64,000 nucleotides of DNA, taken from positions 496,001 to 560,000 of the forward strand of contig NW_026570309.1 in NCBI RefSeq assembly GCF_019649055.1, read 5' to 3'. This DNA is from Paramacrobiotus metropolitanus (lineage: Eukaryota > Tardigrada > Eutardigrada > Parachela > Macrobiotidae). Under the pieces are notes generated by a model. It was given only the letters and a program-made list of their open reading frames with translations, was not told the DNA's origin and ran no database searches. The position numbers and the translations under genes are program-made. Positions 1 to 64,000 of this stretch are shown here, piece by piece (the stretch's first letter is position 1; the number at the start of each line of letters is the position of its first letter).

Positions 1-1223
1 ATAATGACCTTGTGCTCTTCCGGTACTACCTAACATAACGTCCGTCCGTGTTTTGCGCCTAACCTTTTACACCATTCCACAGTGACAGTTCTGAATCATC
101 AGTCTGGCGTGTATGAGACATGTCTGCGACCGTGCGCAGTGGCGCACCTAATTAATCCGGACCAACCCCATCTAGTAATGTGCTCGTTTGCAAAGAGAAA
201 ATTTACTCAGTAGATGTTGCAGATGCTTTATGATAAGCAGAACAGCAAGGGAGATGAGATGGTTGTAATAATAACGTACTTTCTGGTGTGCTGCTGTAAT
301 ACACATTGTATTTATTGTGCACTCTGTAATTAGAGTGAGCATTACAGCAGCAAACCAGAAACTGCGGCACGGCTGACGGTACAGAGGCACGCTCCCTACT
401 TATTGTTATTTCCATAAGCATGTACAAATGTACGAAAACATTACAGATTAATGCTTAACGTTATGCAGATGTTTCATAACAAATGGCAGACAATTTAGAT
501 TTTAGGGCACTGGGGTCAAGTCTAAAACGACTCACGCGTACTGGGAAATTAGAATTACTAAAGGTTGTCGAATCAATACTGTTACGGCAATCATTATTAG
601 TCGGACCGAGAAAATCGGATGGCCACCCGTAAAATCGGCTTTAAATTCGGCGTTGGGCCGAACGGCTCATTTCCCAATCGAGCGTTTTAAACGAGCTGCA
701 GCTTCATAATGTCCAGTTGCTTTAGTTTTCTGTTAGTCCGGTTATGCTTTTGATCGAGTGACGTTGACAGCCGTTTAGAATCTGTGACAGAAAAAAAGGA
801 TTACGCACGTAACGGAACTACAATTCTGTGACAGCAGTATGGGGAAGTACGTACTGGAATGGGAACGACAGTACGCTTATCTCTCGCTAAGATGTTTGCT
901 AACAACAACGGAAGTGTTCGTTACCACCGTGGTTAGTAGTTACGTCATGAATTACAGTATGCACTACCATGATACACGATTTTGTTGGCCACCTTGTTCG
1001 TGTCAAACAAATGTTTACCCAACGTGTCCGCTGGGATTTCTGGAATTGTCAAGGCCTATGTGGACCGATGAATTGCATTCTGCCAGTAGTGTATCTCCCG
1101 TTGATGTGTACATACTACAACATACCTTTCCGGCATCAGTTTTGTGATGCTTTAAATTTTTGAAGTCTCAGGCAGACCTGGAAAACCTGATTTCTGCTGC
1201 TGCTCAGCATTTATTTGTTCGGA
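1..1223. other. Intergenic, upstream of GPCR
   Basis: No gene can be supported here. Short open frames exist on both strands (for example 839-1147 plus) but they lack domain similarity, signal peptides or convincing splice sites. The GPCR promoter and 5' UTR probably lie in the last few hundred bases, with no clear TATA box. Confidence 0.5.
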
Positions 1224-2418
1224 ATGAATTGTCCTAATAATACAACATCAGGATTTGACAATTCTTCACGGATTCCGGCACCACAACTTAACCCGTTCAT
1301 TTTAGCTACCACATGGTTCACTGTCATAGCTTGCGCATTAAGTCTTTTAGGCAACGGACTTGTGTTGTTCCTGTTTGTGCGCACTCGCGCTTTGCGCACT
1401 AGTTTCAACATCTACATCGCGAATGTCGCCGCGGCAGAGATTATTTACGGCATTTGCGGCATTCCGGTACAGTTCGCGAATCAATACTACAACTACTGGC
1501 CGTATGGGTTTGGTTGGTGCAGTTTTCTGGAGGGTGGCGCTACGGTAGCGGGTGCCAGCATCCGGCAGGCGCACATGCTGATGACCCTCAATCGGATGTG
1601 GGCCATTCTGCAGCCACATTCGTATAATCAGCAACATACATGGAAGATGGCCCTGTTTTTTATTCTTCTGACCTGGGGTTTGGTCGCCGGTTTGTACCTA
1701 CCAATCTGTGTGCATGGAAGAACGCTTATTTCACCGGAAGAGAAATTGTGCATTATTAATGTCAGTTATCAGTTTCTCACGGTAATTGCTGCACGGATGG
1801 TTGCGTACGATTTTCCACTGCTGACACATCTAGTCTGCTTTCCGATTATCGCGTGCATGTTGTACAAAAGGAGTCGAAAAAAAGAAAATGCTGGCGTAGA
1901 GGAAAAATCTCAAAACACCGGTGAGTATGACGATCTCTTTTTGAGTTTTTGCCGTAAATTTTAATCAGATTAATATTTTTCTATTATAAAATAAACTATG
2001 CTTTTTTTGGTTTTTCAGCCGGTCCAGCATAGTTGTAAGACCGGAATAAATACAAACATTAGCCCATTTTTATTAACTGAGTTGTTTTACAATAGCAAAT
2101 ACGGGTTCCCATGGCCCTGTCACAGGAGCAAATAAAGTGTCTCCGCTCCAAGTAGCTTCCAGGAAACGTAGCCGCGGTCGGACCGGCAACGGCAGCAACC
2201 GTGTATTTGTCTACGTGTCGATTGCCGTCACGCTGTGCTGGTCCTCGACATCGGCATTCTGGATTCTAGCCGATCATACGGGATACTGGGACGAAACTTA
2301 CTATGGTTTGCAGACTTGCATAACCTACGCAAATTCGGTCCTCAACCCGGTATTGTGTTTTGTCGCCATGGAAAAGTATCGGCTTGCTTTAAAAAAATGT
2401 TATCCTGCGTCCGTTTGA
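1224..2418 (+). CDS. Rhodopsin-class (class A) orphan GPCR, two exons
   Basis: Seven-transmembrane receptor of the plasma membrane, predicted to signal through G proteins; ligand unknown. Exons 1224-1920 and 2096-2418 join in phase (donor GTGAGT, acceptor TTTTACAATAG) to give about 339 residues. The extracellular N terminus has N-glycosylation sequons (NNT, NSS). TM1 carries the family signature (LLGNGLVLFLF), and TM3 follows the conserved cysteine in FGWCSF, pairing with the cysteine of EKLC in loop 2. The DRY motif is replaced by LNRMW. Exon 2 carries TM6 and TM7 with NSVLNPVLCF, an NPxxY variant lacking tyrosine. I start at the ATG at 1224 because the open frame upstream has no ATG. The altered DRY and NPxxY motifs suggest a divergent, lineage-expanded receptor rather than a conserved amine or peptide receptor. 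Confidence 0.85.
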
Positions 2419-2631
2419 CTGTGTCATAGTGGCGTTTAGAAAACTCGGGAATATTGTTTTCTTTTATTTTACCTGAATAAACTGTAACATAAGCATGTAC
2501 TTACGTGTAGAATGACTGTTTTTTGTGGTCCGTATTTCGTATATGCTCGCTTCTGGATTTGTTGAATCACCACTGGGAAAAATGGACGTCATCACACAGT
2601 TACAATCCAAAAGACTTTTGTATCAAAAATC

Positions 2632-2905
2632 TGTTTCACAACATTTAGCTTTATAGGAAAATTACCGTATGTTTATATTTCTTATTGGTAAACAAAACTT
2701 GGAAATATTCATATGAGCAGGACGCTACCGTAGTACAAAGTACTATGTACTGCCTTACCTGCAGATATTGTTTCACAACATTTAGCTTTATAGGAAAATT
2801 ACCGTATGTTTATATTTCTTATTGGTAAACAAAACTTGGAAATATTCATATGAGCAGGACGCTACCGTAGTACAAGGTACTATGTACTGCCTTACCTGCA
2901 GATAT
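2632..2905. repeat. Direct tandem duplication of a 137-bp unit
   Basis: Two adjacent copies, 2632-2768 and 2769-2905, are nearly identical over their whole length (one mismatch seen, in the CAAAGTAC/CAAGGTAC stretch). The near-identity points to a recent event. It lies between the GPCR and the cysteine-rich cluster and contains no open frame of interest. Confidence 0.9.
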
Positions 2906-3161
2906 TTTATTTCAGTGCCCCACACGGTTTTGCAGCATCTGTGATTTTACCTGTATATAGGGTTTTACGGGCACTGCAGTATCCGTAGATCATTTCAGCT
3001 GACCCGTACCGACATGAACCACGACATGCTTCCGACACGCAAAAAGTGAATTTTCAAAAATTTTGTTTCTGGCTTATTCCAAACACTTAACCGCATACGA
3101 AAGTTTTCGTTTGCAGTCAGCGAATATCGATTTTTTGAAATTTTTAAATTGACAACGGGAC

Positions 3162-3397
3162 ATGAGTCACCTCAAGCAGGTTCAGTTACATATATATTTG
3201 ACAACCGGAAGAAGTCTACAGGTACTGGTTTGCACAATTCTAGAAATGAGACTACGAAGAAAGCTTTGTGTTGTTAGCACTCTGATACAGTTCGTAGTAC
3301 ATACCATTTACTTTTTGTTCTGCCTCGCGATACTGACAATATTTTACCTTTTTACGAAAGATGAATTTTCTGAATTTGAAGCCGGAAATAGTGCCTT
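3162..3397 (+). CDS. Candidate exon with membrane anchor, or 5' exon of the next gene
   Basis: An open frame with an ATG at 3162 and another at 3246. It encodes a basic stretch (MRLRRK) followed by about 25 hydrophobic residues (FVVHTIYFLFCLAILTIFYL) and ends at a strong donor, TTG|GTAAGT, at 3398. A pyrimidine-rich acceptor at about 3588 (CTTTCCTTTCCAG) lies before the next gene; joining to it adds about ten codons and then a stop. It could be a small type II membrane protein or a fortuitous frame in the 5' UTR of the downstream gene. No homologue recognised. Confidence 0.3.
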
Positions 3398-3495
3398 GGT
3401 AAGTAGACAGGTATTCTAATATGAGTACTTGATAAAAAGCATTTATAAGGGAAAGAGGGTAACCATTTTGCACGCGGGCCTTAGAAGTACGGAAA

Positions 3496-3632
3496 GGCAA
3501 CAAGTAGAGTACAGTTGAGGTCTGCTACCGAACTCTATTAATTTATCTTGATAAGGCTAATAAATTAACTACTACTCGCTTTCCTTTCCAGCCGTTCTGC
3601 AGTTTAGCGATAACAGTTGATTAATCTACGGT
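3496..3632 (+). promoter_or_regulatory. Conserved upstream block, copy A, with GATA palindrome
   Basis: This stretch is recognisably similar to 5541-5680 upstream of the paralogous gene. Its core, TTATCTTGATAA at 3543-3554, is a back-to-back pair of GATA-type sites about 240 bp before the ATG at 3795. It is followed in both copies by a pyrimidine tract and CAG that could be a 3' splice site in the 5' UTR. A role in expression is inferred from conservation between duplicates. Confidence 0.5.
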
Positions 3633-3794
3633 CCAATAGCAGAATGAGTCCGACTACCCGGTAGCTTGTATGGGGATTTGGTAGATTTTTCAAAAGACAT
3701 ATCTTGTGGTAGTATTTCAGCGACTGGTCATTTGTGCCGCAAACTGCTGAATTGGAATGAATTTAATGCATAACCCGGCCGCATGACCGTAAAA

Positions 3795-4742
3795 ATGTTT
3801 TTAAGGCTTTATGCAGCATTGTATTGTGGTTCAATTGGACTTCTACTTAGCACCACATCACTGGAATGCAAAGTATCGCTGACCACGACGGGGAAATATT
3901 GCACCGGCCATTGTGGGAAATACACTTATCCCTATCACTGGTGTCCTGTAGAATACTGGTGCCGAAAAATAAAGGGACGGCATAGAACCGCTCGTTGTCA
4001 AAACTGGGAATACTGTTCCCCGGATTCACAGCTGACGAGCCATGGAAAACGATGTAAAGCTGACAGTGCATGTGATTACCATGGCTACAGCTACATGTGG
4101 TGCTATACGGAAGATAACAGCTGGGACTACTGTGCCCCACCCAGCGTGGAATGGTGTGATCCAGTCTACGCTACCAGCACCTCCAAGAACGGGCAGTTTT
4201 GTAAGGACCAGTGCGAGCCACGCGGCTACCGGTATCACTGGTGTCATACTCCATATGGATGGTTCAACTGGGATTACTGCAATCCCGAAAAAACTATCCC
4301 GAAGGGAGCAGCCATTCATTTCAAGGTACAGGAGGATTTTCCCAATAAATGCCGCTGTCAAGGACAAAAGGTCATAAATGCCGGTATGAAACAGACGTTC
4401 CGCGTTATCTGCACAGAACGACAGGTTAACTTTACTGATGCGCCGCGATGCCGGGATGAGAGGTTTATATTGCCAAACAGCACTAGTGACTGGTTGGGAA
4501 CAGATTGCACTTACAGCGGTTACCCACGTAGCTGCCCGGAATACATTAATCATGAATGGGATTATTATACGGAATTACTGCACGTCATTGGCCAGCGTAT
4601 TTGCCAGCAGAAGCATCGGAAACAATTTTGTGTGGATGAGGCCCACACTGCAAAGCGTTGCTCGGATGTCACTTTTCAGGCTGAAAAGGAACAAGATAAC
4701 TATGTATTAAGCGGCATTGTATTGCCGCAACTGTTCTTTTAG
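3795..4742 (+). CDS. Secreted cysteine-rich protein with three WDYC repeats, copy A
   Basis: Single-exon gene of about 315 residues. I prefer the ATG at 3795 over 3783 because it matches the paralogue's start. A signal peptide (MFLRLYAALYCGS...ECK) is followed by three repeats of about 45 residues with the pattern GxxC-x3-C-x3-GYxYxWC...WDYCxP (roughly residues 30-75, 80-120, 130-165). A different C-terminal domain of about 120 residues follows, with CRCQGQKVINAG, NSTSDWLGTDC and further paired cysteines. The even cysteine spacing implies disulfide-bonded extracellular modules. I do not know the function; similar repeats occur in uncharacterised secreted animal proteins as far as I recall. 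It heads a tandem array with the genes at 5850 and 7680. Confidence 0.8.
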   Translation: MFLRLYAALYCGSIGLLLSTTSLECKVSLTTTGKYCTGHCGKYTYPYHWCPVEYWCRKIKGRHRTARCQNWEYCSPDSQLTSHGKRCKADSACDYHGYSYMWCYTEDNSWDYCAPPSVEWCDPVYATSTSKNGQFCKDQCEPRGYRYHWCHTPYGWFNWDYCNPEKTIPKGAAIHFKVQEDFPNKCRCQGQKVINAGMKQTFRVICTERQVNFTDAPRCRDERFILPNSTSDWLGTDCTYSGYPRSCPEYINHEWDYYTELLHVIGQRICQQKHRKQFCVDEAHTAKRCSDVTFQAEKEQDNYVLSGIVLPQLFF

Positions 4743-5540
4743 ATGGTATTTTAGTTGTTTGTTTGTACCAAAATTAGCATAAATTCGGTTGGATTTATCA
4801 TTATGCGACCGATGCGAGTAAATAATTATTTCGGTAGATTCCTGAAGTCTTAATTCGAGATATACACACACCATGCAACAGTGCGTTTTAGCAGTTCTCG
4901 GCACAGTTTTACTAACGCGTGACATGGATATGCTTGCAGCTCATTGCAGCAAATTTTATTTCTCTGGAGGAGTGTAAGGCCCAAATTTTAATAAAAAAAC
5001 ACAAATTCTAGCGGTCAGCTATAACTTATTTTTGGTGCAACTTTGCCCTCATATTATGTGGCTAAAATTACAATGGCTTTATCCCAGAAACGATGTTTGA
5101 TATAACCTGATTCGTGGAAAGCACATAACGAACTGGTTGCCACCGCCGGGTCAATATCCGAAATATTCTAGGAGCGCCTATGAATTTATCATCCGATTGA
5201 CAACAATGAGAAAGATTCTTCTAAGAGAATCTGTATATAATTAGGTCACGATGGTTGACTGTTGCGCCGGTAGCATGCCAGCACAGAGTATGTCTAGTAG
5301 AAGTATAAATCGTGCACTCGTACCATCGAAAGGTTCTTTATGACGAAATTGTATTTCCTTTACCAGCTTTACGTATATTTATTTTTTCCGAAACGGTACT
5401 ATCCGTTTAGATTTTCTGTCACAAAAAATAACTTGCAAATACGTTTGCTAAATAAGGCAAATGTTATTCTCTGTAAACACTAAGTAAAAGCGCAATTTTG
5501 TGAGGAAATATAGTAATCATCTTGCACGTGCATATGAGGT
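4743..5540. other. Intergenic spacer between cysteine-rich copies A and B
   Basis: AT-rich and without supported genes. It presumably holds the 3' UTR of copy A (AATAAA-like sequence near 4988) and distal promoter sequence of copy B. Confidence 0.5.
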
Positions 5541-5680
5541 AGGAACAAGAAACCTACAGAATAAGGTTGAGGTCTGCTACCGGTCAGTAATAATTTATCT
5601 TGATAAAGCTAACTAATTAACTCTCTGTTATGTCCAGCCACTCTGTAATTTTGTGATAGCAGTTGACGTGTCCACGATAA
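5541..5680 (+). promoter_or_regulatory. Conserved upstream block, copy B, with GATA palindrome
   Basis: Counterpart of 3496-3632. The shared text includes GAGGTCTGCTACCG and TTATCTTGATAA at 5595-5606, about 244 bp upstream of the ATG at 5850, almost the same distance as in copy A. Flanking sequence has diverged more than the GATA pair, which suggests selection on it. Confidence 0.5.
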
Positions 5681-5849
5681 AGTACTGTAACAAATTGAAC
5701 GCGGATGCGCTACAGCCTACGTATATCTGGAATATCGCATATTACTTTATCTTACCAAAACTCTGGTCGCAGTAACTAGACTACATATATTTGCGCTGCA
5801 CGTTGTAGCGTTTAACTGGAATATACCATACCAAACCCCAGTCGTAAAA

Positions 5850-6776
5850 ATGTTCTTAAGACTTTATGCAGTATTGTTGTGTTGTGGTTTAACTAGACTC
5901 CTGCTAAGCACGATATCAGTCGAATGCAAAGTATCGCTGACCACAAAGGGCAAATATTGCACTGGCCATTGTGGGACATACACTTATCCTTATCACTGGT
6001 GTCCTGTGAAATACTGGTGCCGGGAAAAGGTCAGTAAGTTTAGGTATGAAACCCGTCTCTGCCATGGTTGGGAATACTGCTCCCCGAATCCGCAGCTGAC
6101 CAGCCACGGAAAACGCTGCAAAGCTGACAGTGTGTGCGACTATCATGGGTATAGTTACATGTGGTGTTATACGGAGGATGACAGTTGGGACTATTGTGCC
6201 CCACCAAGCGTGGAGTGGTGTGATCCGGTCCACGCTACCAGCGCCTCCAAGGACGGACGTTACTGCGAGGACCAGTGCGAGTCACACGGCTCGCCGTACC
6301 ACTGGTGTTATGTTGCACGTGGATGGATGGATAATTTCTGGCTATTAATTCGGCCATGGGATTATTGCGAACCACCAGAAATTATGTTGGATGACGCAGC
6401 CATTCAGTTCAAGATACAGGAGGATTTTCCCGATAATTGCCGCTGTCAAGGACGAAAAGTCATAAACGCCGGTATGAAACAGACGTTTCGCGTTATCTGC
6501 ACAGAACGACAGGTTGCCTTTACTGATGCGCCGCGATGCCGGGATGATAGGCTTATCTTGCCGAACAGCACCAGTGACTGGCTGGGAACAGATTGCACGT
6601 ATAGCGGTTATCCACATGACTGCCCGCAGTACAGTAATTACGAAGAGGACTACTACACGGAATTAATGCACACTATTGGCCAGAGAGTGTGCGAGCAGAA
6701 ACACCGGATCCAGTTCTGCTTGAACGAGGTGTACAATACAAAGCTTTGCTCAGATATCGTTTTCCAAAGGGAATAA
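5850..6776 (+). CDS. Secreted cysteine-rich protein with three WDYC repeats, copy B
   Basis: Paralogue of the gene at 3795, 308 residues in one exon. It has the same order: signal peptide, three GxxC...YxWC...WDYC repeats, and a C-terminal cysteine domain (CRCQGRKVINAG, NSTSDWLGTDCTYSG). The second repeat and the C-terminal domain are the most conserved. The third repeat contains a short insertion around VARGWMDNFW. The start is fixed by homology and signal peptide. Gene and upstream block were duplicated together. Function unknown; extracellular from the signal peptide and cysteine content. Confidence 0.8.
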   Translation: MFLRLYAVLLCCGLTRLLLSTISVECKVSLTTKGKYCTGHCGTYTYPYHWCPVKYWCREKVSKFRYETRLCHGWEYCSPNPQLTSHGKRCKADSVCDYHGYSYMWCYTEDDSWDYCAPPSVEWCDPVHATSASKDGRYCEDQCESHGSPYHWCYVARGWMDNFWLLIRPWDYCEPPEIMLDDAAIQFKIQEDFPDNCRCQGRKVINAGMKQTFRVICTERQVAFTDAPRCRDDRLILPNSTSDWLGTDCTYSGYPHDCPQYSNYEEDYYTELMHTIGQRVCEQKHRIQFCLNEVYNTKLCSDIVFQRE

Positions 6777-7679
6777 TACAAAGACAACGATTAATGAGCT
6801 TTGAAATGCTCCAGCTGTTTGTGTGGTAAAGAAGATTTACTTGTGTAGTTTTGATAAAAATTTTAATTCAAAATCAATGTTGCAACTACTTAATAGCCGG
6901 CCATGTTCTAACGAAATGTGCTAGCGTCGTTTGTTAGCGCGCCATGATGACCTTGTTTGTGAGTGTGGTATAGGAGTAATCGGCGGCGGTTGGCGTAATA
7001 GCAGATAGTGAGCAGACACGACTGCAGCTGCTGCGTAAAAACATATTGTACATATTGTATTGTAAGCTTGTCCGGTAATTTCTGAATCAACACAGCGAAA
7101 TATGCAAATTTACGTGTTACGCCAAACTTCATACTACGGCACGCCACGCCACACTGCCTAAACACGTAGCCTGCATTTCGCTGGCGGGTGGCTTGGTGCG
7201 CGCCAGAATAATTTAATGAGAATTGTAGTAACTGCCTGGCGGAAGGTGGCTTGAAAAACGGTCGGTGTACTAAGCGACAATCTAACTGCGGAGCGCAATT
7301 AGACAATCCGATAAACGTAATAACGTGGTCATCGTTTCAAGCGCAAGCTTCGCGCAAGCTGTCTGTACCTTTACCTAACCGGTAATTTCCGAAATTACCG
7401 GACAAGCTTGTACTGCTGCACTCTAGCATCATCGGACTGCAATTTACCGATTACGTTGATAGTATCAAATAACAGCAAAGCAAGCCTGCGATAACGCTGT
7501 ACAAGAATTCGATTCACACAATTCACCCGGCTTGTTGATATAAAACTAAGGGCTTAACCCGTCACTCCGGCTGCCCGTGGACAACAATCGACATACAGTG
7601 CCAAAATTATTGTTTAATTGTGTTTTGCTAACCCATGCATCTAAGGAAGTAATGTGAGTGATAACATAATAATACGGAA
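6777..7679. other. Intergenic spacer with GATA/TATC pair
   Basis: No supported gene; the minus-strand frame at 6908-7306 lacks features. GATAGTATC at 7458-7466, about 220 bp before the third cysteine-rich gene, is again an inverted GATA pair, in the opposite arrangement to that of copies A and B. GATATAAAA near 7537 could serve as a TATA element. Confidence 0.35.
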
Positions 7680-8048
7680 ATGGGTTTATTAATCTTCCTG
7701 GTTATGACCGCCGCTTTGCTTTTGTTAAGCACAAGTGAGTGCAAAGTGTTCCTGTCCTATACCGGAAACTACTGTGCTGAACCGTGCCAGAATTATACGG
7801 GTTGGATTAGCGTGTACCATGGGTGTCCGGTGGAATATGCCTGCAAGAAGAAGAAGAAGAACAAATATCGGAAAGTGGATAGCCGATGCCGTGCTTGGCA
7901 GTACTGTTCGCCCAATGCCGAGTTAACCGCCTACGGGAAGCGATGCCAAAAGGACCATCCGTGTGGTTTTCATGGCTATAGTTATTGGTGGTGTCGCACG
8001 GATGATGACAGCTGGGATTACTGTTCACCGCAGCCCAGTTTGGATTAA
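7680..8048 (+). CDS. Short secreted cysteine-rich protein, two WDYC repeats (copy C)
   Basis: A 122-residue relative of the two preceding genes. A hydrophobic signal peptide (MGLLIFLVMTAALLLLSTSECK) is followed by repeat 1 (GNYC...YHGCPVEYACKK...WQYCSP) and repeat 2 (GKRC...GYSYWWC...SWDYCSP), then a stop. It lacks repeat 3 and the whole C-terminal domain. Since the frame ends cleanly after repeat 2, it may be a functional minimal form rather than a broken gene. Repeat 1 carries a lysine run (KKKKKNK) absent from the others. Function unknown. Confidence 0.75.
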   Translation: MGLLIFLVMTAALLLLSTSECKVFLSYTGNYCAEPCQNYTGWISVYHGCPVEYACKKKKKNKYRKVDSRCRAWQYCSPNAELTAYGKRCQKDHPCGFHGYSYWWCRTDDDSWDYCSPQPSLD

Positions 8049-8617
8049 AGAGGTTGTGATTAATAATTATCTAACGTAACTTATCTTATTATGGATGCTG
8101 GCCAACGGGAACTGACTCAAAGACGATGCGTTACTTTATACGCTATCGACCAAAACTTTTACCGTCAGGATTTCTGAAATTAAACTTTTTGTACTATAAT
8201 AACTCAACTGTTGTAATACGTACTAAATTTACGCTGCTCACGTTTTCTTAGCGGTCATCAGTACAAACATAGCCACAATACTATGTTATAAACTCCATAC
8301 GAATGCAGCTGCCTGCGTTTGGACTTTGCTGAATTATTACGCATATCACTCTCTTTAATGATTTTGTGGAACAACAAAATTTGTTAGTAGCTGGCAGGTA
8401 CCTTAACTTAAAAATAGTGAACTGGATCCTGGAATATTGAAAATTGTTCTTTACCGAAATCATTAGTTATCAACGGTGTGTTAAACACATGAACACCCAG
8501 AACATCGAATTTGTTATTTGGCCTTTTAATCATACTCCAGCACTTAATTAAAGAATAAGTTCAAGCAGTAAACAATAAAACAACCGGCCATTATATCTTT
8601 CCGAATTCCTTATCCAG
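8049..8617. other. Intergenic between convergent genes
   Basis: Holds the 3' ends of the cysteine-rich copy C (plus) and SELENBP1 (minus). Nothing else is supported. Confidence 0.5.
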
Positions 8618-11600
8618 TTACACCCAGATATCCGAAGAACAGTCGCCACCCGGATAGCGCACTTCATGACCGCGAATGGCCCCATCCGGTTCGCTGGACA
8701 GATCGACGTAAAACTCCGGATCGACCGTCATTCCTTGGGGACTGCAGTTTAACATAATGATTCCGCTGCCTTTCCTTAAAATAAAGTTGTAAGCATTACA
8801 TAGTATTCTTGTATTTAACATTGAAGGCACTGCAGATGTGCTTTAAATTCACATACTTCACCAGTTCCGGATAAAACTGCTTATCCCATGGCGTCAGCAG
8901 AGAACATGTAACGTATAACCGTTTGCCATCTCGGGATAACTGCAGCATATTAGGACCCGACCTGCAAATAAATTTCAAAGAAAAACAAATCATAAGAAAT
9001 TTGTTATAAGCGGAAACATGCACTCCACTATACAAGCTAAGGCACGCCCGTAATTTTGCAGTATTTTAGGAAACACTGGTTTGCTTATATTTAATTTGAC
9101 GCGAGGGGGCGACCGTTCACTTACCATATAGGATGACCTTTCACGACCAGCCTCTCTGGCTGTGTATCCAGTTCCTGGTCTTTTGTGACCTTAACGCCAG
9201 TGTCCTTGCAGATCAGACCTCCCAGGAAAACCTGAAATATTATAAAAGGTAATTCAGTGTATCCATGCATGTCGGCGTCAGTTCGACAGAATTTTTTTGT
9301 CTTACCGAAGAAACGAATTTGGGATGTTTTGTATCGGAGATATCATATTGTCTAACATCTCCGTGTAACCAATTAGCAAAGTATAGAAAGCGGTCATCCA
9401 GGGAAATGAGAATGTCGGAGATAAGGCCGGGCATAAAGGGCAATGCCCAGTTATCGACGAATTTTGGTGGGATTTTGATAACCGGTTCACATGTCCATTC
9501 ACCGTCCTGTATGGTACATAAGACAAAAGAGTGCATTGATAAAATTACCAAAAAAGCAACTGATGCACTACTCGAATAAACAAAAGCGTACAAAGATACG
9601 TAAAATAATCATATTATATGAATTATTCATGAATTAGAGCTGTTAACTACTTCTCAAAACCAGCAATATTTACAGGTTGTATTCGACGCTATGAGCACAC
9701 ACTGGATGAGTAAAACACCTTGCAACTTGAACGCATTTATTGTATACATAAGCGATGCTCGCCGTGTACATTACTGCCAATACACCGAAACAGGCAACTA
9801 AGCTTATTTTTTATGTGAAATCCATAATCCATATCGTTGGAGCAATAAAGCGACGATTTTGGAACTTATCGAAATATAAATTTTTGACTAGAACTGCAAA
9901 ACTTGACCCTCTAGACATATTTTTCTGATAATGAAAATTCTGTTTTCTTTCAATTCATACCGGAAGTGCTTTCTATAAAATACCAATTGGAAGCAGTGTT
10001 ATTGTGCTTTAACGGACTTATGGAAAATGATTCAACACACCTGACGGAAGAAACGGTAGACTACAGATTCCAGTGCTACGCCCACAAAGCCCTCGCTGGC
10101 GTCGGGATTGTGCAGGAAACGGACTTCCAGAGGGATCGCAGTGGGACCGTTCGCGTCACCCAGGCGCATGGATTTAATAATTGTGTGCTTATTCCAGTCC
10201 CAAAAGTGCAAAGAATGGCCCAATATCTGGTTAGTCGTGGCGTCTTCCATGTTGAAACCCTTCATGAAACTTTGCGGATACCCAAATTCGCTGGAGACCT
10301 GTGTTAACATTTTAAAACTGAAAAGAATGATTTTTTATTTACGGGATCTAGTGATTCACAGCAAAGTGTATATATATTCAGAGAAATATAGTTTTATTCC
10401 AAGTAGAGTGACTGCACATTATTAGTACAACTACAATCAAATCTCTTCAGTTTTTATGCATTTTCATCTACGTATCTCAGCAAAAGTAAGACTACGGACG
10501 CCACGCAAACCATAAAAATACTTACTCAAAAATGTCCAAAATATTCATACATGCAGGTACATTATACAACGGACGTTAATTTTTCCTTCAGTTTTAATTC
10601 TGGCGCAGAACAAAGAAATTATAACCTAAGGAATTGTAACGGCTTGTTGTGCAGTTTGTTTTAAAAGAAATTATTTTTTTCGATGGCTAGAAAGAGGAGT
10701 ATATTTAGTTTTTGCGAACACTTTTTTAAGTGCATAGTACATTTTATGATAAAATGTATTATGCACTTAAAAAAGTGTTCGCAATAACTAAATGTACTCC
10801 TCTTTCTAGCCATTTTTATCTGACAATATCCTTCCACATAATAAGTACATAAATGAATTTTCAACCACGCTGATTATATATTAACTAACCATAATATTAT
10901 GGCGTGGCTGATACCAGAAGTCATATCCCATAATATCCTGGCTGTTCTTATTCCACAACCCTTTCGGCTCGAAGGTCTCGCCGTCCAGCAGCAGAAAGGC
11001 ACCTTTGCCCTTGCCCTGCTGATCGCCCATGTAGGAGATCATAATCTCTCCCGACGGCAGACAATGCACGGTGTGCGGATACTGAATGTCAAAGCGCTGG
11101 GCAATCTGGGCACCATCGATGACTTTGTGTAAGCGCGGCGCGTTGGCGGTAGCCACGTCGACAATGTGGATGTTGCCGCTCTGCAGACCGGGAATGATGA
11201 GGAAGCGGCGCGTAATGGACGGATGCCGGCAACTGACGCAACTGTTCCATCCGAAATGGTGCAGCTCATCGCGGGGATCCGAGGAATACAGGCGATGGAT
11301 CACCTGATAGTATGCCAGCAAACATGCACTCCCGTAATATCGTGAATAATGAATACTTATCTCTATCTGTACAAGTATATGTATTACGGAGGCAAATTGT
11401 ATGATCCGCAAAAAAATGATTAAAGTGCAAATCATAATCATTAACTGGCATAGGGTTTCGAAAATATTTGTCGAAAAAGATTTAATTTTCAGTTTTCTAA
11501 AAAACATATATATTTTTTCCAAACATAATTTTATGGTAATTCTAATTGTCATTTCTTAATTGTCTATTTGCAAGGTCAGCAAAAATCCTGTGATGCATTT

Positions 11601-12183
11601 ATTACTCAGAAATTTTCATTGTTTTGGAAGTGTATTAATGGCAATGAAATAGGTTTAATAAAAAAGTAATCAAGGAAAATTGTTACTTTTGGTTGCGAGT
11701 ATTTTCTACGGCAGTTATGTTGTATGTATCACTTTTATGCAGCATAATGCAACGCACAGTAATCATTCAGATGATCTCGAAAAAACAGAGCGCAAAAAAA
11801 ATAATAAAAGGATAGTTCGTTTGGTTTACCAAGTTACCCAACTATATTTTGAGCCTTAATGCTGTACAAATATGTGTACAAACAGGTCTACATATTGACA
11901 AGTAATACGTACTGTACAGTACGCCGTGTACGGTGTACCTAACATTTGTTAATTCTCAGGTTACCGGAATATTTTCCAAAGAACAGAAGTAATAGCAACA
12001 TACCTTTCCGTAATCCTTGGATTCTGGATCAGCATCTACCGTTGCCAAATATCCCGGCTTATTGTGCTCGTTGTTTTCCGGCTGGAGACACAAAACGTAT
12101 AAAATCTTTTCCCGTGGCAGTGACATGGACTGCAGCGGCGACAGAACTTGATCGCCATTTCCACAACAACCTCCGCTAGACAT
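8618..12183 (-). CDS. SELENBP1: Selenium-binding protein 1 / methanethiol oxidase, seven exons
   Basis: Cytosolic enzyme family; human and bacterial members oxidise methanethiol to formaldehyde, H2O2 and H2S. Exons, 5' to 3' on the minus strand: 12183-12004, 11303-10890, 10298-10041, 9506-9306, 9231-9125, 8961-8857, 8774-8618. All have GT-AG borders and compatible phases and sum to 474 codons (473 aa), matching the usual length of about 472. Landmarks include [84 protein letters not shown] and the C-terminal [12 protein letters not shown]. At the place of human Cys57 (before VIHRL) the sequence reads DYGK, so that selenium-linked cysteine seems absent. Single complete copy, probably functional. 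Confidence 0.93.
10683..10815. repeat. Intronic fold-back hairpin
   Basis: Two arms of about 62 bp (starting CGATGGCTAGAAAGAGGAGT and ending in its near-perfect reverse complement) flank a loop of only a few bases. It lies in the SELENBP1 intron between exons 2 and 3 (10299-10889). The transcript would form a long RNA hairpin. Confidence 0.85.
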
Positions 12184-14258
12184 GATCTAATTTTATCTGA
12201 CACCGCAATAGTATTTAATTTGAAAAAATATTAATCAATCTTTCGGCACTGCACCATGGGAATGAGCCAGCGATGAAGTACGACAGGAGCACTTTTTTTT
12301 AAAATTATTGCTATGAAAGCAAAAATAAAGTATGTGAAATGTAAAGTGCCTCAGGGAAATTTGCCAAAACACCTGGCAGAAATCACCACTGACTGACAGT
12401 GCTACCTGATAAAGACGGAAAAGCTGTTCGTTTACAGTACTGTACTTAAAAACTCTTAACTCGATACCGGCGATCTGACAAAGTGATAATAGAGTATTCC
12501 GGTTTTGCACAATTGCCGGTCTGTCTCGCTTTGAGATTTTCCCTAGGTGCCGGTACGTCTCCACCACCTCCGCTACAATACACAGTACACATTTTGACTA
12601 GAAGTATTAAAGCCGAGGTGCAAAGTAAGTACTGACCATGAGAATGAGCACAAACTGTACAAACTATAAACGAAGGTAAAAACTATGACAGTGGGCCAGG
12701 TCAATTGCTCTGTGTAAGTCTTACGCGACGCGCAAGCGGCAGTCGGGTAAAAATTCATGACGTCACGGCGCGTAAGCAGGTAAACGATTTGATTGGTAAA
12801 CCAGAATTCTGGGATGGGTTTTCAGCTTACCCGTGCGTGTAACCGTTGCGCTTCGAAATCGAAGCGCAACCGTTACCCAAACTACGAGTAACTCGTAACT
12901 CCTGCACAGATCAACAAAATTTTTGTTTTTTCGAACCAAAAGTGCATCCAGCGACCCAGATTGACACTCCTAAACTCAGAATTAACTTTTTTGATGTAGT
13001 ACCACATTAAAGCATCAAAAATAAAATTTTCGGTTCCACTTCAGTTTTTTGGTTGTTCAGTTTCTTTCTTGCCACGGAAGCGTACTCGACCTACGATTGG
13101 ACGATAAATTTTTCGCTGAGTCATGGACAGATTTTTACGCGTTTCTCCGTTACCCGACGCGCAATGGTTACCCAGATGTAATTGACCTGGCCCAGTGTAA
13201 TGCAAATTCTGTGTATTGCGTTATACGCCTTGTCCACTTCGTTGGCATAATCATGCCACATTCATGTGCCTCTCAGATTAAGTGTCCATTAAATATTAAC
13301 CATAAAACTACTGACTGTAAAATGCGGACTAGTAACATTATGGCGTCATAGAACAATTCGTAAATGCAGTATAAATACTGTATAATACATATATGCATGA
13401 AACAATTGTATTAAATAAGCAGGTGTTGGCTGCTCTGCCGCTTCTCTTTTTAACCGGCGAAAGTGCATGCTTGCCAGTGCATGCCGCTTCGCCGCAAAAC
13501 TCAGATATTGCTAAGTCCAGTAAGGCAGCAAAAGATTGGTAAATTACTATAAATCAGGTTATACGGTAACTGTTCTTATCGCGAATTTTGTATCGATCCT
13601 GCGCTGCTTAATTACGATTAATCATATGCAAAAATCACGAGAAGATTTATTCATTGTTAGCCCGCATCAGCACTGTGGAAGCCGAAAAATTTATCCAGGA
13701 TATCTGTGGAATGGACGCTCAAGTGACTCCAAATCGAAGCAAGATCTGACCGTTGGCAAGCTGCACTGAGCGCATTAAACCATTTTAATGCATTTATGTC
13801 TTGTTTTTCGTTGCTGGACGTTACCAGTTAGGTATCAGGCACGAGATGGCATACACTGTGTTATGTGTAGAAACCCTGGCCGGCAGTGCACAGTGCAAAT
13901 TCCAAACGCAAAAGCGTGCATCAGGTAGCTTACGGTTAGCCGTGATTCATAACCGATGGCGATGAGTTAATAAGACAATTTTTAAGGCCCAAAGAGCGGG
14001 AAAGGGCGCGTGCTTTTGTACGAGTATATATGAGATTCTGTCGTAAATGACGACAGAACGCGGGTCATCGGAGTTGTGTATAAATACGAAAATGAATAAA
14101 TGAATGGGACCAGCTCTTAATAGATCGTATCCAAACACTACGCCCTCGTTTCCTGCATGCATCACCACGCGGGCCGCTGGTTATTTTTAGGTCATCGAAT
14201 ACGTTGTAGCCCATTTCTACATCACAAACAAAAACGCAAAGCTGCAATACTGTAGAAA
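12184..14258. other. Intergenic, SELENBP1 promoter side
   Basis: Between divergent SELENBP1 and astacin. It contains a perfect-but-one inverted repeat at 12838-12876 (GTAACCGTTGCGCTTCGA arms). Short frames (13049-13351 plus, 13947-14247 minus) have no ATG-supported or domain-supported content. No RNA gene recognised. Confidence 0.5.
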
Positions 14259-16091
14259 ATGCGAGCGTCGAAAACCATGTTATGCAGGATTAAACTGTGC
14301 AGCAAAATGCTAAATTTATTAGTTATTTTGGCTCTTCACGTGGATGCCGTAATACTCGTAACTGCATTCGCAGATACTTAAAATGTTTCTCAAAATGATA
14401 CACCATATGACGACATGTTGCTAAAACTGATTGTTTACTGCAGATTGTTGTTGCTGCAAAATGTATTCCCATGCTTGGTCCATGGTGCTCCAGTATCAGT
14501 AGGTGCGTTACTAAAATAGAACGACTGATATCCCGTCAGATTACCCTGAAGGCTGAAACCTACATACATGTAGAGTCATGCGAAAATAACTAGGATACAA
14601 ATCGCCGACATTTTCTGTGTTCTGTAAATAATCATAAGTTTTTAACTAATTATTTTTACTATACAGAGCAGCAATGACTTTTCTGAATCGGGTGTATTAT
14701 AGACAATTTCAACAACGTCATGACTTTATTAACAGCTTGGGAAGATGGAAAAGATCCGGAATTTGAATCATCCGCTGCTGCATCAGTGATGCCGTCCTGG
14801 AAAGATATTTTGTGGCTACCGGATGACGCCTCTTCGAACAGGTTTCAGGCACCAGGTTCGGCCACTGGTCGAATGTTTAGCAATAACTACTGGAACCAAA
14901 GCGGCAACTGCGTTCCATACGCGATCGCACCCGATTTTGGTATAGACTGTAATCGGCGGGCAAAATTAGTTCTGGTTGGAAGTTAAATTGGTTTCGGCAG
15001 AGTCAGCTGCTGCTGATTCACTTTGTTTGCTGCATAAAATTAAGGTTTCCCGTGAATAAGGGAATATATGATAGCTGCACAGAATGCAGACGTGTAAAAG
15101 TATTGTAGATCCAAACACTTGTACCGTAAGTTGACTTCCTGATTTTAAGTTGACACTTCCTGACAGGACCGGCGTAAATAATCAGGAGATCAATTTTCTA
15201 CTCTGTTGACCTTTATAGACGCTGAAGCACAACATCTTATAAGAACGGCGTTGTTGGCCATAGAAAATGCAACGCATGGCTGCGTGAGGTTTATAAAGCG
15301 AGAGCATGAAAAAGAATTTATTTCGATTCAGCATAAGCCAGGGTAAGTAAGTATTCATATTGTAATGGACCAGTGAGGCTATATGACGCTAACTGCTATT
15401 TGAACATCTATAGTGCATCGATTAGCAGTCATCATCGATTACGCCAGCTTCTTACAGATTTTCTTTCGTTTACGTTAGCTTTCGTCATTTTTGAAACTGT
15501 TGATGGTTTAGATGCGCGGCTGACGTCGGGAGGACACCCAGGAGAATCACAAAAGTCATACTGGGAGGAAATTGTTTGTCTCCAAGAACAATAATACATG
15601 AAATTTTCCATGCATTGGGATTCTACCACGAACATAGCCGTCCGGATCGAGATACATATGTCACTGTCAACGCTGCCCCGAGCAATATCGAACGAAACGT
15701 TGATCTGCGGAATTTCAATATTCTGCCTGATATGCCGGTATTTAATTTGCCATACGATTACGATTCTATAATGCATTACGCACCCAGTGATTTTGCGGCT
15801 AATCCTAATGATCCTAATGGAGCGGTCATCATGCCCAAAGTCAACGGATCACTGAAAATTGGCAAGCGAGACCAGTTGAGCGTTCTCGATATTGCTAGAC
15901 TAAAAGTAGCTTACGGATGCTTGGATGCGAATCTCGGACCCATTCGCAAAACTTTTCCTAACAACTGCAAAATGACAGTAAAGGTAGCGGAACGAGTAGA
16001 GGAACCAGTTGTCAGCGCTGTTCGTCATCAGCATTCGCCAACGTCACGAAAACCTAAAGGGTCAAGACTCAGAGAATTAAACGAAGGTTAG
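14259..16091 (+). CDS. Astacin-family (M12A) zinc metalloprotease, five exons
   Basis: Secreted zinc endopeptidase. Exons: 14259-14348 (signal peptide, MLNLLVILALHVDA), 14444-14498, 14703-14939, 15219-15342, 15512-16091. The last three are firm; the first two fit in phase but are tentative. Exon 3 encodes the propeptide end and the start of the catalytic domain (YWNQSGNCVPYAI). Exon 4 gives the helix and strand AEAQHLIRTALLAIENATHG and RFIKREHEKEFISIQ. Exon 5 holds CAADVGR, the zinc motif HEIFHALGFYHEHSRPDRD with its three histidines and catalytic glutamate, and the Met-turn SIMHY. The domain closes at AYGC, followed by a C-terminal tail of about 60 residues with no EGF or CUB domain. Total about 361 aa. 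All catalytic residues are present, so activity is likely; the substrate is unknown. Confidence 0.85.
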
Positions 16092-16258
16092 CCATATCGA
16101 TTTTAAAAGCTAAAGATAAATTCAAATTTGTGTCCTATTGAGGACTGAAAAGCCAGGATTAGCTTCCTGGCAGAGAAAGTATGACTGTCGACACGGAAAA
16201 ATTATAATACTGCGAAATTGCGAATACTGTATATATAAAAGTTATGTACAGTTCCCAG

Positions 16259-17307
16259 GTATGTGGAGGACAATAACGCTGAATCTCCCTTTCTCCCGGA
16301 GTTTTCGGATAAATTAATGACCAATGAGCAATGTGCCGCCCAATTCACTAGCAACTGTTCGCCCGTGCAACGTAAAAAGGCCGCTTGCGCGAGATTCCGA
16401 GGTCTGGAGATACATTGCTATAATACAGCAACCCTCGAAGAAATCGCACAAATAACGGCTGCGGTATCCAGGCCACCAATTCGAGCAGTGCGAATCCGTT
16501 TAAACGATGGCCCACTCATTACGTACAGGAACTTTGTCCGCGTAAGCACCCAGGTGGTCCAGTTCACACTGTCATTCTGTCGCGGTGCACGAGCCTCCGG
16601 TAAGCTGGCGAAGCTATGTTTTGTCCGTCTGCTAGACTTTGAGTTGAGTTGGTGCGACAATCTGGAAATTCACAAAGACGATTTCAAAGAATCGTTGCAG
16701 CTGCGGATAATCTTACTGGCGCAATCAACAATCCGCACACTGGAAGAGGGGACCTTTACGAACCTGAGGAGTTTGGAGGTGTTGTCGCTGGAATATGGAC
16801 TGGAGAGTCTGCTGCATTTGCGACCGCGTTATCGTGACCACGTCGCTCGTATTCATTGCGAATGTGAATTTGCTTGGCTTAGAACATGGTTAAACCGAAA
16901 TGCCAAATTATTATGGAAGAAAGATGCCGGCGCCGTTTATAAGTTACAAAAGTCATACAGCAACCCTGCATATAAAAGAAGAGATCTCTATATTCCTGTC
17001 GATTGCTCGAATCTTTTTCGATCAAACGCGTCTCTCGTAAGCTTCGCTCAGATGGATTTTTCTATTAGCGATAGTAATTGTGTTGTCTCTTAAACTATTC
17101 CTCGGATCTTGGAGCATATCTTTCGCCTGGGTAGCCTGTATCGCATTGTGTATCAGACTTTTCGTTGCTGTCAGAAGCCTTATGATTGTTTCTCTTTTTA
17201 AATATGTAAGGATCATAAGTGCTGAAATTCAGCGCGGAAATGCCGCTTCTGTTCTGGGAACTGTTGGATGTTTGAAAGAGCTAGAAGAGCTGTTTTATTT
17301 GTTCTAG
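16259..17307 (+). CDS. Leucine-rich-repeat protein, probably membrane-anchored; 5' end and frame join unresolved
   Basis: An exon opens after TTCCCAG at 16258 and runs in one frame to 17093. It has an N-terminal cysteine region (CAAQF, NCSP, CARF, HCYN), then weak leucine-rich repeats (LCFVRLLDFELSWCDNLEIH, LRIILLAQSTIRTLEEGTF, LRSLEVLSLEYGLESL). A C-terminal LRR cap follows (HCECEFAWLRTWL ... IPVDCSN). No signal peptide is seen, so a 5' exon is missing. From 17041 a second frame is open to 17307 and encodes a strong membrane helix (WIFLLAIVIVLSLKLF and onwards). No splice pair with correct phase joins cap and helix, so there is either a +1 frameshift, a sequence error, or an unusual splice. 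Family clear, function unknown. Confidence 0.55.
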
Positions 17308-18190
17308 CTATTCGGTATTTGAGTTTTAATTGTAAATGGCATTTGCTTGTATAAGGTTGGGATTAAAAACGTTACACCATGTAAGGATCCAACCATTCAG
17401 AGTAGGATGAAAGCATTGTAATTCGGCCGCTCGGACCGGGGTCGCAAAAATCGAATAACAAACTCAACCAGCAGTGTGCAACTGTGCATTAGGAGCACAA
17501 GCACGAGAGTTAACGATCCTTTTGTCAGCACTGGGTGGAAGAGAGAAGCGTTTGTGTGCGCAATATATATGCGGTATGCTAAACGAAGAATCTACATTTT
17601 CAGTCCTACCCTTCCAATGTACTCGTATGGAAAGTAAAATCGGTTATATGGTTATTGAGTTAATTGATTTTGAGTTAATGATTATGATATGATTATTGAG
17701 TTATTCTTTTTTCCTGGGTAACCTTTTAAGGTTGATAAAGTAAAAATTGGCGCAAGACTAGTCAAAGGCGTACATGCCAGACTGAATTTTTTCTAGCAAA
17801 AGTCCGCAGTAATGGTATGCCGAAAAGGTAATTTTGCAAGGCAGATTATAAAAATAACGCATACGTTAGAAACGCGCCAGTTATTACAATTTCCAACGGC
17901 ATTCTTTCTGCGAACGTTTAGTTCGATATGCTTACAGGACCAGCATTAATTTTATCAGATTCGGTCAGATTTGCTATTTATGGCTAGGATACTATAGACA
18001 ATGGTTACGTTGCTACATGGCATCAAGCATGAGATCACTGTACGAATATCACGAAAATCAGCAACATATTAAGCATAGAGTAACATAAGTACAAGCTCGG
18101 CAATATCATTCTGGACTGCGTCTCAAGGCCCAGCTTATGTGAGAATCGATACGTGCGCTGCTGTTGAACTGCTGTGGCAGACCACCGAGG
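17308..18190. other. Intergenic between convergent genes
   Basis: Only short chance frames, such as 17474-17692. Contains the 3' ends of the LRR gene (plus) and the first integrin-like gene (minus). Confidence 0.5.
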
Positions 18191-21100
18191 TCAAGAGCTG
18201 ATTGCGGCGTCTGTGTGACGAGATTCCGAGGCACCAGGCAAAACCAAAAAAGACGTTGTTGTTTCCGTTGATGGGATACCGTCGATATGGGCACTTTGTC
18301 GCCTTCTGGAGTTCTTTCGACGTTGTTGAGCTTTTATACAACAGCCATACACTACGATCCCAACAACTCCCGGTGCTCCTAATGCTAAAGTGAGCTGTGC
18401 CCATAAAGGCCACGGTGAGGCTGGAGGAAAACGAGTGATGCTTGGTTGGGAATTATCTATAGTTAAAGTCGATATTGCACGTATAGATGAGCGCAGATGC
18501 CGGTCAATGGATTAAGTGTACATGTTATTAAATTTAAGTACGTGCATTTCGGCACCTAAATGCATTTAAAAGTTTTGGAATTTTCTTATAGCCATAACTT
18601 TCCAACCGGATGTTGCGTGTCTAAAGGATTTTCACATCAATGTACTAGTATTCAAATAATTTGGCTACCCAATGCCAATAATATATTTTGTTGAAAATAT
18701 TATGAAGGGTGGGTGGTTTATGAAAACGTAGACAAGTACTCAAATTGAGCGAACGTTGAGAAACATCATACTTACTCTTCGATTCTTGGGGGTTGATGAT
18801 TGCCTCTAAATTATTCCTTTCAGACGTAGCTAAACTGTCCTGTCCACGTTCGCACCCGTCAATAATTTCTAAGCGACCAGACATGGCTGACATGTGCTGC
18901 TCGAAATCAGAGGTAGAAATAAAGAACTCCGGGTAGTAAGGCTCTGCAGCGCCAAGGTCTACTTTGATTTTCCATTCCACCTGCAAATTTATGTTTAACA
19001 ATAACATGACAATTGATATATTATATACAGTACTAATACACATAAATATGTCGGACAGTAAAAGCCAGTGATTCCAGAACGTGTCACTGTTTTACCGCAC
19101 TGCAGGTAAAAGTTCAACAAATTCAAACATAACTCGAAATGCCAAAATGTGGAGTTAAAAATTAAATTTCCTTGTAAAATTTCCTCTTATCAACCGTTGC
19201 TGTGCGTCTTTTGTTTTGTGCGTTGTAAGTGAGCATATAAATTTTGCATAAGCAGAACAACCTGGATGTGGCTATGAAATCTTTGAAGCCGGTGACAGTC
19301 AAAATCAGATCATTATGCTTTAAGGACTCTTAAAATATTTTCGTCGATGCTCGATACAAATGTTTTGATAAGACGAGATACTAGGTATTGACGCCGTAAC
19401 GGAACACGGTCTTGTTTCAAACTTTCTGCACAACAAGTAAAGAGACAAGCTGATTTCCAAAGAAAAAGCCACATTAATTTTTAAAACTCTGCGTAGCAAG
19501 CTAATGGTAAGGATTACAGTCGTAGTACCTCTGAACCAGGCTGTACGCCTCTGCATTTGTCGGTTTTCTGCCAATCCTGGTTACCGCAAGATGAAAACAA
19601 CGTGAAGCGCAGCTGTGGATGAGATGAGCCACTGAGTTTGATGAATTTAGCTGGTTTCTGTCCAAATTAAGGACAGTTATTTTTTGTGAGCTGCAGCAGG
19701 TTCATAACATTTGCCTACCAAGTATTCATTTTTTATCAGTGCCAAGACATCGGCTAATTTGTTATCCAGGGAAGTAACAACACACCGAGCAACCCGATGG
19801 CATAACCGCTCGTACTGCATAACTCGTTCCGGCGAAACCACGAACACCAGATGAATATCCTTATCTTCCGCCAATTTTGAAATTGCGGCTATGGACGGGT
19901 AATTCTGCGTAAAAGTTAATCATTTCAAGCTTTTTACAATTTAGGTCTGCAGCTTAGCAGCATTTTTAACAACGTTTTACCTGTACAATATCCTTGTCAT
20001 AGGTTAATTCACCAGTTGAAGAGGTGGATTTCAATTGGCAGGATCCATGTCCGTCTTCCGGATCGGAGGCAGTACTTTGAACCTGCAGTGAGGACTTTTC
20101 ACTATGTTTTACCTTTTTCAGATGCTCAAAGACCTTCAGCATTCCGCAGTACTCACGTCAACGCCATCGACGAAGGTTAAGGGAATATCGGTAACCATTA
20201 CAAGCAGTTGTATAGAGTCTTCACGCCATCCGATCTCGCTCGATGCCTTAAAAGAGTCGTTTGCGTTTCATCATATTATTTAATCATTTTATTCTGTTCA
20301 TCTCTCGTTTAACACTTACATCGCATATCATGGTTTGCAAGAACGCGTTCATCCATTCCTTGGAAGAGCAGCAGTTTTGAGCAGTCTTTGCCTTTTTCAG
20401 TCTAACCTTTGTTACGCAAATTAACTTTAGGAACATTAATCACTTCGCTAACAAATAAAAGGAAAGCTGACTCCAGTATGTATTCAACTTGCCTCAAATT
20501 CACGATTAGGAGTACCCAATGGCCAGTAACGGCCATAGCCGTACTGACCTCTACAAATACAAGCAAGAGACCTTCAAATGATGCGGCATCTAAACACTAT
20601 ACAAGACACTGGAAGTTTGCGAACCACACATCATTCAAAACGAGAGCGCCTCCGCTGACAAAATGTAATTGCTGAAAAGTTGTTTAATATTTACGTGGTT
20701 GATTCATCTCCAAAGTATCCAACGCCCACGTGCAGATCAATGTCCATAGTTGCCAATTCTGTCACTGTTTTGTAATAAAAGAATTATTACTTGAAATTTA
20801 CGCTGCTTACAAGTGTAAACGAACATAATGCATATTTGCACTTGCCCGCAACAGTTTCTTACACAGTGTTTTGGTCAAAGCGACCCTTACAGCCTCAGCA
20901 TCTGTTGAATTAAAAGATAATCCGAACTGAACGAATAAATCCACGGGATATTTTCTTTTCCGGGTGTTGACGCTTAAGGTCGCCGACGTGTCTGCAACAG
21001 CACGCATGGCTTTGTATGATTGTTACGCTGTCACGGTATCAAATGCGGCAAAGCGCATTTGATACCGTGTCACAACTCATGTCACACAAACTGTTTATCT

Positions 21101-23064
21101 GTAGCACAAACTGATAACCAGCATCAGCGACTACCGTTCGATATCGTGCTCCACACATGCATCAGTGAATCACTAAGAATTAACGTTTTCCGCTTATGCT
21201 TGTCCACGCGATCAATAGGCACGCTCAGCTTTACCACATGTAATAATTATTACATCACAAGGGTGTGCGATGTAAACTGTAAAGCGACGCCACGCCGACA
21301 TACAAACTGTTTATGCCATAAGCACCCCATCCGCACCCGTATGACAACTGAACGAAGTACGAGTCGATTATTCTTACGTATGATTATGATTATTCTTACG
21401 CGGACGCATTCTGAGAATCACCCTTTGCGGCTTGATGGCCACCATATCGCTCAGTGCCAAATCCTGCAAGCATGATCTGCAATTAAATTTTTGCTTAAAA
21501 ATTTTTTAAGAACGGTGATTCTAACCTCATAAGCCAGCACTTCATTGTCCGGAGCAATCACGTCATGTGTCGTACATTTGCGGTATGCTTGCGTCATACT
21601 ATGACAGCGACCAGCAGTGGATAGCGAATTCTACGAAGAATTAAATTATCATTATTAAGTTCTGTAATTACTTTTACTTCTTAATTGTCCTCTTAGGAAG
21701 TCCTTTTTATGCATTCGAACGGTATTATCTCTGCAATATCCCGATAGTACTTTATGACATTGAAAAGTCGTATCTTGAAGTCAAGCCCAAATTCCAAATT
21801 TAAACATTTCGTTGAAATACCTACGGTGTCACTCAATACCGAGTACCCCTCTGTCGGCATGCTATAAGCACGCTTCAATGAGGTAATTCCGCAAATAAAA
21901 ACAAGATAAGCAGATAAAGGTCAAGTGATGCCGACGACATGTTCTGTAGACTTTTGAAATATTTGTTGTAGTGAAAGAAAAGCCTGGGTTACGATATCGA
22001 AATCCCAAGCTCGTTAACCCCAATAGATAGCGAATATAGCACTGGCACTGCCTGAGAAAATTAAATAATTTTTACTACTTAACAAAACAATATTTTCGTC
22101 ACATATTCTGAAGTTTCAACAACAATAAAGTACGTAACTATAGAAAGGACTCTCGGTAAAATGTTCTTTAAGCAAAATCACTAAGCGAAATAACGCGACT
22201 CAATTCTTTACTCTGATTGAGAATGGCGTTTAAGTAATCGTAGTGAAATTATTATGGGTGTATAAGTATTCTGTATGTGCAGATAAGAATTAATGAATAC
22301 GGCGGACTAGACATAATATTAGCAGCTATCTGCGTTCTAGCGGTATTCGCTTTATTATATCGGCACGACGGCAACTGAATTTTATTTATGGCCCAGAGAC
22401 ATGAGAAAATAATAACGCAGCCGCTCCTAACAAAGAAGTACTGATGGCTCTTAACTTACCTAAATTCTACAGAACGACTAGGAAAATCGCGAAAACATTA
22501 CGATCTCAGTTGGAAGTGTAATGCATGCTTTGTTACAGTGTTATGGATATTGAAATGAAAAACATTTAACTTTTTGGCAGTACAATATACTATAGCGGTA
22601 TAGCCACTAGATAAAACGTGCTACTTTTTCCCGGTCACCAGGCTCTGTGGTGCACTTCATCTAGAGACTGAGCTACAGTAGCTGTTGTTACGGTTATTAG
22701 TATGGTGGCGTAATAAGTAGGGGACTGTAATTAATCATACTTCTATAAATAAATCACTTATCTGTATGTACATAGTATATCAGGTGATAAAATTTAAACA
22801 CCTATGTGACAGATATCTTCCATTATTATATCAATCAAATTTTCTTGCTTTTAATAACCTTCATAAATAGCCAATCTCGTATCAGTATTATGAAATACAA
22901 CAAACAAGGAATGAAGGAGCATTTTGTCTTTGTGCAACAGTGCATGCATTATTAGTACATACGAATTTCGCTAACCTTTTGAGCGCACCATGCGCATGAC
23001 TGGTGGGCCTGAATACATCCTTTACAAGAAGACTGTGACGTGCAGATATCAATGGTGCTAATAG
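18191..23064 (-). CDS. Integrin beta-like receptor 1, EGF-less; first exon not found
   Basis: Minus-strand exons in order: 23064-22976, 21630-21526, 21463-21400, 20991-20842, 20764-20695, 20550-20493, 20406-20320, 20246-20157, 20082-19981, 19904-19719, 19657-19529, 18980-18776, 18456-18191. Phases agree throughout; the 20493 donor is GC (GCAAGT). About 532 residues plus a missing signal exon. Domains: PSI (CKGCIQAHQSCAWC), hybrid start (LSDMVAIKPQRVILRMRP), beta-I-like (KYPVDLFVQFGLSFNS, IDLHVGVGYFGD, EIGWREDSIQLLVMVTDIP, NYPSIAAISKLAEDKDIHLV), hybrid end (FSSC ... TDKC). A membrane helix (LTLALGAPGVVGIVVYG) and a basic tail follow. No EGF repeats, no beta-tail, no NPxY. MIDAS DxSxS is GLSFN. 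Paralogue of the gene at 26257. Possibly a pseudoreceptor; ligand and alpha partner unknown. Confidence 0.8.
21032..21069. repeat. Short perfect inverted repeat in an integrin-like intron
   Basis: CACGGTATCAAATGCG at 21032-21047 recurs as its exact reverse complement at 21054-21069 with a 6-base loop. It lies in the intron between 20991 and 21400 of integrin-like gene 1. It could be a hairpin in the transcript or a palindromic binding site. Confidence 0.8.
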
Positions 23065-26000
23065 CTGCAAAACAGAACTGACCAGCTACGTACATATATA
23101 CAGTGGAGATTAATGTTATGCGAGTATGATTTCATGATGTCAGATTTAAAATCCGTGCATTCGATTTAATTAGGTAGAATAATATGTTGCTGAAGCCTGA
23201 AAAAGCATTTTCTCAAAAATATTGCGACCGCTAGGGTGGCGACACTTTGTGAGAAGGAAACCGTTTCTTCACAAACTATTTGCTTTTCAAATTAGAAAAG
23301 TTCTCTGATTCCGAATTTACAATCGAGAGGCGTGTGGGCCGAGCTATAGATAAAAGCCCAGAGTATAAAAATGCACGTAAATTTACTTAGAGCATACCCT
23401 GAGAAGATGTGTGAGGAACAGCAATGGCAACGAAGAGGAATTGAAGCGAAAGTAGTGGCAATAACATTTGTAGTTTTTGACACTGCATCGCTGCAGATAT
23501 GGCCATTTCAAACAAATTCCGGATTATTAAACACGTATTGAGTTAAAATAAACAACAATATTAATTATTACAAAACCGAAAAATCCCCCTGTGCTGACAA
23601 AATCCACTGTAAAATAAGCATCAGAAACCCCGACTTTTTAACGCTCTATAAGTTATGCAAAGCTCTAGGCAGGCAAAGGTTGGACGTCGCAAACAAAACT
23701 TGAGAATTATTGATGGAAGCATCAAGTGTGATGAGACTGATTTCCGTATGTCGACCTTGCGTACGGGAAATTGATGTCTTTATATGGTCCTGAATAGTCC
23801 AGCAGCCGCGGAGACAACCTTGCGCGCCGACTAGAGCGGTGCGACTCCTCCTCTTTTCAGGCGACATTTTCAGAAATGTGCAAGATGGAGGATTGTTTGC
23901 GAACTGCAGATGAGTAGGCTGTGCGATAAGATGGAAGGCAAAATTGATATCATAAGTAAAAGCCGTGGGCAGTAAGCTAATATCCACAGCTTCTTCAACG
24001 CGTGCGCTCTAATGTACTCGTATTTTGTAGTAACTGCTAACTGTATGTACGGTATTGTAATTCTATGATTCTGGCTGTAGTTATCAGTTATCACTGGTAT
24101 AGCGCTCGCTGTTGTACGAGTATTACAACAGCCTGTTTTGTACCGCTTTTGTAGCGCAGCTGCGTTTTGGCAACGCATTAATTTAAATTAGAGATAAAGC
24201 AAGTTAACACGCAGTACTTCCAGTTTCTCAGATCGTCTACCTCTGCTGTACAGGCAATGCGTAGAACTCGTACCTTTAAGCAACAGGTAAAATCGATTAT
24301 AACTGCGATTACTTGTGGAACAGCGCGAAGCACCGGCATGGCGGCATCAGAGTCAGTTAGCGTAAAATGGCTTCAGTTTACTATAATTATAAGTATTTTT
24401 GTGTTCGAAGCTTACCATTATTCTCCATCTGTAAACTAAACCTTTTTACATAACATTTACAGTTGCTGGACTTTAATGCGGTGGGATGAACAGGCAGACA
24501 TCGTTGAAGACAAACATTCTTGAAGAGCTCTGAACGTATGGATACACACAGTTATCATCGTAGCCATGGATTCTAATATGACGAAAAAAAAAACACCGTC
24601 AAAAATGTTTCCATGGACAAACAGTTATTTATTTTGTGCAGTTTACTGCTAAAACTAAAAAAAGCAACACCTGGTAAATTTGTATTATGTATATACGAGT
24701 AATTATGGTGTTATCGCAGTTTTCTTGGTTTCGAGCAGTTTCTGTTACTCACAACTCACAAATAAAGTCAACCGTTTCACCCGTTTCTGTCGTAGATTTA
24801 ATTGTTGTAAGCTTTAGTTAAACATTTCGATAACGCGGCAGGCTCGCATTTAATGAAGCGTTCTGGTAGTGATAGATAATTTGTCATTGTGATTTCAGAA
24901 AGTAAGTAAGCAAAGGAGCAACGTTTCAACGTGCAGTGTGGGAGGGCATAGTTCTGTTTTAAAGTGGTAAGGCATCGTTCGTGGGCCAACTGCCAAGCCG
25001 ACTACCAGGTCGTCTGCAGACTGCAATTATTTGCAACATCTGTAGCAGTTTATCATGTGTATTAAAATTATTACTTATGTTATTTTAAAACTGCGATAAC
25101 GTATATCAACTGTATCTGTGCAGTCTTTACTGAGCAACAGAGCCTCTTGTGACATGAAATACATAAGCATGAAAACTGCGAATAAAATTCCTGTTCATTG
25201 TGTGGCTATCTGTTTCCGGAACCTTATTTTTATGAATTTTATGACTTTCTGGCTGGTGAATGTTATCTACTGATACGAACACAATTGTTAGAAGGTATCA
25301 TGGTGTCATAAAGTGGAGATTTTCAATGCCGGGTAATGCGGCTATACGATAGAATGACGACTGTGTTGGAAGACAGTGCATTCCATTACACAGTTCGGCA
25401 GTGCCCGAGATTTTAGTCTTCTCCGGCAAGCAGGAAGAATGCCTGCAAGATTAATCAATGACCAGACTAGCGAAATGCGTGATTCACAGGATTACATGTT
25501 TCAAAACAAATTCCGCACACAAGCAAATCTAAAGCGAACAAAGCGAACACTGATCAGTGATAATCATTAAGCATTGACTGGTTCGACAAATACTTACTGT
25601 GATGGTCAACGAATTTCTTGAGTTTTTCAGGTCCACACGGTAGCGCAACTACATACTGTAGCGGCTCGATCAAGTGGCACGGCATACCTAGAGTAGTTTC
25701 TGTACGGGAAATCAGCACTTGCAAAGTGAGCGCTCAGCACTGCGCAGTGCTTGCGAGCGCATGAGCATGCATACGCTGCATGTGCGCTGATTTCCCGTAC
25801 ACCAACCCTGTGGTGTGACTTGATCGAGCCGCTACAGTACTGCATGCAGCGTACGACTGTGTCCCCCGTTGTGGAAATTCCGCGCAGCCACCGGACTAAT
25901 TTTGTTGCAGTATCATGGTAAAAAATTGCTTTTCAACAGCAGCCAACTGTACTGAAGTATGTATAAATCACAAAATAACTCGAAAACCAGAGCATATGCT

Positions 26001-26256
26001 GTAGCCATGCAGAAAACATTCTTTTGACAACTTTTAACTTTGATACCGCTAATACCAAACAATTTTTTTCGCCGAGTTATTCATTCTACCAAAACATGAT
26101 GAAACACACTGACTGAAAATTCTTAGATTGCAATCAATGTACGTGCATGGGATAATTCAAATCGAAATTTTTTTTGCCTGTCCAGCTCCGATTATTTGTT
26201 GCTTCATAAAGTTCGCACCAATTAGGACATGTTAATGTTCAAGCTGGGCTTCGTGC
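23065..26256. other. Intergenic, probably holding exon 1 of integrin-like gene 1
   Basis: By analogy with gene 2, a signal-peptide exon ending in phase 1 should lie upstream (higher coordinate) of 23064. I found no convincing one. The minus frame 23483-23292 has a possible donor (CTAA|GTAAAT, phase 1) but a weak signal. The rest is AT-rich with chance frames and the inverted repeat at 25654-25839. Confidence 0.4.
25654..25839. mobile_element. Small fold-back (MITE-like) element, 186 bp
   Basis: The ends are inverted copies of TACTGTAGCGGCTCGATCAAG (last base paired imperfectly beyond the first 20). Inside, a second pair, GTACGGGAAATCAGC and its complement, continues the symmetry around a CACTGCGCAGTG palindrome. 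No coding capacity. Flanking bases show no clear target duplication, so the class of parent transposon is unknown. Confidence 0.65.
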
Positions 26257-29200
26257 TCATGCTCTGTTTGGATGCTGATCGGTGCCACCATTACTTTGTT
26301 TTCGAAGATGAGGATTTGTTGGTTCCTTGGGGAGATGGCCATACCCATCAACAGCTCTAGGTTCTGGTTGACTACCGGGTATTGATTCCATGCCGACATC
26401 GTTGGTGCCCTCTCCACCTGTGGGCACTGGGATGTAACCTCTTTTCTGCCAGAGTTTAAACCCTAGCACTATGACCGCAACCAACATCCCGACTAGACCG
26501 ACTGCCGAAAGTACCAACCAAACAGAATGTGTGGTCGAGCAATCGGCCGATTGCAGAGTGCGTCCAGCGGTCGGCGGACATGATTTAAGCCCGGTGATAG
26601 TTTCTATTTGGATGATTAGTGTGTTATTCGAGCCGGCTGGTCGGATATGCAAATCCCGGTAGAATGCCGCCGAAGTATTTGGGACGCCAACAAGTTCGAT
26701 ATTAACCTGCCATTCTACCTAAAATGTCAAGTCACATTGAAATACTACCCTCAATACCAACGTAGACTCCATAATTGTGATTACTACCTCTGAGCCCATC
26801 TGTATATTTTTGCATTCAGTAGTTTTCTGCGGGGTTCCAGTTGTTAAGCTTGCCGAACAGGAGGACCAGTATGTTCGCTTTATGTTTGGTATGTCGGGAC
26901 CGTCCATCAGTTGAATAGACTGCGTGCTTTTCTGTTAAAATAGACAGTATGCCCACAACTTATGATATTCTACATACTATTCTATATGACCCTAACTATA
27001 GACTCTGTACACCGGCACTGGCACAATAGTGTTCAAGTGTTTACAAAGCGTTGTTTTTCGGTTTGTATAGAAATAATGTGTTATCGACCGAAGCAAAGCT
27101 TAGCGATGGTCTTCCACTCTGTATGTTCAGCGCGAATGGAAAATGCGGTGTCTCTGCGTCAGCCACCGCCACGAAATGCACATATGGACAGTGGTGTTCC
27201 ACTTGTCCTTTTACCAAAAAAATTCTACCACTGGAAGGCGAACACTAACTAACTGAAAGGGATCGCCTACAGTAAAACGGGGTGAACAAGGGGTGCCAGG
27301 ATGCCATTCCATTCACTCTGTCTTGTAATATACAGACTACAGAGTAGCCCTGCTACTCTTCGGTCATGCAGTTCCCGCAATAAGCGAGTGCGCTTTCCTT
27401 GTTACAATGCACTAGACTGATGACCTTTTTCTAAGTATAACTCTTACCAGATACTGGCTTTTAATCATCATGGCGGCAGTACTCCAGTCATTGTCCAGTT
27501 TGATAACGCTGCATGCTGAATGTGTCAACAAATAGCAAAAGTGTAAATACTCGGAAAAGCGATCAGCAGGCACCATGAAGACAAGGTTGACTTTATGATC
27601 TTCGGTCGTTTGGGCAACTTGGCGCGCAGATATGCTATCCTGTTGGAGAAAGTTACCTATTTCTGTTTCAGTACAACAGCAACACCGCGAAAATGTTGCA
27701 TTATTCAATGAAGTTGTTTGTGTTACAAAAAGTTGGTTATTTAAAATTTAATTGTGAGTATGAGTTAGAATGTTCTGGAATTCCAGTTAAGAAAATGAAA
27801 AAAATGCACGGTGGTAGTAAAAGAAATCCCAATTACAGCGCCAGTACAGATATGCAGACCTGCCCAATATCTGCAAAATGTGTAGGTACTTCCCGCGCGC
27901 TGGTGCTTTGGAAATAGCATGCTTCGTTGTTGTCCTCATCAAAAGCAGCAATCCCAAATCCCTGAAATCAACATTAGCATTAGCGTGACAATTGGATGGC
28001 AATAGTCAAACCCAGAAACATTCTATCAACATAGATAAAGGTCATACTGTGTTCTGCCTGAAGAACACAGTACCAGTGAAGGTTGAACGCCGCTATGTGC
28101 ATGCTCTATCGAAGCACATGGCATATTGGCAACTAACAAGGCATTATGCTTTCTGTCAGCGTTGCCGTACTTTCGTGGTGCAACAATCGGTTTAGGTGCA
28201 TTTATATATTGCATAACAAAAAAGAAGATGCGTTATCTTCATCAGTAAAATATAGCGCAAAAAAGCACTGCTCTGTTTCCACTTTTTCTCATACATTGAA
28301 TTTTAGTATGCAAAATTGCAGATACACAAAGTTATGGAAATACCTAATGACTACTTGTACGTACTTTTCACCACACTCAGTCGTACTGTACTCCCAAACG
28401 GGGCAGCAAGTGTTTATGGAGCGGTTCCGCAAATTCATAATTTCGGTAAGCTTTCATTTTCCGTTAAGTTGTACCTTACACCCTATTGCATTAATTTTTT
28501 AGTTTTAGGGCTTTTAGCCAGAATTTTATCATTTTGCAAATTGATCGGAAAATTGGCGTTTCATTTCGGCGCTGCGCAAACATTCGTCCTACTGTATATT
28601 GAAGTAAATTTTACCGCATGTACGTTTTTGCCATCGGAGAAATTCACCGGTACATCCGTAGCTACAATTACAAGATGTATGGATTTTGTCCGCCATCCAA
28701 TCTTGTCCTACACAAAATTCCATAAATTTTACTCTTACGTGGAAGTTATGGCACAGAAGGGGTAGTTCACGAGCTTACATCGCAGACAATTGCCTGCATG
28801 AATGCATTAACCATTTGGTCCTGAGTACAGCAGTCAGGGGGCAGTTTCCCACCTCGCAGTTGCATCTAGAGGGTGTTACAAAAATTAGTTTTTGCGTGAA
28901 TCATCGCACTCTCCGCCATATCAACCTCCGGATTTGGTTTGGTTCTGCTGAGAGGAAAGTAGCGGGCATAGGAACCGGACTTTCTGGAAAATGTAAGTAT
29001 AAAGCAGGTGCTGGAAATGAAGTCTGAAGCAATAATCAATTCGAGGTGTCACTGCTTTTTCCATCAGTGGTGAACTGGTAATACACCAAACAGAATACCT
29101 CGTTGCAATGAGCAAGGAGATTACTTACTCGGGAGAAGCGTCCACAAAAGTTCCTAAGCCCCATCGTAGATCGAGGTCAAGATTGCCCAATTCCTTGTCT

Positions 29201-30582
29201 ATTTTACATTGAGCAATTTGTTATTTTTGTACCTGTCTCTTTACCGTTACCACTTCATATAGTATTTCTGTGCACACCTAGAGCTTTTATCAAAGAGGAG
29301 CTAGTGGCTTGGGCAGCTGTCATGTCAGAAGAAAATGCCATTTGTAGGTGAATGTCCACTGGATATGGCATCTTGCGAATTTTTAGCTTTAAAGTTTCAG
29401 ACGTTTCTACGAGAGAATGATAGTATAAACGCTCGAGCTGGCTACTCTATGCCGTATTAAAAGTCGTAAACGCTTGTGGTGATTCGGAGGTCAATCAGCT
29501 CATACGGTGCGATTTCGAATGATGTAGTTTACGTAGTGGCAACGTACGTTCGCGTATTGTAAGAGAAATTCTCTGCGGCTGGATTTCGATCACATCACTT
29601 AACGCTTTATTCTGCAATAAAATCCGCAAAATCAAATGCGATCGTTGGTTCATTTTACGACACAAGGAATCATACCTCTATTGTGTTAGGCTGATTTTTG
29701 GGAGCTACGATTTTATCGCTTGTACATTCCTTGTGCACAGAGGAACGGACATCACAACGCGCCCCAGAGAATAACTTCTAATAATTTAGAAACAACGATT
29801 TGAATATCAAATTAAAAATAAATGCATATTTTCGCGCAGTAACGACAAACGCACATTATGCAGTAGGGACGGCGGTGACCATAGACAAACAACATTTTCT
29901 AATGACACTGGTGACCTCTGCTACGCTTCGCTCTCAAATTAGTTACGATAAATTACGCAGAAACAGAACCGAGCAAAACTCATACAAAACCCAGAAGGAT
30001 TTAAAATTACCAAAACTGCACTTATGGTAAGAGCTTCAACAACGATGAAATTCGCAAAAAATGGCATTCGTCATTGTAAGTGGTAAAGAAAAAAGAAAGA
30101 ATATCACAGAACCAAAAGGTTTTTGTCATTGTACCTCATCGTCGCACCAGGCACAACTAGGATTTGCTTGCAGGCATGCTTGACACGAATTCTGCTCCTT
30201 ACATATGCTGGACGTCGCACCTGCAAGTATGTATTTATACGCCAGCTCATCAAAATTAATTTAGGTCGATCCAATGTGCAACAGAAGGTACAGTACATAC
30301 AAAACTCGAGATACGTCGGTGATAATGCTAACTGTGAACTGAGGGATAATACGGCTATGGATACCACTGTTACATCGTTCTACAATAAAAGATGCCAGTA
30401 CTACTTGAATATCCGAAGATTGTTTTACGCGACCATGAGCTAATAGAAAAATAATTACAGCAAAAAGGTGATCATGTATTTTCTTAACCTTTCTGTAAGA
30501 AGTACGGCAAGATGGCGGCAATGGCCGTCGCCAGTTGTGACGACAGACCGAAGATAGGTCGTCTACCGGAACGTAGCTTCAT
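26257..30582 (-). CDS. Integrin beta-like receptor 2, EGF-less, complete in 13 exons
   Basis: Minus-strand exons in order: 30582-30489, 30220-30135, 29777-29676, 29611-29548, 29406-29278, 29198-29129, 28983-28926, 28865-28779, 28707-28624, 27961-27860, 27639-27448, 26931-26788, 26718-26257. All phases agree; 557 aa. Order: signal peptide (1-31); PSI (CQACLQANPSCAWCDDE, GARCD); hybrid (IEIQPQRISLTI); beta-I-like from PYPVDIHLQM (about 130) to KSQYL (356); hybrid end (TYWSSC ... TECKNIQMGSEVEW); a stalk with IIQIETITGLKSC; membrane helix 470-491; and a 65-residue tail ending without NPxY or the HDRRE motif. The four I-EGF modules and beta-tail domain of true integrin beta chains (about 750-800 aa) are missing. 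MIDAS reads AFSSD, ADMIDAS reads TAA, and the specificity loop is deleted. Donors GTCTGC (27860) and GTTGAT (28926) are weak but required by the alignment. Confidence 0.85.
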
Positions 30583-31850
30583 GTTGTAACCGAATCACGG
30601 TGTTTCATTTACTAGTGCCAGGTTTAAATAAATTAAAATCCGCTGTCCGAGTGCATGCTGAGGGAAACCCGGAAATTACGATTATTTTTTCGGCATAAGC
30701 TAATGAATTACTAAAGTTTGCGTATGAGCCCCCAAGTAGTCCTCTACCAGATTCGTCAGTTCCGATAATTTTGTTTGTCTTGTATAAAGCTTTTATCTAT
30801 TACAGCATATTCAACGATCAATCTCAGTAATTTGACGGAGGATTTGTGTTGAGTCGTGGACCTATACATATTTTGGGATATTAAAAGCAACAGATAACAC
30901 AACACTGTCAAATGTCTTAATTACGGATAAGGTATTATTGAACTGACAAAATATTATTCGACAAGATAAACTTATGAATGCTCGTATCTAGATTTAGTAA
31001 ATTGTGCGAATTTGTATGAGCTTGCAGATTGCAGCTACAGCGGTGTTTCTTGTCTCAAAAATTGTAATGCATTAAATGGTTTGAAAGTTTGAAGTTCTCC
31101 AGCATTTCCCAAAAGTGAATCACAAATCACTCACAACACTGCGCAGATCGTAACTCGAAGTAATAATATATGAACGCTGCAGCCCAGCTGCTTTTCCTGA
31201 TTAGAGATGATTATAACTCTGATTTATTTTAGATACAACTACAGCCTAATCTGAGCCTATAGGTACAGTATGTTGTAAGTAGTACAAATACGAGCTTGCA
31301 AACTATTCCACAGTAGAATTTAGCCATCATATCTTTGGACATAGCGATAGCTGGTTTATAATCTAAAATGTAAAAGCGGGCTTTGTTACAGAGGATGCAT
31401 ATTTGGATAACTATAGACTACTCCGCATCGTTTAAAAATCGCATCTTTTAATTGCGAATTTTTACAGGCTAATGAAAAAGGTACTGCAGCGCAAAGACGT
31501 ACGTACGTACAGGTTTGCATTATACAATAGATCAATTGTCAAGAGCGCTTGGATTATAAGACACATCGCATAATGGAAAGTATTGACAGTATTTACCGGC
31601 CGGTATGAGAAATGATGACATCCCGACGACAGTGTGATCGTTGGTCAACAGGTCGTAGCACGTACTATGCAAATGTACAGCCTGTGAACCACAACTGCCG
31701 AGAATCTGTTTGGCCGTTCATCGACCATCGGCGCCGTAAGAAGATCACGGCAAACGATGTGTTATGCCCAGAGAGCAGACAGGCTTCTTTGTGACGAAGT
31801 AAACGTCTAAACGAACACGCTGTCTTCGTCGTCGCTTGATTTTTGCACCA
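30583..31850. other. Intergenic between divergent genes
   Basis: Shared upstream region of integrin-like gene 2 (minus) and the glycine-rich gene (plus). The open frame at 31612-31794 has no supporting features. Confidence 0.5.
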
Positions 31851-31935
31851 CCTATATAAGCGTAGCGGAAATGCACAGACAGTATCAACATCTTTTAAGC
31901 TTCAGCTTCCTTAAGAAAATCTAATCCTTTAAACC
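31851..31935 (+). promoter_or_regulatory. TATA-type core promoter and 5' UTR of glycine-rich gene
   Basis: ACCTATATAAGCG at about 31850-31862 is a good TATA box roughly 80 bp before the ATG at 31936. A start near 31880 would give a short 5' UTR of about 55 bases with no upstream ATG. A strong TATA fits a highly expressed structural secreted protein. Confidence 0.65.
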
Positions 31936-32778
31936 ATGGCGTTCATCGCATCCATCGGTGCCGTTCTCAGTGTGATAGTGGTCGCGGTGGCGGCGCAGTA
32001 TGCTGTGAGCAATAATCAGTATGGGATACAGTATGCCAGTGGATATAATAACGGTGGCGGTGGATTATATGGAGGCGGGGGATTCAGTTCCCTGGGATCG
32101 GGATATGGGTCCGGCGGATTAGTTAGCGGCGGATATGGCGGTTCCGGTTACAGCAGCGGCGGTTACGGTGGCAACAGTGGTGGTTATGGCGGTAACAGCG
32201 GAGGATACGGGGGTAACAGTGGTGGATACGGAGGTAGCAGCGGCGGATATGGCGGTAGCAGTGGCGGCTATGGCGGTAACAGCGGGGGTTATGGAGGTAA
32301 CAACGGCTATGGTGGGTCGAGCCTAAATACCGGATACGGTGGATCCGGATACAGCAGCGGAGGATCGGGATACAGCAGCGGTGGATACGGTGGCGGTCTG
32401 AGCAGCGGTTACGGAAGCGGCATGTCGGGTGGGTACGGAGGTGGTCTGTCCAGTGGCTACGGAAGCGGATTATCTAGCGGCTATGGAGGTGGTCTCTCCA
32501 GTGGTTATGGAAGCGGCCTGTCTGGTGGATACGGAGGTGGTTTGTCGAGCGGTTATGGCAGTGGTCTGTCATCGGGTGGATATGGAGGCGGTCTCTCCTC
32601 CGGTGGATACGGTGGCGGTTACAACAGTGGCTCCAGCTATGGAGGCGGACTCTCCGGTGGTTACGGTGGATCGAGCTACAACTCCGGCGGCTACGGAGGT
32701 GGACTGTCTAGCGGATATGGTAACAGCGGAGGATACGGACAGACTAGCCTGTCTGGATCTTACTATGGCAAGAAATAA
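31936..32778 (+). CDS. Secreted glycine/tyrosine/serine-rich structural protein
   Basis: Single exon, 280 residues. A signal peptide (MAFIASIGAVLSVIVVAVAAQ) precedes a low-complexity protein made of GGYGGNSGGYGG and GGGLSSGYGSGLS units, ending GSYYGKK. Composition is dominated by Gly, Ser and Tyr with no cysteine. Such GGY-repeat secreted proteins are known from cuticle, eggshell, silk and adhesive secretions; Tyr-rich repeats allow dityrosine cross-linking. The actual role here is inferred from composition only. The Kozak context (AACCATGG) and the TATA box upstream support the start. A poly(A) signal (ATTAAATAAA) lies near 32949. Confidence 0.85.
   Translation: MAFIASIGAVLSVIVVAVAAQYAVSNNQYGIQYASGYNNGGGGLYGGGGFSSLGSGYGSGGLVSGGYGGSGYSSGGYGGNSGGYGGNSGGYGGNSGGYGGSSGGYGGSSGGYGGNSGGYGGNNGYGGSSLNTGYGGSGYSSGGSGYSSGGYGGGLSSGYGSGMSGGYGGGLSSGYGSGLSSGYGGGLSSGYGSGLSGGYGGGLSSGYGSGLSSGGYGGGLSSGGYGGGYNSGSSYGGGLSGGYGGSSYNSGGYGGGLSSGYGNSGGYGQTSLSGSYYGKK
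32116..32760 (+). repeat. Coding minisatellite (GGY units)
   Basis: Two blocks of internal tandem repeats encode the glycine-rich protein. From about 32140 to 32310 the units are 21 nt (GGYGGNS/GGYGGSS). From about 32380 to 32620 they are longer (30-45 nt), encoding GGGLSSGYGSGLSSG variants. Synonymous differences between units show that they are not all recent. Confidence 0.8.
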
Positions 32779-33143
32779 TGTTTCACTCAATGTCTTTCCG
32801 ATACCGGTGCCATTTTCCTGTGAGCGCGTATACTCATACAGTAATTTATTTTACTTGCACATGTTTTTTCTTCTTCATTTTGGATGTGATGGAGCCGTTT
32901 TTTAAAGAAGGTGATGAATATGATGTTGGTTTTGTCAGAAAGTCTTCATTAAATAAATCCATACGTATAAATAATTTTGAGTAAATTTTTCGGAGCACAA
33001 TTATACTAAAACGACCGACCCGCGGCCGCAGGTATCGTTAAACAGGCTAACTAACACGTAAAGGAGCAAAATTAACAACAGCTTGAAAGAGTAAAATCTA
33101 TTAAATTTTTGTAAAGAGCTTAGAATCAGAAGTATCGATTTTT

Positions 33144-33887
33144 TTATCCGGAAGGACATGGGTTGTTTTGCATAGGAGGTTGACCAAAATTCCCTTGGTT
33201 ATTCGGTCGTTGACCGTTTCCGTTACCATTGGCGTAACCGTTTCCATTGCCATTCGCATAGCCATTCCCGTTTCCGTTTCCGTTAAACTGTTGTGGTTGG
33301 TTGTAACCTTGTTGATTATTCATATAATTCTGCCCGTTACCATTGCGATAACCGTTACCATTCCCGTTACCGCTTCCATTGCCGTTGAATCCGCGCCCGT
33401 AACCTTGTCCGTTGCCGTTTTGCGGACGATTCTCGAAGAATTCCGTGAAGGGTTTCCCGCTGCCCTGCAGACCGACTTGGTTGCGGTTCTGCTGCAGTTT
33501 CCACTGTTCGCAAGGGGAGAGGGGTGGGGCTTGTGGGCCTTGATTCTGATTGGGCCGGAACTGGGGCTGTTGGTGGCCATTACCATTTCCGTTGCCATTA
33601 CCGTTACCGTTTTGGTGGAAGTTCTGCTGGTTGTTAGGACGGAAATTCTGTTTTTGTTGGAAGTTCTGCGGCACGGCGTTCAGTTGTTGACCCTCGAACT
33701 GCCGGAACTGTTTTTGGTTCGGATTAAAGTTTTGGCTGGGATAAGAGTTGGATAGCTGCTGGGCGTATTGGCCGTTGTTCGGGGGCGGTTGGTTAGACCG
33801 CTGGTTGTTGAAATTGTTGGGTGCCGGCTGGTTGGGTACAGTGTTCTCCACGCAGTCGGGTTTATTCTGCTGCTGACCTTGGCCATT
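33144..33887 (-). CDS. Asn/Gly/Gln-rich low-complexity protein, 3' exon
   Basis: Minus-strand exon opening after TTCATGTAG at 33888 and running to a stop at 33144 (247 codons). No ATG in frame, so an upstream exon with start and probably signal peptide is missing. Content: a Gln/Asn/Pro-rich part (NNFNNQRSNQPPPNN, QKQFRQFEGQQL), a GNGNGNGNGNG tract, a short ordered patch (SPCEQWKLQQNRNQVGL, KPFTEFFENRP), then NGNGNGYANGNGNGYANG repeats, ending NNPCPSG. Three cysteines (DCVEN, SPCEQ, NPCPSG) suggest an extracellular protein. It is convergent with the glycine-rich gene, with only about 365 bp between the stops. Function unknown; a structural or prion-like matrix component is a guess. Confidence 0.6.
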   Translation of the reverse strand, partial: NGQGQQQNKPDCVENTVPNQPAPNNFNNQRSNQPPPNNGQYAQQLSNSYPSQNFNPNQKQFRQFEGQQLNAVPQNFQQKQNFRPNNQQNFHQNGNGNGNGNGNGHQQPQFRPNQNQGPQAPPLSPCEQWKLQQNRNQVGLQGSGKPFTEFFENRPQNGNGQGYGRGFNGNGSGNGNGNGYRNGNGQNYMNNQQGYNQPQQFNGNGNGNGYANGNGNGYANGNGNGQRPNNQGNFGQPPMQNNPCPSG

Positions 33888-34395
33888 CTACATGAAAAAC
33901 CCGCTAATAAAACTAATAGTTTGTAAATTTAATAATCATTTGGTACATATGCGGCGATTTAGCAGTTAATTTGTATCCGAAAGCGTGAATGTACTTTACA
34001 TACAGTACTCACGTTGAGTAGTATGGACCGTAGTTGCACTCGTACCGGGTTGGTCATTATTATTACATAAATCATTAATTACGGCAGATGTCTACTACAG
34101 TGTATCTACTCTGTACACGTAGATACGGGCTCTACGGGTACTAGCATTTGCCGTTGTTTGGAACTTATTGTGATACACCGCCATAAATTATGCTCATAAG
34201 TCACAGGTAGAACTAAAACGTATTGCTGAACCGGTTCATAAAAACCAAACAATCAGTATAAAATTTAAGCGTTAAAACTTGAGTACTAAGCAGCGCCAGT
34301 ATGTACTCATACTGAAGCTGGATGTTTCGCCAAAAACGATTAGCCGATTAAAAATTCCGTTGCGGATATCAGCAGTTCAGAACAATCTCATTATA

Positions 34396-35044
34396 TCAAA
34401 GACCATGTCTCTTAAAATTATAATCATGCCAAATTCCAAAACTAAGATGGAACTCTGCAGCTATAGAAGCAGTTTACAACAGTTAGTGCAAAAGAATTTT
34501 AGACGAATTTTATACAGCTAAGTTACGAATTTATACCTGAAAATTTCCATGCCATCCACCGGCCAGCGTAGGTGCAACTGAAATAAAATAAGGTTTAATT
34601 TTGGGAAAACTAAGATTTATACTGTCGGTTTTTACAGAAAGGAGTAAAATTCTGTCTAAAGACTATTGCTAGTAATTAATTTGATTTTATTATGGTAAAA
34701 TTCATACAATCTGTGATTCCAGTTTCCTTTGCATTTGCTCAGATTTTTTATGGCTCATTAATTAAGTGCAAGCCGCATTACGAAAACGGGCATAGTTTTA
34801 AATCAACAGAGACTGCGGTATAATCCACTTACCCAGGACGGTTGTTAATAATAAAAACCGCAAAAATTCCATATTTTTGTATTTGTGAAATAGACAAATC
34901 GTCTAGTCCGGCCGGTATCCCCACTGCGCAACTAGATAACGACTGAAAACTATGTGACTGGCAAACCGGGGCTTTTAAGAAGTGTACGTTTTTCAACTTA
35001 TTTTCCACGGCATTCTGTACGTGCTTTCGTAGCGAAATGCACAT
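34396..35044 (-). CDS. Candidate three-exon gene fragment
   Basis: Minus-strand exons 35044-34834 (ending at a GTAAGT donor at 34832), 34577-34537 and 34460-34396 join with matching phases. They give a peptide with features of coding sequence: VENKLKNVHFLKAPVC, LDDLSISQIQKYGIFAVFI, CTYAGRWMAWKF, FGIWHDYNF, then a stop. I do not recognise the family. The first exon may start further upstream, since acceptor-like CATTTAG lies just before the ATG at 35044. It could also be an alternative 5' part of the Asn/Gly-rich gene downstream, but the phases do not fit directly. Confidence 0.3.
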
Positions 35045-35848
35045 TTTTGCTAGAAATGCTAAATGCAAAAATATGAAATGAAATTCTACACCTCCCCCGC
35101 ACTCGTATCGTTTAACTGCAGTATGAAATGTTAAAAATTATCAGCTAAGCTGGAAATATCAAGTGGCATTGTTTCCGCTGTAAACTGCCAATTTCTTATG
35201 TAATTTTTTGTGGTGCACAGGTTTTATGTCGGGCGACTGCGCATATATTGTATATATATACAGAGTAGTTTCAAACCTCAACGTACTGTTAATCGACAAA
35301 AATAATAACCAACGCAACCTCAGTTAAATTAAAAATGATTCAAACCCAAGCAATTTATTATTCCAGTTTAATAATTAGGAATTTAGTAACCTATTATATG
35401 TATTTTTCCTCAGTAATTTATTGCTCTTCATTTACCATATTATTGTGTTTAATTAATATTTCCACTTTTCACGAACATGATTAATACAGATTACTGGCCA
35501 CCGATTTCAATTTTTATCAGAAACAATTTATTTCACTTGAAACGACCGTTTCAAACAAGCAACAAGGCACTTACAAGAAAATACAATAAAAGGAAAATTC
35601 AACAAAATTAATACAGATCCATTAAAAGCTAAAACAAATAAAATACAGTAAAAACAGGAAGCTAGCTGCCGATATTAATTTCACAGGTATGAACAGCAAT
35701 AATCGGGACAACCGCACTGAAAACATAAAAAACCTAAAAAACCTAAAATAATCTACCGTAATTTGGCAACTATTAACTGCACTCCAGAGAGGAAGAATTT
35801 GGGACGATGATAGGCTTCTCCATAATTTTTATTCATGATCCGCAGCTC

Positions 35849-37638
35849 CTAGTACTGCTTCCGTTTGATCCCGACGACTTGGCTCAGTTCGTAGTCGTGT
35901 TCCTCGCTGAGAAATACCAACGCCATGCACGATCCCACAAACGCCAAAAACATATCCCACTGAGCGTCGTACCTATCAATAATGAAGAAATACTCATCAA
36001 AACTGAACACTGTGCCCACTTGTAGACAGCACAACGAATATATATTCTTTTTATACTTATTTTTTAAGTGCTTAAAATTATTACACATTCAAGTTGTGTG
36101 ATTCAACGCTCATATTTTGGCCGATGGCTTCTCAAACAAAAATTTCCTGGTTTCGTATGATCGTAATTTTATTTAACATTTCGCTAATCAACAGCTTCCG
36201 TTTCAGATTTTACCCTTAATGAATTAACTGTGGAATTAAAATTAAATGTAAGTACTCCGCAATTTGGAGTATTTACAAAGAAACCGCAAATGCAACATAA
36301 TCAAGAGTGACACGAATCCAACACAACATGTACACTGATTATGTATGTACTACGTAGTTCAATAAGAGTTATAAAAATTTTCTGATGCCTACAACAAACA
36401 CGAATTTGTTGCACAAAGTCAAAAAAATTCACCAAAACTAAAACCTTATAAAAACCAAATTCACCAAAACTTAAAATTAATAAAAACGAGCAACTTAACG
36501 GAAACTGTCTAACTGCTACAAAAAACACTCGCATATATCCAGAAGTATTCAGGTTTTCAGCAAAATCAAATAACTTTCCGGTTAAATTACCAGAACACTA
36601 TTTCGACAAGAAATCTTCGACGAAAAACACTCGGAAAAAGAAGCAAAACAAATAAAAAAGTGCGAAATAAGTAAGCAAAAAGAAGCGAAATACAAGTACT
36701 GTAAAGAATAACATTCTGCAATTAATAAAAACTAACCAGTAGATAACGCAAACCTGATATAAAAAACTTATAAAGACAGGCGTGCATCAAACGTTTAAAA
36801 TATGCACCGGAACAAGCACTAAATAAATTAAGGAGCATAAATTTTCAGAACGAAAACCAAAATAAATGGGTAAAAATAAGTACATAAACGAAATAAACAA
36901 CGAAAAGGTAAGTTAACAACTAATACTAACTAAACACACATGCGGATCAAATATTCCGTAATAAGATCCAAAATAAATGAAAAATTACTCAAAATAATAT
37001 AAACATTTCAGAAAGAAGAAAAAATTAAAGAAGTTATCAACCAAAACAAAGAAATAAACGCAAAAACAATGCGATACTTATTATCGCAGTCCAATTCAGA
37101 ATCAGGTACTTAGTACGTACATGTCTCCCTGGGCGCCCATGAAATCCCCGGAGTTATCCAGCTTGAACGCCACCGCCCACCATTCCAGTACTTCATAATA
37201 CGCACTGAAAGCCAGGCAGACGCAGACGACGATAAACGACAGCCAGAAGCCGTGTCGCACCACTCCCTTGCGCAGTAGCACCTCCCGCGCCAAAATGGCC
37301 GGGACAAATCCCTGGAAGAAATGCCCGATCCGATCGTAGTGATTGCGCTTCAGGAAGAACGTGCGCTGCAGCCACAGCCCAAAGGGAACACGGGAGTAGG
37401 TGTAGTGGGCTCCCACCAGCAGCATACTGGACCCCAGGAACAGCAGACGATACAGTAATGGAGTGAAGCGGAATTTCTTGAAGTAGAAAGCGATGAAGGG
37501 GATCCCCAGGAGGACGGGGGCGGCCTCTAGCACCCAGATCTTGGCGTCATGGCACCCGATGAAGGAGACCACGCAGCCCAGCAAAGTGAGGAAGAAGAGG
37601 ATGCGCGGTTCGTAGGATTTGAGAAACTGCATGGGCAT
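35849..37638 (-). CDS. DUF2238 / YjdF-family multi-pass membrane protein, two exons
   Basis: Exon 1 37638-37121 and exon 2 35972-35849 join in phase (donor GTACGT, acceptor GATAG) to give 213 residues, the length typical of the family (E. coli YjdF is about 209). Several hydrophobic helices surround the signature HYTYSRVPFGLWL, RNHYDRIGHFFQGFVPAILA, REVLLRKGV, FSAYYEVLEWW, and the GAQGDMYDAQWDMFLAF motif that spans the intron. Bacterial YjdF proteins are inner-membrane proteins of unknown function, so its biochemistry here is open. The family is, to my knowledge, mostly bacterial; the spliceosomal intron of 1148 bp shows that this copy is a resident animal gene, possibly acquired by transfer. 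The start is the first in-frame ATG (37638; another at 37632). Confidence 0.9.
35973..37120. other. Strand-biased A-rich intron
   Basis: This is the intron of the DUF2238 gene. The plus strand is strongly A-rich over about 36240-37080 (runs of AAAACAAATAAA type), so the transcribed RNA is U-rich. No open frame or repeat unit of note; the asymmetry is unlike other introns in the window. Confidence 0.6.
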
Positions 37639-38333
37639 CGTGGAAGAATTAATATTATAATTCAGTGATTGCACTGTATTGCCAGGAGGAGATGGAAGAT
37701 CAGAAAGGACTTGAATGGAGATTACGGATTACAAGTTCGACGTTTCCAGAATTTCGGAAAATCGTTTTAATATGAAATACACGAAAATATTACGAGCAAT
37801 GCAGAGATCAAAGTCCAATGTGTCATGAAAAGCAGTGGAAAATGGGAATTTCCGATGTCAACTTTACGCAGTCGTCAGTGCCTGCTCAGACTCTGTTGTA
37901 GCGATATTCACGAGTCAATAGTACTGTATAGACACGCTGTGGCATAGATCTCATGGATTTCATGAAAAGTGACAAAGGAATAAATTCACGATTCACGAGA
38001 ATTAAAAACGAAAATATAACTAGTAGATACTTAAATGCTTTAAGTTTTAAAAATGATCAATACTAATTTGTTCATGCTCTTAATTTCTTAAATTCTAATT
38101 CGGATATTGCTGCTAGTAGGCTGTAAACAACTCGTCACTCGAGTGTAAAACAGAGAGTATACCGGTTGCGCGCTTTTATACATCGCTATGTACAAACTAC
38201 AAACTAACAAACTACAAAGTACACACTCAAACGTGTACAGTAGACAGAACTTCAACTTTCATTTCCATGAAACTCATTGCGCGCCATAAAAATTCCAAGA
38301 CAAGGCTTCTAGACTTCTACAGTCGGCCGTCGT
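37639..38333. other. Intergenic, upstream of DUF2238 gene
   Basis: No gene seen. It presumably holds the DUF2238 promoter; no TATA box is obvious. Confidence 0.4.
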
Positions 38334-38963
38334 TCATTGTTTTTTCGATCGAGTGGGCGTGGGACGGTTTGGTAGTCCAGATCGGGAATCTTGCAGCGCT
38401 GGATTAGCCAATGGCATAGTAGCCGGTGAAAACACGGCGCTGCCGTGATCCCCTTGTGTGCCAGCATGGCTCATCCTGTAAGCAAAACTTTTAGCGCATT
38501 CTTGTTATCAAATCAGAGATCATCTCCAGGCGCTGATTTTTACGAAGCGATAACGAACGCACGTCGATAGGTCTGAAAATTCAGGAAAAAACTTTCTCGA
38601 AAAATAACATCGCTGAATTCGGCAGCATCTGAAATTTACACACTGTACTTCGAAACTGACTCGTGAGGTGGACTAAACAAGTTTTCCAATACTTACAAGT
38701 ACCGCTCATTTAACATTTACCTAATTAGCTTTAATAATGCACTATTATTGCGATATTCACTGGTACAGTCCCTATTATCTGCAAGACTGTAAGTTTAAAT
38801 AAGTTTTCTAATAAGGTACTGTTTTACTAGAACGATTATTAAATTTTGATAAATAACAGTACGACTAACGTAGTAACCTGGAAAACGGGCCCGATGGTAT
38901 TAGCCAACAGACGCTTTAAAAATCTTGGAAATGTTCGATCTGTATATCGGCAGACGCCATTCT
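38334..38963 (-). CDS. Candidate two-exon gene, reading uncertain
   Basis: Exon 38963-38878 (ending CAG|GTTACT) and an exon starting at 38475 after TTACAG. In one reading the exons join in phase 0 to give CRYTDRTFPRFLKRLLANTI ... FQDEPCWHTRGSRQRR ... GYYAIG, with a stop at 38404. In another, the second exon carries its own ATG (38474) and a 46-residue Ser/Pro-rich frame to 38334 (MSHAGTQGDHGS ... TPTRSKKQ). The first reading resembles a secreted peptide with two cysteines and dibasic sites, but no start exon is seen. Neither is recognised. Confidence 0.3.
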
Positions 38964-39287
38964 CTAAAAACAAGGAAAATGAAAATGTTACTTTATCATA
39001 GAATTTTTAACTGGCTAGTAATTTCGAAAAAACTGCAGTACGAGTACATTAAGTAGTACATAATTGTTCAAAGATTGTGGTGCCTGCCGTTAAAACTAAA
39101 TTAAAGGCGCCTTGGAGATGCAGTATAAGTTGTACTCGTATGTTCGTAGTGCATTTGAAACAGACTACTCTGTATACAGAGGATATGCATAATTTTTTAA
39201 TATTCATATTCATTCCTATGCACCACGGTATTTTCGCAAAAAGTTGAACACATCAAACAGTACTACAGTATATTCGAATACTTAAGT

Positions 39288-39503
39288 CTACAACAGCCTA
39301 AATATGTACCCGTGGGCCAGCGATCCCGCAACAGCGGCACTGCTGGCGGCTGCGCCGGCTCCACCACCGCCTCCGAAATTACGGACGTAACGTTGGGAGT
39401 TGTTATGGGTTTCTGTGGCTGGGAAATGTGGGGATTCCGAAGTTAAAACGCTTGTTGTACACATGAGAATCAACGCCAGGAGGAAGGGAGTCGAACAATG
39501 CAT
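39288..39503 (-). CDS. Small secreted glycine/alanine-rich protein
   Basis: A 71-residue frame with a good signal peptide from the ATG at 39503 (MHCSTPFLLALILMCTTSVL). A short polar spacer (SESPHFPATETHNNSQRYVR) is followed by NFGGGGGAGAAASSAAVAGS and HGYIFRLL. The longer open frame upstream has a worse N terminus. No family recognised; it could be a cuticle or eggshell component, or a peptide precursor cleaved after RYVR. Confidence 0.5.
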   Translation of the reverse strand: MHCSTPFLLALILMCTTSVLTSESPHFPATETHNNSQRYVRNFGGGGGAGAAASSAAVAGSLAHGYIFRLL

Positions 39504-40530
39504 TCTGATAATTATTTGTCTAGATAATCTACAAGCAAATATCGACACACAGTTTCCAGAAAGGTGGTGCAGCTCTCGGCAGTCAAAGGAAGAAACTCTG
39601 TTCCTCTAAATGAAATTACAAAATAAATGCACGGAACTGTTAACATCAAATTGACATGCGGTCGGATATCTACCCAGACGAACTTTCATTACTAATGTAA
39701 GTTATTATGTAACTAATGGCAGTACTCAACAGCAGGGTAGTAGCGTATACTTCGAAATATTTATATAAGAAGCATGTACTGATCAACGGACACAAGACGT
39801 GATAATTAAATGCACAAATCGGTTACAGTGCCGTACTTGTACTGCAGATGAGATGGCTCAATGATGATTATTATATAATGCTGTGACCTTTGAACCGGCA
39901 CTGCTACAGAACTCGGTATAACTGCAGTCTGCAGACTGTTGTACATATATTCTATGTTAAACATAAAATTAAATACTCTTAAGTACGTAGCTATCGTTAC
40001 CGATGGCCAACATTATAATTATCGTAAATAAATGTTTCCATATAGCAAACATTTGTGTGTGGATCAACACTGCTACAGTACATCTAGTTCCAGAAGAAAA
40101 ATTATTCCCGGTGCAGTGCTGTAATCGAAGCAAGTACAGTATTAGCTGGAAAAAATACTGTAGGTATTTGGCCAACAGCATAATACAGTAATATTAGTTA
40201 GCTTTTTGTTAATCAATTTCTACATTGTCAAGCTTTAGGTCAGCAGCTATTACGGAGCACGTACATAACCGATGCCCATATATACACCGCATAATATTAC
40301 CATGTGGACTAGCGTCCAGACAAAAGTATTATCCTGGTTTTATTATACCTAGATAGTACAGGAATGATAGGTAAGTCGTACAATTAATTACAGCCTTTTC
40401 ACAAACACACCGTGGAACACAGCACATTGCCGTTTTTAATTAGCACAAATTCAAAGGAAAAAAGAAGTGCTATAAAGTCTGCCAAACAAATTTTTCGCTC
40501 GTTGCCTTGTTAGTAAATTAAAAGCTAATG
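39504..40530. other. Intergenic
   Basis: No supportable gene. Small complementary frames near 39969-40191 overlap on both strands and have no features. Confidence 0.5.
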
Positions 40531-41225
40531 TTAATTAACTGTCATTATGCGCGCGGTTTCTAATACAGGCGGAAATTTGAGAAAGTGCGTCGCTGTATAA
40601 TTAGGTGTCCGACCACGTCCAACGGGAGCGCTGACGTGCTTGATCAACTTGGACTTCCGTATTGGCAGATATAACCTGCTTCGGTTGATCGGTTGAGTTA
40701 CTTGCTTGAACAACACTAAAACAATAGCGAGATGCGTGTAGGTTTTCGTACAGCGAGATGCGGCCTTTGCCGAAAAACGAAGTTTGTAGTGCAAATAAAT
40801 CGGACGCTGTGCATGCGCAAACACAGGTATATACCCCATTAAATGCTACGAAATTAATGCTGCTTAATTAGCACAAAAAACGGCAAACTTTTACATGCTC
40901 AAGAGAATCGTTGGATAAAATCATTGCATATTCCGCGTATATGTATTCCAGTGTATAAATGTGTTCCACCTTTCAAAGCTTTCGAAATTTATTACAAAGG
41001 TCAATTACAGTAGCAGCTTGAGAATGCCGATATTTTGGTGCTCTTAATTCCCATACCGAGGATGTATTGTTACCTGTGACCCGCTGACACGGTGAAACGC
41101 TCGGCTGGGACCGAGAAGTTGGCATCTGCTCCTGATGACAAATCTGAATTGGCCGGCATTGCCGTAACGTGCCATAATACAGTCAGGCCACTTATAAAAA
41201 GAACTGTCGCTTTTCCGAACTGCAT
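40531..41225 (-). CDS. Two-exon secreted peptide precursor, RRLYL family, member 1
   Basis: Exon 1 41225-41074 and exon 2 40675-40531 (GT-AG, phase 2) give 98 residues. Exon 1 encodes a signal peptide (MQFGKATVLFISGLTVLWHV) ending at TAMP, then an acidic/polar propeptide. The splice falls inside an arginine codon and creates HRRLYLPIRKSKLIKH; the rest is basic (GRGRTPNYTATHFLKF). The gene at 53114-53721 has the same structure: similar signal peptide with VTAMP, same intron position and phase, and RRLYL straight after the intron. The paired arginines and the short length suggest a processed peptide, but this is inference; no known peptide family recognised. Confidence 0.6.
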
Positions 41226-43109
41226 TTTCAAAAACAATTAATGACACTGTCCAGTTCTAAAGATTGCACACAGTTGCTAATTAGCCTGACCTATAATTGA
41301 ACAGCTAGAAAATGTTTAAGCCGAATGCCTTTACTGCTTAATAAACTCGCGGTAAGCTTGAGTGATATAATGTACACTAATGTATGATTAAGTACTTATA
41401 TATTGTGGCATATTAACACATTTGGGATTTTCCACCGGAAGTCGATCCTTGTCAGCTTACTACTTACGGTACAAACCACAAGCGTGATCTGCGTTTCAGT
41501 AGCGATTAGGGGCCTTATGGCTGGCGAAATTAAGGTAGGCGCTGACCATAATGATGTGAAGTGTGTGAATTTTACCCATTATCGCTGCACTTGCAAACAA
41601 TCACCAAATTTAATTTTATTCTTTTTGAAATTTATAATACGTACAGTACGAGTATATGCGTTAGCAACAAATCAGCCCATATCCGTGCATGCATGAGAGA
41701 CTTGAAAGAGATATAACGTATTCTTCATGTAATTTCTATTCCTAAACTACTCAAAATTTACTTCCGGTCATGCATTGGGGCGCCCGGCTGCCGCTTTGTA
41801 ATCGAAACACGGACGCATATTTTGAACTAACTGACCGTGCGCACGATATGCCGGGATGCGTCTCACTCACCTGAGCTTCTCGGAAAATTACAACTCTCTA
41901 TGGCACGTGTGTTGCTCCGCAGAAGGAAAAAATACCGCTACAGACGATTTTCTTCCTAATATTCCTATAAGTCGTGCAATTGCATTTTACTTACTAGAAA
42001 GAAACACCACGATAGTAGTCAAGTTAATGGCAACAGCGGATGATTGCTGTTTTTGTATTTATTTTGTTTTTGTATTTTTATGCGATGGTTAGTACAGCCT
42101 TGCTGGGGTCGCTTTGCTTATTTCCGAATGTGGGCCGGCAGTTTGAAAACGTTGGTGATGCAGGGTGTTTAAATAGCAAAATGTTTGAAACTGACCTATG
42201 TTTTCAAATACCATAATACTGTATCCATTAGTGTCCCGGTCTTATTGCAAGGCCTGCCGGAGGTGACCGTATTATGGGAGGCTGTATTGTAAGGGAAGGG
42301 GAGGAGGGGATACGAGGGTGTGGAATTTCATCGTTGATTGCTTAGATCCTTAAAAATCACAGGGCTATCAGACAGGACACTACCGAGTCTATGAACACCT
42401 TGACAAACGTGAAACGGCGCACTTATTTGGAACGAATTCACACAGTGTGACATAATACACGCACCGGGTGTACAGAGTACTACTACCAACCTGACCGCAA
42501 TCAGCAGAGAAGGAACTCTGGAGATTGGTGTTGCCTTGTTGCCAACTTCCGTAGACAACAGTGTACTACACGATCTTACCACACCACACTACACCACACT
42601 ACACTACACCACAGGAATACCGACACAGTAACTTCCACCTAGGTACACACTACTGCTTTCCCTAAGCGAAGGTCACTGACAGCACAAACACCAAAACAGG
42701 ATCGCAATGTTAATGTTACTAGCGTTACTCACTTTATTCTTACTGATGTTCGCTCAACACAAGTCAAACACACACTGGCCGATGCTAGCCGACGACGAAG
42801 CGCAACTTTCGATCGAAGGCTACCGATAAGAACACGAATGCAATACGTCATCGCTAGTACAACAGGAAACACACGTACATGCGCACCGTAAACTTGTAAA
42901 AGTTAGAACATAATACCAACTATGTCAAGTGATACAAATATTTCCTGTGTAAAGATTCCCAGGGCACAATTTCAAAGTTGAAACGTGGATCTGTAGCTTC
43001 CGAAGGAGAAGAGTGATGTATTGCGGGGCGGGGGTCACACTTTGCTAAAATTTAATACCGTATAGGAACCGTAAAATTACAAATTAAAAAATAATAATTT
43101 TATAATTTA
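41226..43109. other. Intergenic with CACTA/CACCA microsatellite
   Basis: A low-complexity run of ACCACACTACACC type lies at 42579-42613. The plus frame at 41403-41696 looks hydrophobic at first but has no ATG before residue 40. Nothing else is supported. Confidence 0.5.
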
Positions 43110-43343
43110 TCATGATCGCAGTATGCAGTATGCAAACAAGATAAAAAAGTGAAGAATCGTGTAACATGGCGGTTTAAGCAGTTTCCAGCTGTCGGCTTCA
43201 GATGTGAAAAACTCCTTCGGAACGCTTCCTACGGAAGCCTTACGCAGGCGCGTGGATTGATTAAGAATAAATGCGAAAAAAACCAAAATACTAGCAGCCG
43301 TGCAAGAGAATTTCGGTGTGCGTAATGAAAATTTGAATTTCAT
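43110..43343 (-). CDS. Candidate small secreted protein
   Basis: A 77-residue frame with an ATG at 43343. After a basic start (MKFKFSLRTPKF) there is a hydrophobic stretch (CTAASILVFFAFIL), then a polar part (LRKASVGSVPKEFFTSEADS) and a second hydrophobic end (TILHFFILFAYCIL). A signal peptide is plausible but the C-terminal hydrophobic stretch is odd. No homologue recognised. Confidence 0.3.
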   Translation of the reverse strand: MKFKFSLRTPKFSCTAASILVFFAFILNQSTRLRKASVGSVPKEFFTSEADSWKLLKPPCYTILHFFILFAYCILRS

Positions 43344-44176
43344 TAATGCTAGTCAAATCGGAACAATGCGTTATCTGCGACTCTGCGTACGAGTTGTCCA
43401 GTTCTAACGTGGAATTTCTAGAATTTGGGAATGTCTGAACTATTCTGATGTACAGCAATACGTTTTCTTGACCTGCATTCCTTTTCATATTCTAGTGCTC
43501 AGCCTGGACACTGCATTCTTGTCCTGGGAAACGAGCAATTAAGTGTTCTTGTTCAGTGATTTTTTTCTGAGCGCCGATACATAGAATGGAGAATGAGGAG
43601 AGTCATCCACTGATACTATCATAATTATTACAAAACGAATGCAAGCCTGCTGCCCTACGATTGTGTGATTGCTGTTGGAATACCGACAGTCTATATAGTT
43701 CAGCTTTGCGATACATGTACAGCATCTCTTCGAATGGGAATCCGACAGAGAATCGGCAACAGAACAGGCAGGATTGAGGCTAACCTTTAGTGTCCTTTAC
43801 TTTTCATCTTTTCCCCGTTAGAGGATAGACAGACGCAAAAGCTCAGAACAGACAGAATCATCCTGACCTTTCAGTAACCTTTCAGTTACACGTTGGATCC
43901 TGTACTATAATATAATATATAGACAGACTACGTCTGCCATATGTTATATTAGGCTTGCCCGTTTCAACCGTGCAGCGCCTGCGTAAAATATCGAAGTATG
44001 TACTAGGTTAGTGTTAAGATTTAAGTTTTAACCATACTTTATGGAATGCGCTACGTCGTCCGTTCTAAGTTTGTAACTCTGATTTCGTTGAGTCTTCCGC
44101 AATCAAGTCTTCACTCCGCCGATGAACAAAGCGAGTGTGCGTCTCGGTGACCCAGCGGTGGTGCGTTTCCATATAT
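43344..44176. other. Intergenic
   Basis: No gene or element recognised. Confidence 0.4.
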
Positions 44177-44738
44177 GTACAATGTACGACAAAAAGAGGT
44201 TGCACCGATCAGTCGGTCCGCGGTTCAAAATAACCTCGCAACGACACGCCACCACTAAAACTTGGACGCTTACTCACTACTTTCAGATGCTCGCGCTACG
44301 TGAATATCAAAGTGCAGCTATACTAGTTGCATATCAAAAGGTGTAGAAAAAAATTTAAAACTTTTTGATACTAAACCTGTGGCTGTTTGTGGTGAACAGC
44401 ACAAATTCTAGCCATTTTGCTTTCCCATAGACTTAAGCATTGACTGCAAGCCAAACGGTTATGCGCACAGATCCTATGCTGTGCCTACGAGAAAACAAAA
44501 TGGCTAGAATTTGTGCTGTTCGCCATAAACAGCCACAGGTTTAGTATCAAAAAGTTTTAAATTTTTTTCTACACCTTTTGATATGCAACTAGTATAGCTG
44601 CACTTTGATATTCACGGAGGGCGAGCGTCTGAAAGTAGTGAGTAAGCGTCCAAGTTTTAGTGGTGGCGTGTCGTTGCGAGGTTATTTTGAACCGCGGACC
44701 GACTGATCAGTTCAACCTCTTTTTGTCGTACATTGTAC
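44177..44738. mobile_element. Large fold-back element, arms of about 243 bp
   Basis: Left arm 44177-44419 and right arm 44496-44738 are inverted copies with a small number of mismatches; a 76-bp centre separates them. The outer ends read GTACAATGTACGAC and its complement. Frames in the arms (44122-44346 plus, 44660-44896 plus) are mirror artefacts of each other. The structure fits a non-autonomous fold-back transposon; no target duplication was identified with confidence. Confidence 0.75.
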
Positions 44739-45825
44739 GTACTGCCAGAGTTACTGTCCGATCGGTTCTTCTGCCGCAAGGGACGCGTATGCTCTTTAGC
44801 ACAAGGGCTTCCCCAACCGCCTTTCACAGTGGGAGGGGTTTCGTGGATATTTTCAATTTGCTTCTAACGACTTTTGTTCGTGCATCTCTGAACTAGACAA
44901 TGACAACTGCCCGAGATTTCAATTCCGCAACAATTCTGCAGATAGTTTCTGTTACTCAGCTTCATATGTCACGATAAATAATTATTATTAAAATGTTAAA
45001 GCGAATTTCTTTGTAATGGCAGTGCTATAATTCATAAGCGTACTGAATACTTTCCTAGTAATAATCCTTATCTTTAACAACTTGCAATATGAATCCTTTT
45101 CTCATGCTCGCCTTACTCTGCCAGTGGACTAAGGTTAGGATATTTTGTCATTAATTATTTGACAAATGTGGAGAAGCTAAGAATTTCGTTCTTAATTTTG
45201 TCAAAACCAAAGAATGTTAAATACCGTTCTCTGGTTTTTAGTGGTAATTATTAACAAACAGAGAGAAGTTTGCCTTTCTTTAAAGAAAGGGAAATACATA
45301 TCTCTCTTTTTTTTAACAGCGGAACTGATATGTCTGCCCTGGATTTGTATAATCCACTTAAATTACTAGTACATATAAGCAGCAGCCGTAGTAACATTGG
45401 TATGCACTAATGCGTGCTACAGTAGCAAGGTAACAGTGGATGTCTTCCGGTGAAAGACCGTTACATCATTATTATTGCAATATTATACTGTATCAGTACT
45501 ACTGTATTATTCACGACCGTCGGTAATGATCAAGATTGTATCGCATAGCAATGCTTATGTGGGCCAGCCGAAAAACACTCTATTTAAGTATCTGTGCATG
45601 TGCATTTAGGTCAAAGCTATGCGCAGGAGTTTTTTATTTATAGGAAAGTTTTGTACGTTAGAATTTTTGTATTTAAAAACGTTGTACGAACTCGGACTGC
45701 GCGTAAGTATCTGCTGCTTGAATTACAATACAGTACTTGTACTAAGTAAGACATACAAAAAAAGTTTTACTCTAACGCCTCATATTAAAGTCCTTCACAC
45801 TATGCAGGGACTGTGTAAGGTACTG
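44739..45825. other. Intergenic
   Basis: AT-rich with chance frames only. An imperfect dyad of AGAGAA/TTCTCT type near 45220-45310 is too weak to call. Confidence 0.4.
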
Positions 45826-46400
45826 CACAGTGTATATTCATTCACATATACCTAATTCCGTGAATAGGTGAAAAGTCAGTACTTTACAGTTAAAGTACTG
45901 CACAGTGTGCATTCATCCACATATACCTAATTCCGCGAATAGGTGAAAGTCACTGAAAAGTCAGTACTTTACAGTTAAAGTACTGCACAGTGTGCATTCA
46001 TCCACATATACCTAATTCCGTGAATAGGTGAAAAGTCAGTACTTTACAGTTAAAGTACTGCACAGTGTGCATTCATTCACATATACCTAATTCCGTGAAT
46101 AGGTGAAAAATGAGGATACTTTACAGTTAAAGTACTGCACAGTGTGCATTCATCCACATATACCTAATTCCGCGAATAGGTGAAAAGTCAGTGCTTTAAG
46201 GAAAGTATTGCCAGTACTTTATACTTCCCATATGACGTGAATCGTTGAAAGGTCAGTACTTTATAAAAAGTACTGTCAGTAATGTACTCTTCCCACACGC
46301 CCTGAATCCGTGAATCGGTGAAAGGTCAGTATTTTATGGAAAGTACCGCCAGTACTTTATTCTAGTGAAAACACATAGTCTGCAAGTACATTGGGTAAAG
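45826..46400. repeat. Tandem repeat, unit about 75-85 bp
   Basis: Units carry ACTTTACAGTTAAAGTACTG (itself a palindrome around AGTTAA...), GCACAGTGTGCATTCATCC and CATATACCTAATTCCG, ending GAATAGGTGAAAAGTCAGT. About five well-matched copies run from 45826 to 46200. More diverged copies follow to about 46400, with some internal parts lost. Confidence 0.85.
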
Positions 46401-48857
46401 TACTGCACAGTTGTCCAGCCATTTTTATATCCCGCACGACTATCTATTGCCTATTGGTATTGTTGTTTTTGGCAAAAATACTCATTATACTTATTTCTGT
46501 ACTGACCGTATACTTATTTTTGTACTGACTGTATATGATACGGTCACCGAAAAGCATTTGCATGATTGGTGGTCAAAAAAGTTTTGGTTGGTGCCGAAAC
46601 GTGCTTAAACGGGATGTCGCGGGCTTTTTGTGTGAACAAAAGCTAAAGTTATTGTTCAACGCTTTGGTAGTGAACGATAAATACATCCGACTTTTATAAA
46701 TAATGAGATAAATACAATAAATGAGATAGATACATCTGAGATAAATAAATACATCCGCTTCAGTCAAAAAAATTATCCCACGCGCCAAGTGTGGACAGTT
46801 GCATAAACTAAATTCAAAATAATTCTGAAAGTCGTTTTCGCTTCCGTTTTGTATTTTTCTGGTGTAAAGGTTTTTTACGATTTCAGAAAGGTTAAAACTG
46901 AAATCTTTTGGTGTGGCAGTAAGGAGCCGATCGGCGTTTGAGGGGAATGGGTAGCGGTCATTTTCTTTAAGCTTACGACCAACTAGAAACAAAATCTCAC
47001 TTGATCCGGTGCTGAAAATAACTCGGAACAAAGCGCATCTCTTGTAGACTTGTATGTTAAAAAAGAATTCCCGAAGATTGTGACTGCCTGGAGCACGGAT
47101 ACGGATGATGTCAAACAGATAGCGGCCATAAATCAGACTTGGATTATGTTATTCAGTTTTGCAGTAACGATAGACCTCTATAACGCAGATGGAGAGATAT
47201 AAATGCCGGCCAACTAGCAGCAAAATCCAGCAAAGCGGGCGATTGAAGAAGGTAATGGCTCCTGTTGGAACTGGTTAGGTCTAATCGTCTCGGATTTACA
47301 ATGTGAAAAAAAGACGGAAAATGATGCTCAGTTCGTCATGAACCATGTTCGCCTCTGACCTTGCGCGGCTATAAAGCGAACGCGCAGAGAAGATCGTCCT
47401 CTACTATAGCGGTGCCCGCCGTCAAAGTGGAAAGGTCACGCAGGCTTGCTTTGATTCGATCGGTGTTTAACATATTTCACAGCAATATTAGGTGATAAAT
47501 AACCTAAAGTATTATTTTTGCTCTGCGACATCAATGGCATTTTAAAACGAATTTTTAGCTAAAGGCGGGCCACCACGGTAGATGGGTCGAACCACATTTG
47601 TTACACGGTCCGCTCGGATTTCAATATTCCAGCAAATCAAAACACCCTCTAAGCGTAGCAACTCCTGGTGCAAAACATGTTGGACAGATACAGCAACAAA
47701 GTACAATTAAATATTTATTTATTTGTCAACGGCTGACTAATGGTAAATTCTGAGAGAAACTGTCCACACTTGGCGCGATTGACCAGTATATTAGACATAT
47801 TTACGGTGCCGGAATAAGTCGTTTTGTGACCTTTGTGTACATTTACGCAATATAGCACAAAGCATCGTGGCGATGTGCATAACAGAAAAACCATTAAATA
47901 TGTACTTACAGTATGTACGTACATACTTTGTACGTATCAGTAAGTTACAGATACAAATTATGCATTCGACAACATCGAAAAAATATACGAGTAATTGATT
48001 TTCTTAATTTCAGTTTAATTATTTTTTTTATTTCACTTCTTTCTCCTAATTAAACCTCATGCCCCGCTTGGGCATGTGTCACAGGCCCACAACTTTCAGC
48101 ACCCTCTTTGTCTATTGCATCTGTAGAAAACCCGTAAACGCCAGGATAAACATACTTGGTCTAGCTTGGTTTGGTCAGTTCTGGGTTGTTAGGTGGTTTT
48201 AAGGTTTGCGCAGGGTGTGTACTATCAAAATGTTGTAGCACAATGGTGTCTCCTCAGATTGTCTCCAGACTACAGATCACTACAAAAAAAACATGCTCCA
48301 TTTTCTCACTGGTACGAAACGTACAATATCTGTACAAAGTGCCTCAGCGTCCGTGTGACACACGGCGTGTGTCCCGCGACAAAATGTCTTAGCGGCGAAA
48401 AGTCGTGTGTCTCACTCCCAATTGTCTGGGTGCAGAAGAAAAATTGCCGGAAAACACGTTTACAATATTCATTTCCGCATCTGCACCAGTAAGTTAATTT
48501 TCAATTGATTATGACTTTATATGCCAGTAAGCTCGATGGTTATTCAATGATCGTTGCCATGGAAATGCATCCAGTGATCCAGACCATTGATCGTTATATT
48601 GGGAAAAAAGCAGTCTAGTCGAACCCTTCTCCTGCAATGCTGCCGTCAGCCGGCTGGAGTTTTACGTTGTGGATAACATGGTGCTTATGTATCGCGCCTG
48701 ATTTAGCCGCATGTACTGCCGTGACGGAATATAGCAGTACTGTAGCGATACGTACGTAAAGTGACGGCTTTAATCGTACTTTCTATTATTCGCTGTACCT
48801 TCTCGATCGTTCTCTTTTGTGTTCGGATTTACTTTGGTTGTTTGTACACGGAAGCGC
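46401..48857. other. Gene-poor region
   Basis: The longest frame (46573-47031 minus, 152 codons) has no ATG context, motif or splice support and overlaps a GATAAATA-rich simple sequence at about 46680-46760. Degenerate words of the AAAATGTC type appear at 48370-48460. No gene can be supported. Confidence 0.45.
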
Positions 48858-48905
48858 CGTGTCTATATAAGTCCGTGCGTAGCAGTACTTTGATCATCAG
48901 TTCTC
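48858..48905 (+). promoter_or_regulatory. Orphan TATA/Inr core promoter candidate
   Basis: CTATATAAGTCC at about 48859 is followed about 35 bp later by ATCAGTTCT near 48896, a good arthropod-style initiator. No convincing coding exon follows within a kilobase, so a non-coding transcript, distant exon or chance match remain possible. Confidence 0.25.
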
Positions 48906-49280
48906 TCATTACGAGTTTTGGCAGTTTCGGAGTTTCTAATTATTAAAATATCGTCGGAGATGCAGTTCTCGCTTCGCTAGATTCGTAGACTTAGTTATGC
49001 CACATTGCGATTATAAGCTCATTCTTTGTCGTTGAGTAGGTCGGTAGGATAGATTATTACGGTAATTATTCCTATCGTACTGATCTCTCCGTCAGCCGTA
49101 ACGTCACACTCCAGCCGAATGACGGCTGCAGTGCCATGAATTGGTTCGACTGACATGGTTTTCCCTCCTATATACAGCTTTATGAGTGTACGACCGGTGT
49201 ATGCAAGCAGAGCATCCAGTTGGATCCAGGGAGGGCTGCCTGTATACAGTGGTTGACACCACTAGACGGCATCCTATTAT

Positions 49281-49800
49281 TATGTCCGCCATTCATTTTG
49301 TCCTCTAATCATTTTGTCCATGGATCATTTCCTCCACCATTCATTTGGTCTACGCTTTTTGCATTTAATATTAAATACAATATCACCATTTATCAAAATT
49401 GATTTAATATTGTTATTAGTTACAATAAAACACATAATATACACGGTCTGGGGCACTCTGGGCGTAAGATGTAAGCAGCATAGATGCGTGCTGTATTATG
49501 TGCATAAATCAATCGCTTGCATACGGTTTGCTTACTTACCCGCTGAATTTCGAAACGCATGATTTAACAGCTGCGAAGAACTAAGCATAGCAGCCGTATC
49601 ACATGCAAACTATCGCATTCGATATTGCTGCAGCAGTGACGCAGAATTTTGCAATAAAAGATTGTAATATCTGCCATATAAACTGAAATCATAGTTTTGA
49701 ATGTGATTATGTGTGTACACGCTCTCATAGTACGCAATACTCGTATTTTATCGTAGACGCAGTGTACGGTGCACAAAATGAACGGTGGACAAAATGAATA
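49281..49800. repeat. Possible inverted-repeat element with CATTTTGTCC words
   Basis: The left edge carries ATTCATTTTGTCC twice (49289-49320). The right edge carries the reverse complement twice (GGTGCACAAAATGAAC and GGACAAAATGAATAG, about 49768-49800). The pair bounds about 520 bp. Beyond it, to 50060, TGTCGCGG/AAATGTCC words recur irregularly. It could be a decayed minisatellite or transposon. Confidence 0.4.
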
Positions 49801-50060
49801 GACACGATTGTAGCATTGTAGACACCCCGTAAATTGAAAAATGTCCGTTCGTCGAAACGGCTCCATGGTGAAAAGCCTCAGTGTCGAAGCGACCTCGCAG
49901 CAAACCATGTCGCGGTAAGTTGTCCTGCCGACTAAATGTCCCTGGGCGAAACGTCGCGCGACGAGATGACCTTGTCGCAAAATGTCTGGGATCAAATGTC
50001 CTGCGGATAGTTGTCTGGCAAAATGTAGCGGCGCCGAAGAAAATGTCGCGGTGCCCCTTC

Positions 50061-53000
50061 TACATTTGATTGTAATTAAGCGTACTTACTTATGTATTAC
50101 CTCGGTTCCTTATTGAAGGAAATTTTTAAATGTATGGAAAAAAAGATGTAAAGACGTTTGCGGATACATGTCCTTTGTATCAGTTGGACCACCAGCGCAT
50201 GATGGTAATACAACTGTCAGCACTCTAGAAACAGAAATGTGACATTCCACTACGCCACGTTGCCGTTACACGAGCAATCCAATCTGGTTGCAGAAATTAA
50301 AGTAATATGCTCTGCTAAGTAGTACTGTACGTATTCTCATCAAATTTTTTTATGCTGTTTACTGTAAAAAAATTGCATCAAATAAAAAAGTCACGCGCGA
50401 AGCCAGCGTGCTTTTTTTTGGCCAAATTGTTAGGAAATTGCTTTAAAAAAATGTAGTTGAAACGATTCCCAGTTTACGGTAGCAGAAGTTAAAAAATAAA
50501 CGTTCTTACACCGATCCACTGTTCTAGCAATGCTTTCAAATTTTAAAATGAATTTCAAAAATGTTATAATGCTCATTTTAAAAACTCGAAAAAACAATAA
50601 AGGTCTGAATCGGTGTTAGAGGAAAACAACATGCAACATTATGAGGACTTACAACATGCAACATCAGTACATGCAACATTATGAGTACCTTTTCAGTACA
50701 TGCAACATTATGAGGAAAACGTTTGATAATGGGACGTTTGGTACACCTAAATTAATTTAAATTATTTTGATATTTGCTACCCTCGTAATTCCGTGCGCGT
50801 TCAAACTGAGTTCACACCTTTCTATACAAATTATTTGAATACAGTACACAATGCCAAAAAGGACTTCTAAAACTGGCTTGAAAGCGCACCGTAAAGGTAA
50901 ACAAATTTAGTACAATGTACTGGGTCACTTCCCTAAAAGGAAAAAACACCGATGTTTCATGTGTCCAAAGAAAAGGTGTAGTCCAATGCAAAGTAGCCTC
51001 ACGTTAATACATATTACAGAAATTTCTAGAAATTTTATAAAAAATACAGACAACATATTATAACAATTTTTTGGAAAACCACTTTTTGGAGCATGGTTTA
51101 TTAACAATTGAGTATACGTGCTCTGCAACATTCAACATTTTTGTGACTGCGAATAATATTCAAGCGAAGATTTCAAACTGATTAAATAAACTGAAAGGAA
51201 GAGCTTTACTGCCAGCACTTGGTATGGCACGAAAATGCGAAAAAAAAATGCGAAAATAAGTATTTTTAGCTATCTGCGTGTGCCTAATAATCTATGTTAT
51301 GTATTGTTTCCAGGCGAAACGTTTCAAAGTTTCAAAGTCACCTTGAAAGTGGGTTGGATCGCTTGCGGCATCGTGTCAGCACGATTCTGGCCGAACGTTT
51401 GACAACGCAAATCATGTGAGCCAGTTCTGGATCAAGGCCGGTCTATTGGCGTTGCAATTCACAAAAAACGTTTTGGTTTTTGAGACCTGAAAATTTGAAG
51501 CGCCGCGCATAGTATAGACCTTGTGCTTGTATCATGTTCAGAGTTTATTGAAGGTGCCAAATCCGCGCGAGGCGCGAAGTTGACACGCGAAGTTTTAATG
51601 CAAAAACTCCTATGTAACTTTAGATTACAACGAATGTCGGGCGAATGTCGCGCTTTCTGGAACATGGTTTAGCAATAAATGATTATAACATTTACTTTCT
51701 AGCATATTCGGAAATACGGTGAACAACTTTCGATTAATAAGGTAAACAACTGTCGATTTTAAAAATTAAATAAAATACCAGAAAACAAAGGCTTCACTCG
51801 AGCGAAGTGCGATGTTATGTACCAATTTTAACCCTTTTATCGCAAAAATCGCTTTTATTGCAACTCACAAAAAGTAATTACTTTTTGTCTTTTGCAAAAC
51901 CGTTTAACGTTTTTAAGGATTTGAGTAACGTAAATCAATGCAAAGAATTTTACTAAGAAACTAACACAGAAACCAGTCAGCATGTTCTTTTGCCGTGCTA
52001 ATTACGTACTAAGTGCACCAGTTCTACACCAGTGAACTAGCCGATTCGATGGTACAGGGTGGTCGCGCCAAGTGCGGGCAAACAGCTACCAGGGTAGCAC
52101 ACAATTTTTATTTTATTTTTTGCTAGTTCTTTGTACAGTATATAGCAAATTTCTTAATAGAGTTTTGCTGCAAAAAGCTGAAGAGCAGGCAACGGGAATC
52201 AAAGCATTACTTTCCATTTTTCCGAAAAAAACACACTGCTATCCACGAAATAATCGTGTTTAGTTTATAATATTTAAAAGATTGTAATCGTCCGATAGCT
52301 GACAAGCGATAACATAGTTTTTCAATAATGCCTCTTATCTTTTGTTTCCCCATAGAGAACACCTTTTGGGTCAGTCACTAATTTTTAAAAAAAAGTCCAT
52401 GCAAAAATATCACTTCTTAAAGTTTTTAGATGGGCGTTATGAACCCCCTAAAAATGCCCGCTACTCTCTCTCCTCAAGCTCCACCCTGCCCTTACTGACA
52501 CCGTGACACGTAAAAAGATTCCGGTTTGATTTTCGATGAATCCGAAATGGAAAGCTGCACAAGGAACGTGCAAAGTGGATATGAAAAAAAACTGCTTACA
52601 GAAATAAATCTGAATTTATTTTATGCAACCGCACACACTCGACGCGACGACCCTGTATTATGGTGGCAAATTGTACGAGCACCAACGCAGTCTTTACTTC
52701 ACCGACTGCAAGAATAAGATACAAATGCCGTACAAAGGGATAGTCCATAGCTGCTGCAAGGTAAAATTTAGAAGTTGAGGTTCTCAGCGTCTTCAATCAT
52801 CCTAGCTCATGTTTTGCACATGCTGATATCAATAAAATTGCGGTGAGAGAACCCCCCGGCCCCCAGGGGCCAAACAGATTTCAGGGAAGGTAAAAAAAAA
52901 ATTTAACTTAACACATCGTACGTGCAAGTACGATGCGGTGTCGTGTAAGTACGATCATACATTTAATACTGTGGTTGCTATGTAACGTAGGATGCCCGGT

Positions 53001-53113
53001 ACAGCACCGCAGTACGAAACTCCTGCGCATAGCCACTTCGGTGCATTTATCACAAATCACGTAAAGAAGAACTGAGTGCAACTTTCAGCAATAATCACTG
53101 AGCAGTGCTTACA
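50061..53113. other. Gene-poor region
   Basis: AT-rich; no gene recognised on either strand. A small direct repeat (ACATGCAACATTATGAG, three copies) lies at about 50628-50716. Confidence 0.45.
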
Positions 53114-53721
53114 ATGCATTGTGGGAAAACAAAATTTTTGTTTATATTTTGGACAGTGTGCTTAGCTTTCTGGCAAGTCACCGCAATGCCGACCACTTCA
53201 GAGACGTCAGCGGGAACGGATAATAACTTTACGGCTGCCGAAGAAAACCCTTTTACTATGCAGGATCGCAGGTAAACAATTCGTTCGTGCATGAAAGTAA
53301 ATCAAAATACTGTAGTACAAAGATACCAAAATTAATTCTGACGTCAAAGCTCCAGATATAGCAACAAGTAGCTCCTAATTAAGTAAGTACTACCGATTAT
53401 CTGTACATAAAAATATAAACTATACTATATAGGTACAGGTTAATGAGGTTATCAAGTTATAGGAATACAGAAACCTGACTCAATTCATACTTTCACTCTC
53501 AAAAAATGTCAAGTGGCATCGGTGTTTTGTCTACGAATAATTTGTTGCTTATCCCATACCAGTTTGCAATTAGTTTTGTCCACCGTCACTTTGTTCTACA
53601 ATGTTAAAGCCAAATTGTTAAAGCCTAACCATTCAAACAAAACAGGTTGTATTTGAGGATCTGGAACGCTACTCCGGAACCACCACAGAACCTCCCCCGT
53701 GCGATGTCGTCGGATACGTAA
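53114..53721 (+). CDS. Two-exon secreted peptide precursor, RRLYL family, member 2
   Basis: Exons 53114-53271 and 53646-53721 (donor GTAAAC, acceptor AAAACAG, phase 2) give 77 residues. Signal peptide MHCGKTKFLFIFWTVCLAFW with cleavage likely near VTAMP, then a Thr/Ser/Glu-rich spacer, then DRRLYLRIWNATPEPPQ to a stop after SSDT. Compared with member 1 (40531-41225): same exon structure, same split arginine codon, shared signal-end VTAMP and RRLYL; the remaining C terminus differs in length and charge. Opposite strand and about 12 kb away, so the duplication was followed by inversion or was dispersed. Function unknown. Confidence 0.6.
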
Positions 53722-55228
53722 TAATCCCGCAAGACTCGTTGTATACTACTTACTGCAAGGCCGCTATTAATTTTAAAATACCACTTGTTTGTTAATGTTT
53801 TAAAAACAAACTGTCGCTGTTAGATTTATTTCAACATTTCTAACGGCAGTTCTTACAACTGCATAAAATGCGCATGGCGGCGGCGCACATAATGTATACC
53901 CTCGCTTGTTTGTGTCTGTTCGTCTTTTCATATCAAGCAATGTTTTCGAATAATATCACTTCGTAGGTTTATTCTGCGACAAAATTATCGGGAATGTGCG
54001 GCAACTGTAATAAAGCCTACCAGCAACAAGTAAATATAAAGTAAATCGTAGTACTCGTACGGTCACCTCGGTTTGGAAAGGAAGTGAATGGGCGGTTGTT
54101 CGGTTGGGCAGTCGTGAAATGCGGTCCCCACAAACCGGTTTTTCCTTCCGGCTTTTTTCTTCGCCTGATGAAGTAGTTCTCACCCTTTAAAGAGTACCGT
54201 ATCCATACGATATTAAGGGACAGAGAAATCCCCAGGTGCCTTTGGCTTCATTGGAGCCGACGCCTGATGCGGGCGGTCCCGGGAATTTCTCTATAACTTA
54301 ATGCCGCGTAAATGCAGTATTTAAAATTTTCAAAAAAAGCTTTAACCACTTTCTTTCAATTGTTGCGGTAAAAAACCAGTGACAAAACACTTATTTAAGC
54401 CACGCCACACCAGCCAGTGCGCTGCATGTCTGCAAATGGTATCATCGCAAATGTGCGGCCTGGGCATATACGGTAATTTAAATTCATTTATTTTTAATTT
54501 GATTTAACAAGTATTTCTTGAAACTGGGCTCTAGGTTTATTCACTTTTATTTGTATATCGACGCTGCAGCTACGTTTATAATGGCGCAGTGGATCGAGTA
54601 GTTACGAGTGCGGCGTGCCTGTAGCTAAAGTGTTTCGTGAAAGTTTTTCAACAATACATTGCAAAAAAACAGTCCAAGCTTTTTTTTTAAATTTCAAGTA
54701 CTTTGTGAAGGCTGCCCTCCTTTGTGTGAAGTACTCTTAAATCAGGTAAAGAAAAAAACCGGAAGACGATCGGTTTATGGAAGCTATAATTCGCGGGTTT
54801 CTAACCGAACGACCATCGCAAACACTTGTTAATTACTGTGAGGCGATGGCTGCCCTGCGTCCACCTACGTGACGCTAGGCGGGTTCCCGAGTGCTTCGTT
54901 GCACTACGCACTGGGGATTTCCCCACGGAATTACCGTCTGTGGCGTGTCTCTCTTCTGATTGGCTGACGGCAGCTGTTCATGATGTTCACTATGCGCCGT
55001 GCAGTTTGTATTGTTGAGAGCGGGTAGAATGTGGCTCTCTGAGCGTATTGAATATCGGTGTGTTTTGAGTGTGTTTTGGTTCACGATCGAAACTGCTAAT
55101 AAAAGTGTATTACGTATACTGGATGGCGAGCGTTGTGCTTTTATCCCATAGTACGTAACGTTACACACTCCACAGAGTCCTGTCAGTCTGGGCTACTGTC
55201 CTGGATTCTTCCTGAATCCACTGTGATA
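53722..55228. other. Region upstream of the retroelement, containing the likely 5' LTR
   Basis: If the primer site at 55229 is right, the 5' LTR should end just before it. Regulatory-looking signals include CCACGG near 54938 and AATAAA at about 55100. Without the 3' LTR in the window the boundaries cannot be fixed. No cellular gene recognised. Confidence 0.35.
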
Positions 55229-55239
55229 TGGTAGCAGAG
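55229..55239 (+). other. Candidate primer-binding site (initiator tRNA-Met)
   Basis: TGGTAGCAGAG is the complement of the 3' end of eukaryotic initiator tRNA-Met including CCA. The match stops after 11 bases. Its position, about 1.2 kb before the first ORF, is acceptable for an element with a long leader. Confidence 0.45.
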
Positions 55240-56465
55240 CCGTGAACAGACGGTTCTGAGTTGTTTATCTGTTGGCAAACGGCCATTGTGATTTGTCTGG
55301 CGAACGGCCATACCTGATCTGGAGCGATATTGCTCCAGTTAAAACCAGTAAGGCACTGGTTCTTCAAATCGTTGGATAAGAACGAGCTCCTCATTGCGCG
55401 GACCCAGCGTCAGTGACAGTATTGAGTGAGCATCTCCAAACGGAGAACTTACTCATACTTGTTCTGTGCTGTGCAAGTCAGACGGCAGCTGGTGGCGGCG
55501 AAGGTTACTCCAAACGGAGTACCGGCGTTGCAGCCACTGCTAGGCAGCGAGAACCCCAAACGGGGGCGAGGCTGTTGGGCACAAGAGCCGAGAAGCCTGC
55601 GGAGAAAGGCAGCGCCGAAGGAGGTGCACGGATCTTGCCCATAAGCTCCACCAAAACGGTTGTAAGAGCTGCCGAGGGCGGACGGGACTAACGGATAGGA
55701 GAGTCACAACCGTCCGGTTGGCAGCATACAAGCGGGGAGACGAATCTGGATCATCTGGATCATTTCCTTGTGCAGACGGAAAGGTAAACAGGTAAAAAAC
55801 CGTTATCCGCCACCTGATTGGCTAAGCGCAATAAGGCGCAATTTTCATTGGTCAGATTGAGCTGAGCGTAGACAGGGGTTGAACTTTTGCACACGATGCG
55901 CATGTCTGGTCGTTGACCGTGACGTCAGGCTGGTCAAAATTTTAAGTGGGCGCATGTGATTGGTCAGTTATCCGTGCTGTGATTGGTCGAAATTTTAACC
56001 GGTTAAAATGAGCTAGCTACCTAATTATAAGCTAGTGAACGATATAATCGAATAATTTTCGATCGAACTGACCTAGTTTCAGCAAGAAGGAACTGATTTC
56101 ATTAAAAGCGAATTGTGCAAAAAGTGACCTTTGAGATCTGAGATTGAACTTTTGAGTCAAAAAGTGACCTTTGAGATTCGAGTTTGATTCCATTGACCTC
56201 AGAAGTGACCTTTGACAGTTGAACCGATCAAGCAGTCCGCATTTTAAATTAAGTCATCAGTCTAAACTGTAGTTACCTTCGAAGTTTTTCTTGGAAAAGT
56301 GATTTTTGAGGGCAAACCTCTCGAAGTTTTCCTCCAGAAAGTGACCTTTAGAAGGGACTTGAACGAAATTACTCAAACAGAAAGTGACCTTTAGGGATCT
56401 GATCAACCGTATTATAACGTGTGTATGAGCAAAGCAAACAGGTGCATCTAAACTATACGATCACA
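55240..56465 (+). other. Retroelement leader with TGACCTTT array
   Basis: Non-coding leader. Its last 350 bases carry TGACCTTT at 56125, 56165, 56206, 56342 and 56385, each in an AAGTGACCTTTRG-like context, spaced irregularly by 40-136 bp. The small frame at 55413-55691 has no supporting features. Confidence 0.6.
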
Positions 56466-57230
56466 ATGGATAAAGAACCAGTCGAACCAACATCCAACAG
56501 TAGTCAGGGGAGCCGTAGCTCCCGCGGGTCGCAGCAAGGCGCATCAGACCTGTACAAAAAAGACTTACACCCATACACACGTCCAGTCGCACATGAACGG
56601 AACACCAGAGCACCAAAAGTCCCCGTGAAGAAGGATTCACGAGGGTTTGATGCAACGTACCAAAAGGCACTCGAAGCAGTGTCCGCTCAGGAAAGTTCCA
56701 GCGATGATCAGAAGCGCATCCCCGCGCCTGTGGCGGGAGGTAGCGAAGTGAACCAACAGGAGATCACCACAGAAGGAAGGTCCACTGATCAACCGGAAGA
56801 AATGGAACCCACATCACAGAAGGATGTGGAACTCAATCCTGTTGAAACGGAGAAAGATAAGAAGGTGAATCCTGCTAAACTGGACAAAAAGGAAAACATG
56901 GAAACGGAACTGAATGAGCACAGCTTGGGTGACCTTTCACTCAACGAAGAAATCACACTTGACGATCTTTTCGAGAGCCCGATGACCTTTGAAGAAATGA
57001 TGCGAAGCCAAAACTTCAGCCGCGAAAACGAATCGTATTTCACTAGCGACGACACGACAATGCATATGTCATTCCACACGGCAATGAAGGAAGCTGACCG
57101 ATCACAGGGACTGACCCCGTTCAAAGATATTCCCGAACATCTGATTGAACGTTATCAGATAGGGAAGATCGTTAATGTACGATCCCCATCTCCAAACAGT
57201 CCTACGTTCGACTTGAAAATGCGCATCTGA
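56466..57230 (+). CDS. Retroelement N-terminal ORF (pre-Gag, acidic)
   Basis: A 254-codon frame from the ATG at 56466. Ser/Gln-rich start (SNSSQGSRSSRGSQQG), a charged middle rich in Glu and Lys, and an acidic patch (LGDLSLNEEITLDDLFESP). No known domain recognised. It ends at TGA 57228-57230, but the next codons in the same frame continue a heptad pattern (DLERSLEERK), so the stop may be a mutation or a read-through site within a longer Gag precursor. Confidence 0.55.
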   Translation: MDKEPVEPTSNSSQGSRSSRGSQQGASDLYKKDLHPYTRPVAHERNTRAPKVPVKKDSRGFDATYQKALEAVSAQESSSDDQKRIPAPVAGGSEVNQQEITTEGRSTDQPEEMEPTSQKDVELNPVETEKDKKVNPAKLDKKENMETELNEHSLGDLSLNEEITLDDLFESPMTFEEMMRSQNFSRENESYFTSDDTTMHMSFHTAMKEADRSQGLTPFKDIPEHLIERYQIGKIVNVRSPSPNSPTFDLKMRI

Positions 57231-58631
57231 GATTTGGAAAGGTCACTGGAGGAAAGGAAGGTCAAGTCCTCCAGAAAAAACAGGAATATCAGAATCGGTT
57301 AGGATCGCTTGAGACGCGAATATATGAATTGGAACAACACCAGGGCGTCCTTGAAAGTGCAGCCGATGAATGGAAAATTTGATATGAACGCCAAAAGCAA
57401 ATTGCAGAAGAATCGGAGAATCGCTGACGACAGAGAAATGGAAGGAATAATGGCGGTGAGTGACCTTAACGAAAGTATGTCCGAAGAAACAACCGAAAGG
57501 TCACGGCACTTAGCCGAATTGAGGGATCGATGTGATGAGTTGAAGCAAAAGGTCATCGAAGCCGAATCGAAACGGGATGAACATGCAAAGAAACTGACGG
57601 AGCTTACACAGCGATTGACAACCGGAACAAATGAAATCCATCAGCTCAGGAAGGACCTGAAGCTACGGGATGAAAACATTTAAACCTTTCAAAGTGAATC
57701 ACAAGCCCATCAGGAACGAGCCGATGAGGCCATTAAAGTGGCAAAAGATCTAACAGATCTCACAGCCACCGAAGGCGAACGATTGAAAAAGAAAATTGAG
57801 GAAACCAAGGAAGACGTTAAAAAGGTCAAGGACGAGAATGAAAAGTTGAAAGAAGATATAAAGAAAGTTGCTGCACAAGGCTTAAGATGGAAAGAAGAAG
57901 CCCGTCTCATCGACATAAAGGTCGCAGCCTTGGAAATAGAAAAGAAGAGTTTGGAAACGAAAGAACTACGATTGTCGACAGAGCTGCTTGGCATGACGAC
58001 AACAGCTATGTCGCACGAAGATGAGGCGACCATGCTGAAAGGTCAGTTGAAGTGCGCAGCCGACGCATATACCGAACTGGAACAACAGCTGGATCAATTG
58101 AAAGATGTTAATAAAGTGAAGGATGGCCGATTGATCAAGCTTGAGAATTATGCCCACAGGGTCAAGCAAGAAAGGGACCAGTTGAAAGCAGAGAAAGCGG
58201 AGTTAATCGATCGGGTCAAGCGACTCGACGATGAAAACAAGGGACTCCGGATAACGAATAAACACCGGGAAGAACTGCTTCATCAGTCCGGGTCCGGTGT
58301 GAGAAGGGACACAACCGAAACACGCCCGCCCACTTACAGTAAGGCACGTGAAAGGGGCGGGAGTTTCCATTTCCAGATGCCGCCGCGAACGGGTGGTGGC
58401 ACTGGTGGTTTTGAAAAAAGGACCAGGAAACTAAAAAAGACGGCGAGAATCACCAACCTCCCTCAGATCAGCAGCAGACGAGCGGAGATGACTGGCCTCC
58501 GTTTGTTCGACAACCGAATCCGAGAGCCAGGGATAACGAGAACCTGGATGAACGCCCTATCGTCCACAAACATGGTGACGGATATTTCAGGGATAATCGA
58601 AACGAAGAAGTGGAGGAAGGAACGGAGGTAG
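57231..58631 (+). pseudogene. Coiled-coil region of the Gag precursor, interrupted
   Basis: Long heptad-patterned stretches (LAELRDRCDELKQKVIEAES, LKKKIEETKEDVKKVKDENE, LEQQLDQLKDVNKVKDGR) predict extended coiled coil over several hundred residues. From 57309 to 58631 the frame is open except for TAA at 57681-57683, across which the pattern continues. Before 57309 the coil is split between frames with several stops. A run of six A at 58414-58419 marks the place where the frame shifts into that of the capsid ORF. A coiled coil this long before the capsid is unusual for a Ty3-type Gag. Confidence 0.55.
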
Positions 58632-60103
58632 AAACGAAGAAACGTGCACCAAACCGCGACGAGGACTTGGCCCGGTCGCTGAAGTCTATGACTCGGAAGG
58701 CAACGCTCGCGACCTTTAATGGCGACCGCGATGCAGTGAGAGGGTGGACACGGCTGGTAAGGGACACGCAACGGACGTTTGAGCTCACCGACGATCAGAT
58801 CTTGATCGATATCGCGAGCGCTGTCCGCGGCCCAGCGAAATCCTGGTTCGAAGGGGAACGGTATATCGAAGATGCCGAACACAAAGTCTACACCACCACC
58901 GAATGGATGGACAAGTTCAGAGATCAATTTGGCGACCGCGATGAAGAAGTCCTTGGCTTACGAGAGGCCATGGGAAGAAAATTCCAGGTTGGAAGAGAGA
59001 CACTCGATCCGTATTACCAGGCTATGATGATTTACAAAGCGAAGGGAATCATCAATGAGAAGCAAGCAGTCGCATTCCTAATTGAAGGATGTAAGACGGA
59101 CATCGAGTTGTCAAAAGCGTTGCGGGTCCAACGAAACTTGAAAACGCCGACAGACATAAAGGACTTCTTCCGATACTGGGCAGCTGGAGATGACAAGTAT
59201 AAGGTCAACCAAGGAAACCGAAATCAACAGGATCCCATCACCATCCGTTCGGGCCAGGTCGAATCGACTCCGAGGCAATATGTGCCTGCCCCGGTCCAAC
59301 AACGAACGCCGGCTCCGGTTCAGAAAGAAACGACCTTTATCGACAGTCAAACGGGACAGCCCGTCTCATATGCGATGGTGGCCGCGATACAAGCGTCTGC
59401 ACAGATGAGGCCAGTTCAGAATGTGGCTCCGGCTATGCCGAACCCCCTGAACGTAGGGGGGCCGCAGCAGCAACAAAGAAGATCAACCGGATACGGAAAT
59501 GGTAATGGTAACCAAAACGGAGGCCAACGAAACGGCAACTTCCAGCCCAATAACCGTCAGGGCAACTACCAGCAACAAGGGCCGAGAACTGAATGGAAGT
59601 TCTCCCAAATTGATGGATGGGTGGCCCAGGGCGTGCAGCTGTGCCAGAATTGTGGATTGGGAAACCACAACGCACAGGGCTGCATGTTCGCTGGTATGCC
59701 GCCAGAACGGAACCCGAACTTGTTCGCCACAATGGAATGGCGACGGCTGCGAGATGGAGGCGGCTGGCGACAGGCAGTAGCGAACGGCTACGACCTGGTC
59801 GCCCGCTGGGCCGCGTTCAAACAGCAGAACGGCGGCGGCGGCGACCAAGGTAACGGGAATGGTAGTGGCCAAAATGGTGGGTACAACGGAGGCGGCAGAG
59901 GAGGCTTCCGCGGAAGAGGTCGCGGCAATGGACGCGGCGGCTACGGCAACCGGAACGGAGGCGGCTGGCGCGCCAACCGGAACGACGGTGGTGGCGACCA
60001 GAACGCCGGCGGTGACGCGAACGGCGCCCGCCAGGGACGGCAAAACGAGCAAGTCCCGGACCTGCAGGAAGTAGCCGATCAGGGAAACGACCAAGATCAG
60101 TAG
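58610..60103 (+). CDS. Retroelement Gag: capsid and CCHC nucleocapsid
   Basis: About 497 codons; the frame is open further 5' to about 58420, so the true start is upstream through the A6 tract. Capsid-like helical domain at residues 20-200 (LATFNGDRDAVRGW, AVRGPAKSWFEGE, WMDKFRDQFGDRDEE, YYQAMMIYKAKGIIN), typical of Ty3/mdg4 Gag. A Gln/Pro-rich linker follows, then one zinc knuckle CQNCGLGNHNAQGC (C-x2-C-x4-H-x4-C) near residue 345. The C terminus is Gly/Arg/Asn-rich (GGRGGFRGRGRGNGRGG), RGG-like and likely to bind RNA. Particle assembly and RNA packaging are the expected roles. Ends at TAG 60101-60103. Confidence 0.75.
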   Translation: MEEGTEVETKKRAPNRDEDLARSLKSMTRKATLATFNGDRDAVRGWTRLVRDTQRTFELTDDQILIDIASAVRGPAKSWFEGERYIEDAEHKVYTTTEWMDKFRDQFGDRDEEVLGLREAMGRKFQVGRETLDPYYQAMMIYKAKGIINEKQAVAFLIEGCKTDIELSKALRVQRNLKTPTDIKDFFRYWAAGDDKYKVNQGNRNQQDPITIRSGQVESTPRQYVPAPVQQRTPAPVQKETTFIDSQTGQPVSYAMVAAIQASAQMRPVQNVAPAMPNPLNVGGPQQQQRRSTGYGNGNGNQNGGQRNGNFQPNNRQGNYQQQGPRTEWKFSQIDGWVAQGVQLCQNCGLGNHNAQGCMFAGMPPERNPNLFATMEWRRLRDGGGWRQAVANGYDLVARWAAFKQQNGGGGDQGNGNGSGQNGGYNGGGRGGFRGRGRGNGRGGYGNRNGGGWRANRNDGGGDQNAGGDANGARQGRQNEQVPDLQEVADQGNDQDQ

Positions 60104-60159
60104 GCGCCGGTGAGCCTGCTGATCTCCCCGAACCGAAACCACCGGATAAGGGAGGAACG

Positions 60160-60335
60160 CAGAATAGTACTGCGAAATTCCCGCGGAATGGTACCGCGAA
60201 GTCACCGCAGAATGGCACTGCGAGTGAGATGGCTTATAAGATGCCATCACAGGTGGATAAAGGGCCACCTGCGCAGAATGGAATTGCGAAGCAGAATAGT
60301 ACTGCGAAGCCACAGCAGAATGGTACTGCAAGTGG
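60160..60335 (+). repeat. Internal minisatellite, CAGAATGGTACTGCGAAG units
   Basis: About seven imperfect units of 18-27 bp run between Gag and protease; in the frame open at 60229-60534 they encode QNGTAKP-like repeats. The first units lie in another frame, which again suggests frame damage. Confidence 0.7.
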
Positions 60336-60810
60336 TCCGGTGATTTGGAAGGAGCCATCACCGTATTGTAGCGCTGAAAAGTTGAAAGAACGGCGCGCCC
60401 AACGAAATGAGATTATCCGAAAAGCGAACCTGAAAAGAAACAGGAAGAGAAAGAAACCAAGGAGCAACATAAGCAGTTCGGAGAGTTTCGGCGTCAACAG
60501 GAAAACGAGAGGTCACCAGACTCCGCGCAAGTAACAGATCAGGGAGCGAGTGCAGTCGCTAAAGGTCACGACAAACAGGTCGTTTTAAAAGGTCAGGCAA
60601 AGGAACTGACGCTGCGAAAAGCGCAGCCTACTGAAGGCGAACGGGCACAACAGGTCTCCGATGACTCACTTGAGGATGCAGAAACGCTGCAGCGTAAACA
60701 GATGTGATAAAAGGTGACATAATGACCAAACGGAAACCACGGGATGTGGATACCTGTTACGCCGAAGGCATCTCAGAAAGCGAGGATGTCCAAAGAACAT
60801 TTACTGGGAT

Positions 60811-61339
60811 ATGCAGCAGCTGCGGACGCAGTTCGAGAGAAAACGTCTCGAGGAGTTGGTTATCGGGAAACCAGCTCAGGGGTCAAAGAAACCCGTCCCG
60901 GTTTTCAACGAAACGGAATACAAGAAGACACTCGCTGATCAGAAACTGAATGAAAATGCTCCACTGGTGGATAAACCGCCGAATTACGGCGAAAAGGTTC
61001 CGTTACGAAAGTCGCCAAACGGCGGATTTTCGATAAAATCAACGGAAAGGTCACGGGACTTAACGGAAGCGCTTCAAAAGGATGCTAATGACAAATCACC
61101 GGTTCGAACCGATGGAATGTCTTCACAAACCGATCCGACGAAAACGAACAATGAAGTATCGTCAAAGGTGATCGACTGGATGACCCTAAACGGATACGCG
61201 ACGGTCACATACGAAAGGTCACCTGATCAGTCGAAGGATAGCGAAGAAGCTGATCTAAAGCGAGCTGATCAAATAACAAGCGAAGTTATCGATAAGATGC
61301 AGCAATACGGTAGCAGACCGGACGAGAATCGCGAAGAGG
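60811..61339 (+). CDS. Retroelement linker ORF before protease
   Basis: Charged, low-complexity frame (ERSRDLTEALQKDAND, KVIDWMTLNGYATVTYERSP, ADQITSEVIDKMQQYGSRPD) with no recognised domain. It runs into the transposon inserted at 61340. The frame on the far side (from 61764) is the same once the insertion and one copy of the target duplication are discounted, so protease and linker were one ORF before insertion. The in-frame ATG at 60811 is not certain to be used. Confidence 0.5.
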
Positions 61340-61755
61340 CAGGGCCGTAGCGAGGGGGGGTGCGCACGGGCGCACGCACCTCCTCCTCGGCTAACTTCTG
61401 AATTTATTTTGCGCCCGAATTTGGCGCACGGGCGCGCGGGCACAAAATTCAAGGGATATTTTAAGGGCGCAACGGGCGCCGAAATGAGTGCGCCCGTGGC
61501 GCAAGGGCGGTGCCGCGTTAAATTTGTATAAAGCGTTTTGTAAATTTCGTAATCCTGCACACAGTAGACTTTGACCTGTACTGTCGGCTGTGCAACGGGA
61601 GCAGGGCCGTAGCGAAGTCCAAGGGAAATGCGGGGCGCAAGGGGCGCACACTCTTAAATATACGGGCGCGATGGGCGCAGACCAAACTTAAAAAGGGCGC
61701 AACTGGCGCAGCCGATTTGCGCACCCCCCATCCTTCGGACCTCGCTACGGGCCTG
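61340..61755. mobile_element. Non-autonomous hAT-like DNA transposon, 416 bp
   Basis: The ends are CAGGGCCGTAGCGAGG and, inverted, CAGGCCCGTAGCGAGG (one mismatch). The flanks are the 8-bp direct repeat CGAAGAGG at 61332-61339 and 61756-61763. Terminal CAGG...CCTG and an 8-bp target duplication are the hallmarks of hAT elements. The interior is GC-rich and repetitive (GGGCGC words, a further internal GGGCCGTAGCGAAG at about 61605) without coding capacity, so it depends on a transposase elsewhere. It interrupts the protease ORF. Confidence 0.9.
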
Positions 61756-61763
61756 CGAAGAGG

Positions 61764-62680
61764 CGATGCTGCATCAGACCATCACTGAAGTCACAAAAGG
61801 TCACCCGGTAGTTGCGAAGGGGCAAATAACCGAAACCGAAAAAGAGATCAGTGATGTGAAAACGAAGAAGAAGAGGGAGTTCTATGATATCCGAACTGAT
61901 GTGCCACATAGGATCGATCACCTGAGTTCGATATTGAAAGGAAATAGCACTTTAGCGAACGGGCAAGTGTCTTCTAACATGGATCCGGGACCAGTCTCGT
62001 TGATCCCAGTTAAATGCATGATCCGAACTCTTAAAGTCCAAAACGGGAGACTACCGAAAAGGATCGAGGCATATACACACGAAGTTAAGGTTGGAGACAC
62101 AAAGGTCATGGCCATGCTGGACACAGGTGCTGAAACGTCGCTGATTAGCCGATGTTTCTGTGAGAAAAATGGTCTCCATATCTTACCGCTGCCACCAGAT
62201 AAGCTGGTGAAGATAAATGGAATTAGCGGCACATCGGGCTTCGTAGTGACACACTACTGTGTGGCACCGGTAACTTTAAGGAAGCGAACCAGTCAACACT
62301 CCTTCTACGTGCGTCCAAAAACCGATGACGTACAGGTCTTATTGGGATACGACTTCTTAGCCAAGAAGTTCGTATTGATCGATAATTACGGAGAGGAGGA
62401 AGTTGAAGACGAACCGAAATCGACCGTTAAAGTTCAAGCCGGAAAGGTCACCGGACTTGCAAAAGGTGATGTAAAAACCAAGTCGGATCAAACGGTTAGC
62501 CCAGTACCTGAGGCACTGGGAACAAAAGCGGTGAACCAACGAAGGGGGGGTTCATCCGCTCAACCGTCGTTATTGGAGCTAATGACAGCTATTCAAAAAG
62601 AAATAGCGATCCGACTGGATAAACCAACTAAACCGACGCAAAGGGCAAACGTCGTTATCCCAGTACCAGAGGCACAATAA
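61764..62680 (+). CDS. Retroelement aspartic protease region
   Basis: Frame open from the insertion border; the protease domain spans about 62085-62400. The catalytic motif is MAMLDTGAETSLIS (DTG-A), followed by a flap-like region and the second conserved element VLLGYDFLAKKFVLIDN (the LGxDFL of retropepsins). The enzyme would cleave the Gag-Pol precursor as a homodimer. C-terminal to it are SPVPEALGTK and IPVPEA repeats. Ends at TAA 62678-62680, after which the same frame continues open to 63256, so the stop is probably a mutation. Confidence 0.75.
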
Positions 62681-63256
62681 ACGACGAAAGACATAACTTC
62701 CTTAACGCTGGAACAGATAGCAGCGATACAAAAAGAAGCAGCCGTAGAAGCGAAACGAGCTCTCGTGCTTGGAATGGAGTTGGCAAAGTCTATCCCAGTA
62801 CCAGAGGCACTGGGAATAAAAACGACCAAAGTTTGGGATAATAAAAAATTTGAAAGGTCACGAGAATCTCCGAAAAGGATAATGGAAGATGAGCAGCTAT
62901 TTATAAGCGAGATTCGTGATGCAGCGATTAAACAGCTGAAAGGTCATCAAGTCCAAAAAGAACTGGAGGTCATCGAGATCTCATCCGACTATGGTGAAAA
63001 TTCTAGATATGGTAAAGCAGAGCCAAAACAGAGATATGGTAAAGCAGAGCCAAACGTTACGGAAGACGAGAATATTAACCTGTTTGCATGTCTCGACAAG
63101 ATGACACTGGAAGAACGAATTAGCAGTTGCATCACGGATACAATGAGGATCCGTGTAGAGTGCAGCCTCAATGGAAATGCGAGGAATGCCGTCGAGAAGC
63201 TTATCAAGAGGATTTTTCAGAATGGCCGAAATGCAACGCAGCCACTGAAGACATGA
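62681..63256 (+). CDS. Retroelement ORF continuation after protease
   Basis: In frame with the protease ORF beyond its stop. Helical charged sequence (LTLEQIAAIQKEAAVEAKR), another IPVPEALGIK unit, and a tandem duplication of the RYGKAEPK(Q/N) segment at about 63004-63055. No recognised domain. It overlaps the next frame from 63127. Confidence 0.45.
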   Translation, partial: TTKDITSLTLEQIAAIQKEAAVEAKRALVLGMELAKSIPVPEALGIKTTKVWDNKKFERSRESPKRIMEDEQLFISEIRDAAIKQLKGHQVQKELEVIEISSDYGENSRYGKAEPKQRYGKAEPNVTEDENINLFACLDKMTLEERISSCITDTMRIRVECSLNGNARNAVEKLIKRIFQNGRNATQPLKT

Positions 63257-63837
63257 AAGGTCATGTCCAAAAGGAAACGAAAAGTATCAGCAGGACTACT
63301 TCGATGTGGAACCAGCATGTCGAGCGTTACCATCGGCAACGCTACAAAGAGTGGTTATCCTGCGTCCGGAACTACATCGTTACAAGGGGGCGATGGTTCC
63401 ATTACTGGGAAAAATGTACTGACCAGCCGGAATCATCCGATCCAAAGGTCAACCAGGTTCGGGCACGATACAGAAGAGAGTTCTTCGAAGTGCTCGACGA
63501 AGGGGACTTGTGGGAAAATGCGAGGACGGATCTGTTCATGGACTTCCGTGTCAATCATTTGTACAAGGGAGAAGGAACAACGATCATATTCCCAACTGGA
63601 CTAGGCACACCAGCGTACCAGCTGTTCGAAAAGTTTTACATGGCATTGGAAGTAGGAGACCTGGAACTCTTCAACACATATTGGAAAGAGTTGGAATCCG
63701 AATTTCCCCCTCTGCCAGATAAAGATATACTTGAATTAAAGGTGTATCGTAAACGAAGAGAAGTTGGACCAGCTGGGTACCCAGTGAAAAAGAGAGTGAC
63801 CTTTGCACCAGTCCCTAAGGGAGCCCAGTATCCCTAG
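63127..63837 (+). CDS. Retroelement ORF of unknown function
   Basis: Frame of 236 codons overlapping the previous one. It opens with a cysteine cluster (WKCEEC ... WPKC) that might bind zinc, then has a folded-looking part (WNQHVERYHRQRYKEWL, YRREFFEVLDEGDLWENART, FPTGLGTPAYQLFEKFYMAL, LELFNTYWKELESEFPPL) and a basic end (KKRVTFAPVPKGAQYP). I do not recognise it. It is not RT, RNase H or integrase; those should follow downstream. TGACCTTT occurs once more at 63797. Confidence 0.45.
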   Translation: MHHGYNEDPCRVQPQWKCEECRREAYQEDFSEWPKCNAATEDMKGHVQKETKSISRTTSMWNQHVERYHRQRYKEWLSCVRNYIVTRGRWFHYWEKCTDQPESSDPKVNQVRARYRREFFEVLDEGDLWENARTDLFMDFRVNHLYKGEGTTIIFPTGLGTPAYQLFEKFYMALEVGDLELFNTYWKELESEFPPLPDKDILELKVYRKRREVGPAGYPVKKRVTFAPVPKGAQYP

Positions 63838-64000
63838 CGAGGCGATGAAAAGTGGTGCATGTATGAAATGACACCCAACAACGAACTTTTAGCCGAAGAT
63901 TTAAAAGCAAATTGTGTTTTCATCGGGACTAAGAGACCGATTGGCTATGAGGAGGTTGTTGAGCCAGAAGAAGAAAGATCACCGAGAGCTTGGGAAATAG
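63838..64000 (+). other. Retroelement continuation to window end
   Basis: Short open stretches continue (for example codons reading NNELLAEDLKANCVFIGTKR), but the window ends before any polymerase motif. Confidence 0.4.

Follow-up and report, generated by a model that had tools for sequence, protein, structure and literature searches.

Two tandem tardigrade genes predicted to encode membrane-anchored integrin beta heads without EGF modules

INTRODUCTION

To our knowledge, integrin beta chains keep a largely constant plan across animals. ITGBL1 is a partial derivative of this plan that consists of I-EGF-like repeats only, without head or membrane helix. The Sib proteins, from Dictyostelium, resemble integrin betas in their VWA domain, and we know of no PSI-hybrid head among them.

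The nearest precedent we found for the genes described here is a set of divergent, recent tandem beta paralogs in zebrafish, beta1tr-1 to -3, with a changed DGKL helix (PMC1538996). As described in the accessible part of that report, they keep four EGF modules and the metal ion–dependent site (MIDAS), while the beta-tail, membrane helix, and cytoplasmic tail are lost (PMC1538996). Their ADMIDAS and LIMBS residues are also lost, the beta B-C loop is nine residues shorter, and alpha pairing is suspected to be weak or absent. The same text mentions sponge and human spliced beta forms that end inside the hybrid domain (PMC1538996). Oyster integrin candidates are likewise non-classical: the accessible text describes nine beta candidates that were excluded for want of a membrane helix, and alphas said to lack the thigh-to-calf region (PMC7390872). 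A moth integrin paper is, in its accessible part, silent on EGF and MIDAS (PMC10379305). Our search of the open-access literature returned no recognised account of an EGF-less, membrane-anchored integrin beta.

Here, we analyze two neighboring genes in a 64,000-nucleotide window of the Paramacrobiotus metropolitanus genome (contig NW_026570309.1, positions 496,001 to 560,000; coordinates below are those of the window). As far as the cited texts describe those proteins, the pair is cut in the opposite way to beta1tr, keeping the membrane anchor and losing legs and MIDAS. It also differs from the oyster candidates, where leg loss concerns the alpha chains. ITGBL1 is its mirror image: the head is kept in the pair, and the EGF-like repeats in ITGBL1.

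RESULTS

Gene models

The two genes are tandem neighbors, both on the minus strand. When their exons are joined, gene 1 (18191-23506) has 14 exons and encodes 562 amino acids, and gene 2 (26257-30582) has 13 exons and encodes 557. This reproduces the span of the locus and the length of gene 2 given in a first-pass annotation, whose count of 13 exons holds for gene 2 and falls one short for gene 1. Splice sites are GT-AG in 24 of the 25 introns and GC-AG in the intron after gene 1 exon 7. All 12 introns of gene 2 have a same-phase counterpart in gene 1. The chosen frame of the joined exons has no internal stops in either gene, against 15 to 32 in the other frames, a comparison biased by the fact that the exons had been chosen for openness. 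Wrong fusion of exons from separate genes is unlikely, as exon order and phases are common to three other betas in the genome.

The head is present

Both proteins follow the order PSI, hybrid, beta-I, hybrid end, short stalk, one membrane helix, and short tail. This is the order first proposed for them. Pfam detects Integrin_beta (E = 1.2e-25 in gene 1 and 3.3e-22 in gene 2), with the beta-I (VWA) domain inserted in the hybrid domain. PSI_integrin is found above cut-off in both (3e-8 and 1.8e-9, respectively), and each protein has seven of seven PSI cysteines. Against the PDB, phmmer matches gene 2 to integrin beta-3 with E = 6e-33; the alignment falls into two segments, residues 40-179 and residues 220-442. 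Gene 1 also shows VWA likeness to the Sib proteins (PF24909), at 19.9 bits under a 27-bit cut-off; gene 2 is unlisted.

Exon 1 carries the start codon and signal peptide (joined exons) in gene 1 (23398..23506), with a hydrophobic stretch of KD 2.17. Its counterpart in gene 2 (30489..30582; joined exons, hydropathy) carries the start codon and a weak signal peptide, below the hydropathy cut-off that gene 1 exceeds. The PSI domain begins in exon 2 (22976..23064 in gene 1; 30135..30220 in gene 2) and ends in exon 3 (21526..21630; 29676..29777), as placed by joined exons and Pfam. The first hybrid strand lies in exon 4 (21400..21463, joined exons and alignment; 29548..29611, joined exons and phmmer against the PDB). 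The beta-I domain starts in exon 5 and continues through exon 10 (19981..20082; 27860..27961; joined exons). It ends in exon 11 (19719..19904; 27448..27639), which contains an extra cysteine pair and matches PF00362, in gene 2 below cut-off on its own. Exon 12 holds the hybrid return strands (19529..19657, joined exons and alignment, with the C374-C386 pair retained; 26788..26931, joined exons and phmmer against the PDB).

The leg is absent

In gene 1, exon 13 (18776..18980; joined exons, alignment) contains the hybrid end, the last cysteine, and part of the stalk, and exon 14 (18191..18456; hydropathy) the remaining stalk, membrane helix, tail, and stop. In gene 2, a single exon 13 (26257..26718) runs from the hybrid end through stalk, membrane helix, and tail to the stop. 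The stalk is about 40 residues in gene 1 and about 14-18 in gene 2, and by hydropathy alone each protein has a single hydrophobic segment behind the head. Both are about 560 amino acids long, compared with 780 modelled without the signal exon in C200, one of the other betas (named here, like C52 and C7, by contig).

Families of EGF, Integrin_B_tail, and Integrin_b_cyt were absent from the Pfam listing for both proteins at E ≤ 1, a listing from which HMMER filters remove most matches above about 0.1. With the same library, all three were detected in the spliced C200 paralog (E ≤ 0.01). Three EGF-like cysteine patterns gave no match in six frames of 12-34 kb of the window; the strictest gave 2, 3, and 3 matches at beta loci L001, L002, and L003. 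An exon-by-exon genome search with PF07965, for the beta-tail domain, found nothing on the contig of the pair (C89) and four matches elsewhere, one each on C200 and C7 and two on C52; none of these exon-wise matches exceeds the cut-off (C7, E = 2.35), which spliced C200 does pass. The tails contain no NPxY or NPxF motif in either gene, compared with two in C200.

For gene 2, hidden EGF exons are ruled out, as a single exon carries both the hybrid end and the membrane helix and leaves no room for another exon in between. The last intron of gene 1 measures 319 nt and lies inside the six-frame scan, which shows no EGF-like pattern. The first-pass view that the pair lacks all EGF modules thus holds, with profile and cysteine-pattern scans empty here and positive on other betas, and no EGF exon found in the genomic sequence between hybrid domain and membrane helix. 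With short stalks and the missing EGF and beta-tail modules, ordinary leg extension should be impossible, as had also been proposed.

The metal site is dismantled and the loop shortened

Exon 5, spanning the hybrid/beta-I junction, has the same length in the pair as in C200 (129 nt; 132 in C52 and C7), and all five genes agree in the length of exon 8 (87 nt). Residue assignments in these exons therefore need no gaps. In exon 5, the MIDAS motif DLSYS reads GLSFN in gene 1 (20863..20991) and AFSSD in gene 2 (29278..29406; phmmer, alignment), and DxSxS is thereby lost in both. The replacements in genes 1 and 2, respectively, are D119 to Gly and Ala, S123 to Asn and Asp, D127 to Ala in both, D217 to Cys in both, and E220 to Lys and Asp; S121, D158, and D251 are retained in both. 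Of the ADMIDAS/SyMBS residues, D127 and D217 are gone from both genes, and D126 and N215 are retained in gene 1 only. In gene 2, positions 123, 215, and 220 are acidic. The cysteine at D217, in exon 8 (20320..20406; 28779..28865, joined exons and alignment), forms part of a vicinal CC pair in both genes.

The specificity-determining loop is encoded by exons 6 (20695..20764; 29129..29198, joined exons and phmmer against the PDB) and 7 (20493..20550; 28926..28983, joined exons). These are 70 and 58 nt in gene 1 versus 97 and 85 nt in C200, C52, and C7. Together they come to 128 nt in both genes of the pair versus 182 nt, so that the loop is 18 codons shorter, and its exons are cysteine-free. Loop-cysteine loss is not diagnostic by itself, because beta4 also lacks these cysteines; the accessible text describes beta4 and cnidarian IntB as without them and otherwise typical (PMC2397394). 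In exon 9 (20157..20246, joined exons and alignment; 28624..28707, joined exons and phmmer against the PDB), the 3-10 helix DGKL reads DGVD in gene 1, and gene 2 keeps DGK. At the propeller-pocket contact position, gene 1 has no basic residue and gene 2 retains Lys.

Origin and relatives

Three other integrin betas in the genome, on C200, C52, and C7, have EGF modules. Their headpiece intron phases are as in the pair: exon entry phases are equal for 12 of 12 modelled exons in C200 and C7 and for 10 of 10 in C52. In a tree of seven sequences with long branches, in which C52 was entered without its PSI exons, the pair groups with C200 (FastTree 0.967; IQ-TREE aLRT 95, UFBoot 97), and the two genes group together with 100/100. 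Two cysteine characters show the same distribution. C52, C7, ITGB1, and ITGB7 have the C406-C433 hybrid disulfide, which the pair and C200 lack; the extra beta-I cysteine pair of exon 11 occurs in the pair and C200 and in none of those four.

Derivation from an integrin beta, as the first-pass annotation proposed, is supported by Pfam and PDB homology, by exon order and intron phases, and by this tree. We regard both the legless architecture and the descent from an integrin beta as nearly certain.

A six-frame search of the genome with genes 1 and 2 yielded, among the best candidates listed, only fragments as further family members. Leaving aside matches within the window and to the betas on C200, C52, and C7, these fragments are a copy of gene 1 exon 2 on C321 and a diverged open relative of the gene 1 last exon on C36 (pN 0.35, pS 0.56 over 88 codons).

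Constraint and candidate alpha chains

Genes 1 and 2 are 34.7% identical, and 14 of their cysteines align in register, compared with at most 5 in 10,000 shuffles. Over 403 codons, pN is 0.42 and pS 0.75; their ratio of 0.56 is not below that of other betas (0.45-0.67), and it is a weak test given saturated synonymous sites.

Profile searches for alpha chains gave three matches for Ig_1 (C30, C5), three for FG-GAP (C30, C6), and seven for Ig_3, on C5, C16, C30, and, once, C73. The C73 match (E = 6.3, below cut-off) was set aside. The gene on C6 is a divergent fourth alpha, partially modelled, with a propeller, leg-like stretches recognized by eye, a membrane helix, and GFFRR; it is not among the Ig_1 or Ig_3 matches. 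The Ig_1, Ig_3, and FG-GAP searches, with gene modelling confined to C6 among the candidates on C30, C5, C16, and C6, found no legless alpha.

DISCUSSION

The pair shares with integrin betas (human ITGB1-8 and C200, C52, and C7) the PSI, split hybrid, and inserted beta-I domains, one membrane helix, and most headpiece cysteines, and its exon order and intron phases follow the integrin beta pattern of the three paralogs. It differs in lacking I-EGF 1-4, the beta-tail, the MIDAS DxSxS motif, the loop cysteines, and the NPxY tail. The losses of metal site, loop, and NPxY, which the first-pass annotation had missed, likely alter function more than the loss of EGF modules does. Judged from sequence, these proteins should be unable to act as ordinary integrins and probably serve some new role.

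We propose that the pair encodes pseudo-beta heads, anchored in the membrane, that engage their partners in a metal-free way and probably with no conventional alpha chain; we put the probability of this reading at about 0.45. Relative to C200, the pair lacks all four I-EGF modules together with the beta-tail, and its hybrid domain runs directly into the membrane helix. An ancestor of the pair would have lost the leg exons, and the head would sit close to the membrane. Such a product would no longer bind ligand via a metal ion or pass force through talin. Contact with partners would most likely be made by protein surfaces of the PSI-hybrid-beta-I head, which may be braced by the new vicinal CC pair and the retained link between PSI and hybrid end.

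The first-pass annotation suggested either an unusual alpha partner or action alone, and evidence on alpha pairing points both ways. According to the accessible text, beta1 without the specificity loop does not pair with alpha6 or alphaV (PMC3206902), and the propeller-pocket contact of beta was called critical in a simulation of alphaV-beta5 (PMC10948361). We count the former, together with the missing basic contact in gene 1, in favor of alpha independence. The same loop-less beta1 is said still to pair with alpha4 and alpha5 (PMC3206902); this, and the otherwise typical beta4 and IntB, we count against it. Given the Lys and the three acidic positions (123, 215, and 220) of gene 2, and D126 and N215 of gene 1, the proteins may still pair weakly with an alpha or bind metal in an unusual manner. 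The weak signal peptide of gene 2, the weak pN/pS test, and the small, long-branched tree were also counted against the proposed mechanism.

The main rival reading is that the short betas trap normal alphas through beta-I and propeller. The resulting heterodimers, binding neither ligand nor talin, would act as a dominant-negative brake on full-length betas. Alpha genes exist in the genome, gene 2 retains DGK, loop-less beta1 keeps some alpha partners (PMC3206902), and a dominant-negative role was proposed for the divergent zebrafish beta1-3 in the accessible text of that report (PMC1538996). Against trapping stand DGVD in gene 1, the 18-residue-shorter loop, the tail without NPxY, and the missing leg and beta-tail, which in ordinary integrins flank the alpha legs; a full-legged alpha would presumably have to remain bent over the short beta. 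On balance, we consider trapping rather unlikely.

That the pair instead forms a lineage-specific integrin-like receptor with the divergent C6 alpha, with a new, metal-free binding mode, is improbable. The C6 protein does have the propeller, membrane helix, and GFFRR of an alpha, but it is apparently not shortened, its model is partial, and nothing but common divergence ties it to the pair. Long branches, the loss of many conserved sites, and the gene 1 fragments on C321 and C36 would fit functionless, decaying duplicates or wrong gene models. We consider this very improbable, because both spliced frames stay open (562 and 557 codons) and keep the intron phases seen in the other betas, 14 cysteines align between them, both loops have lost exactly 18 codons, and pN lies below pS.

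In its fullest form, which we hold tentatively, the proposal of metal-free pseudo-beta heads describes a stand-alone receptor. The legs, the metal site, much of the loop, and the talin-binding tail would have been shed, the braced head kept, and the CC pair, sited in the former metal loop, and a new tail gained, with partners bound without alpha or metal. If this is true, the pair would be, by the literature searched, the first integrin beta–derived family to act outside the integrin mechanism yet remain in the membrane.

The pair separates the functions of the head from those of the leg and metal. It offers a natural test of whether, in the absence of an alpha chain, the PSI-hybrid-beta-I unit is able to fold, arrive at the cell surface, and bind. 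Tardigrades are noted for their survival of drying. If the pair traps alpha chains instead, it would represent a built-in adhesion brake in a drying-tolerant group of animals.

Gene structure and domain order

Two integrin beta–like genes, arranged head to tail, lie on the minus strand of the window: gene 1 (23506 to 18191; 14 exons, 562 amino acids) and gene 2 (30582 to 26257; 13 exons). The joined exons of gene 2 encode 557 residues, the length given by the first-pass annotation. Exons were placed manually, using open frames, splice sites, and homology. The introns are GT-AG in 24 of 25 cases and GC-AG in one (gene 1 intron 7), and all 12 introns of gene 2 have a same-phase counterpart in gene 1. 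Exons 4, 5, 6, 7, 8, and 10 are equal in length between the genes (64, 129, 70, 58, 87, and 102 nt), and the length differences in exons 2, 3, 9, and 11 amount to 3 or 6 nt.

The first-pass annotation had read both genes as PSI, hybrid, beta-I-like, hybrid end, short stalk, one membrane helix, and short tail, with no EGF modules. This order and the EGF loss are confirmed by Pfam, phmmer against the PDB, a cysteine-pattern scan, and the exon layout. Pfam matches Integrin_beta (E = 1.2e-25 for gene 1, 3.3e-22 for gene 2) and PSI_integrin (3e-8 and 1.8e-9), and finds no EGF, beta-tail, or integrin-tail domain in either gene at E ≤ 1. The same scan of C200, a spliced integrin beta from the same genome (780 residues, minus its signal exon), returns Integrin_beta, PSI_integrin, EGF_integrin, I-EGF_1, EGF_2, Integrin_B_tail, and Integrin_b_cyt; the scan is thus able to detect these domains when they are there. 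Gene 2 matches integrin beta-3 in two stretches (6e-33; residues 40-179 and 220-442), extending almost to the end of the hybrid domain. Only ~14-18 residues in gene 2, and ~40 in gene 1, separate the last hybrid cysteine from the membrane helix, so the headpiece would sit near the membrane, as annotated. A single exon of gene 2 carries hybrid end, stalk, helix, and tail; from hybrid end to tail, gene 1 has a sole intron of 319 nt. Three EGF-like cysteine patterns gave no match in six frames of window 12-34 kb, and the strictest gave 2, 3, and 3 at the three other beta loci (L001, L002, and L003). Neither tail has an NPxY motif.

Elsewhere in the window, a plus-strand frame at 15504-17093 encodes an astacin-type protease (Pfam 2.5e-32), followed within the same interval by a frame with weak, below-cut-off similarity to leucine-rich repeats. 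An open frame at 31936-32778 encodes a glycine-rich repeat protein, secreted by its look, with no Pfam match at E ≤ 0.01. Near-perfect inverted repeats occupy 44174-44741 (92% over 570 bases) and 10683-10813 (95% over 131 bases).

Origin within the integrin beta family

Relatives were sought in this genome assembly alone (G000; 169.8 Mb, 533 contigs). Two of its five DM-domain matches sit at C5:2.135 and 2.163 Mb, which fits Paramacrobiotus metropolitanus, for which PMC11191345 reports two Dmrt paralogs on scaffold 5 and a region of 1.96-2.37 Mb that takes its name from their locus. The 20 Integrin_beta matches of the assembly comprise two in the window and six in each of three genes named for their contigs, C52, C200, and C7. 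Searched exon by exon, Integrin_B_tail gave four matches (C200, 1; C52, 2; C7, 1), all under the cut-off and that of C7 weak (E = 2.35), and none on C89, the contig carrying the window; C200 passes the cut-off once spliced. Modelled through its stop, C200 has two NPIY motifs, and a six-frame view of C7 shows a membrane helix and NPAY; C52 was read as far as its beta-tail matches. C200 (G000:C200:54277-58191; L002) is a full-length integrin beta with one GC-AG intron. The C7 headpiece (G000:C7:1981340-1983793; L003:1841-4294) has the MIDAS variant DASNT and lacks the usual ADMIDAS acidic pair.

Derivation from integrin beta is upheld by the Pfam and PDB homology, exon order and phases, a tree, and two cysteine characters. 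Head models of C200, C52, and C7 share the exon order of the pair, and entry phases are equal in 12 of 12, 10 of 10, and 12 of 12 modelled exons, respectively, by comparison of exon order, length, and phase rather than column-by-column mapping. In a tree of seven sequences (423 columns), gene 1 and gene 2 are sisters (FastTree 1.000; IQ-TREE 100/100) and group with C200 (FastTree 0.967; IQ-TREE aLRT 95, UFBoot 97). In agreement with this grouping, the pair and C200 lack the C406-C433 hybrid disulfide, which C52, C7, ITGB1, and ITGB7 have; conversely, these four lack an extra cysteine pair that the pair and C200 carry close to the beta-I end, its second cysteine being two columns off in gene 2.

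Loss of the metal site and shortening of the loop

Exon 5 is 129 nt in gene 1, gene 2, and C200, and exon 8 is 87 nt in all five genes; because these lengths are equal, their residues align without gaps. Positions follow beta-3 numbering, verified where the alignment of gene 2 to the beta-3 PDB entry reaches. In place of the MIDAS motif DLSYS (119-123), gene 1 has GLSFN and gene 2 has AFSSD, and positions 126-127 are D-A and A-A, respectively. N215, D217, P219, and E220 correspond to N/C/S/K in gene 1 and D/C/Q/D in gene 2; S121, D158, and D251 are retained in both. The exons of the specificity-determining loop add up to 128 nt in each gene of the pair versus 182 nt in C200, C52, and C7, a shortening of exactly 18 codons that removes both loop cysteines. 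Where beta-3 has R261, in contact with the pocket of the alpha propeller, gene 2 carries Lys and gene 1 Val.

Evidence for constraint

Both frames are intact and encode an integrin beta head with its anchor; the legs, the metal site, part of the loop, and the talin motif are missing. That the genes are mere relics is very improbable. Gene 1 has 16 and gene 2 has 17 extracellular cysteines, 14 of them in the same alignment column; 10,000 shuffles reach at most 5. These cysteines would allow three PSI bonds, a PSI–hybrid-end bond, C232-C273, C374-C386, and the extra pair also seen in C200; the new CC pair at the former R216-D217 of the metal loop may form another. Over 403 codons (34.7% identity), pN is 0.42 and pS 0.75; the ratio, 0.56, is weak support for constraint, since synonymous sites are saturated and it is no lower than among other betas (0.45-0.67).

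Contig C36 holds an open but diverged exon related to the final one of gene 1 (41% identity over 88 codons; pN 0.35, pS 0.56), which hints that the tail of gene 1 may likewise be under constraint. This C36 exon (G000:C36:60849-61120; L011:7850-8121) encodes a membrane helix and tail behind a similar splice acceptor, and lies just past a gene that is lamin-like by eye. No headpiece on C36 is among the listed matches of genome searches with gene 1 and gene 2; the lone exon is either a relic or part of another gene with the same anchor. Window 22379-23169, which covers exon 2 of gene 1 and some of intron 2, also has a 92-94% identical copy on contig C321 (G000:C321:39676-39774 and flanks; L004:1071-1525 and 6050-6419), interrupted by ~4.5 kb of other DNA. 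Units of a tandem repeat array at window 45816-46360 recur next to this copy (L004:475-840).

Known systems and alpha partners

The nearest published case that we found is the zebrafish beta1tr group, described in PMC1538996 as tandem and divergent: residues of ADMIDAS and LIMBS are lost, a loop is nine residues shorter, and the DGKL helix is altered. The authors propose that these chains pair with alpha subunits more weakly, differently, or not at all. According to the same paper, beta1tr keeps EGF 1-4 and MIDAS and has lost beta-tail, membrane helix, and tail, whereas the pair keeps its membrane anchor and has lost legs and MIDAS. It also notes, for sponge and man, alternative splice forms whose ends fall inside the hybrid domain. 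In oyster, a portion of PMC7390872 sets aside nine beta candidates without a membrane helix and describes alpha chains without the thigh-to-calf region, so leg loss has already been reported for alpha chains. Among the open-access papers listed by literature searches, we recognised none on a membrane-anchored integrin beta without EGF modules, which is weak evidence for novelty. The pair is an integrin-beta derivative and, because several defining features fail, is not counted among regular integrin betas.

Whether an alpha chain is involved divides the remaining readings. Excerpts of PMC3206902, citing Takagi 2002, state that beta1 without the loop does not pair with alpha6 or alphaV, and PMC10948361 describes alphaV-beta5 as held together, in simulation, by a basic residue of this motif in the loop. 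The former, and the lack of that residue in gene 1, argue for alpha independence. Against it, the same excerpts let loop-less beta1 pair with alpha4 and alpha5, the relevant section of PMC2397394 reports loop cysteines missing from beta4 and cnidarian IntB, and gene 2 keeps its Lys. A decoy that traps alpha chains would need such pairing; it is the main rival reading and seems less likely.

Alpha genes with leg-domain matches are C30, C5, and C16 (the last via one exon); a match on C73 (E = 6.3) was below cut-off and set aside. A fourth, divergent alpha gene (G000:C6 ~418600-426560; L008 and L010), unlisted by Ig_1 and Ig_3 searches, has a propeller (alpha-6, 1.4e-12, one frame), a membrane helix, and GFFRR. 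A dedicated partnership of the pair with this C6 alpha, which has leg-like stretches as judged by eye, is improbable. None of C30, C5, C16, and C6 is known to be a shortened alpha.

The original interpretation as a whole is partly supported. We give a probability of roughly 45% to the pair standing alone, as heads anchored in the membrane that would bind their partners without metal.
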